From Nitrospinota bacterium (lineage in GTDB: Bacteria; Nitrospinota; Nitrospinia; Nitrospinales; VA-1): a DNA stretch of 39,058 nucleotides. The translations under genes and the position numbers were made by a program. The notes under the pieces were generated by a model that worked only from the letters and a program-made list of their open reading frames with translations, was not told the origin of the DNA and did no database searches. The stretch lies in assembly GCA_013349585.1 (NCBI GenBank), contig DUZG01000012.1, positions 1-39,058 on the forward strand. Direction: 5' to 3'. The number at the start of each line of letters is the position of its first letter. Within the stretch, counting starts at the first letter, position 1. Below are positions 1 to 39,058 of the stretch, one piece after another.

Positions 1-1029
1 ATTCGCCGACATTCCATCCAATCCTTTTTCAACCATTAAAGCATCCACAAAAGATATGAACGCCTCAGGCATTTCCCATAGGCTTGGAAATCGGTTGGCC
101 AAAGCATGACTGGCATCTATACCCGGCACAATATCTTCTGCCAGATGCGATACTACTTGATCCGCGGATTTTCCAGATCCCTGATATTCCTTTATCGCCT
201 TTGGTGGAATAGTCAACACATCCAACCCTGCAAGAAATGCAACTTGTTCCCCATTTCGAACACTGGCACCAATCAATCGAGAGTGCACATTCTTATATTT
301 CTCCCTTGCACCTATCAGCACATTTTGTGTTGCAAGAGTTACCTTTTCTCCCACTTGATCGCCGGAGCCTGCCTTATGATCAATAACTACCTGATTCAAG
401 CGCCCCAGGAATACGTTGACGAAATCTGGATTAGACAATCTGGCCGCCAGATAGTTCTGCCTCGCAGAGAACCCCAATGTGAAATTTACAGGGATTTTTT
501 CCTGAGTTAATTTTCTGACCGCAAGATAACCTTCCGGAGTAAGCGGAACTTTAATGATAAAAAATTCCGGACAAACTTTGAAATACCTTCTACCATAATT
601 CAGGCTACGTTCAATATTTCTAGAAACAGCCGGATGCAATTCGACACTAACCTTAACCTTAAAAGCCTGCACCAACCGCAAAGCAATTTTGCAATTAATC
701 ACAAAACCTACTTCAAGAATAAGCTCCTCTTCAGAAAGCTCAAGCCCTTCCTCACCAATTTTACGAATGGTATCTTCGATGACCTTATCCATCAGACCAC
801 TTTGCACGACTTGATTGGCAAGGGTGTTGTTGGTGGTCAAAGCCGTCATTTCCTGCTTCCAGATGTCCTGAGCCTTTTCCAACTCTCCAGTATCCACCCA
901 TAATTCACTGCCCAGAGTTTTTAACCTTGCCAGCAAAGGATCAGACTCTGCTTGCGGAGCACTGCCCTCTACCTTTTCATAAGCCAAAGCATGTAGCACT
1001 TCGTCCAGCTTTTGACTAACGGTTGTCAT
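1..1029 (-). CDS. tal: Transaldolase, 3' end cut by window edge
   Basis: Reading minus from an ATG at 1029 gives 343 open codons running off the window at base 1. The protein begins MTTVSQKLDEVLHALAYEKV. It carries a transaldolase-like LWVDTGELEKA segment, LTTNNTLANQVVQSG, a VELHPAV segment, FFIIKVPLTPEG (containing the expected Schiff-base lysine), VNFTLGFSARQNYLAARL and VFLGRLN. Transaldolase moves a dihydroxyacetone unit between sugar phosphates in the cytosolic non-oxidative pentose phosphate pathway. A purine-rich AAGGA site precedes the start. The gene follows pgi by only 13 bases, so the two probably form a sugar-phosphate operon. The family assignment is firm. The C-terminus is not visible. 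Confidence 0.9.
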   Translation of the reverse strand, partial: MTTVSQKLDEVLHALAYEKVEGSAPQAESDPLLARLKTLGSELWVDTGELEKAQDIWKQEMTALTTNNTLANQVVQSGLMDKVIEDTIRKIGEEGLELSEEELILEVGFVINCKIALRLVQAFKVKVSVELHPAVSRNIERSLNYGRRYFKVCPEFFIIKVPLTPEGYLAVRKLTQEKIPVNFTLGFSARQNYLAARLSNPDFVNVFLGRLNQVVIDHKAGSGDQVGEKVTLATQNVLIGAREKYKNVHSRLIGASVRNGEQVAFLAGLDVLTIPPKAIKEYQGSGKSADQVVSHLAEDIVPGIDASHALANRFPSLWEMPEAFISFVDALMVEKGLDGMSAN

Positions 1030-1042
1030 ATTTATATCCTTT

Positions 1043-2329
1043 TTAATATCCTGGTTTATTCAAAAGCTTGAACATATTATTTTTATAGAATTCAACGCCT
1101 GGCTGATCAAACGGGTTAACTCCATTTAAATAACCCGTCATCGCAACCGCCCTCTCAAAAAAATAAAACAACTGCCCCAATGCCTCAGGCGAGCGATCTT
1201 TGATAGTTATAGAAAGATTGGGCACTCCACCTTCTTTATGCGCAAGAGCAGCAGCCTCGTAGGCTTTATTATTTACATGATCCAAAGTTTTTCCAGCGAG
1301 GTAGTTTAAACCGTCTGCATCATTTTTGGAAGTAGGTATTTTCAATTGCCGGTTAGATTTTTCAATAAGAAGAAAGGTCTCAAAAATAGTACGCTGTCCC
1401 TCCTGAATCCATTGCCCCATGGAGTGTAAATCGGTCGCAAACTCAACCGTCGCAGGGAATATTCCCTTTCCATCTTTACCTTCACTTTCCCCCCCCAATT
1501 GCTTCCACCATTCAGAAAAATGATGAAAAGCAGGTTGGAAAGTTGCAAAAATTTCCGTGGTCATGCCCTTTTGATAGAGCAAGTGGCGAAACCCAGCATA
1601 ACGATAGGCATCATTTTCTTCTACAGAGGGACAGGAGTATAACTCTTTTCCCTTTAAAGCTCCGGCAATAACTTTCCCAATATCAATCCCTGCAACCGCC
1701 ATCGGTAACAGTCCCACTGGAGATAAAACGGAGAATCGACCGCCAATATCATCCGGTATTACAAATTTGCGATAACCTTTCTCTGCCGCCAGTTGATTAA
1801 GTGCCCCCTTGCTGGCATCTGTGGTGATCACAATTCTATTTTTGGCTCCGTCAGTACCGTATTTTTTCTCAATCAATTCTTTGAAGAAGCGAAAAGCAAT
1901 AGCCGGTTCGGTAGTTGTCCCCGATTTAGAAATGACATTCACACAAACGTCGTGACCGGAAATCAAATCCATCAAGTCGGAATGATAATCTGAACTGATA
2001 TTCTGACCAGCAAAATAGATATCAGGCCCCCCCTCCTTATCCAATTGATTTGGAAAAGAAGATTTTAAAAACGTCAGCCCCGCTTGTGCACCTATATAGG
2101 AACCACCGATACCAATGACGATAAATACTTCACATTGATCGCGAAGGGACTTCGCAACCATTTCAATTTCAGCCAAGTTCACAGTAGGCTGCATCCATCC
2201 AAGAAAATCTGATCCCGGACCATCTCCCCTTTCCAGCATTTCATGACAGGACTGAATGCTGGGTAGGATAGAACTTTTTTCGGGAATAAAATTATTAAGA
2301 TTATTAAAATTGAGCGATAGGTGAGACAT
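1043..2329 (-). CDS. pgi: Glucose-6-phosphate isomerase
   Basis: This 428-residue protein interconverts glucose-6-phosphate and fructose-6-phosphate in the cytosol. Visible PGI hallmarks are GIGGSYIGA (about 73-81), the sugar-phosphate-binding SKSGTTTEP (134-142), GGRFSVLSPVGLLP (about 196-209) and a conserved C-terminal GVNPFDQPGVEFYK stretch. The length fits the short bacterial form (about 430-450) rather than the roughly 550-residue E. coli type. The ATG at 2329 has no strong ribosome binding site. The start lies 25 bases downstream of the decayed SYLF gene on the same strand, and tal follows directly. Nothing in the reading frame looks damaged. Confidence 0.95.
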   Translation of the reverse strand: MSHLSLNFNNLNNFIPEKSSILPSIQSCHEMLERGDGPGSDFLGWMQPTVNLAEIEMVAKSLRDQCEVFIVIGIGGSYIGAQAGLTFLKSSFPNQLDKEGGPDIYFAGQNISSDYHSDLMDLISGHDVCVNVISKSGTTTEPAIAFRFFKELIEKKYGTDGAKNRIVITTDASKGALNQLAAEKGYRKFVIPDDIGGRFSVLSPVGLLPMAVAGIDIGKVIAGALKGKELYSCPSVEENDAYRYAGFRHLLYQKGMTTEIFATFQPAFHHFSEWWKQLGGESEGKDGKGIFPATVEFATDLHSMGQWIQEGQRTIFETFLLIEKSNRQLKIPTSKNDADGLNYLAGKTLDHVNNKAYEAAALAHKEGGVPNLSITIKDRSPEALGQLFYFFERAVAMTGYLNGVNPFDQPGVEFYKNNMFKLLNKPGY

Positions 2330-2354
2330 AATTTACCGGAAGGATAAAATGGAA

Positions 2355-2909
2355 TTATTTTTTTAATTTATCAAATTTTGAGCCTTCAAGGGTAAGATTA
2401 TACATTAAGCCTTTTTCACCAAAAATAAAGGCAACTATCAGGTCTTTCACATTTGTGGTATCTAGAGAATCTCCCATTCCAAGGTTGATCAGAGCAACCG
2501 ATCCATCTACTCCCGCCTTCCAACCCTCACTGTTTTGAAACTCTTTTAATGCCGCCTATTCCATAAATAACATTACAACACTCTTGGCTTGCGCGCCTAA
2601 TTGAAAGCCAATCGAGGCCACCATAGTGTTGTAACAATCTATTGTCTTGCCGCCAATTCTCATGGCACCTTCACCATAATCCTCTCCCATACCGATTCCC
2701 GTTTTAATAACCAATGGAAAAACTAAAACCGCTTTAGCCTTTTTAGTGAATTTCTGGCTACCTGGAACTTCTTTATAAAATTTCTCCAAGGCCACATCGA
2801 CACTTACATCAATTTCTCTTGCATAAGCCGCAAACTAATTTTACGCTATAAATAAGAATGCAAACATTAGGGCTAAAGTTCAATAATAAGAGTGCAGATT
2901 ATTTCTCAT
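2355..2909 (-). pseudogene. SYLF/YSC84 lipid-binding protein, nonsense pseudogene
   Basis: Starting at ATG 2909 (preceded by AAGGA), one continuous frame of 185 codons runs to TAA at 2355. It is interrupted by four in-frame stops: TGA 2880-2882, TAA 2841-2843, TAG 2835-2837 and TAG 2556-2558. Translated through them it reads as a hydrophobic signal peptide (TLALMFAFLFIA), then FAAYAREIDVSVDVALEKFY, the glycine-rich GIGMGEDYGEGAMRIGG, SIGFQLGAQAKSVVMLFME, EGWKAGVDGSVALINLGMG and FIFGEKGLMYNLTLEGSKF. That is the full SYLF (DUF500/YSC84) domain order. No indel is present, so the gene died by point mutation. Family members are secreted or membrane-associated lipid-binding proteins of poorly known role. 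It sits just upstream of pgi. Confidence 0.85.
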
Positions 2910-3135
2910 TGGTTCCTTATTAATTAGGGAAGAGTTTTCATATTTCGCCCATGCAAGATTACGTAAATATACTCCTTCTATTGATAATTATTAATTATAT
3001 TTTAAACATAGATATCTTCAAAAGACTTTCGTTTTGGTGCCAGTCTACATAAATAATCATTTATAAATCAACATTCCCTATTAATTTAAAATAAGACCAA
3101 AAAATATTTACAGCCTAAACTTCGGGAGGAGCCCT

Positions 3136-3369
3136 ATGTTCTATGAAACCAAAGTATTAGATTCTTATGGGAAACTGAAAAAAGTTGTCTCCGCAGAGGA
3201 ATTACAGTCTCAACACTGGAAACTTTTCGAGTCTATGGAGGGGAATGGGAGTTTTTTAAGAAAAATGTCCTTAAGAACCGAACGAAGCAGAATTCTAAAA
3301 AAACACCCTCTCAAAACGTGGGTGAGGATGATTATTAACAGCCGATATTTCGTGCCTAAGACTTCGTGA
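3136..3369 (+). CDS. Small hypothetical protein (77 aa)
   Basis: The ATG is preceded by a near-ideal GGGAGGAG site seven bases upstream. The protein begins MFYETKVLDSYGKLKKVVSA and continues hydrophilic and basic, with no signal peptide, membrane helix or known motif. The first 45 residues look protein-like. The last 30 overlap the dead 3' tail of the minus-strand histidine kinase locus, so the C-terminal part could be read-through into unrelated DNA. The preceding stretch 2910-3135 is AT-rich and holds only a likely promoter area. The family is not recognised. Support is the ribosome binding site and composition only. Confidence 0.42.
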   Translation: MFYETKVLDSYGKLKKVVSAEELQSQHWKLFESMEGNGSFLRKMSLRTERSRILKKHPLKTWVRMIINSRYFVPKTS

Positions 3370-3461
3370 AAACGAAAGTCCCCCGCTATCAGCTGTCGCA
3401 ACTTTAATTTCATCTCCTTCTCCAAAATCCTCTTGCAGGATTTTCAGAGAATAGTAAAACA

Positions 3462-4438
3462 CTATTTCATTTTCAGGATGTCTTGAATGGAAAGGTTGCT
3501 TGCACATACAACATGCGGTTTGGAATGATGTGTCTTCATATCGACTGGCAGGCAAAGAGAAAATGTAGAACCGACACCCAGTTTGCTTTCAGCGTGAATA
3601 TTACCTTCCATCACCAGGCTTCGCCACCAAACCCACTCGACATATAATCATCAGCATGCGTGTAGCCCTTAAAAAGGTTTTTCAGAATTTTTGGGTTTAT
3701 TACAGCTTCTGTATCCTTTATATCAAAAGATATCCAGCCAACATCACCAACCGTTTCACGGCTCACCCTCAATGATATTTCTCCTTTGTGAGTTGTTTGG
3801 CAAGCGTTGGTCAGAAGATTGGACAGTACACGAAAAACTCTACCCCGGTCACCCTCGATTTCTCCTCCATCCTCGTCTATATGCAAAACATTTTCAGCCT
3901 TGTCCATTTCCACTTGAACTTTTTGAGAAAGTTCTTCCAATAAATCTTTCACCATAAATTTTTCGTGCTGCAATTCAGACCAGCCCGACTCAATTTTTGA
4001 CAAACCAATAATCTTTTCAACCCATTTCATCAGGCCATCGCTGGAAGCACGAGTTTTCTCAATATCTGGAAGAAAGCCTACCAAGCCTCCGTCTTGCATT
4101 TTCTCCTGCAACATTTCGCTGTAACCGATTATATGATTGATAGGGGTTCTCAAAGCGTTGCTGAGACTCGCTGTTATTGCTTCCCGTTTATCGAGAATCA
4201 ACTTTTCATTAGTCTCTTCCAGGTCACTGGTATGAATTTCTAGTTGCGCTTTGAGGGATTTTTTTTACAGTGCAATTTTCTCATCGCGTTTCTGCACTTC
4301 AGCCAGAAGGGATTGGATATGCTCAGTAAACAGGTCGGTTTTTTCATCAACTGTTGCTTCAATTTGGGACGTAAAGTTTTTATTGGTAAGAATCTTTTGC
4401 AGGTCTTCAATTAAAACCTGCAATAAATCTTTACTCAC
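3462..4438 (-). pseudogene. Histidine kinase (HisKA-HATPase), broken
   Basis: The frame starts GTG 4438, overlapping the trxB stop (GTGAGTAA), which suggests translational coupling. It opens with a coiled-coil region (VSKDLLQVLIEDLQKI onward), is stopped by TAA at 4265-4267, and then resumes in frame. A HisKA segment follows, SNALRTPINHIIGYSEML, where the phospho-accepting histidine position reads N (canonical H-E/D-L/I-R-T-P). Next come an N box (RVLSNLLTNACQT) and a G1-like DIKDTEAVI. After SSGFGG the G2 box is missing and the frame shifts. The other frame supplies MEGNIHAESKLGVGSTFSLC and ends at TAG 3462. Further minus-strand codons (3295-3460) faintly resemble a receiver domain. The locus is clearly non-functional as a full kinase. 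Confidence 0.8.
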
Positions 4439-5384
4439 CTAAACCCTTTTCAGAAAGCCATCGTTCTGCTTCCAGGGCTGCGGCACAACCCGTGCCTGCA
4501 GCAGTAATAGCCTGACGATATTTATGATCATGAACATCCCCAGCCGCAAATATCCCTTCTATACTGGTTTCCTGCGTTCCCAGCTTGATCTTTATATAAC
4601 CCGCATCGTCAAGGTCCAGCTGTCCGTTAAAAATACTGGTATTAGGTGTGTGACCAATGGCATAAAAAATTCCACCTACTTCTATCTCACGGCTCTCATT
4701 GGTCTTGATATTTTTAACCCGTGCACCGGTTACATAATCTGCGCCCACAGCATCTTCCAAAACCGAATCCCAGATTATTTCTAGTTTTGGATTTTTCAAA
4801 GCGCGTTCCTGCATAATTTTGGAGGCACGCAAAACATCCCTGCGATGCACCATATAAACAACAGAGCCAAATTTAGTAAGATAGCTGGCTTCTTCAACAG
4901 CTGTATCACCACCACCGATCACCATCAAAGGTTGGTTGCGAAACATAGGCAATGCGCCGTCACAAACAGCGCAGGCTGACATACCGTTGTTCCACATTTT
5001 TTCTTCATTGGGTACACCCATGCGTTTGGCTGTCGCACCTGTCGAAATGATCACTGAATGTGCTTTGACTTCGCGATTTTCGGTTTTTAGCGTAAAGGGA
5101 GATTCACTTAAATCTGCTTCGATGACATCTTCCTGAACCATTTCCGTTCCGAACCGTTCCGATTGTTTACGAAACAATTGCATCAATTCCGGGCCTTCAA
5201 CGCCGTCGGGAAATCCAGGATAATTTTCGACTTCCGTTGTTGTAGTTAATTGTCCCCCTGCCGATCCGCCCAACATATAGCCTTCAAACATAAAGGGGCT
5301 CAAATTTGCTCTGGCGGCATAAATAGCTGCTGTATGTCCTGCAGGACCTGACCCAACAATAACCACATTCTTCACATCACTCAT
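4431..5384 (-). CDS. trxB: Thioredoxin reductase
   Basis: This 317-residue, complete protein is an FAD- and NADPH-dependent flavoenzyme that reduces thioredoxin in the cytosol. The FAD-binding GSGPAGHTAAIYAARA lies at 11-26, the redox-active CAVC pair at Cys138/Cys141, the NADPH-binding GGGDTAVEEA motif follows, and the C-terminal FAD motif is GIFAAGDVHD. The length is typical for the low-molecular-weight class. It follows the FGE-fold gene by 11 bases and overlaps the start of the broken histidine kinase. It therefore seems to be the last working gene of the aminotransferase-hom-thrC transcription unit. The assignment is firm. Confidence 0.96.
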   Translation of the reverse strand: MSDVKNVVIVGSGPAGHTAAIYAARANLSPFMFEGYMLGGSAGGQLTTTTEVENYPGFPDGVEGPELMQLFRKQSERFGTEMVQEDVIEADLSESPFTLKTENREVKAHSVIISTGATAKRMGVPNEEKMWNNGMSACAVCDGALPMFRNQPLMVIGGGDTAVEEASYLTKFGSVVYMVHRRDVLRASKIMQERALKNPKLEIIWDSVLEDAVGADYVTGARVKNIKTNESREIEVGGIFYAIGHTPNTSIFNGQLDLDDAGYIKIKLGTQETSIEGIFAAGDVHDHKYRQAITAAGTGCAAALEAERWLSEKGLGE

Positions 5385-5395
5385 TTAATACCTTT

Positions 5396-6121
5396 CTATA
5401 TATTTGGTCTGACACAACGAAAACCCACACCGCTGTATCTTAAATCGGGATCTTTTGCCACCCGATCAGAAGTTCTTAGAAAATGATTCAAGGCATCCCA
5501 CGACCCGCCCCTCACCACCTTATTTTTTCCCTTTGCGGGCCCCGATGGTTTATTCTGTGTTCCAGCCTTATCATAAGGACCGTACCAATCCATCGTCCAT
5601 TCATAAACGTTTCCCATCATATCGTAAAGGCCATGGGAGTTGGGCTCAAAGCTTCCCACCGCTACAGTAGCCCCTATTCCATAAAGCTGATTCCAATGCC
5701 CGCCGCCCAACTTTTCTACTTTTGCCACATACTCCCACTCAGCTTCGGTTGGCAATCGGCCGTTTTTCCACTTGCAATAAGTCATTGCCTCTTGCCAGGT
5801 TGTGAACACGACGGGTTGGTCTTTCTGATTGAAATCTCCTGCCCTGTCTTCGTGCAACACTTCTGGTTCACAAACTCCTGCCACAAAACATTCTCGGTAG
5901 TCAGCGTTTGTCACTTCATATTTATCGATGTAAAAGGAATCGACATGCACCTTATGTAGAGACTCATCGTTGCACCAGTCAGCATTATTTTGTTCTTCTT
6001 CGCAATAGGAACTGCCCATTTCAAAATCTCCCGCAGCAATCAATACTTCTGCAAAAGTCGGAGAGCTCATACAAATATAAAACAGGATGGTCGAAAAAAG
6101 TAAAACACGTCGGTTTTTCAT
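5396..6121 (-). CDS. Secreted FGE-fold (SUMF1-like) protein lacking catalytic cysteines
   Basis: The 241-residue protein has a basic start and hydrophobic core (MKNRRVLLFSTILFYICMSS), with a likely cleavage after TFA near residue 24. It is therefore probably periplasmic. The rest is the formylglycine-generating-enzyme/sulfatase-modifying fold: GDFEMGSSYCEEE, VDSFYIDKYEVTNADYRECF, GRLPTEAEWEYVAK, GLYDMMGNVYEWTMDWYGPY, VVRGGSWDALNHFLRTSDR and GVGFRCVRP. Genuine FGE carries two catalytic cysteines just after the GGS segment. Here that segment has none, so a non-catalytic or binding role (as in many FGE-fold proteins) is more likely. The start overlaps the thrC stop (ATGA). Remaining cysteines may form disulfides, which is of interest beside trxB. 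Confidence 0.88.
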   Translation of the reverse strand: MKNRRVLLFSTILFYICMSSPTFAEVLIAAGDFEMGSSYCEEEQNNADWCNDESLHKVHVDSFYIDKYEVTNADYRECFVAGVCEPEVLHEDRAGDFNQKDQPVVFTTWQEAMTYCKWKNGRLPTEAEWEYVAKVEKLGGGHWNQLYGIGATVAVGSFEPNSHGLYDMMGNVYEWTMDWYGPYDKAGTQNKPSGPAKGKNKVVRGGSWDALNHFLRTSDRVAKDPDLRYSGVGFRCVRPNI

Positions 6122-7449
6122 AGTTCAAGTTTCTCCTGAATGGCATTTCTGACGGCCTCGTATTCTGCAGGTAGTTCAACTGCTTCGAATGTATAATCCG
6201 ATTGAATGCCGGGTATAGTACCGGTATGGCATTTAAATAAAAAATCGGTAAATTTTAATCCATTTGCTGTTGATATCACAACCACCTTATCCTTCTTTTT
6301 GATCACACCGCAAGTTACCAGTTTTTCCAATACTGCCAATGCCACGCCAGTATGCGGGCAACACAGCAAACCCGTACGATTTGCTTTACTAGCAGCATTA
6401 GCGAGTTCCCCTTCGGTGGCTTCTTCAACGATTCCGTCAAAGGCCTTCAGGGCACGGATGGCTTTCTTAATACTCACAGGATTACCAATCTGAATTGCAC
6501 TGGCAAGAGTTTGTTTAGCTTGCATTGGCTCGAAGGTTTTAAAGTCTTCTTTGAAGCTTCTATATAAAGGATTAGCACGCTCTGCCTGGGCACAAACAAG
6601 CCGCGGCAACTTATCGATCAACCCCAAATCATAAAACATCTGAAATCCCTTACCGATGGCACTGACGTTTCCCAAGTTTCCTCCCGGTACAATTACGAAA
6701 TCGGGAACCTCCCAGTTGAATTGCTGTATCAGCTCAAAGCTTATGGTTTTTTGTCCTTCAATTCTCAGCGAGTTCATGGAGTTGGCCAGATAAATATCAT
6801 CGTTCTGACAAACTTCACGCACCAGTTTCATACATCCATCAAAATCGGTGTCCAAAGAGAGAGTCAATACTCCATGCGTGATCGGCTGGATTAGTTGAGT
6901 TAATGAGACTTTGTCTTTTGGAAGAAAAACAATTGCCGGTATCCCTGCAACAGCGCAATAGGCAGCTAGAGAAGCAGATGTGTCGCCGGTGGAGGCGCAA
7001 GCCACGGCTTTAATTTTTTTGCCCTGCGACATCATCTGTTTGACCATCGATACAAGAATGGTCATGCCAAGATCTTTAAATGATCCCGTGTGTGCCATGC
7101 CACATTGTTTGACCCACAAATCTTCAAGTCCCAGCTGGTTACCTAGCCTATCAGCCCAGAAAAGATTAGAGCCGCCTTCGTAGGTGGAAACAATGTTTTC
7201 GTTGTCTACAGTCGGACAAACCAGTTCTTTTTTCCCCCAAACTGAGCTGCCATAGGGCCATTTATTTTTTCGATAACGGCTTTCAAAAAGCTCTTTCCAG
7301 TCTTTAGCAGACCTCTTCTTCAGTTCGTCCATATCATGCTGAACTTCCAGCAACTCGTTACAATCGCGACAGCGATAAACAATATCGGTCAGTTCATACC
7401 GGTTACCACATTCAAGGTTGATACATTGAAACCAGGCTTTAAATTCCAT
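6118..7449 (-). CDS. thrC: Threonine synthase
   Basis: The 443-residue PLP enzyme converts O-phosphohomoserine to threonine. An N-terminal zinc-ribbon-like set of cysteines (Cys9, Cys14, Cys27, Cys30) precedes the catalytic domain. The PLP lysine is Lys125 in HTGSFKDLGMT. CASTGDTSASLAAYCAVAGI and IVPGGNLGNVSAIGKGFQMF are the phosphate-cup and glycine-rich loops. The start is two bases after the hom stop, and the end overlaps the FGE-fold gene by four bases, so the operon is tightly coupled. The zinc-ribbon form is typical of the class also found in archaea and many deep-branching bacteria. Confidence 0.95.
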   Translation of the reverse strand: MEFKAWFQCINLECGNRYELTDIVYRCRDCNELLEVQHDMDELKKRSAKDWKELFESRYRKNKWPYGSSVWGKKELVCPTVDNENIVSTYEGGSNLFWADRLGNQLGLEDLWVKQCGMAHTGSFKDLGMTILVSMVKQMMSQGKKIKAVACASTGDTSASLAAYCAVAGIPAIVFLPKDKVSLTQLIQPITHGVLTLSLDTDFDGCMKLVREVCQNDDIYLANSMNSLRIEGQKTISFELIQQFNWEVPDFVIVPGGNLGNVSAIGKGFQMFYDLGLIDKLPRLVCAQAERANPLYRSFKEDFKTFEPMQAKQTLASAIQIGNPVSIKKAIRALKAFDGIVEEATEGELANAASKANRTGLLCCPHTGVALAVLEKLVTCGVIKKKDKVVVISTANGLKFTDFLFKCHTGTIPGIQSDYTFEAVELPAEYEAVRNAIQEKLEL

Positions 7450-7451
7450 TT

Positions 7452-8756
7452 CTATTTTTCCACACGGATGAGATTAGACTTGCCACAGACCATATCAAGT
7501 TGTTCTATTTCCTTCAAAGCATTTTGGATATTCTTTTCGCTGGATCGATGGCACATCATCACCAGAGAAACAGCGTCGCCTTTTTCGCCTCGCTCTCTCT
7601 GAATCATGGACTCGATACTGATGCCATGATTGCCAAGAACCCCTGAAATTTTCGAGAGCACACCCGGCTTGTCCTGAATGTTAAACCGCAAAAAATATTC
7701 CGACTCAATAGTACTTATGTCTTTTAATGGAATCGGTTTGATTTCTGAATTTTGGAAAGAAGAAGCAGGCACTCTATCTTGCGCATTAGAAATGATGTTG
7801 CGGGCTATCTCTATCACATCCCCCACCACTGCACTTCCGGTGGGTAAAGCACCGGCTCCATGCCCTACTAGAATATTTTCATCCATCATATCATCACAAA
7901 CACGAATGGCGTTTAAAACACCGTTTACATTGGCCATTGGATGATCGCTGGGAATCATTGCAGGGTGAACACGAATATCAATGGATTCGCCATCGCACTT
8001 GGATATTGCAAGTAATTTGATTCGATAACCAAATTCCCGAGCGCATTCGATATCCTCAGCGGTAATATTAGTAATACCCGAAATACTAACATCTTCACAT
8101 TTAACAGACGCTCCATAAGCAAGGCGGGCCAACACAGTAATTTTATGAGCAGAATCAATCCCCTCAATATCGAATGTCGGATCTGCTTCAGCAAAACCTT
8201 TCTCTTGTGCTTCCTTCAAGGCAACATCGAAATCACAATTTTCATCCGACATTTTACTGAGAATATAATTCGCAGTGCCATTGACAATTCCCTCAATGGA
8301 TTGAATCCGATTGGCCACAAATGCCTCTCGGATAGATCGAATAATAGGAATAGCACCCCCAATTGATGCTTCGAATCCAATAGAGAGTCTTTTCTCGTCG
8401 ACCACACCAAAAAGCTCATCGCCATGCTTAGCCAACAATGCTTTATTGGCTGTCACCACATGCTTGCCATTATTAAGAGCTTTGAGGATGAAAGCTCTTG
8501 CCGGTTCATAACCACCAATCAACTCAATAACGATATCAATTTCTGGGTTATCAATAATATCATCCACTGAAGTGGTCAACACACCGTCTTCAATTTGAAC
8601 GCCTCGATCGGTTTCAATATCCAAGTCGGCAATTTTAGCGAGGCGCACTGTAGCACCTAATCTTTTTTGAATTATTCCCTGATTGTCGGAAAGAATTTTT
8701 GCGACACCAGCTCCGATAGTGCCAAAACCTATCAACCCAACATTAATCGTTTTCAT
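7452..8756 (-). CDS. hom: Homoserine dehydrogenase with ACT domain
   Basis: NAD(P)-dependent reduction of aspartate semialdehyde to homoserine. The Rossmann motif GLIGFGTIGAGVAKIL sits at the N-terminus. EADPTFDIEGIDSAHKITVLARLAYG carries the conserved catalytic lysine region. The C-terminal ACT domain (FLRFNIQDKPGVLSKISGVL, GISIESMIQRE) is the usual threonine feedback site. I take ATG 8756 (434 aa) as the start because it puts the Rossmann glycines about ten residues in and has a GGAT purine patch upstream. The longer TTG start at 8786 would add ten residues and has no ribosome binding site. The gap to the upstream aminotransferase is 43 bases and thrC follows by two. Confidence 0.95.
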   Translation of the reverse strand: MKTINVGLIGFGTIGAGVAKILSDNQGIIQKRLGATVRLAKIADLDIETDRGVQIEDGVLTTSVDDIIDNPEIDIVIELIGGYEPARAFILKALNNGKHVVTANKALLAKHGDELFGVVDEKRLSIGFEASIGGAIPIIRSIREAFVANRIQSIEGIVNGTANYILSKMSDENCDFDVALKEAQEKGFAEADPTFDIEGIDSAHKITVLARLAYGASVKCEDVSISGITNITAEDIECAREFGYRIKLLAISKCDGESIDIRVHPAMIPSDHPMANVNGVLNAIRVCDDMMDENILVGHGAGALPTGSAVVGDVIEIARNIISNAQDRVPASSFQNSEIKPIPLKDISTIESEYFLRFNIQDKPGVLSKISGVLGNHGISIESMIQRERGEKGDAVSLVMMCHRSSEKNIQNALKEIEQLDMVCGKSNLIRVEK

Positions 8757-8799
8757 TTTTATCCATTTTGACAAATTGCCCGCCAAAAGCGGAGTAACA

Positions 8800-9966
8800 T
8801 TAAAAGACTTCTCGAATACCTCTTACGGCTTGACGAATTCTATGTTCATTTTCTACCAGTGAGAAACGAACAAAATGATCACCGCCTTCGCCAAAACCAA
8901 TTCCCGGCGCAACTGCTACTTTGGCTTTTTCCAGTAGCATCTTTGAAAATTCTAGCGATCCCATTTTTTTAAACTGATCGGGAATTTCTGCCCAAACCAT
9001 CATAGTTGCTTTGGGAGGAGTCACCTTCCATCCCATTCTGTTCAACGACTCGCATAAGACATTGCGGCGGCTTCGATATGTTTCTATTATTGATTCGACA
9101 CAATCCCGTGGTCCATTCAACGCAACCGTTGCAGCAATTTGAATCGGTTGGAACATGCCGTAATCCTGATAACTTTTTATTCGAGCAAGGGCATTTATTA
9201 TTTCACTGTTTCCAACCGCGAATCCGACTCGCCAACCCGGCATATTATAACTTTTTGACAAAGTAAAAAACTCAATTCCGACATCCTTTGCTCCGGGAAC
9301 CTGTAAAAAACTGGGTGCCTTATAGCCATCAAAAACTATATCTCCATATGCAAAATCATGGATAACAATTAAATCGTGTTCCTTGGCAAAATCCACAATT
9401 TTCACAAAGAAATCGATGTCCACTAACTGAGTCGTGGGATTATGCGGAAAATTAATGATCATTGCTTTTGGTCGAGGCCAATTGCGCTTGAAAGCGTCGA
9501 GCAATCCCTCAAAGAAATCCGAATCCGGACCAAGAGGCACATGAATAACGTCGGCATTTGCCAGAATAAAGGCATAAGTATGAATCGGATAAGTGGGGGT
9601 CGGCACCAGCACAGAATCTCCTGGCGTGGTGATAGCTAAAGCAAGGTGCGAGATGCCCTCTTTTGAACCTATGGTTGCAATGGCTTCTGAGTTCGGGTCA
9701 AGGTCGACATCATAATTGCGCTTGTACCAGTCGCATATCGCAAGTCGAAGTTTATAAATACCTTTAGACTGCGAATAACGGTGATTACCATCTTTTTGCG
9801 CGGCTTCAATCAACTTATCAACTATGTGAGGAGGAGTGGGCATATCGGGATTGCCTAGGCCAAAGTCGATGATATCTTCTCCTCTTCTACGCGCTTCGTA
9901 TTTAAGATCGTTAACGATCCCGAGCACATAGGGAGGAAGACGTTTTATGCGTGAAAATTCTCTCAT
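8800..9966 (-). CDS. alaC: Class I/II aminotransferase, AlaC/DapL-like
   Basis: A 388-residue PLP-dependent aminotransferase. Conserved features are [20 protein letters not shown] near residue 32, [10 protein letters not shown] (174-183), [17 protein letters not shown], the Schiff-base Lys238 in [16 protein letters not shown], and [15 protein letters not shown] at the C-terminus. The sequence style matches the E. coli AlaC (YfdZ) glutamate-pyruvate aminotransferase group, which also contains proteins annotated as LL-diaminopimelate aminotransferase. The substrate cannot be settled from the sequence. It leads the run into hom and thrC, so an aspartate-family role is possible. The upstream 60 bases are very AT-rich and should hold the operon promoter. 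Confidence 0.82.
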
Positions 9967-9995
9967 TTAAAATCGATAAATATAAAAATATTACA

Positions 9996-10001
9996 TATAA
10001 T
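9996..10001 (+). promoter_or_regulatory. Consensus -10 box before the uppP leader
   Basis: A perfect TATAAT stands 30 bases outside the divergent alaC start. Transcription would begin near 10008, directly ahead of the long nested hairpin. The matching -35 region (around 9973-9978) is a poor fit, so this could need an activator or be chance in AT-rich DNA. Confidence 0.4.
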
Positions 10002-10021
10002 CAGGATAGGCCAAACCAAAA

Positions 10022-10163
10022 GGGTGTGTTTCAGAGTTGTGCGGAGGCAACCTGCTAAATTCCAACGGGGTTTGCCAATAGCAAGCCTAAGATATCACAG
10101 TTTAAATAGCCCGGCAAACCCAAACCTCCTTACAAAATAATGCTTTTCATTGGGCATACTCCC
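10022..10163 (+). ncRNA. Candidate rod-shaped RNA or uppP leader
   Basis: Four nested complementary segments can fold this stretch into one long rod. GGGTGTGT (10022-10029) pairs with ATACTCCC (10156-10163) with one mismatch. TTGT (10037-10040) pairs with ACAA (10132-10135). GGAGG (10043-10047) pairs with CCTCC (10125-10129). GGGTTTGCC (10068-10076) pairs with GGCAAACCC (10113-10121). A bulge of about 20 bases on the 5' side separates the inner stems. No open reading frame of note lies here, and a TATAAT box sits just upstream. The shape recalls 6S RNA, but no sequence match is claimed. It may instead be a 5' leader of uppP or chance pairing. Confidence 0.35.
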
Positions 10164-10225
10164 ATTACATTTAAGCTCAAGCTGTAAGAACCTTTACGTG
10201 TAACTTTAAGGACCTATAAAAACAC

Positions 10226-11026
10226 ATGGAATTGATTCAAATCATAATATTGGGCGTCATCCAAGGGTTGACGGAGTTTTTACCTGTATCCAGTTCCGGC
10301 CACCTTATCCTCACTCCTTTGGTTTTCAATTTTACCGATCAAGGCCAGGCTCTCGATGCCATTCTGCATTTGGGGACATTAATGGCCATTATAATATTTT
10401 TCAAAAAAGACCTTTTGGAAATGTTCAAAGGACTGTTTGACCGGGAACGGGATACCCACCGGATTGCCTGGTGCATTATGGTAGCTTCTCTACCTGCCGG
10501 ATTGATAGGCCTGTTTTTCGCGGAATGGATTGAGTCCAATTTGCGCAGTCCAACCTTTGTAGCCATAAACCTTCTAATATGGTCTGCAGTTTTTTATATA
10601 GCAGACCGTTCAGCCAAAAAGGAAAACCGGTCCGAATTAAAAGAACTGAAGTCCTCACAAATCTTTTTTATAGGCTGTGCTCAAGCCATCGCCCTCTTAC
10701 CTGGAACCTCTCGCTCAGGGATCACCATTGCCGCAGGACTGTTCGGCAATCTCAACCACATAACTGCAACCCGGTTCTCTTTTCTGCTGGGAGCCCCCAT
10801 CATATTCGCAGCAGGCATGCACAAACTCATCTCATTCATTTCTCAGCCTAACGCCATTCAGGATTACACACACCTGCACTTGATCGTCGGACTCGGAGTC
10901 AGTTTTCTGGTGGGGTTGCTGGCTATCAAACTACTTTTAAAGGTGGTGGAAAAAGTGGGGCTGTTACCGTTTATCATTTACAGAGTGATTTTGGCGGTGG
11001 CTATACTCATTTACTATCACGGCTAA
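10226..11026 (+). CDS. uppP: Undecaprenyl-diphosphatase
   Basis: A 266-residue polytopic inner-membrane phosphatase that recycles undecaprenyl diphosphate to the monophosphate lipid carrier for peptidoglycan and O-antigen assembly. The family signatures are intact. They include GLTEFLPVSSSGHLILT at 14-30 (Glu17 and the serine cluster) and ALLPGTSRSGITIAAG at 156-171 with Arg163. Several hydrophobic segments span the remainder. An AAGGA site lies about a dozen bases before the ATG. It is monocistronic, bounded by a divergent operon on the left and a strong terminator on the right. The family name BacA is an older synonym. Confidence 0.96.
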   Translation: MELIQIIILGVIQGLTEFLPVSSSGHLILTPLVFNFTDQGQALDAILHLGTLMAIIIFFKKDLLEMFKGLFDRERDTHRIAWCIMVASLPAGLIGLFFAEWIESNLRSPTFVAINLLIWSAVFYIADRSAKKENRSELKELKSSQIFFIGCAQAIALLPGTSRSGITIAAGLFGNLNHITATRFSFLLGAPIIFAAGMHKLISFISQPNAIQDYTHLHLIVGLGVSFLVGLLAIKLLLKVVEKVGLLPFIIYRVILAVAILIYYHG

Positions 11027-11033
11027 AAAAGGC

Positions 11034-11075
11034 AAATTTAAGCCGACCTGATAAAAATCAGGTCGGCTTAAATTT
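11034..11075 (+). terminator. Perfect 19-bp stem terminator, likely bidirectional
   Basis: Left arm 11034-11052 and right arm 11057-11075 are perfect reverse complements (core AAGCCGACCTGAT) around an AAAA loop. A-rich bases lie before the stem and T-rich bases after it, so it can end transcription from uppP and from the minus-strand small ORF. Confidence 0.85.
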
Positions 11076-11090
11076 ATTACTTCTTAGAAA

Positions 11091-11219
11091 TTAACCACAG
11101 GTTACGCTAACAAGATCCTTACCCTTGTTGTGAATGCGTACTTCACCACTGATATCACCGATGGAATTACAACGACTGAAATTATTCTGACTTTTAAAGA
11201 TAATTGACTTATGACCCAT
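11091..11219 (-). CDS. Small ORF, 42 aa, unknown
   Basis: The ATG at 11219 opens 42 codons ending in TAA at 11091. The peptide starts MGHKSIIFKSQNNFSRCNSI and ends HNKGKDLVSVTCG, with two cysteines and no membrane segment. It ends 16 bases before the bidirectional terminator, which would suit a real minus-strand transcript. The ribosome binding site is weak. The rest of 11076-11304 shows no other gene. The ORF could be chance, as only the position and amino acid character support it. Confidence 0.33.
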   Translation of the reverse strand: MGHKSIIFKSQNNFSRCNSIGDISGEVRIHNKGKDLVSVTCG

Positions 11220-11304
11220 GGAATGCTTGCTCGGAATTCATCCTACATTAATCGGCGTGGGTTATCGAACGGGGAAGGGGAAAGTGATGACGTATTAATT
11301 ATTA

Positions 11305-12645
11305 TCAACACTCAATTCTTTCATTTTCAATTTTCCTTCCACTTTCTATAATGATGGGTTTGTTATTACCATTTAGTCCTACCTGTCCCTTTAAAGATGC
11401 AGCACCTTCAAAGCGAACTTGCCCGGCAATATCTAACGCCTCCAATTCCAGCAAATCGGGTATCGTCGGAAAACATTGTTGAAAAGCATCTACCTGACTG
11501 AGAGTATCCCCAAATATTATTACGGGCAGGGACGATATTTTCCTTTCATTATTTCGAACAAGCCTTCCCTCATCCAGATTAAAAATATTAGATTGCACCA
11601 GAAAAAGGTCTTCGGTTTTCTTTACAGGCATAAAACGGTCGCGCGAAACGCATAACCCCACCGCACCCGCAAAACAATCCAAAGCTGACCCTATTGCCGT
11701 TTCCAACTGCACAACTGGTTTTCCTTGAATCGTTTTTCGATTAACAATCACATTTAAATTTAGCGGACCTTCTTGCATTTTTTCTTCGAGAGCCACCAAG
11801 TTTATCCAAATATTATTGGTATTAAAAATCGAAAACTTTTCCTGACTGCAAAACTCATCTATATGCTTATCAGGCACCTGAGCAATCTCAAGCAGCTTTA
11901 GCCTGCCTTCCTCCTTGTACAAAGTTCCTCCTTTAATATCTGCCGGTGTTTTAGGAGTCACCTCAATTAAAAAAGGTATCTTTTTCTTGATCATATGGTT
12001 AAGGATTTTGGAGTCCGCGACAGCCCCTAGATTATCTACATTTGACATGAACAAGATATCTTTCCCCTGCTCGATCAAGCGCCGTAATATACCCTGCTGT
12101 TCCATGCAATTATAAAAATCGCCATGACCTGGAGGGTACCAGCCACATTCGTCTGGATTCAGAGGCAAAAACGATTCGGCATCGACTCGAGGAAACATAT
12201 TTTGCTCGAAAGTCATTACAGGCACATCACAGGAATCAAAAAACGCAGCCGTTTCTTTATCCGTATAAAAACTGTTCATCAACAACAAGGGAATATCTTT
12301 ATTCCATTTGGCATTTAATTGACGTACTTGCTCGACAATCAAGTCCATGAAAGTTTTTTCACCCTTCACTTTTATAAGAGACTTAGGACCAGCACAGCCC
12401 ATGCTAGTCCCTAGCCCACCATTCAATTTTCCTATTACGAGTCGAGAATAGTTATTGGAGGATGATTCTTCCAGAGAATCGTAACCCACCAAGTCATCTG
12501 GAGAATGAATAGACGACCAGTCTTTAACTTTAAAAGACTTGTCTTGTACATGCGCTAGCATCTGCAAAAACTGCTCGCACTGTGGCCCGGGAAGCCAACA
12601 ATTTAAAACATTTTCTATTTCTTTTTTAGATTGCAATATACTCAA
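11305..12645 (-). CDS. UTP-glucose-1-phosphate uridylyltransferase, eukaryote type
   Basis: This 446-residue enzyme belongs to the UDPGP family typical of eukaryotes rather than the bacterial GalU family. The nucleotide-binding loop KLNGGLGTSMGCAGPKS lies at 73-89. MSNVDNLGAVAD, LIEVTPKTPADIKGGTL and FNTNNIWINL are further family blocks. The C-terminus (RFEGAASLKGQVGLNGNNKP) looks like a short beta-helix. It makes UDP-glucose for envelope polysaccharides or storage sugars. The frame begins with TTG at 12645, and no in-frame ATG near it is better. The ribosome binding site is weak. Divergent from the unknown gene at 12714, with 68 bases shared as promoter space. Confidence 0.9.
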   Translation of the reverse strand: MSILQSKKEIENVLNCWLPGPQCEQFLQMLAHVQDKSFKVKDWSSIHSPDDLVGYDSLEESSSNNYSRLVIGKLNGGLGTSMGCAGPKSLIKVKGEKTFMDLIVEQVRQLNAKWNKDIPLLLMNSFYTDKETAAFFDSCDVPVMTFEQNMFPRVDAESFLPLNPDECGWYPPGHGDFYNCMEQQGILRRLIEQGKDILFMSNVDNLGAVADSKILNHMIKKKIPFLIEVTPKTPADIKGGTLYKEEGRLKLLEIAQVPDKHIDEFCSQEKFSIFNTNNIWINLVALEEKMQEGPLNLNVIVNRKTIQGKPVVQLETAIGSALDCFAGAVGLCVSRDRFMPVKKTEDLFLVQSNIFNLDEGRLVRNNERKISSLPVIIFGDTLSQVDAFQQCFPTIPDLLELEALDIAGQVRFEGAASLKGQVGLNGNNKPIIIESGRKIENERIEC

Positions 12646-12713
12646 TTCCCATCAAAGGTTTTTATGATAAAATATTTTTCTCGAGTCGCCCAAAATTAGA
12701 GGTCAATTTTAGA

Positions 12714-13307
12714 ATGCTAATTTTCAAAAAAAACATCTATGAGCCTACGCCTCACCCGGAAAGCAATGTTAATCAGGGCTTAGAACCCTATGATTTTATC
12801 TTCCATTCCCTTATGACAGATCGGGAAATTTTTTTTGGACTCAATCAATTACCCGAAACTGAAGGACTGGAAAAATTTAAGACATTATTTCCACATGCCT
12901 CTCTTTTCGGAAGTGTCTCTATGCTCAATGACTTTTCCCGACGATTGTTTGAAGGCCTGATAGATAGAAGTATATGGCATATTTTGAACGCCTATCATCT
13001 AACCTATATTTTCGACAGCTTACACGGCACTTATGAGGACTATAGCTATTCGGAGCCTCAACAACGCAAGGAAATATTCCCAGAGCTAGACGGTGCCAGC
13101 ATAGACTTTGATGACTTCCTTGATAATTATTTTTTTGGCACCCCATTTTTGATAAACGCAGAGCGATTCAACAATATGGACTCTGAGGAAAAAAAGAGTT
13201 TGAAGCTAACCGACCCCTGCCTTTTCGGTGTCATAAATCAATTGATCCCCGCTGAAGAAGAATCCAGACTACAAACAGCAACTGAAACTCCTTATCTAGA
13301 AAAATAA
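12714..13307 (+). CDS. Unknown protein, copy A of a paralogue pair
   Basis: A 197-residue acidic, aromatic-rich, apparently soluble cytosolic protein of no family I recognise. It opens MLIFKKNIYEP, has LFPHASLFGSVSMLND (about 63-78), an SIWHILNAYHLTYIFDSLHG block (about 97-116), DDFLDNYFFGTPFL and, near the end, CLFGVINQLIPAEEE. The same blocks in the same order recur in the gene at 13984, so the two are paralogues separated by gpx. No signal peptide, transmembrane segment or nucleotide-binding motif is visible. The start ATG lies 68 bases from the divergent UGPase. The stop is 10 bases from the convergent gpx end, with no clear terminator between. Confidence 0.8.
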   Translation: MLIFKKNIYEPTPHPESNVNQGLEPYDFIFHSLMTDREIFFGLNQLPETEGLEKFKTLFPHASLFGSVSMLNDFSRRLFEGLIDRSIWHILNAYHLTYIFDSLHGTYEDYSYSEPQQRKEIFPELDGASIDFDDFLDNYFFGTPFLINAERFNNMDSEEKKSLKLTDPCLFGVINQLIPAEEESRLQTATETPYLEK

Positions 13308-13317
13308 AAACATACCT

Positions 13318-13890
13318 CTATTTTTTCAACTCTCTCTCTAAACAATTTACCAGCAAAGGAGAATCAGGCTCTATCTCGCTTGAATATCTAGCCACAGGAA
13401 AACCTTTTTTATCGATCAGGAATTTATGAAAATTCCATTTTACTTCATGCCGTTTCGGTAACGTGTCACCTCGAATTCTTAACAAAAATCCCGTTACACA
13501 TCGCATTATAAAAGTTTTAAGCCCTGTCTTACCCACCGGTATTAAAGTGCACTCCTGCAGGTATTTATAGAGCGGTGATTGTTTAGGGCCAAGTACCTTG
13601 GTTTTGCTAAAAAGGTTAAAAGAAACGGCGAATTTTTTAATGCAAAAACTCTTAATCACTTTTTCACTTCCCGGCTCCTGGCGACCAAAATCATTGCTGG
13701 GGAACGCGAGGATACGGAAACCTTGATCATTATATTTTTCGTAAAGCTTTTGCAAACCTGAATATTGCGGAGTAAAACCACATTCTGAGGCGACATTCAC
13801 GATGAGTAACACTTTCCCCTCAAATCGTGAGAGGGCTTGCTCTTCTCCAGAAATGGTTTTAACATTGATATCGTAAAGGGATTTTTTCAA
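13318..13890 (-). CDS. Glutathione peroxidase family, cysteine type
   Basis: A 190-residue thiol peroxidase. NVASECGFTPQY carries the peroxidatic Cys37 (selenocysteine in some relatives, an ordinary TGT/TGC here). LAFPSNDFGRQEPGS and VKWNFHKFLIDKKG are the other family signatures and provide the conserved catalytic Gln and Trp. The usual length is about 160-180. Here an unusual basic stretch of about 20 residues (GKTGLKTFIMRCVTGFLLRI and on) sits between PLYKYLQE and VKWNF, the position of the oligomerisation loop. No signal peptide is present, so it is probably cytosolic. It lies between the two paralogous unknown genes but on the opposite strand, so it is not in their operon. Confidence 0.9.
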   Translation of the reverse strand: MKKSLYDINVKTISGEEQALSRFEGKVLLIVNVASECGFTPQYSGLQKLYEKYNDQGFRILAFPSNDFGRQEPGSEKVIKSFCIKKFAVSFNLFSKTKVLGPKQSPLYKYLQECTLIPVGKTGLKTFIMRCVTGFLLRIRGDTLPKRHEVKWNFHKFLIDKKGFPVARYSSEIEPDSPLLVNCLERELKK

Positions 13891-13983
13891 GGGGTATCTA
13901 CCTGTTAATGTTTTATCGAAAACTATTGTAACTGTTTTTATGGGCTTTTAAAATAAATCACCTCATTTGGAATAAGGGCAAAT

Positions 13984-14604
13984 ATGCTTATTTTAAAGAA
14001 TAATATTTACGAGCCTTATAATTTAAACAAACCAAATGTTATTGTTACGCCTGACGCAGATTACAACCAGCGGTTTGACCCTCGCCGGTTTATTGAAGTC
14101 GCCTTGACGGAAGAGAAAGAAACTTTGTCCTTTATTGAGCGACAACCTCGCCAATATTGGCGAGAAGACCTGTTTCAATTTTACCCACATGCTGGGAAAG
14201 CAAACTCCCTGACTTATTTAAAAGAAATTCGTAAAATTTTAGAAACAGGCTTGGAAAAATCTTCAATCTGGCAGCATATGAATTCCTATCACTTTTCTTT
14301 TCTTTATGACGTTCTCGTTCGCTTCACTTTTAATTATAACCATGACAATGATGAAGAAAGAACAACCTGTCTTCCTGAACTGGAAGCGCAACCAATCTAT
14401 TTTGAAAATTTTATCAGCAATTACTTTTTCGATAGAGACTTTATGACGGACGAGAATCATTTTAACTCCCTAACCCATGAGCAAAAATATCCTCTCGGCT
14501 ATGATCGCCCTAGCCTGTTCGGTGTCATCAATGGACTTATACCCACTCGCCAAGAAATGGCTCTAAAAGAATCCAAAGACTTCCCTTATTCCATTTACGT
14601 TTAA
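13984..14604 (+). CDS. Unknown protein, copy B of a paralogue pair
   Basis: A 206-residue homologue of the gene at 12714. Shared blocks are MLILKNNIYEP at the start, FYPHAGKANSLTYLKEIRKI, SSIWQHMNSYHFSFLYDVLV, ENFISNYFFDRDFM, HFNSLTHEQKYPL and SLFGVINGLIPTRQEM. Copy B has an extra segment after the first block (NKPNVIVTPDADYNQRFDPR). No known domain, signal peptide or membrane span is visible. A conserved histidine-rich or aromatic core (PHA, MNSYH) might be structural. It is followed 41 bases later by nnr on the same strand, so co-transcription is possible. Function unknown. Confidence 0.82.
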   Translation: MLILKNNIYEPYNLNKPNVIVTPDADYNQRFDPRRFIEVALTEEKETLSFIERQPRQYWREDLFQFYPHAGKANSLTYLKEIRKILETGLEKSSIWQHMNSYHFSFLYDVLVRFTFNYNHDNDEERTTCLPELEAQPIYFENFISNYFFDRDFMTDENHFNSLTHEQKYPLGYDRPSLFGVINGLIPTRQEMALKESKDFPYSIYV

Positions 14605-14645
14605 GTAAAATAAATTGTGCGAATCTTTAAACTAGGAGAGTCTCA

Positions 14646-16193
14646 TTGCTGACTGTCGTCACAGCCAAACAAATGCAAGCCATCGATCGATGGACAATTG
14701 ACGAACTGGGGATACCCGGAGTCGTTTTAATGGAAAATGCGGGTGGCGCAATTGTCAGACAATTACAAAAAACCATTTCCGACCTACCTGCAAAAAAAGT
14801 TATTATTTTCTGCGGCAAAGGAAATAATGGAGGCGATGGATTTGTAATCGCCCGACATCTTTTTCAATTGGGAGCAAACATCACCGTTCTGCTTGCTGAA
14901 AAACTTACAAACTTAAAAGACCATGCAAAAACCAATGCCTTTTCAGCGCAAAATATCAAGATACCTATACGAGAATTGAATTCTGAAAACATTAACAGCT
15001 TTGATCACAAGTTGCGCCATTCGGACATTATTGTGGATGCCTTATTCGGAACAGGCTTGTCCAAACCTGCAACAGGACTTATGGAAACCGTCATTAACAA
15101 AATCAACCAGTATGAAAAATTTACGGTATCGGTGGATATCAATTCCGGGATAGATGCAGACTCCGGATTACTGATTGGTCCACATGTTTTCTCCGACATA
15201 ACTTTTGCCCTGGCCTCCATGAAGAATAGTCACCTGCTACATCCCGCAGCTGGAGCGACGAAAAAAGTGGAGCTATTGGACATAGGCATTCCGCAAGAAT
15301 CCTATAGCGAACAAAATATCCAGTCTCATCTTGTCGAAGAAAAGGATATAAAAAGTATTTTTGATTCACGCTCGCTTGATTCACATAAAGGAAGTTACGG
15401 TCATGTTTTGGTATTGGCAGGATCGACCGGCAAGAGTGGTGCTGCCGGACTGACAGCTCTTGCCGCTTTAAGATCGGGTTGCGGGTTATGCACTCTCGCA
15501 TTACCTGAATCATGCCAAAAGGCTTTCGAATTGCATCCTATGGAAGTAATGACCGTTCCACTGCCGCAAACACAATCGGGTGCTCTGTCGCTAAAAGCAA
15601 AAGATCCCATATTAAAATTACTGGAAGGAAAGTCTGCCGTTGCCATGGGTCCCGGTCTGACAACAAACCCTGAGACAATAAACTTGATCGGTGAGCTTTT
15701 GCCCTTTATCGATTGCCCATTAATTCTGGATGCCGATGCTATCAACGCATTTGAAAATAATATCGATTGGCTGGGCAAATTGAAATCCGCTATTCTCACA
15801 CCCCACCCAAAAGAAATGTCGAGATTGATCGGACTATCAACTCAGGAAATACAAAAAAATAGAATGCAAGTGACCACAGAATTCGCCCAAAAGCATTCGA
15901 CCCTATTATTGTTAAAAGGAGCTTCGAGTCTTATTGGCACCCCTGACGGGAATATATATATCAACCCCACGGGCAACCCCGGTATGGCCACAGGGGGTTC
16001 GGGGGATGTGTTAACTGGAATCATCGCAGGTTTAGCAGCGCAAAATATTTCACTTCAAAACGCTGCCATTGCAGGAGCCTATATTCATGGCCATTCCGGA
16101 GACCTGTTTTCTAAAAAAGAAACTCAAACCAGCTTGATTGCTGGCGATCTATTAAGATGCTTGCCTGATGCCTTGAAACAGATTTTTCCATGA
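14646..16193 (+). CDS. nnr: Bifunctional NAD(P)H-hydrate epimerase/dehydratase
   Basis: This 515-residue fusion repairs damaged NADHX/NADPHX. The N-terminal YjeF_N epimerase half (about 1-215) shows AKQMQAIDRWTIDELGIPG, FCGKGNNGGDGFVIARHL (55-72) and DALFGTGLSKPATG. The C-terminal ribokinase-like dehydratase half (about 225-515) shows HKGSYGHVLVLAGSTGKSGA, ILTPHPKEMSRL and GNPGMATGGSGDVLTGIIAG (GGSGD about 450-454), the ADP/ATP-binding site. The start is a TTG at 14646, chosen because AGGAGAG lies just upstream and the protein begins exactly where the family does. It overlaps tsaE by four bases (ATGA), a common pairing in bacteria. Confidence 0.95.
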   Translation: MLTVVTAKQMQAIDRWTIDELGIPGVVLMENAGGAIVRQLQKTISDLPAKKVIIFCGKGNNGGDGFVIARHLFQLGANITVLLAEKLTNLKDHAKTNAFSAQNIKIPIRELNSENINSFDHKLRHSDIIVDALFGTGLSKPATGLMETVINKINQYEKFTVSVDINSGIDADSGLLIGPHVFSDITFALASMKNSHLLHPAAGATKKVELLDIGIPQESYSEQNIQSHLVEEKDIKSIFDSRSLDSHKGSYGHVLVLAGSTGKSGAAGLTALAALRSGCGLCTLALPESCQKAFELHPMEVMTVPLPQTQSGALSLKAKDPILKLLEGKSAVAMGPGLTTNPETINLIGELLPFIDCPLILDADAINAFENNIDWLGKLKSAILTPHPKEMSRLIGLSTQEIQKNRMQVTTEFAQKHSTLLLLKGASSLIGTPDGNIYINPTGNPGMATGGSGDVLTGIIAGLAAQNISLQNAAIAGAYIHGHSGDLFSKKETQTSLIAGDLLRCLPDALKQIFP

Positions 16194-16675
16194 TAAAATC
16201 CATCACTCACAATACAGATGAGACCTTGCAACTCGGAAAATCTCTTGGCTCTAAGCTAATTGCAGGAGATCTAGTTTTACTTTTTGGCGATTTGGGTGCA
16301 GGCAAGACCTGCCTGACACAAGGAATTTGCCTTGGTGCTGGATTAGATAAAAACACCTATATTCGAAGTCCCACCTTCACTCTCATTAACGAATATCAAG
16401 GAGTGGTGCCCATCTTCCATATTGATCTATATCGACTTGAGACAGAGGAAGAAATTATGAGTTTGGGTTTGGAGGAAATAATTTACAGCAAAGCAATTAC
16501 AATCATCGAATGGCCTGAAAAATTAATATCAAATAAAAAACCAAACGAGTTTAAGTTTGGTATCGAGGAGCGCATTGAAATCCATATCTTCAGTAAAGAT
16601 GAAAACGTGCGCGAATTTACCTTTTCCCCCGTTCTTTTGAGTTCCAGAGAGCACCCCATTTTCCCTTTACTTTAA
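16190..16675 (+). CDS. tsaE: tRNA t6A synthesis ATPase TsaE
   Basis: A 161-residue P-loop ATPase that works with TsaB and TsaD to make the t6A base next to ANN-reading anticodons. Walker A is GDLGAGKT at 33-40. SPTFTLINEYQG and FHIDLYRLETEEEI are family blocks, and TIIEWPEKL is near the C-terminal core. The last 30 residues are divergent. It overlaps the nnr stop. TsaB and TsaD are not in this window. The 76-base gap to lptC contains an inverted repeat and AT-rich DNA that may carry a promoter. Confidence 0.93.
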   Translation: MIKSITHNTDETLQLGKSLGSKLIAGDLVLLFGDLGAGKTCLTQGICLGAGLDKNTYIRSPTFTLINEYQGVVPIFHIDLYRLETEEEIMSLGLEEIIYSKAITIIEWPEKLISNKKPNEFKFGIEERIEIHIFSKDENVREFTFSPVLLSSREHPIFPLL

Positions 16676-16703
16676 TCCCCCTCTATGGCATTATCATTAC
16701 ATG

Positions 16704-16720
16704 GTATGCCAATTGCATAC
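16704..16720. repeat. Short inverted repeat ahead of lptC
   Basis: GTATGC (16704-16709) and GCATAC (16715-16720) flank five bases, 32 bases before the lptC start and inside the only sizeable gap between tsaE and the lpt-rpoN genes. It could be an operator. It could equally be chance, as the arms are only six bases. Confidence 0.25.
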
Positions 16721-16751
16721 ATGCGTAATTCATTAATAATTAACTAGTTAA

Positions 16752-17195
16752 ATGATAAATGCTGTCAGAATTATTTTACTGATTATTGCTTTTGGAGTAA
16801 TTAGTCTGGCTGGATTTTATTTTTATAAAGTTCAGGGCCATAAAGTCGAAATGGGTAACATAAAGGTCAAAATAATGGACAAAGGCGTGGATGTCGAAAT
16901 TGAAAATTTCAAAGTCACCCACGAGGTTAAAGGTAAAAAAGAGTGGATTTTAAAAGCGGGACTGGCGCAAGTAAACAATCAAGAAGATGTCACGCATCTT
17001 AAAGATGTTCAGATGATTCTCCCCAAGGGAGATAGTCCACCCTATGTGATCACAGCAGAGACCGGCACCTATCAAAACAGCTCAAAAGATGTTGACCTTG
17101 TCGGCCGTGTTAAGCTGACTGGAGATGCTCAATCTTTGGCTGGCAGGTTTCAGGCAAACAAAAACAAGACCATACTTTCTAGTACAAACAAATGA
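16752..17195 (+). CDS. lptC: LPS export system protein LptC
   Basis: A 147-residue protein anchored in the inner membrane by one N-terminal helix (about residues 4-25, VRIILLIIAFGVISLAGFYF). A periplasmic beta-jellyroll domain of the LptC/OstA type follows, with KVTHEVKGKKEWILKAGLAQ and GTYQNSSKDVDLVGRVKLTG. It passes LPS from LptBFG to LptA. Sequence conservation in this family is low, so much of the confidence comes from the order lptC-lptA-lptB. It overlaps lptA by four bases (ATGA). No ribosome binding site of note precedes the ATG. Confidence 0.9.
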   Translation: MINAVRIILLIIAFGVISLAGFYFYKVQGHKVEMGNIKVKIMDKGVDVEIENFKVTHEVKGKKEWILKAGLAQVNNQEDVTHLKDVQMILPKGDSPPYVITAETGTYQNSSKDVDLVGRVKLTGDAQSLAGRFQANKNKTILSSTNK

Positions 17196-17704
17196 TAAAA
17201 ACCTTTATTCGTATAATAACGCTTGCCTCATGCTTCGCTCTATTAAGCCCTTCCCTTCTGTTTAGCGAAGAAAAAGTAAACAAGAACCCTATAGAAATCA
17301 CCTCGGACCGCATGCGTTCTGAAGATGGTGGTTTGAAAATAATTTTTTCCGGGAATGTTGTGGGCTATTGGGGAGAACTAAAAATTACTTCGGACATCCT
17401 TGAGGTCTACAACACCAAAGATAAAAAGGAAACCGATGAAATTGTAGCCATTGGAAATGTTTTCATAACTCGTGGCAAAAAACGCGCTAAGGGGGACAAA
17501 GCCATTTATTTAGATAAATTGCAGAAAATCATTCTCACAGGTACTCCAAAGGCTACGGCATGGGAAGAAGGAAATATGATCGAAGGCCGTGAAATGATAT
17601 TCCTCCTAGACAAGGATCGGTTTGTCGCCAACAACAGAGTGCGCATGAAAATTTACCCGAAAGATGAGGGTAACAAAAAAGAGAAACCCTCAAACTCCGA
17701 GTAA
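17192..17704 (+). CDS. lptA: LPS transport periplasmic bridge protein LptA
   Basis: A 170-residue protein with an N-terminal signal peptide (TLASCFALLSPSLLFS, cleaved about residue 25) and then an OstA-like beta-jellyroll. NPIEITSDRMRSEDGGLKII, FSGNVVGYWGELKITSDILE, IVAIGNVFITRGKKRAKGDK and KIILTGTPKATAWEEGNMIE are the repeats of the LptA fold. It forms the periplasmic bridge that carries LPS to the outer membrane. It overlaps lptC. The C-terminal tail is lysine-rich. Its presence implies an LPS outer membrane, although LptD, LptE, LptF and LptG are not in this window. Confidence 0.93.
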   Translation: MIKTFIRIITLASCFALLSPSLLFSEEKVNKNPIEITSDRMRSEDGGLKIIFSGNVVGYWGELKITSDILEVYNTKDKKETDEIVAIGNVFITRGKKRAKGDKAIYLDKLQKIILTGTPKATAWEEGNMIEGREMIFLLDKDRFVANNRVRMKIYPKDEGNKKEKPSNSE

Positions 17705-17737
17705 CAATATCAAATCCTCTTTTAAAGAATATTTGCT

Positions 17738-18460
17738 GTGGCTGGCCTGAAAACCCAAAACCTTGTAAAATCATTTCGCTCTCGAAAAGTTGTTAACAGG
17801 GTGAGCATTGAAGTTAAACAAGGAGAAATTGTCGGCTTACTGGGTCCTAATGGTGCAGGCAAAACCACTACTTTTTATATGGTGGTTGGCCTTACCCGCC
17901 CCGATGAAGGGCAGGTATTATTAAATGATGAAGATGTCACTCACTTCCCCATGCACAAAAGAGCTAAAAAGGGAGTGAGCTATTTGCCACAAGAGCCTTC
18001 TGTCTTTAGGAAGTTGACAGTTGAAGATAATATTTTGGCGGTGCTGGAATCACAAAATCTTTCTGCCTTTGATCGCAAGAAAAGAGCTAGATCTTTACTC
18101 AGAGAGATGAACATCCTTCACATCAAAGATTCTATGGCTTACACCCTTTCAGGCGGAGAGAGAAGACGGGTAGAGATCAGCCGGGCGCTGGCCACCTCTC
18201 CGGTTTTTATTCTACTAGACGAACCTTTTGCGGGGATTGACCCAATTGCAGTCTCAGATATTCAATCGATTATTTCGCAATTAAAAAAAAGAGGCATTGG
18301 AGTGTTAATAACCGATCACAGTGTTCGCGAAACCTTAAGTATCACCGATCGCGCCTATATCATTAACGAAGGTGAGATTATTTCTTCAGGTTCACCTCAG
18401 CAGGTTGCCCAGGACGAAAAGGTAAAGCAAATATACCTGGGCGATCAGTTTTCATTTTAG
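17738..18460 (+). CDS. lptB: LPS export ABC ATPase LptB
   Basis: The 240-residue cytosolic ATPase powers LPS extraction with LptF/LptG. Walker A GPNGAGKT is at 36-43, the Q-loop region is [15 protein letters not shown] (81-95), the ABC signature LSGGERRR is at 137-144, Walker [13 protein letters not shown] is at 158-169, and the switch histidine lies in [11 protein letters not shown]. The wording '[15 protein letters not shown]' is characteristic of LptB. The start is GTG at 17738 with a weak upstream AAAGAA. An LptB protein normally begins near this point, so a later start would truncate the first strand. It is 33 bases after lptA and 14 before rpoN. Confidence 0.96.
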
Positions 18461-18474
18461 TCGGAGAATAAGTT

Positions 18475-19890
18475 ATGGCGATGGAAATGAAAATGAATTT
18501 GAACTTGAAGATGAGCCAGAAGCTGGTCATGACTCCCATGCTTCAGCAGGCCATCAAGCTGCTCCCTCTGGCAAGGCTTGAACTAGCGCAACTGGTGCGG
18601 CAAGAAATAATAGATAATCCTGTTCTAGAAGAAATACTTGAAGAAGAAGTCGACTCCTTTGACGAAAAAAATAACGACGATGAAGACTCTTTTCCTGAGA
18701 CCTCACAAGATTCTCAGGAACAAGAAATTGACTGGGACAGTTATTTTCAAAATAATGTAGATCAAGGTATGTCTGCCGATAACCTCGCAGAAAGACCTTC
18801 TATTGAAGCTACCTATAAAAAAGAAGCCTCATTATCCGACCATCTGTTTTGGCAATTGAATCTTACAGTTGATTCAGATGCGGACAAGTTCATTGGCTCC
18901 TGCATCATTGGCAACATTCAAAAAGATGGTTACCTCGGCGCTGAATTGTCGGAAATAGCTGAAATTGGCCAAACAGATGAAGCCAATGTCGAAAGAGTTT
19001 TAAAGATCATTCAAAAGTTTGAACCTTTAGGCGTGGCTGCTCGTTCTCTGCAAGAATGTCTGATGATCCAAGCTCGGGAATTGCCCGAGAAAAATCCATT
19101 AGTTGAAAAATTAATTGAAAAATATCTGGACCGCCTCGAAGACAGGTTTTTGCCTAAAGTTGCCACAGAATTAAAAATAGACATTAATGAAGTTCTCGAT
19201 GCACTTCATATCTTAAGAAAATTTACACCCAAACCCGGTATCGCCTTCAATTCAGAAGCCATCGACTATATCGCTGCTGACCTGGTCGTTATAAAAACGG
19301 ACAAGGGTTATGATATTTCATTAAATGATGAGGGAGTCCCCGATATTAAAATTAATGCATTTTATCAGAACCTGTTAAAAACCACCAAAGAAGGACAAAC
19401 CAAAGAGTACCTGGAGGACAAATATCGTGCGGCACTATGGTTGATTAAAAGTATCGACCAACGCCGACAGACTATTTACAAAGTCGGAAAAAGTATCGTT
19501 AAACTACAAAAAAGCTTTCTGGATCACGGGCTATCTTATCTAGAACCCATGGTCTTGAAAGATGTTGCAAAAGACATAGAAATGCACGAATCTACTGTAA
19601 GTCGAATTACAACCAATAAATATATTGATACACCGCAGGGACTTTTCGAATTAAAATTCTTCTTTCATAGTGGAATCAAATCCTATATGGGCAACAATCT
19701 CTCTTCTATAAGAGTAAAGAACATGATTAAAGAAGTGGTGGCCGAAGAAGATGGTAATAGCCCTTTTACGGATTATCAAATGGTTCAGGTACTGATGAGA
19801 AAAAATGCCAAAATTGCACGACGTACCATCACAAAGTATAGGAAAGAACTGAATATTCCTCCTGCCAGCAAAAGGAAAAAAATTTTTTGA
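18475..19890 (+). CDS. rpoN: RNA polymerase sigma-54 factor
   Basis: The 471-residue sigma factor recognises -24/-12 promoters and needs enhancer-binding AAA+ activators. Region I is glutamine/leucine-rich (LNLKMSQKLVMTPMLQQAIK). It is followed by an acidic linker (EEVDSFDEKNNDDEDSF), the core-binding domain, the HTH segment DVAKDIEMHESTVSRITTNK and the near C-terminal RpoN box ARRTITKYRK (448-457). It lies in the classic order lptB-rpoN-hpf-ptsN. A purine-rich GGAG site precedes the ATG. No enhancer-binding activator gene is seen in this window. Confidence 0.97.
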   Translation: MAMEMKMNLNLKMSQKLVMTPMLQQAIKLLPLARLELAQLVRQEIIDNPVLEEILEEEVDSFDEKNNDDEDSFPETSQDSQEQEIDWDSYFQNNVDQGMSADNLAERPSIEATYKKEASLSDHLFWQLNLTVDSDADKFIGSCIIGNIQKDGYLGAELSEIAEIGQTDEANVERVLKIIQKFEPLGVAARSLQECLMIQARELPEKNPLVEKLIEKYLDRLEDRFLPKVATELKIDINEVLDALHILRKFTPKPGIAFNSEAIDYIAADLVVIKTDKGYDISLNDEGVPDIKINAFYQNLLKTTKEGQTKEYLEDKYRAALWLIKSIDQRRQTIYKVGKSIVKLQKSFLDHGLSYLEPMVLKDVAKDIEMHESTVSRITTNKYIDTPQGLFELKFFFHSGIKSYMGNNLSSIRVKNMIKEVVAEEDGNSPFTDYQMVQVLMRKNAKIARRTITKYRKELNIPPASKRKKIF

Positions 19891-19971
19891 TTAATCTAAC
19901 CCGCTTTAAATTTACTCAGAACCATTTCCCGTTTAAAATAGTGTTAATTACGGTACTTTTAGGAGAGCAAA

Positions 19972-20301
19972 ATGAAATTAACTGTGACAGGGATAAAAAT
20001 TGAGATCACCGATGGTATTCGCAATCACCTGAACGATAAAATGAATAAAACAATTGCTGATCTGGGAGAGGCAGCAGATGTTCACGTAGCACTATCGGTG
20101 GAGAAGCATCGTCATTTCGCAGAAATCACTGTTAAGACCGAGGGTTTTACCCTTCATAGTGAGGAGGAAACCGAGGATCTCTATACTTCCATGGATAAAA
20201 CTTTAGAGAAAATGGAAAAGCAAATTAGAAAGCATAAGGAAAAAGCAAAAGCCCTGCGAAAAAAGCAAGGGTCTCAATCTAAAAATCAAAACCAGGATTA
20301 A
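19972..20301 (+). CDS. hpf: Ribosome hibernation promoting factor (short form)
   Basis: The 109-residue protein binds the 30S decoding region during stationary phase and helps form 100S dimers. It has the S30AE fold, with KLTVTGIKIEITDGIRNHLN at the start, HVALSVEKHRHFAEITVKTE in the middle and EEETEDLYTSMDKTLEKMEK forming the second helix. A lysine-rich tail follows. Only the short form is present, since the C-terminal dimerisation domain of long HPF is absent. A strong AGGAGAG site lies before the ATG. The 81-base gap after rpoN contains AT-rich sequence that may hold a separate promoter. Confidence 0.94.
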   Translation: MKLTVTGIKIEITDGIRNHLNDKMNKTIADLGEAADVHVALSVEKHRHFAEITVKTEGFTLHSEEETEDLYTSMDKTLEKMEKQIRKHKEKAKALRKKQGSQSKNQNQD

Positions 20302-20318
20302 TCCGCAGAAAATAAAAT

Positions 20319-20783
20319 ATGAAAATTGATGAAATACTGAAAAAAGAATCTGTAATCGCAGATTTAGTCGGGAAAAATAAATTAGAAGTCATTCAAGAAA
20401 TGACCTCGTGCCTGAAACAGAACAATATAATAAAAAGTGACCAGGTTCTACTTGCAACTCTTATGGAACGCGAAAAGCTAGGTAGTACTGGCATCGGAGA
20501 AAATGTTGCGATCCCTCATGGAAAATCGGATGAATTAACACAAATCATCACCGTTTTTGCAAGATCCTTAGAGGGTGTCGAGTTTGAATCATTGGATCAA
20601 AAGCCTGTCCATTTCGTTTGCATGGTCATTGCCCCCGCCCATTCGACAGGTCAGCACCTTAAAGTACTTGCAAGAATTTCACGACTCTTCAAAAACCAGG
20701 TATTGCGCGAGGGAATTCTCAAGGCTGAGGACTCCAATGCTATCTATTCCATCCTTTTGGAAGAAGACTCCAAATTTATATGA
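20319..20783 (+). CDS. ptsN: Nitrogen-type PTS enzyme IIA
   Basis: A 154-residue EIIA-Ntr protein. GSTGIGENVAIPHGKSDEL carries the phosphorylated histidine, His67. HFVCMVIAPAHSTGQHLKVL is the second conserved block. It is the regulatory end of the PTS-Ntr phosphorelay and commonly controls potassium, nitrogen or carbon functions by protein contact rather than by transporting sugar. It lies 17 bases after hpf and 10 bases before ptsI. The HPr (NPr) partner that should pass phosphate between ptsI and ptsN is not encoded here. Confidence 0.95.
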   Translation: MKIDEILKKESVIADLVGKNKLEVIQEMTSCLKQNNIIKSDQVLLATLMEREKLGSTGIGENVAIPHGKSDELTQIITVFARSLEGVEFESLDQKPVHFVCMVIAPAHSTGQHLKVLARISRLFKNQVLREGILKAEDSNAIYSILLEEDSKFI

Positions 20784-20793
20784 CGACAATCAT

Positions 20794-22563
20794 ATGAAAG
20801 GCATCGCTGTATCCAAAGGGGTAGCCATAGGGAAAGCATATATGTTGGACCGTTCGAAATTCTGCATCATCAAGCAGACCCTTGAAGAACATGAAGTAGA
20901 GAAAGAAATCGAACGTTTTCGCGATGCCATAGAAAAAACAAAATTGCAAATGTCGGATATCAAAAAACGAGCAGAAAAAATCGCCGACAAATACGCCGTT
21001 ATTCTTGACACCTATACCCTCCTCCTGGATGATGATATTCTGGTTAATGAAACCATTGAGAATATCAGGACCTATCACACCAATGCCGAGTGGACCTTAA
21101 ATCAAACTCTGCAAAACTTCCTCAACCTTTTTGACAATATCAATGATGATTACTTAAAAGGGAAAAAGGATGACCTTGATCTGCTCGTCCATGCAATACT
21201 CCGTAATCTAATCGGTCACTCGCAAGAAACGCTATCTGATATCCAGGAACCTGTGATCATCGTTACGCATTCATTAAGCCCTTCCGATACCCTGAGTATG
21301 CCGAGAAATTTTATAAAGGGGTTAGCCACGGAAACAGGCGGAAAAACCTCCCATGTTGGCATATTTGCCGCAGCATTAGGAATTCCTGCAGTCACAGGCA
21401 TAAAAGACCTAACCTCACAAATCAACTCCGGCGATAACATTGTGGTCGATGGAATTGACGGCGAGGTAATCGCTCATCCCAACGATGAAAAAACCGAATA
21501 TTATTTAAAGAAACAAGAGAATTATCGTAGGTATGAAGAACGACTACTGGTTAATATCCATCAAAGCGCAGAAACTTTGGATGGACAGCATATCCACCTT
21601 TTAGCAAATATTGAATCCAGTCAGGAAGTCAAAATTTTACGCAATTTTGGTTCTGAGGGAGTCGGGCTTTATCGAACCGAGTTTCTTTACATGTCCGCAA
21701 GTAATCTTCCAGGCGAAAAAGAATTGTACGAAAATTTCAAAGCGGTTGCCCAGGAAATGGACGACAACCCCGTTGTCATTCGGACTCTGGATATTGGCAT
21801 GGACAAACAGCTTGCTGGTATCCAGACAAATGATGAAGATAACCCTGCATTGGGATTAAGAGGTATTCGGTTATCTCTGGCGAAACCAGAATTATTTTCA
21901 AGTCAGCTAAAAGGCATCTTGAGAGCAAGTTTTTATGGGAACGTGAAAATTCTTTATCCGATGGTATCTTCAGTGACAGAAATAATTCAAGCGAACAAAT
22001 TATTACAAGAAGCAAAATCAATTTTAAAAGAAGATCAAATTCCATTCGATGACGATATAGAAATCGGTGCCATGATTGAGACACCCGCCGCCGCCCTATG
22101 CATCGATCACATCCTCGAGCATGTAGACTTCGTCAGTATAGGAACTAACGATCTCGTCCAATATACCCTGGCCGTAGACCGGGTTAACGAAAATGTAGCC
22201 CATCTATATCAGCCATTTCACCCTTCGGTAATAAGATCCTTAAAACAAATTTTTGTCGCAGCAAACAAAGCAGGGAAAAAGGTTTCAATATGTGGCGAGT
22301 TGGGTGGAGACCCTATGGCAACCATGCTTTTACTTGGATTAGGCAAACTGGCAGACCTCAGCATGGAACCGCATTCAATCCCTAAAGTTAAAAAAATCAT
22401 TCGCCTGATTCGTCTTGATGAGGCTCGCCAAATGGCCGATCATGTGTTAAGTTTACAGACTGTAGAAGAAATATCTCGTTTCATTGCCAAGGAAATGCGA
22501 ACTCGATTTCCAGATGACTTTGACCGGGATTTAAGCTTTCAGGAAAAAATAAAACCTGCCTGA
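20794..22563 (+). CDS. ptsI: PTS enzyme I (PEP-protein phosphotransferase)
   Basis: The protein takes phosphate from PEP and gives it to HPr. I set the start at ATG 20794 (589 aa), since MKGIAVSKGVAIGKAYML is the family N-terminus. A longer open frame from 20575 lies inside ptsN and is not natural. The phosphohistidine is His187 in TETGGKTSHVGIFAAALGIP. Further blocks are EGVGLYRTEFLYMS, GMDKQLAG, IGAMIETPAAALC, VSIGTNDLVQYTLAVDRVN and the catalytic-cysteine block ICGELGGDPMATMLLLGLG. No N-terminal GAF domain of PtsP type is present, so this is the plain EI length. An HPr gene is absent between ptsN and ptsI. Confidence 0.95.
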   Translation: MKGIAVSKGVAIGKAYMLDRSKFCIIKQTLEEHEVEKEIERFRDAIEKTKLQMSDIKKRAEKIADKYAVILDTYTLLLDDDILVNETIENIRTYHTNAEWTLNQTLQNFLNLFDNINDDYLKGKKDDLDLLVHAILRNLIGHSQETLSDIQEPVIIVTHSLSPSDTLSMPRNFIKGLATETGGKTSHVGIFAAALGIPAVTGIKDLTSQINSGDNIVVDGIDGEVIAHPNDEKTEYYLKKQENYRRYEERLLVNIHQSAETLDGQHIHLLANIESSQEVKILRNFGSEGVGLYRTEFLYMSASNLPGEKELYENFKAVAQEMDDNPVVIRTLDIGMDKQLAGIQTNDEDNPALGLRGIRLSLAKPELFSSQLKGILRASFYGNVKILYPMVSSVTEIIQANKLLQEAKSILKEDQIPFDDDIEIGAMIETPAAALCIDHILEHVDFVSIGTNDLVQYTLAVDRVNENVAHLYQPFHPSVIRSLKQIFVAANKAGKKVSICGELGGDPMATMLLLGLGKLADLSMEPHSIPKVKKIIRLIRLDEARQMADHVLSLQTVEEISRFIAKEMRTRFPDDFDRDLSFQEKIKPA

Positions 22564-22634
22564 TTAAATTCCCCAAAAATCCTAGACATTTAATCTGATT
22601 TAATTATAAAAATATTAAAAGAAGGAATATTTGT

Positions 22635-23795
22635 ATGAACCCTGAAAATTTTTTATTTACCTCTGAATCTGTTTCTGAAGGCCACCCTGATAAAATGGCG
22701 GATCAGATCTCAGATTCTATTCTTGATGCTATTTTAGCTCAGGATGCCACTGCACGCGTAGCTTGCGAAACCATGATAACGACGGGGTTTGTTATCATCG
22801 CCGGAGAAATTTCTACAGATTGTTATGTAGAAATGCCAAAGATTATTCGTAATACAATAAAAAATATTGGCTACACCCAGTCCGATATGGGATTCGATTA
22901 CGAAACATGTGGCATCCAGGTAGCACTCGATGAGCAATCCAAAGACATTGCCCGTGGAGTCAATAACGATAAGCATGAGCAAGGCGCAGGCGATCAGGGA
23001 ATGATGTTCGGCTATGCGAGTAATGAAACTCCTGAGCTTATGCCAATGCCCGTAATGTACGCCCATAAATTGGTAAAAAAACTTGCCGATGTAAGAAAAA
23101 AAGGCACCCTTCCCTACCTTCGTCCTGATAGCAAATCTCAAGTGTCAGTTAGGTACGAAAATAATAAACCTGTGTGTGTTGAAACGGTTGTTATTTCTAC
23201 CCAGCATGACCCCAGTGTCACTACAAAGCAAATCAAAACCGATGTCACTGAAATGGTCATCAACAAAATCATCCCGAAAAAATTACAACATAAAAAGATG
23301 AAGATCCATGTCAACCCCACAGGCCGCTTTGTTGTTGGTGGACCTCATGGAGACTGCGGATTGACTGGAAGAAAAATTATTGTAGATACCTATGGCGGGT
23401 TTTCACGGCATGGAGGGGGAGCATTCTCAGGAAAAGACCCTTCCAAGGTAGACCGGTCTGCAGCCTATATGGCTCGCTACATTGCAAAAAATCTGGTGGC
23501 CGCTAATGTAGCTGGACGTTGTGAAGTCCAACTCGCCTATGCGATTGGTGTTGCCGATCCGGTTTCTGTATGCATCGAAACCTTTGGCACTAATAATGTT
23601 GACCCAGGAATCCTGGAAAACCTGGTGCGCTCGCATTTCAACCTCAAGCCTGCGGGCATAGTAAAAACCCTAGATCTGCTCAAACCCCGTTACCTGCCTA
23701 CGGCAGCTTACGGACATTTTGGCAGGAAGGAAGCATCGTTCACTTGGGAAAATACAGACAAAGCCAAGGCGATTAAAAAAGATGCAGGGCTTTAA
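22635..23795 (+). CDS. metK: S-adenosylmethionine synthetase
   Basis: The 386-residue cytosolic enzyme makes SAM from methionine and ATP. It opens with [20 protein letters not shown], where His17 is the catalytic histidine. The methionine and phosphate motifs [12 protein letters not shown] (117-128) and [19 protein letters not shown] are exact, and [19 protein letters not shown] is conserved. Normal length (about 385-400). A GAAGGAA site precedes the ATG. The 71-base upstream gap is AT-rich and shows no SAM riboswitch. A GC-rich hairpin follows at 23826. Confidence 0.97.
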
Positions 23796-23825
23796 ACAGG
23801 AACTACGGAGGGGATAGAAGTTATA

Positions 23826-23855
23826 CTTCGGCGTTGCCTTCAGGCGGCGCCGAAG
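23826..23855. terminator. GC-rich hairpin between metK and the CheY remnant
   Basis: CTTCGGCG (23826-23833) pairs with CGCCGAAG (23848-23855), continued by TTGCC with GGCGG through wobble pairs around a TTCA loop. It lies 31 bases after metK and overlaps the last codons of the minus-strand CheY-like remnant. No T run follows on either strand, so it may be a weak terminator or an mRNA stabilising stem. Confidence 0.45.
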
Positions 23856-24221
23856 ACGACCTCTTTAATTTTGTTTCCTAAAGATTCGGGCTTAACCGAC
23901 TTTACAATATATTCTTTGATACCTGCTGCAACGGCTTCAACAACTTTTCCCCGTTTTTTTTCAGCAGTTATCAACAGAAAAAGGATATCCCTGAGCTTGC
24001 GATACTTAGTTAGCTCTTTAAACAAATCAAGACCGTCCATGTTTGGCATATGCCAGTCCGATATGATGAGTCAAAAGATTTCCGTTTCAGTTCTTCAAGT
24101 GCAGCTCGTCCATCTTCCGCTAGAGCCAAATTAAAATATCCCAACTTTTCAGGGTTCTGCGAAGAAATAATCGGGTCGTAAAGAGATCTTCAACGATCAA
24201 AATGTTGATATCAAAATTCAT
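23840..24221 (-). pseudogene. CheY-like response regulator, two frameshifts
   Basis: ATG 24221 begins MNFDINILIVEDLFTTRLFL, a receiver-domain first strand with the acidic pair ED. Near 24145 the frame shifts and continues as LGYFNLALAEDGRAALEELK. Near 24072 it shifts again to LIISDWHMPNMDGLDLFKEL, where the aspartate of SDWHMPNMDG is the usual phosphorylation site. The last frame holds LLITAEKKRG and ends with the conserved lysine region EYIVKSVKPESLGNKI and a TGA at 23840. Read together these make one intact-length receiver of about 125 residues. A single 69-residue open fragment (23840-24049) remains. Such single-domain regulators act in chemotaxis or phosphorelays. Here it cannot be made whole. 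Confidence 0.82.
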
Positions 24222-24391
24222 AAAATATTTATTATTGGATATACATTTATACCTAGCGTCCTACCACAAACCTCTTTTTTAACAAACACATTAAATATCA
24301 AGGACTTTCAATCACTCATACTTCCTTTTCCACAACACTCCAATGCATGAAATCCACAAAAATCGATAAAAATAGTAGCATCTGGGTTCTA

Positions 24392-25162
24392 TTAACCTGA
24401 CACCACTACTTTATGTCCACACATTAAATAGGCTCCACTCGCATAAATCGTCTCTGAATGTCCAATTTCAAAACCCGCACATCGCAACTCTTCGGTTAAT
24501 TCCTCGCGCGTATACGCCATCGATTGCCCCGATTGCAGCTGTTTATGGATGAAACTCAATCCCAGACCTTTTGTAAATGGATAAAAAAGCATTCGCTTTA
24601 TCGCTGTCTGTAAAAGTCCCCTTCTTGCTCGAAGTAATTCGCAGCTTTCTTCTATAATTTTACCTGCGTCATAGCTTTTAGAAGGACAACATACGATCAA
24701 TAGGCCGCCGGATTTTAAAACGCGATACATATTTTTTAAAGCCTGTTGCCGTTTGTCATTTTCGCGAATTGTATAAATAGAAAAATGCGCAGCTACAACA
24801 TCCAGCGAATTTTCCTTAAAAACTAGAGCTGTAGTAATATCACTTTGGACACAAACAACCCTATTATCGGAGATACTTAAATCTCGTGCCCGCATTCGTG
24901 CCTGGCTAAGCCCGGCAGACAATAGGTCAGATCCGTAATATACCGCTCCTTGCTTAACTGCATTTTCCAAAAAAAACAATAGCAGTCCCGTGCCGCACCC
25001 TGCATCCCAGATTTTCTGCCCCGGATTATCCGGTAATAACGCTACGACCTTGCGCATAGATTCCAGATAGGACTCCGGTGTCAAACGGTCATATAAACGA
25101 GATTTAAAACCCGTCCGCCAATAATATTTTTCGTACCAACTTGAAAAAAAATTATATTGCAT
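24392..25162 (-). CDS. Class I SAM-dependent methyltransferase
   Basis: A 256-residue soluble protein. The SAM-binding motif I is IWDAGCGTGLLLFF (51-64). The acidic loop YGSDLLSAGLSQAR, motif II/III VCVQSDITTALVFKENSLDV and VLKSGGLLIVCCPSKS complete a Rossmann methyltransferase core. The C-terminal part (RMLFYPFTKGLGLSFIHKQL) is hydrophobic and could sit against membrane or lipid. The pattern is close to methyltransferases of small molecules or quinone/lipid head groups, but the substrate cannot be read from sequence. The gene is alone on the minus strand, between the CheY remnant (170 AT-rich bases, nothing seen) and the divergent gene at 25237. Confidence 0.85.
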   Translation of the reverse strand: MQYNFFSSWYEKYYWRTGFKSRLYDRLTPESYLESMRKVVALLPDNPGQKIWDAGCGTGLLLFFLENAVKQGAVYYGSDLLSAGLSQARMRARDLSISDNRVVCVQSDITTALVFKENSLDVVAAHFSIYTIRENDKRQQALKNMYRVLKSGGLLIVCCPSKSYDAGKIIEESCELLRARRGLLQTAIKRMLFYPFTKGLGLSFIHKQLQSGQSMAYTREELTEELRCAGFEIGHSETIYASGAYLMCGHKVVVSG

Positions 25163-25236
25163 AAGAATGTTCTATCGTTTGCCCATAAACATGAATATAA
25201 TTGCCTACATATTTAGCAAAACGTAGGAGTTCTTTT

Positions 25237-25674
25237 ATGGCAAAAAAACCGTTTATCAACAAACATGGATTCGTAGAGTACCCTTTTCTCCACGATACTC
25301 GAAAACAAAAAAACTGGTGGTTCTACAACCTTATGGAGGACCATTTGAAGAGGCGGGCTCGACAGTATGCTGGTCCAAATTATACCCGGGAAGACTGTGA
25401 AGAAGATTTCAAAAAAATTCTCGCCTCAACGAATTTGAAGTTTTATGTGTTGCTCCCCTCAGGTATGGGGATGGAGTTCAAGTTGATCGGAAAATACCAG
25501 ACACCCGAGCTCATTGAAATTGAAGATCCAGTTCCTTACATCACCGAAAAATATGGTGGCGGGAAATTCAAGGTGAATATCTATCACGAGGGCACTTTCT
25601 GTGGAACAGAAAACTTCAAGGCCCACGGCGACCCAAAATGGGTAGAAATTGATGACGAGACCCCTACAGCTTGA
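25237..25674 (+). CDS. Conserved-looking hypothetical protein (145 aa)
   Basis: Start ATG 25237 is chosen because AGGAG (25225-25229) stands at ideal distance. A TTG 36 bases upstream would bury that site. The protein is aromatic and charged (MAKKPFINKHGFVEYPFLHD, KNWWFYNLMEDHLKRRARQY), with FYVLLPSGMGMEFKLIGKYQ and a C-terminal KVNIYHEGTFCGTENFKAHG. There are two cysteines and no signal peptide or membrane span. I do not recognise a family. Its neighbours are a divergent methyltransferase and a convergent Rieske gene. The strong ribosome binding site suggests good expression. Confidence 0.75.
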   Translation: MAKKPFINKHGFVEYPFLHDTRKQKNWWFYNLMEDHLKRRARQYAGPNYTREDCEEDFKKILASTNLKFYVLLPSGMGMEFKLIGKYQTPELIEIEDPVPYITEKYGGGKFKVNIYHEGTFCGTENFKAHGDPKWVEIDDETPTA

Positions 25675-25731
25675 GCAAGTGCTCTTATGCTTTTTCTCTG
25701 GGCAGGCAAAAATACTTATCCGAACAGAAAA

Positions 25732-26148
25732 TCAATCCAGTTCTTCATCCGGATTACGGGGTTTTTGGATGGTGGGGATACTGAACTTTAAACTAGATGG
25801 CAGATTGGATGCCTTTTTGCCGTAGGCAATATTTCCTTCCTCGGCTTCTAATCCAATATAGATATTTTCGTTTTTGGTTTTCACAGGATAGGTTGGAATA
25901 AACAGTTCCGGGTTCTGCATATTCGCACCATCAGTCAATCTAAACCGCCACTCGTGATTTGGGCAAATCACAATGCCCTCTTCTATTCTTCCTTCTCCTA
26001 ATGGAGAACCTCTGTGTGGACAGGTGTTGGTAATCGCATAATATTTCCCTTTATAATTAAACAGGGCAATTTGTTTATCTCCCGCCGCAATAATTGCAGA
26101 CTTGCCAATGGGCAGTTCTTCTTCCTTCATTACTTTTACGAATTTCAT
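25732..26148 (-). CDS. Rieske [2Fe-2S] ferredoxin-like protein
   Basis: A 138-residue soluble protein. Cys43-x-His45 in NTCPHRGSPL and Cys62-x2-His65 in VICPNHEWRF are the full Rieske ligand set, with the typical GEGRIEEG between them. No transmembrane helix is present, so this is the soluble NirD/dioxygenase-ferredoxin type and not a bc1 subunit. A C-terminal extension of about 40 residues after YIGLEAEEGN is proline/lysine-rich and not part of the core domain. It follows the radical SAM gene by 35 bases and probably shares its transcript. It could supply electrons to that enzyme or to a partner oxygenase, but this is inference. Confidence 0.9.
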   Translation of the reverse strand: MKFVKVMKEEELPIGKSAIIAAGDKQIALFNYKGKYYAITNTCPHRGSPLGEGRIEEGIVICPNHEWRFRLTDGANMQNPELFIPTYPVKTKNENIYIGLEAEEGNIAYGKKASNLPSSLKFSIPTIQKPRNPDEELD

Positions 26149-26183
26149 AATTTTCCAGGGATTAAATCTGTTTGCCTATAGGC

Positions 26184-27959
26184 TCATGCCAGCGCACCTA
26201 ATCGTTCAGGCAGGGAATGTTTCTGGTGATGGGATAGGTATAGCAATCCATCGGACAAGGAATAGTTGTGCGGAAAGGTCATAACCTCGCGGCCTAATTT
26301 TTCTATCAATTGTTGGTAGAGTACATTCGCTTCGTCCGAAGACATTCCTATAGTTGTTTCATAAGTGTAGCCCAAACTCAAGTCGTGTTCCGGAGGCGTA
26401 TAAAGTTTCGTGATGCCCCACTCTGCCGGATTCTTCTCTATTGGCGCTCCGCGCTCCAAGTCAAACTGTGACAGGATGGCTGAGAAGCCGGGGGAGTCGA
26501 GTAGCCTTTGGTTATTGAGCACAAAGTTGATTGAGTCCATCACCTCGGGTTCGGTCTCGGTTGGGAAGCCACATATTAAGTAAAAGTGCATAGCGATTCC
26601 CAACTTCATGCACGCCTCGGAGGTTTCATCTACCCAACTCAGCTCCACACCTTTTTTCATGGAATCAAGAACACGCTGATTGTAAGACTCCAGCCCGAAA
26701 ATCAGTTTTCTACAACCCGATTTATAAAGTAATTCAATGCGATCGTCCTTCAACAGGCTCTTTTCAAACTTAAGTTCCCCTGTCCATTGGACATCGACTT
26801 TTTGCTCGATTATTTTCGCGGCAAAGGTTCTCAAAAAATTTATAGGCAATGCTTCATCGGTGAAAAAGAAATGATCGCAATTGTATTTTTCCTTAAGAAC
26901 TTTAAAATCGTTAACCACATTTTCAGCGTAGCGCACATGGAAATTCATATGGTCAAAGGGAATGGAACAAAATGCACACTTTTCCCAATAACAACCTCGA
27001 GATCCCATAATGGGTAATACAAGGGTCGGGGAAAGGTAGAGATCTAAAGGTAATCCGTCAAAGTCAGGAGTCGGTAGCGCATTGAGCTCTTCCTTGGCAA
27101 AGGGACGATTCACCTTGACCACGCCATCTTGTCGATAAATCAGGTTAGGAACTTTGCTCAAGTCACCATCGCCCCTCAAGTGTTCTACCAGCTTGAGCAA
27201 TGGGGTTTCCCCTTCATGCACAATGAAGCTATCTACAAAGTCGAATAATTTAGACGCATCTTTCTCCAAACGATCAACCAGCTTGGTGAAAACGCTTCCG
27301 CCGATAGTGATATGGATTTCAGGCCGATTCTTCTTAACCAGATAGGCCAGTGTGAGCCCTGAAATAATTTGCTCCACCGATGTGATGGAAATGCCGAGTA
27401 TGTCGATGTCTTCTTTCAAAATTCCATCGAGATACCATTTTTCGTAAAGGTCGTAAAAAAAGTTTTCTTCCGGATGATCGAAGGAATCGATAACTTCTTT
27501 CGAAGAGTAAGGGGAAAACCGCATCTGGCTACCAATGACTGTCAATTGTGACGGATAATAGGGTGCAAGGATGTTGTCGAGCCACACATCCATTATTTTC
27601 AGGTTTTCCATATACTGATCTATTTCATAAAACTCCGGACTGCGTTGCGAATCTACAGCGGCATCGATCTGATCCTTCAATGCCATTACGATTTCTTCTG
27701 CTTCCCGCAATTTGGCGAATTTTTCCGATTCCACTTGCGTAAGGCTGGGACGCGAACTCAGCTCGTTCAACTCACGGATGATTCTTTCATAAAGTGGCTT
27801 GGTCTTTTCCCAGGTACAAAGGTCGTTGAGCAACTCAATCGCCAAGTCTCTTTGCACTACGTCGTGCACTCCATTTTGGTTCAAGAACGCTTTCAAGCTC
27901 GGCAAACTTAGATAAGGCTGCGAGGGATGCCAAGATGTCGGGAAAACTAAATAGATCAT
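26184..27959 (-). CDS. B12-binding-type radical SAM protein
   Basis: A 591-residue protein. The N-terminal part (LVFPTSWHPSQPYLSLPSLK, LGISITSVEQIISGLTLAYL, ITIGGSVFTKLVDRL) has the layout of a cobalamin-binding Rossmann domain, though no DxHxxG motif is evident. The radical SAM core follows, with SRGCYWEKCAFCSIP giving Cys323, Cys328 and Cys331. The first spacing is four residues, not the usual three. FFFTDEALPINFLR, KLIFGLESYNQRVLDSMKKG and FYLICGFPTETEPEVMDSIN match the HemN/MiaB-like barrel. The product and substrate are unknown. Candidates are methylation or C-C chemistry on a small molecule or peptide. It sits between a cupin gene (12 bases upstream) and a Rieske gene. Confidence 0.87.
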   Translation of the reverse strand: MIYLVFPTSWHPSQPYLSLPSLKAFLNQNGVHDVVQRDLAIELLNDLCTWEKTKPLYERIIRELNELSSRPSLTQVESEKFAKLREAEEIVMALKDQIDAAVDSQRSPEFYEIDQYMENLKIMDVWLDNILAPYYPSQLTVIGSQMRFSPYSSKEVIDSFDHPEENFFYDLYEKWYLDGILKEDIDILGISITSVEQIISGLTLAYLVKKNRPEIHITIGGSVFTKLVDRLEKDASKLFDFVDSFIVHEGETPLLKLVEHLRGDGDLSKVPNLIYRQDGVVKVNRPFAKEELNALPTPDFDGLPLDLYLSPTLVLPIMGSRGCYWEKCAFCSIPFDHMNFHVRYAENVVNDFKVLKEKYNCDHFFFTDEALPINFLRTFAAKIIEQKVDVQWTGELKFEKSLLKDDRIELLYKSGCRKLIFGLESYNQRVLDSMKKGVELSWVDETSEACMKLGIAMHFYLICGFPTETEPEVMDSINFVLNNQRLLDSPGFSAILSQFDLERGAPIEKNPAEWGITKLYTPPEHDLSLGYTYETTIGMSSDEANVLYQQLIEKLGREVMTFPHNYSLSDGLLYLSHHQKHSLPERLGALA

Positions 27960-27971
27960 AGGATTATTTTT

Positions 27972-28298
27972 TTAGTGCGGCTTGGGTGCCATGAAAACCA
28001 GTATCACCAGTTTGCCGTCTGAATCATTAATAACTCCATGATCCTCACCGGAGGGAGCCATGGTAATGTCGTTTTCTGAGAGTTCTTTTTCTTCAGAACC
28101 AACAGTTATTTTTCCTTTGCCTTGCAGAATAAAATAAACCTTGTCCGACCCTTCATGGGAATGGACTTTTTGAAACTGCCCAGGTTCAAGGCAGTATATA
28201 TCACAAAAGAAATTATCAGTGTCGAACAGACTTATTTTTTTCATTTTTTCTGGACTAAATTCTAGGGACTCCAGAACATTCACTACTTTCATTTTCAT
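27972..28298 (-). CDS. Small cupin-domain protein
   Basis: A 108-residue single-domain cupin. Motif 1 is recognisable in the segment QKVHSHEGSDKVYFILQGKG with the metal-binding histidines and glutamate-like spacing, and motif 2 lies in APSGEDHGVINDS. No signal peptide is present. Cupins of this size bind metals, sugars or aromatic compounds or act as isomerases, and the ligand is not known here. It precedes the radical SAM gene by 12 bases and so probably leads a cupin-radical SAM-Rieske transcript. It shows no damage. Confidence 0.85.
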   Translation of the reverse strand: MKMKVVNVLESLEFSPEKMKKISLFDTDNFFCDIYCLEPGQFQKVHSHEGSDKVYFILQGKGKITVGSEEKELSENDITMAPSGEDHGVINDSDGKLVILVFMAPKPH

Positions 28299-28491
28299 AC
28301 CACCCGATTTGGTTGAATAAATTTTTAATGCCAGTGTATTTTTCTACGAATTCTAGTCTACCAAAATGCCTTTGGGTTTTTACCTAAAAACAAAAAAATT
28401 CCTAATATTCATATATTTACAGATACTAACATAGGAAAACAACTGAAGCCAAAGAAAATAGATTCCCACAGCTCTCTGGCAGGCAATTTTA

Positions 28492-28520
28492 TTGACATCC
28501 CCCTTCTAATCAACTAATTT
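28492..28520 (+). promoter_or_regulatory. Possible tRNA-Pro promoter
   Basis: TTGACA (28492-28497) is a perfect -35 hexamer and TAATTT follows after 17 bases, giving a leader of about 65 bases before the tRNA. The -10 box is poor. The remainder of the gap 28299-28491 between the cupin gene and this site is AT-rich and holds nothing I recognise. Confidence 0.4.
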
Positions 28521-28591
28521 GGAACTCATCTGGTGATGCTTTTTGATAGCAAGCGGTGCACCTCACAACACACTCCAAAATCATTATAATT

Positions 28592-28668
28592 CGGGATGTA
28601 GCGCAGTCTGGTAGCGTACTCGGCTGGGGGTCGAGTGGTCGGAGGTTCGAATCCTCTCATCCCGACCA
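28592..28668 (+). tRNA. tRNA-Pro (anticodon GGG)
   Basis: The acceptor stem CGGGATG pairs with CATCCCG, the D stem GCGC and loop carry AGTCTGGTAG, the anticodon stem is CTCGG/TCGAG around CTGGGGG (anticodon GGG), and the T arm is GGAGG-TTCGAAT-CCTCT. Discriminator A and an encoded CCA end the gene at 28668. The D-loop T-G-G and T-loop TTCGA are canonical. It reads CCC and CCT codons. It is a single gene with its own terminator. Confidence 0.95.
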
Positions 28669-28679
28669 TATAGGAAGAT

Positions 28680-28716
28680 AAAGGGTTAACCCGAAACGGT
28701 TAGCCCTTTAGTTTTT
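28680..28716 (+). terminator. Intrinsic terminator of tRNA-Pro
   Basis: AAAGGGTTAACC (28680-28691) pairs with GGTTAGCCCTTT (28698-28709) with one mismatch around a six-base loop, followed by AGTTTTT. It begins eleven bases after the CCA end. Confidence 0.8.
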
Positions 28717-28765
28717 ACTGGGGTTATTTTTCAGGATTCAAACAGACAATCGATGGCCAACAAAT

Positions 28766-29571
28766 TCAGAGATTTGCTTGATCTATAAAATTTCCCAACT
28801 CTTCTTGAGATAGTCCCGCCTTTTTTATGAAATCTTCGCTGGAAGTATCTTTATATAGAGTAGGTATTGGGTGAGAGATTTCATTCTCGTTCGCCAGTTT
28901 ATTTGCAGCGCTAAGAATTTCCGCGAGCGATATGTTCTTACCGTCATCGATGCAGTCTTTATGGTGACTTGTTATCCCCCCCCTATTACGAGAGGTGGCA
29001 TCACCCACCATTTTTTTAAAAACATAGCTCCTAATTCTTGATGGTCTATTCCATAAATTGCCAGCTCGAGGGACTCTAAAGACTGATCTGAATTGTCTAT
29101 ATCTTTTGTATGTAGAAAATCATAATAATTCTCTGGAATTAAATAATCAAAAACCAAAATTCCGACATCATGCATCAGTCCAGATAGAAAACTGGCCTCT
29201 ATCGAATCTTCATCTTCAAGCAGTTCGTTAGCAAGTAATCGCGTTAGATAACTCACCGCCAATGAATGTTTCCAAAATTAAGTTTGGTCAAAGGATTTGT
29301 TTTCTTTAAAAGCTTTAGGCACTTCCACACAGTAACAAATATCGAGCACCATCTTTATCCCCAATCTTACGGTTACCTCTTCAACATTCTCAACCTTTTC
29401 AAGTCCTCCGCTAAATAACAGTATTAGACAGAGTGACAAGTTTCCCAGTAAGCACCATACCTGATTTAATTAATCGACAAATATCATCAACATTAAAATC
29501 AAGGTCATTTTTTAGTTTTTACAACTCTAATAGAATTTTGGCAAAGGCAGAAGGTCACCCTTCTGTTGCAT
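28766..29571 (-). pseudogene. HDOD-domain protein, heavily decayed
   Basis: Read across frames, the minus strand spells one HDOD domain. From an ATG at 29571 the codons MQQKGDLLPLPK shift near 29535 to ILLEL, stop (TAA 29519-29521), then KLKNDLDFNVDDICRLIKSG and MVLTGKLVTLSNT. A second shift near 29425 leads to LLFSGGLEKVENVEEV, then VRLGIKMVLDICYCVEVPKA. TAA 29278-29280 precedes FWKHSLAVSYLTRLLANELL, GLMHDVGILVFDYL and GIDHQELGAMFLKKW. A run of eight G at about 28976-28983 causes a third shift into ITSHHKD, which then reads to TGA 28766. HDOD proteins regulate signalling and motility, often next to two-component genes. No product could be made from this locus. Confidence 0.85.
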
Positions 29572-29961
29572 GGAGTCTAAAAATTTTTCTCACATAGAAT
29601 AAATCTTTATTATTTTTTTACAGTAAGATTCCATGTTATTTTATATTATAAACAAAGTCAATCAGGGTAAAAATTAGTATGTGAGAAATTGCTAGCTTGA
29701 AATTGGTTTTAAAGATCACTTTCAACAAACCAAAACCAAATAAAATGAAAGAATTACACAACTTAAACTACAAACTAAAATAATTTAGAGGTTTAACTCA
29801 AATCATTTATTGAGGTACTATAATAAACAAGAATATTTTGATGCAAAGGAATACCTCCCCCCCCCACAAAGCGACTTGGTTCAAAAATTTTGAATATTAC
29901 TAACTGAGTAGATTACTTAGACAACCTAAGGTAAAAACCCTACCTTTTAAAGGAGCAACTC
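29572..29961. other. AT-rich non-coding stretch
   Basis: About 390 bases between the HDOD remnant and the TPR gene contain no credible ORF. A run of nine C lies around 29857-29865 in otherwise AT-rich DNA, and a likely ribosome binding site (AAAGGAG) marks its right end. It may carry the upstream promoter of the TPR gene and decayed 5' sequence of the HDOD gene. I see nothing else in it. Confidence 0.5.
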
Positions 29962-30339
29962 ATGAAAAAACTATATTTTGTTTTAGCTTTATTTTTTATA
30001 GCGTCTTTATCCACGACGGCATTAGCGGCAGACCCCGCCCTGAAATTCCAAATGAAGGAAGGTTCTAATGCAGACGCTCACAAACATAATGAAGAAGGCA
30101 TTTCTCATTACAATCAAGGACACTTTGATGTGGCGTTGAAACATTTTCAAATGGCTTCAAAAATTGACCCTAGTGTAGGAGAAGCGCACTACAATGAAGC
30201 ACTATCCTTAGATGCGCTTGATCGGCATGGAGAAGCTACTAACCATTTTTATGCTGCTCGGAAACACGCAAATGGAAACGCAGCTATTCTTAAATCGGGA
30301 ATTTTAAACGCTCACGCGCCGATGAGAGAAGGCTCTTAA
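29962..30339 (+). CDS. Secreted TPR protein (125 aa)
   Basis: A 125-residue protein with a clear signal peptide (MKKLYFVLALFFIASLSTTA, cleavage about residue 22 after ALA), so probably periplasmic. After it come tetratricopeptide-like helices: HNEEGISHYNQGHFDVALKH and DPSVGEAHYNEALSLDALDR are consecutive TPR units, followed by a third partial helix pair (HYFAARKHAN-like). TPR proteins mediate protein contacts, and the partner is unknown. It has an excellent AAAGGAG site and is followed by a strong terminator, so it appears to be an expressed single-gene unit. It stands between the HDOD remnant and the small ORF at 30425. Confidence 0.85.
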   Translation: MKKLYFVLALFFIASLSTTALAADPALKFQMKEGSNADAHKHNEEGISHYNQGHFDVALKHFQMASKIDPSVGEAHYNEALSLDALDRHGEATNHFYAARKHANGNAAILKSGILNAHAPMREGS

Positions 30340-30365
30340 ATTTTCCGTCTATAAGATAAAACCAG

Positions 30366-30405
30366 AAAAACCCGGATCACCTTTTATGACGATCCGGGTT
30401 TTTTA
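30366..30405 (+). terminator. Terminator after the TPR gene
   Basis: CCCGGATC (30371-30378) pairs with GATCCGGG (30391-30398), extended by an A run on the left and T6 on the right. The A run also gives a T run for minus-strand transcription, so the element can serve the opposing small ORF. Confidence 0.85.
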
Positions 30406-30424
30406 TTTCTAGTTTCAGAAATAA

Positions 30425-30565
30425 CTAATAGTATCCCTTATTCTCCTCAACTCCCATAGTCTGCAACTTCTCTTTGCTCAAACCTTTGGAACTTGAGTTA
30501 TAACCAGTGCTCGAAAAAAATCTGGATGAATTTCTGATGGTCTGAATTTCAAGCTTTATTTTCAA
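30425..30565 (-). CDS. Possible small ORF (46 aa)
   Basis: A TTG at 30565 with AAGG about ten bases upstream opens 46 codons ending TAG at 30425. The peptide is serine-rich and ends GLSKEKLQTMGVEENKGYY, a natural-looking C-terminus. The open frame extends further upstream to near 30604 before a stop. The ORF faces the bidirectional terminator at 30366. No family recognised. It could also be the 3' remnant of a decayed gene. Confidence 0.28.
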   Translation of the reverse strand: MKIKLEIQTIRNSSRFFSSTGYNSSSKGLSKEKLQTMGVEENKGYY

Positions 30566-30675
30566 TAAGGGCCTTCTTCCCTCCCCTTCCAAAATCAAGC
30601 CCGTTCAGAATACGACTTTTCTATCGCTTTGTGTTATTATAATAATTATTGCACTGAACCTTCCGGTCCTGATAT

Positions 30676-31203
30676 ATGAAAAACTGGTTTATGCTTGCTT
30701 TGGTTGGCCTTGATCAACCTAGTATTGTCGCAAAATTAAGCGCAGGGCTTTGTAAAAGCGGCTGCAATCTAGGTGATTCGACCATGGGTCGCTTGGGAAA
30801 CTACTTCACTATTATGTTAATGGTCGAATACGGGGGTAATAAAAATTCCCTCGAAAACATTATCACTTCCGTTTGTGACCCTCTAAATCTTGATTCGCAT
30901 CTTGTCCAGATTAAGGATGGCAGTGCTCAGCACTTTGAGCCCGATGTCCGAATCAGTCTATTTACTGAAGATCGTAAGGGTGTTGTAGAAGATGTTACGG
31001 TATCTCTTGCTGATGCGGGGTTGAATATTCTGCAACTGGAATCCAATCTTGGTGAAGACAGTGAAGCCGAGACGACCTACTACATTCATTTGGAAGGAAC
31101 ACTATCAGAGGGAGGGTTGCCTCCAATTTATCAGGTTCTGGAAAAACTCGAACAAAAAGGGATAAAATCCCACCTCATTCCGGTTACCGCGCAAGTTTCC
31201 TAA
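30676..31203 (+). CDS. GcvR-like double ACT-domain protein
   Basis: The 175-residue protein consists of two ACT domains with no other domain. The first (about 3-78) begins FMLALVGLDQPSIVAKLSAG and the second (about 90-170) reads VRISLFTEDRKGVVEDVTVS and LADAGLNILQLESNLGEDSE. This layout and the opening 'GLDQPSIVAKLS' match the GcvR group, in which GcvR antagonises the glycine cleavage activator GcvA by binding glycine. Many bacteria have such proteins without GcvA, and no gcv gene is near here. The function as a repressor is therefore only inferred. It is convergent with fliG across a weak AT-rich hairpin. Confidence 0.8.
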   Translation: MKNWFMLALVGLDQPSIVAKLSAGLCKSGCNLGDSTMGRLGNYFTIMLMVEYGGNKNSLENIITSVCDPLNLDSHLVQIKDGSAQHFEPDVRISLFTEDRKGVVEDVTVSLADAGLNILQLESNLGEDSEAETTYYIHLEGTLSEGGLPPIYQVLEKLEQKGIKSHLIPVTAQVS

Positions 31204-31211
31204 AGCATTCC

Positions 31212-31238
31212 GAATAATATTTCTAACAAGTATTATTC
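31212..31238. terminator. Weak convergent hairpin between gcvR-like gene and fliG
   Basis: GAATAATA (31212-31219) pairs with TATTATTC (31231-31238), lengthened by three inner pairs including one G-T. It is AT-rich and would serve both converging genes. Stability is low. Confidence 0.35.
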
Positions 31239-32276
31239 TTAAACCATTTCTTCTCCGCTACCGCCTATCATTATCTTACCTTCTTCTTCCATTTTCTTAC
31301 AAACTGCAATGATTTTCTGCTGACTTTGTTCGACATCAGTTATCTTTGTCGGGCCTAGAGATTCTAGATCATCGCTGAGCATCTGCCCAGCACGTTCAGA
31401 CATATTGTTAAACAACTTTTCTTTTAGTTCATCGCTAGCAGTTTTCAGCGCAATTAAAAGATCTTCTTGATTAATTTCCTTCATGACCAACTGAATTCCG
31501 GTATCATCAATTTTGAGAATATCTTCAAAAGTAAACCGCAGATTGCGGATCTCGTCTGCTAATTCCTGGTCCACCTCATCCATGGAAGTAAGAATACTTG
31601 TTTCAGTCGCACGATCCAGTTTACCCATTACAGCCGCAGCAATTGCAATGCCCCCCAGTTTATTACCAGAAACAGCACCTGAAGTTCTAAACTCAGCCTG
31701 CAGAGCTTCATCAAGGTCACGTATAACCGAAGGAGCCACCCTTTCAAGAGTCGCGAGCCTCTGAATAACCTCCATGCGCTTATCTTCCGGTAGTTCTCGA
31801 ATAGTCAAACTCGCCACAGGAGGTTCAAGGTGTGCCAGAATAATTGCAGCTGTTTGTGGGTGCTCGTTTTTAACAAAGGAAGCAATAATTTTAGGATCTA
31901 ACATACGAACGGTTTCCAGTCCACCGCCCAATTCTTCTCCGGGAGTTGTAATATTGTTTAAAATATCGACCGCTTTAGCTGGATCCATCGCTTGCATCAA
32001 TGCAGTCTTGAGAAATTCCACGCCACCCACACCCAATCCACCAGCACCTGACGCTACCAAGTCATAAAATTCCTTGCTTACCATCTCCATCACACTCGAA
32101 TCCACGTTACCAAGGGCAGCCATATAATTTCCTACACTCTGGATTTCACGCTCATCCATTTTGGATAAAACCAATGCCGCATTTTCTTCACCCAGAGTCA
32201 TCAATAGGATTGCTGCTTTTTCGGGTCCTGTATATATTCTTTCAGCCGTCTTTAAATTTTTATCAGTATCCGCCAT
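31239..32276 (-). CDS. fliG: Flagellar motor switch protein FliG
   Basis: The 345-residue protein forms part of the rotor and contacts the stator. The N-terminal domain (GPEKAAILLMTLGEENAALV) binds FliF. The middle domain carries the EHPQ motif (138-141, FVKNEHPQTAAIILAHL). The C-terminal domain LRFTFEDILKIDDTGIQLVM holds the charged helix that meets MotA. Length and order match full FliG. No other flagellar gene lies in the window, since its neighbours are tig and a GcvR-like gene. FliG usually sits with fliF, so either a dispersed flagellar set or a relic is possible. The frame is intact. Confidence 0.95.
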   Translation of the reverse strand: MADTDKNLKTAERIYTGPEKAAILLMTLGEENAALVLSKMDEREIQSVGNYMAALGNVDSSVMEMVSKEFYDLVASGAGGLGVGGVEFLKTALMQAMDPAKAVDILNNITTPGEELGGGLETVRMLDPKIIASFVKNEHPQTAAIILAHLEPPVASLTIRELPEDKRMEVIQRLATLERVAPSVIRDLDEALQAEFRTSGAVSGNKLGGIAIAAAVMGKLDRATETSILTSMDEVDQELADEIRNLRFTFEDILKIDDTGIQLVMKEINQEDLLIALKTASDELKEKLFNNMSERAGQMLSDDLESLGPTKITDVEQSQQKIIAVCKKMEEEGKIMIGGSGEEMV

Positions 32277-32309
32277 TGAATTCTTACCCGTTTCCGTGGA
32301 TTATTATTA

Positions 32310-32339
32310 CAATATGACTCTCGCCCTTCCGAGTGTCAA
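32310..32339 (-). promoter_or_regulatory. fliG promoter with palindromic spacer
   Basis: On the minus strand TTGACA (32334-32339) is followed 18 bases later by ATATTG (32310-32315). The spacer and part of the -35 box form an imperfect palindrome, GACTCTCG (32316-32323) and CGAGTGTC (32330-32337), with one mismatch. An operator placed over a promoter spacer would block RNA polymerase directly. Confidence 0.4.
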
Positions 32340-32727
32340 TATCAAACCGGGACCGCGCTCATCCTGAAGAAACTCTAAAAACCATTAAATAAAACAATTC
32401 ATATAGCTTTCCGCGCTCTTACGAATAGTACAATTGCAGATAAATGTGGGCCTTGAACTTTTTATCGTCCATTTGTCTTGAAAATTAAGTCTATAAGCTT
32501 AAAAACTGCAGATTTCTTTATGAATATTATTTCTGCTGCTGCAATGGCCCTTTATAGCCTCCTACAATAATATCTGTAATGAGAATAACCCGGTCATAAA
32601 TTTTTAGTTTTCTTAAAGAGGTGGGTTATAGGTGATACTGGAACGACAATTAGAAATCGCTCTTCAAAAGCCTGGCAGGAAAAGCGCTTTACTGGATAGT
32701 GGGGAAATACAACCGATCTATTGCGAT
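32340..32727. other. Intergenic region between fliG and tig
   Basis: About 390 bases. Plus-strand 32632-32832 and short minus-strand runs are open but without domain, good start or neighbours that support them. A minus-strand phrase YDRVILITDIIVGGYKG (about 32540-32600) could be the remnant of a decayed gene. Otherwise nothing recognisable. Confidence 0.4.
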
Positions 32728-34080
32728 TTACTCTTTTACAGGCTCATCCTTATAAAATTCAAATTCACAACTGGAAAAAATAAAGTTCATTGTCTTTTGA
32801 CCCAACAACTTGGTTGTCGTCTGACTCAATGATTCCGGATTCGACATAAGGCGCTTCTGAACATCTTCAACTTTTTGTTTTGTTTGCTGCGCCAACAATT
32901 CATACTCACCTTCCATATCTTGTTGCGTGATGTGAATATTCTCTGCCTGGGCAATCGACTCAAGTGCCATATACCCCTTGGTATTGAAAATTGCCTTCTC
33001 CCGCCATTCTTTCTGCGCTTTTTCTGGTTCGAACCCAGAATCCTCAATCTTCATACCCGACTGCGCAATCTGAAATTTCATTCCCTCGATCATGAATTTC
33101 AGTTCTCGCTCTATAATGGATTCTGGAGGCATGGTATCAGCCTGTTTAACCAACATATTAAAAATATCTTCTTTAATTTTCAGTTCTTCTTTCTGGTCTT
33201 TATGACTTTGAAGATCCACCTTGATAGCACGCTTAAGTTCATCGACTGTTTCAAATCCCTCCCGGCTGGCGATTTCATCTGATAATTCCGGTAAGGTCAG
33301 TTGTTTAATTTCTTTGATATTTATCTTAAACGTTGCCCGATCATCTTCTTGTCCTTCTTCAGCACCAGGTACCGGGAAACTAATGCGCTGAACCTTTTGA
33401 TTCCAATTGGGAGGAAGAATAACCTTGATCTCAAATTCTCCACCTGCCTTATGGCCTATAAGTTGATTTTCAAAACCATCCAGCATCTTCTTTTCACCGA
33501 TTCTAAGCTCAAAGTCTTCAGCCTTTTCATTTTCCATCGGCTGGCCATCAACAAAGCCTTGAAAATCCATCTTCACAATATCCCACAGAGCCACAACATG
33601 GTCGGCAGCCATAACATCGAGAGAACCGTGACGAGCCAGAACTTTCTCCTGAGTTTCTTCCATGTCTTTATCTGTAATTACTGCTTCTTTTTTCTTAAAC
33701 TTAAGCCCTTTATAATTTTTGATTTTGATATCCGGTTTGATATCGAGGACCACCGAAAACTTTAAAGGTTCATCCTTTTTAATGTTCTGCAATCCCGCAT
33801 GGTCGATCTCAGGTTGCCCTGTTGGACGCAGACCAGATTTATTCAATGCTTCTTCGTAATACTCCTGCATCAACTCCTGAAACATATCTCCAAATGACTG
33901 CATGGGAACCTGTTTTTCAAGAACTTTTTGCGGAATTTTTCCCGGTCGAAATCCAGGCATCTTCATTTCCCGATTCAGTTGTTTATAAGCCGCATTGATT
34001 CGTTTCGACACTACCTCTTCGGGAATAGTGATAGTCAATTTTCGCTTCAGTTCTTCTAACTCTTCAACATCGTATTCCAT
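32728..34080 (-). CDS. tig: Trigger factor
   Basis: The 450-residue ribosome-bound chaperone. The N-terminal ribosome-docking loop GFRPGKIP (43-50) is intact. The central FKBP-type prolyl isomerase domain spans about 150-250 (VKMDFQGFVDGQPMENEKAE, MLDGFENQLIGHKAGGEFEI). The C-terminal helical chaperone arms follow. It binds near the tunnel exit (L23) and holds nascent chains. ATG 34080 begins directly with the family N-terminus. It follows ispG by 23 bases. The clpP and clpX genes that often follow tig are not present, and fliG lies beyond a 451-base gap instead. Confidence 0.95.
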   Translation of the reverse strand: MEYDVEELEELKRKLTITIPEEVVSKRINAAYKQLNREMKMPGFRPGKIPQKVLEKQVPMQSFGDMFQELMQEYYEEALNKSGLRPTGQPEIDHAGLQNIKKDEPLKFSVVLDIKPDIKIKNYKGLKFKKKEAVITDKDMEETQEKVLARHGSLDVMAADHVVALWDIVKMDFQGFVDGQPMENEKAEDFELRIGEKKMLDGFENQLIGHKAGGEFEIKVILPPNWNQKVQRISFPVPGAEEGQEDDRATFKINIKEIKQLTLPELSDEIASREGFETVDELKRAIKVDLQSHKDQKEELKIKEDIFNMLVKQADTMPPESIIERELKFMIEGMKFQIAQSGMKIEDSGFEPEKAQKEWREKAIFNTKGYMALESIAQAENIHITQQDMEGEYELLAQQTKQKVEDVQKRLMSNPESLSQTTTKLLGQKTMNFIFSSCEFEFYKDEPVKE

Positions 34081-34103
34081 CGTTCCGCCTTTAAAAATTT
34101 TTT

Positions 34104-35252
34104 TTATTTAGGTTCAAGCTCGCCAAATTTCTCAAGAATCATTTGATCGACTTCTTTTTTTAATTGCTGCAAAATATCTTCATAGGAAAAGGAGCCTAGA
34201 GTTTCAGTCCCCTTTTTCAAATTCACATGCGTTGGGCCACACCACATTCCTAAATCAGCATCATCCGTTTCACCTGGCCCATTTACTCTGCAACCCATTA
34301 CAGCAATGGTCAGCTTATATTTTTCCGCATACTCTGTCATCTTGCGAACATCCTGAGCCAGGTCGACAAATTTATCGTTCTCGACTCGGGAACAGCTGGG
34401 GCAAGCTATGATATTTAATCCCTCCAAAAAATTTTCTGGCACTGAACGAAACCGACCTTCAGCAATATCCGTAAGAATCTCCCGGCCCACATCAATTTCC
34501 TGACCTTTATCATCATTCGGCAACGTCAATGAAACGCGGATAGTATCGCCAATTCCAGCTGAGATCAATTGTTCAAATGCAATGCGAGTTTTGATAATAC
34601 CCTCAGGAGGAAGCCCTGCCTCGGTAACGCCTAAATGCAAAGGCACGTCTGGCCTTTCCGCAGCAAACCTGCGGTTGGCATCGATCACTTTTGTAGAATC
34701 AGAGTCCTTGAGCGACACACAATAGTTCTCGAACTTCATTTCATCAAGCATTTCACAATGATCCACTGCACAACGCACCATGGATTCGGTGGAGTCGTCT
34801 TTATATCTTTCTTTGTAATCCGGGTCAACGGAACCGCAGTTAACTCCGATTCGAATAGCGCAATCGTTTTTTCTTGCCGCCTCAACGATGAATTCGACTT
34901 TTTCGCGAATAGACTTATCTTTTTCCAAATGAAAAAGGTGACCGGGGTTATAACGAATCTTATCTACCCAAGGAGCAACGATGGGAGCCAGCTTATAGTT
35001 CTCCTGCAAATCTACAGACCAAGTACTGTCAGGAAATTTTTTCCGCAACTCTTTCAGTGCTTCCACATCTTTTTCGCTGTCCACCGCAATTCGGATGACA
35101 TCGGCATTGGCTTTTTCCAGCACTTCTATCTGTCTGGCAGTTGCGGTCAAATCTTGAGTTTGCGTCGCTGCCATACTTTGAACGGCAATGGGAGAATCTC
35201 CACCAATCACCAATTTTCCAATACGAATCTTTCGTGTCTTTCTTGGCTGCAT
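34104..35252 (-). CDS. ispG: 4-hydroxy-3-methylbut-2-enyl diphosphate synthase
   Basis: The 382-residue iron-sulfur enzyme makes HMBPP in the non-mevalonate isoprenoid route. The TIM barrel half opens with [20 protein letters not shown]. The [4Fe-4S] ligands are in IIACPSCSR (Cys284, Cys287) and [10 protein letters not shown] (Cys321), with Glu328 as the fourth ligand position. NPGHL and GVNCGSVDP are further family blocks. It is of typical bacterial single-barrel length. The start is three bases after a 43-codon ORF, and tig follows by 23 bases, giving an operon of pflX-like, small ORF, ispG, tig. Confidence 0.95.
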
Positions 35253-35255
35253 TAT

Positions 35256-35387
35256 TTAGTGTTCCTGTTTCGGATAGTTATCTGGAAGGGAACCTTCCTC
35301 TGTCAGGCGAGCCTGAACAAAATGAACATCAAGATTAACAAATAAGAGATGCCATAACAAGACAGAGAGCGCCCTATTCTCAGACAT
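35256..35387 (-). CDS. Small coupled ORF (43 aa) before ispG
   Basis: ATG 35387 overlaps the PflX-like stop (ATGTCTGA), and its TAA at 35256 lies three bases from the ispG start. The peptide begins MSENRALSVLLWHLLFVNLD, which could make one short membrane-embedded helix, and ends charged (RLTEEGSLPDNYPKQEH). Position between two coupled genes supports translation, at least as a coupling ORF. The family is not recognised. The purines just before its stop (CAGGA) also serve as the ispG ribosome binding site. Confidence 0.42.
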   Translation of the reverse strand: MSENRALSVLLWHLLFVNLDVHFVQARLTEEGSLPDNYPKQEH

Positions 35388-36384
35388 TTGATAGATTTCG
35401 AGCACGATCCAATGGAAACGGGTTGTCTGGACTGCTGAAATCCGGCAAATTATGCACCTCAGACTCCAGGGGTTGCAGGAACAAAGACTCAAATCCAAGT
35501 TCTTTTGCCCATGCAATAGCCTGCTCGTATTCATCAGCGGTTATTCTTCTATTTAAAGTGGATGCCGCTTTATGAACAGGACGATACTGACTCATCAAAC
35601 TTAAAGGCACAGAAGACGACAATTCCAAGGCCACAAAACATAAAGTTTCCCAAGTAGCTGTCATCTGTTCCGGCAATACTAGATGCCGAACCAAAAGACC
35701 TCTTTCGGCTATTCCCTGTTCATTAATTTTAAGTGGGCCTACCTGTCGAAACATTTCCATCACTGCCTGACGGGAAAATTCAGGATATTCTTTAATATGC
35801 GACAATTCCCGCGCAGACTCATTATTTGCATATTTCAAATCAGGCAAATAGATATCAACAACGCCATCCAACAGTTTCAGCGTTTCAATAGCATCATAAC
35901 TATTACTGTTATAAATGATGGGTAACCGGAGTCCTTTTTCTCGAGCCAACGCAAGACTTTTTAACAACCCTGGAACAACATGTGAGGGAGAAACCCAACC
36001 GATAAAATGCACTCCCTGCTCCTGTAACCGAAGCATTGCAGTTGCGGCTTTTTCATAAGATTCCTGTGCAGTGATTTCAGACTTACCGGACGACCATTCC
36101 TGAGAGATTTGATAATTCTGGCAATAGTCACAACGCATATTGCAAGCCGTTACAAATAGGTTACCGACACCGTTGCTACCGACCAAAGGCGGTTCCTCAC
36201 CGAAGTGCTGAACACTTGATGAAATATGCAGAGTGTCCAACTGACCACAATATCCAGTTTCACCCTCCATGCGATTTACCTCACACGCATGCGGACATAC
36301 CCGGCAGCTTCGGTAAATTTCATAGGCTTGATCGGCACGCTGTTGCAGTTCTTTTTGCGACAAATCCAAATACGCTACAGTCAT
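35380..36384 (-). CDS. PflX-type radical SAM protein
   Basis: A 334-residue radical SAM protein of the COG1313 'PflA-like' group. The SAM/4Fe-4S motif is FVTACNMRCDYCQNYQIS with Cys81, Cys85 and Cys88. An extra N-terminal cysteine group (Cys27, Cys30, Cys34, Cys46 in SCRVCPHACEVNRMEGETGYC) probably binds a second cluster or zinc. DIYLPDLKYANNESA, LLVRHLVLPEQMTATWE and SLMSQYRPVHKA are family blocks. Members resemble pyruvate formate-lyase activating enzymes, but the function is not established. No formate-lyase gene is near. It leads the operon into ispG and tig. Confidence 0.88.
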   Translation of the reverse strand: MTVAYLDLSQKELQQRADQAYEIYRSCRVCPHACEVNRMEGETGYCGQLDTLHISSSVQHFGEEPPLVGSNGVGNLFVTACNMRCDYCQNYQISQEWSSGKSEITAQESYEKAATAMLRLQEQGVHFIGWVSPSHVVPGLLKSLALAREKGLRLPIIYNSNSYDAIETLKLLDGVVDIYLPDLKYANNESARELSHIKEYPEFSRQAVMEMFRQVGPLKINEQGIAERGLLVRHLVLPEQMTATWETLCFVALELSSSVPLSLMSQYRPVHKAASTLNRRITADEYEQAIAWAKELGFESLFLQPLESEVHNLPDFSSPDNPFPLDRARNLSNV

Positions 36385-36403
36385 TTAATAGATATCCCCA
36401 CAT

Positions 36404-36540
36404 GTCATCGCGAGCAACCAAAGGGAGCGCGGCGATCCAGACTTTAAAATTTTCATAATAACCTTCTCCTCCGAAGGGAGAAGGAACTTTTAACCTTCCC
36501 CCTGATAAAGGGGATTGAGGCGGTTGGGGTGAGTGGCACT
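36404..36540. repeat. Palindromic repeat stretch upstream of yejA
   Basis: Two or three hairpin units lie in tandem. GTCATCGCGAGCAACCAAAG (36404-36423) begins one with ATCGC (36407-36411) and GCGAT (36432-36436) arms. CCTTCTCCT (36462-36470) pairs with GGGAGAAGG (36476-36484), and CCCCCTGATAAAGGGG follows (about 36499-36514). The first unit's wording (TCATCGCGAGC...GCGCGGCGATCCAG) resembles dispersed REP-type repeats I know from many bacterial chromosomes. It may act as terminator or as folded mRNA. It makes a false ORF on the minus strand. Confidence 0.6.
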
Positions 36541-36656
36541 TTATATCCTGATAAAACAATTAAAACACAAACAAACCGATTGCCCCACAAACAAAAAGGG
36601 ATGTTAATATATTGAAAACGAATCGACCCTACTCACCTGATCGAGTTTAAACGAAT

Positions 36657-38519
36657 ATGAAAAAAATCTTTATCGTTATTTTTGGGTTACTGCTATTTGC
36701 CCACCCCGTAACCGCAACACCCAAACACGGACTCTCATTATATGGTCCGCAGGACCTGAAATACAATCCCGGTCAACCATATGATTATGCCAACCCGAAT
36801 GCGCCAAAGGGAGGAAACCTCGCGCTGGCAGACTTCGGTGCGTTTACAAAACTAAATCCAGCTTCTCTAAAAGGAGTCACCGCCCCGGGTATCGGGCAAC
36901 TGGTTTTCCAGACCGCCATGGATAGTTCTACAGATGACGATGAACCGTTCTCACAATATGGCAATCTAGTAGAAAAAGCCGAAGTGGCGGAGGATCACCT
37001 CTCTCTTACCTATCATCTCTATAAACAGGCCAAGTTTTCAGACGGGCATCCATTAACCGCAGACGATTTCGTTTTCTCATTCAACCTGATAAAAGACCCT
37101 CAATATCATCCGATTTATAAAGAATATTTTAAAGATATCAAATCCATCGAAAAAATCGATGCACATACCGTCCGCTACTATTTTGCAATCCACAACCAAG
37201 AATTACCATTGATCACCGGACAAATGATAATCCTCCCCAAACATATTTATGGGGTAAAGGGGAAAACTTTTGGCTCCGACTTTGATGATATCGCTGTAGC
37301 CAGCGGACCCTATACCATCGAAAAGTATGACTATGGTAAATATATCACTTACAAGCGCAATCCTAATTGGTGGGGAAAAGATATCGCGATCAATAAAGGC
37401 AGATACAATTTTGACCGCGTCACCTATAAAATCTATCTCGACCCGGTAGCACAACGCGAAGCGTTCAAGGGCGGCGAGTTCGATATGCAATTGGTAAACA
37501 GTTCCCGTGACTGGGCATTGGACTATAAAGGAGACTTCGTTAAAAAGGGCTATTACCTGCGTACCCAATTTCCTCATACACGGATTGCCGGGATGCAGGG
37601 TTTTGCCATGAACATGCGTAACCCAATATTTAAATCTCGCAAAGCTCGTGCCGCTATGGCAATGGTATTTGATTTCGAATGGAGCAACAAAAATCTTTTT
37701 TACGGACAATACACACGTAACGATTGCTTTTTCGATAACAATCCTGAAATGAAGTCGAAAGGGATCGCAACAAGGGAAGTAAAAACTCTACTCGAATCAC
37801 TACGCAAAAAATACAAAAAATTTGTTCCCAAAACCGCACTCACCAAACCCGTTGGCGCACCAGGACAGGGGTCGTCCGCTGAAAGAAATATAAAAGTGGC
37901 AAACGCCCTTCTCGATTCCGCAGGTTGGAAAATTGGCAGTGACGGCATTCGCAGTAAGGGCAAAGATAGAATGGAATTTGAGCTTCTGTTGGCCGGACCG
38001 GGATTCCAACGCATCGCTGAACCTTATAAAAACAATCTTAAAAAAATTGGCGTGCATATGAGCATCAAGGTCATTCAGGTTGCTGAATACGAAGAACGTT
38101 TACGAAATTTTAAATTTGGTATGATCGTTGCCGGCTATCCGCAAAGCCGCTCACCCGGCAATGAACAACGTTATATGTGGGGTAGCGAATCTGCAGATAC
38201 TCCAGGAAGCAGAAACTATATGGGAATCAAAAATCCCGCACTCGATGAACTGATCGAAAAAATCATAGCCGCAAAAAACCGCAAAGATCTTGTATTAAAT
38301 ATTCAGGCATTAGACAGGATACTCACACATCAGTATTATGTTGTACCGCACTGGTATATTTCTTACGACAGAGCCGTCTACTGGAACAAATTCAGTAGGC
38401 CTGAAGTTAATGCCTCGCAAAACGCGATCAGTAACAACCTTCTAGAATGGTGGTGGTGGGATAAAGACAAGGCAGAAAAACTCAATAAAGCCCGTGCCGC
38501 TGGGGCATCTCTTAACTAA
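36657..38519 (+). CDS. yejA: Peptide-binding protein of a Yej-type ABC transporter
   Basis: A 620-residue family 5 solute-binding protein. The signal peptide is MKKIFIVIFGLLLFAHPVTA, with cleavage about residue 21. It is followed by HGLSLYGPQDLKYNPGQPYD and YANPNAPKGGNLALADFGAF, the YejA-style N-terminus. ADDFVFSFNLIKDPQYHPIY and VASGPYTIEKYDYGKYITYK are SBP_bac_5 blocks, and YYVVPHWYISYDRAVYWNKF is near the end. It captures peptides in the periplasm, and YejABEF relatives carry microcin C and antimicrobial peptides. No lipobox cysteine is present, so it is free rather than a lipoprotein. yejB follows 18 bases later. Confidence 0.9.
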   Translation: MKKIFIVIFGLLLFAHPVTATPKHGLSLYGPQDLKYNPGQPYDYANPNAPKGGNLALADFGAFTKLNPASLKGVTAPGIGQLVFQTAMDSSTDDDEPFSQYGNLVEKAEVAEDHLSLTYHLYKQAKFSDGHPLTADDFVFSFNLIKDPQYHPIYKEYFKDIKSIEKIDAHTVRYYFAIHNQELPLITGQMIILPKHIYGVKGKTFGSDFDDIAVASGPYTIEKYDYGKYITYKRNPNWWGKDIAINKGRYNFDRVTYKIYLDPVAQREAFKGGEFDMQLVNSSRDWALDYKGDFVKKGYYLRTQFPHTRIAGMQGFAMNMRNPIFKSRKARAAMAMVFDFEWSNKNLFYGQYTRNDCFFDNNPEMKSKGIATREVKTLLESLRKKYKKFVPKTALTKPVGAPGQGSSAERNIKVANALLDSAGWKIGSDGIRSKGKDRMEFELLLAGPGFQRIAEPYKNNLKKIGVHMSIKVIQVAEYEERLRNFKFGMIVAGYPQSRSPGNEQRYMWGSESADTPGSRNYMGIKNPALDELIEKIIAAKNRKDLVLNIQALDRILTHQYYVVPHWYISYDRAVYWNKFSRPEVNASQNAISNNLLEWWWWDKDKAEKLNKARAAGASLN

Positions 38520-38537
38520 ACGTTCGATTAACAGATC

Positions 38538-39058
38538 ATGACTGCATATATCATCCGTCGTTTTTTATTGATGTTCCCGACTTTGATCGGGATTGTTACC
38601 ATCACTTTTATTGCGACGCAATTTGTTCCCGGTGGCCCTATCGACCAGATGAAATCCACTTTAAAAGGCCATGGCAATACTCTCACCGAAGCAGGTGGCG
38701 GAGCAATAACAGGCCCCGGCAGTAAACAGGGTGAGCTGGACCCGAAACATTTTGAACAACTAAAAAAGATCTATCACCTCGACAAACCTTTATGGGAAAG
38801 GTATCTGCGAACATTCCTTTGGTACTCTCCTACAAAGTATGAACCATTGATCGATTCCATTTTAAATTACGATAACTGGCAAGGCTTTCTTGTCTTCAAG
38901 TTTGGCGACTCCTTCTATAGAAACAAATCTGTCCTGTCTTTGATAAAAGAAAAACTTCCCGTTTCAGCCTCGTTAGGGGTCACCAGTTTCTTTTTAACCT
39001 ATACCATTTGCATCTTTCTAGGTATCGCTAAAGCCGTAAAAAACGGTAGTCGATTCGA
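38538..39058 (+). CDS. yejB: Yej-type ABC permease, 5' part
   Basis: 173 codons plus two bases run off the window end, in frame from ATG 38538. The N-terminal helix (AYIIRRFLLMFPTLIGIVTI) and ATQFVPGGPIDQM are followed by the large periplasmic insertion typical of YejB (HFEQLKKIYHLDKPLWERYL), then VFKFGDSFYRNKSVLSLIKE and a second helix (ASLGVTSFFLTYTICIFLGI). It is an inner-membrane permease of the binding-protein-dependent transport family. The start is 18 bases after yejA, so they share an operon. The rest, and presumably yejE and yejF, lie beyond the window. Confidence 0.92.
   Translation, partial: MTAYIIRRFLLMFPTLIGIVTITFIATQFVPGGPIDQMKSTLKGHGNTLTEAGGGAITGPGSKQGELDPKHFEQLKKIYHLDKPLWERYLRTFLWYSPTKYEPLIDSILNYDNWQGFLVFKFGDSFYRNKSVLSLIKEKLPVSASLGVTSFFLTYTICIFLGIAKAVKNGSRF

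Follow-up and report, generated by a model that had tools for sequence, protein, structure and literature searches.

Three minus-strand genes that lie close together in a stretch of 39,058 nucleotides of Nitrospinota DNA (contig DUZG01000012.1; the whole stretch is called the window below) raise the question of whether a cupin, a radical SAM protein with a cobalamin-like N-terminus and a Rieske protein act in one common pathway. An earlier note on this DNA had proposed as much, namely a three-gene module for the modification of a small molecule or a peptide. The three open reading frames (ORFs) stand where that note had placed them (Table 1), with 12 bases between the cupin and radical SAM genes and 35 bases between the radical SAM and Rieske genes, and its domain calls, including the CX4CX2C motif of the radical SAM protein and the tail of the Rieske protein, agree with Pfam, the structure model and the alignments. 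Each of the three genes is kept across an order, and therefore none of them is a chance ORF. The window derives from a Nitrospinaceae MAG, which is incomplete, and the related loci stem from Nitrospina, Nitrospinaceae or Nitrospinota MAGs, a few of which are filed under Nitrospirae. The genomes compared are mostly draft MAGs, and the counts given below vary with the thresholds chosen; phyla other than Nitrospinota were sampled via fetched loci only.

Table 1. Features of the cupin-radical SAM locus and its surroundings, in window coordinates.
Feature	Position	Strand	Remarks
Rieske gene	25732-26148	minus	138 aa ORF
Radical SAM gene	26184-27959	minus	591 aa ORF
Cupin gene	27972-28298	minus	108 aa ORF; first gene of the conserved pair
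Conserved upstream element AATTAGTTGATTAGAAGGGGGATGTCAATAAAAT	28486..28519	minus	34 bp; overlaps a weak sigma-70-like match
tRNA-Pro(GGG)	28592..28668	plus	divergent upstream neighbour, marks the conserved locus
6.58-kb block (radical SAM, cupin, tRNA-Pro, HDOD, TPR, ACT, fliG)	26149..32728		between tig stop and Rieske start
tig (trigger factor)	32728..34080	minus	normally followed by the Rieske gene
ispG (gcpE)	34104..35252	minus	upstream of tig; named by sequence reading

The cupin-radical SAM half of the proposed module stood up when the neighbourhood was compared between genomes. A radical SAM orthologue is present in 55 of 77 Nitrospinota genomes, and 51 of these 55 have a cupin gene immediately before it on the same strand, at gaps of 12-206 nt; the longer gaps in some genomes would leave room for separate promoters of the two genes. 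Among the exceptions, two (G054, G064) have contig ends that cut near the radical SAM gene, a third (G046) has an HsdR-like sequence (read by eye) upstream of it, on a contig that may be chimeric, and the fourth (G041), which belongs to another order, carries a radical SAM gene of 47% identity and no cupin match. The pair is single-copy and strongly conserved. In the radical SAM tree, the orthologues branch in line with the groups of species and stand separate from four groups of paralogues that these genomes also encode, and the pair is most likely a vertically inherited unit throughout the order of Nitrospina-like bacteria. Among the fetched loci, neither the further radical SAM paralogues nor the relatives from outside Nitrospinota have a cupin match beside them, and the searchable literature returned no report on a cupin together with a cobalamin-dependent radical SAM enzyme, nor on Nitrospina together with a cupin and a radical SAM protein. 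Two side observations concern the wider radical SAM family: several paralogue groups of B12 radical SAM proteins with CX4CX2C (L128, L129, L130, L132, L136, L144), some of them in tandem pairs, are without a curated family, and a contig filed as Geopsychrobacter (L054, 3230-3685) holds an 89% identical piece of the radical SAM protein, which is probably a binning error.

Upstream of the cupin gene, a divergent tRNA-Pro gene is present not only in the window but also in 15 of 16 other loci tested; it is a marker of the locus and lies outside the pathway. The upstream element AATTAGTTGATTAGAAGGGGGATGTCAATAAAAT was matched in 9 of 21 genomes, once in each, and eight of these nine matches sit at the cupin locus, while the reversed control pattern gave no matches. 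Judged by its sequence, the element is a probable promoter or regulatory region of the cupin operon; a role as a regulon signal was ruled out by the single site per genome. An Rfam search for a leader RNA found the tRNA alone. The HDOD-domain gene of the window (28763-29595, minus strand) shows a frameshift near 28980 when compared with the intact 287-aa copy in G006 (L022, 4352-5215); this may reflect a pseudogene or a fault in the assembly.

The Rieske half of the module did not stand. The Rieske protein, a soluble ferredoxin (PF00355, 8.7e-19 in Pfam), has the ligands CPH...CPNH and a C-terminal tail, PTIQKPxNxDE, that is nearly invariant across the order, throughout which an orthologue with the same tail is found. 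However, its gene adjoins the radical SAM gene in only 4 of the 51 genomes that have both (G000, G003, G005 and G006, all of the window's genus), and in the other 47 the two genes lie apart, an outcome that the earlier note had named as refuting its module. Its usual neighbour is tig, directly downstream of which it lies in 39 of the 52 genomes having both; tig is in turn downstream of ispG, giving an ispG-tig-Rieske string in which Rieske comes last. By gene order, the Rieske gene belongs with tig and ispG, outside the cupin-radical SAM unit, and as a pathway member it was ruled out by synteny. The string might tie the Rieske ferredoxin to the iron-sulfur enzyme IspG, and the tail is a possible docking motif. 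The Rieske protein also scores 78.1 against TIGR02378 (NirD, the small subunit of nitrite reductase), just over the cut-off of 74.65, a score that is not to be read as nitrite reductase; the gene does not lie beside nirB, and in contrast to NirD the protein has the extra conserved C-terminal tail. NirB over cut-off was found in only 3 of 26 genomes searched, each time with its own separate Rieske gene adjoining, and not in the window's own genome, an incomplete MAG.

The history of this adjacency can be read from a congener, G007, in which 12 bp separate tig from Rieske and the cupin-radical SAM pair is on another contig. Window positions 19092-26148 and 32729-35288 align to positions 14001-6924 and 6910-4347 of the G007 contig (L114), whereas the 6580 window bases that separate the stop codon of tig from the start of Rieske have no counterpart there; the block is bounded at its two breakpoints by this stop codon and by the ATG of the Rieske gene. 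In G002, tig is likewise followed by this block, there with two extra genes, and the contig ends within the radical SAM gene. Other genera carry the block at a different place, often with a convergent transporter operon after it that looks ZnuABC-like from its sequence. The most economical history is that the block was inserted between tig and Rieske in some members of the genus to which the window belongs, with insertion preferred to loss in G007 because of parsimony, and it is this placement of the block that brought the Rieske gene to within 35 bases of the radical SAM gene. The pairing of Rieske and radical SAM proteins that had been called unexpected is then a recent chromosomal neighbourhood, and what had been proposed as a three-gene pathway is a conserved, uncharacterised two-gene unit.

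For the radical SAM protein of this unit, Pfam reports a Radical_SAM match (PF04055, 1.1e-12) and a sub-threshold B12-binding match (21.3 bits against a cut-off of 32.1), and none of the curated family cut-offs of NCBIfam is reached. The structure model (mean pLDDT 90.3) has five B12 Rossmann strands (residues 2-6, 34-38, 187-191, 216-220 and 244-246), a helical insert (residues 39-181) that splits this Rossmann domain, a β-hairpin (273-283) after strand 5 and, beyond the hairpin, a radical SAM barrel and a C-terminal helical region. A five-strand Rossmann B12 domain followed by a β-hairpin is described for class-1 cobalamin-dependent enzymes (PMC13331322). The best solved fold matches of the model are TokK, OxsB, MgmA and TsrM, with Foldseek E values of 2.5e-15 to 1.8e-12 and TMq of 0.44-0.55 against OxsB, TokK and TsrM, and a profile search with the protein retrieves OxsB at 2.6e-15. 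As modelled, the protein is a class-1 cobalamin-dependent enzyme with putative cobalamin binding, sharing with OxsB, TokK and TsrM the N-terminal Rossmann B12 domain, the hairpin after strand 5, the barrel and the C-terminal helical region. It differs from them in that identity in structural alignments is just 12-16%, in its helical insert of ~140 residues between B12 strands 2 and 3, and in the residue under the cobalt, which is Asn186 in OxsB, Arg69 in TsrM and Trp76 in TokK (PMC13331322) and is replaced here by Thr193, a residue that aligns with OxsB Asn186 and is invariant among the orthologues. The cluster motif, RGCYWEKCAFC, places the CX4CX2C cysteines at positions 323, 328 and 331, all three invariant in 35 aligned relatives. 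This spacing is not special, because OxsB carries it as well (RGCDYSRCTFC), and it has also been reported for GenD1 (PMC4340712).

The cupin is a single domain of the Cupin_2 family (PF07883, 7.1e-16, 58.1 bits against a cut-off of 27.2 in Pfam), in which H46, H48 and H87 are invariant, as are two cysteines, C32 and C36, and in which invariant D52/K53 takes the usual position of the metal-ligand Glu. By sequence and by fold, the nearest solved structure is 1v70 (TTHA0104; E 5.3e-29, TM about 0.87), which resembles it in the single domain, in H-x-H with a later His and in D-K at the Glu position, at 44% identity in the structural alignment. The cupin is without the usual Glu ligand, and catalysis is therefore uncertain. 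Its very small size, the D52/K53 replacement and the invariant C32 and C36 would suit a ligand-binding sensor or stabiliser that controls or protects the radical SAM enzyme rather than an enzyme in its own right, but the three His ligands are kept and the closest relative, 1v70, has the same D-K motif, and we consider such a role possible but unlikely. Far less probable still is that all three genes serve one pathway, in which the Rieske ferredoxin would act as electron donor for either the radical SAM enzyme or a cupin oxygenase and the linkage would have tightened within the genus. The common strand and the 35-nt gap, which has no terminator-like site on the minus strand, are in line with this view, and so is the retention of the Rieske gene in the same order, given that unlinked genes can cooperate; the adjacency is however confined to four genomes, tig is the usual neighbour, and the adjacency itself stems from a block whose two ends coincide exactly with the stop codon of tig and the start codon of the Rieske gene.

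Two further alternatives concern the substrate. In one, the radical SAM enzyme would C-methylate a ribosomal peptide that the cupin then tailors, as in the peptide-modification pathway that the earlier note had envisaged. The best curated NCBIfam match of the protein is indeed TIGR03975, a family of RiPP maturation radical SAM C-methyltransferases that it resembles in overall layout, but it scores 147 bits against a cut-off of 281.85, whereas a genuine member of the family from the window's own genome, the positive control, scores 584.6 bits and has CX7CX2C in place of CX4CX2C. This RiPP enzyme is encoded elsewhere in that genome (L131, 3787-5619; G000:C4). No conserved short ORF that could encode a precursor peptide was found in the 1.5 kb before the pair or in the 1 kb after it, where the sole order-wide short-ORF signal is the tRNA-Pro gene and other frames are common only to close relatives; a precursor encoded at a distance is still conceivable. 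Moreover, the radical SAM tree follows the species, and species-like trees are not typical of RiPP clusters. A RiPP maturase is thus an improbable reading. The other alternative is phosphonate tailoring by a PhpK-like P- or C-methyltransferase and a cupin, analogous to the phosphinothricin or fosfomycin pathways, where B12 radical SAM enzymes and cupins are paired as Fom3/HppE and PhpK/PhpD. The PhpK P-methyltransferase family (TIGR04479) is the second-best curated match, with 117.4 bits across the B12 and radical SAM parts, and PEP mutase is over its curated cut-off in 32 of 41 relatives. However, the score is far under the PhpK cut-off of 600, and three genomes (G021, 97% complete; G016, 91%; G020, 96%) keep the pair without a PEP mutase over cut-off. 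PEP mutase is common, yet not tied to the pair, and its locus is unlinked; the phosphonate link was rejected, and we give this alternative little credence. As an observation apart, the open frames that encode PEP mutase (G000:C19:5053-5913 and relatives) are about 575-690 aa long and hint at a fused domain; members of the order may also produce phosphonates.

We consider it likely, with good though not full confidence, that the locus holds a vertically inherited two-gene unit of a cupin and a cobalamin-dependent radical SAM enzyme, and that the Rieske gene lies outside this unit and became adjacent through the inserted block. The pair is most likely a two-enzyme tailoring unit with a B12-dependent enzyme of the radical methyltransferase type. 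Judging from its predicted fold and cofactor motifs, the radical SAM enzyme would bind cobalamin base-off, without a His ligand, generate a 5'-deoxyadenosyl radical from SAM with its 4Fe-4S cluster, and methylate an unactivated carbon, or perform a related cobalamin-radical reaction. The substrate would be a small molecule or a lipid, which the cupin might then bind, isomerise or oxidise. The Rieske gene of the window may now be transcribed via read-through. A tentative proposal, which we hold with low confidence, is that the pair makes a modified lipid, cofactor or metabolite not described before, which nearly all Nitrospina-like bacteria and no others would have.

The comparison illustrates that a recent chromosomal insertion can mimic a biosynthetic module if one genome is read alone. 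The Nitrospina-like group includes major marine nitrite oxidisers, and the cupin-radical SAM pair is strongly conserved in this group, yet fits no curated enzyme family. If it is true that the pair makes an order-restricted product, marine nitrite oxidisers could be traced by it as a biomarker.
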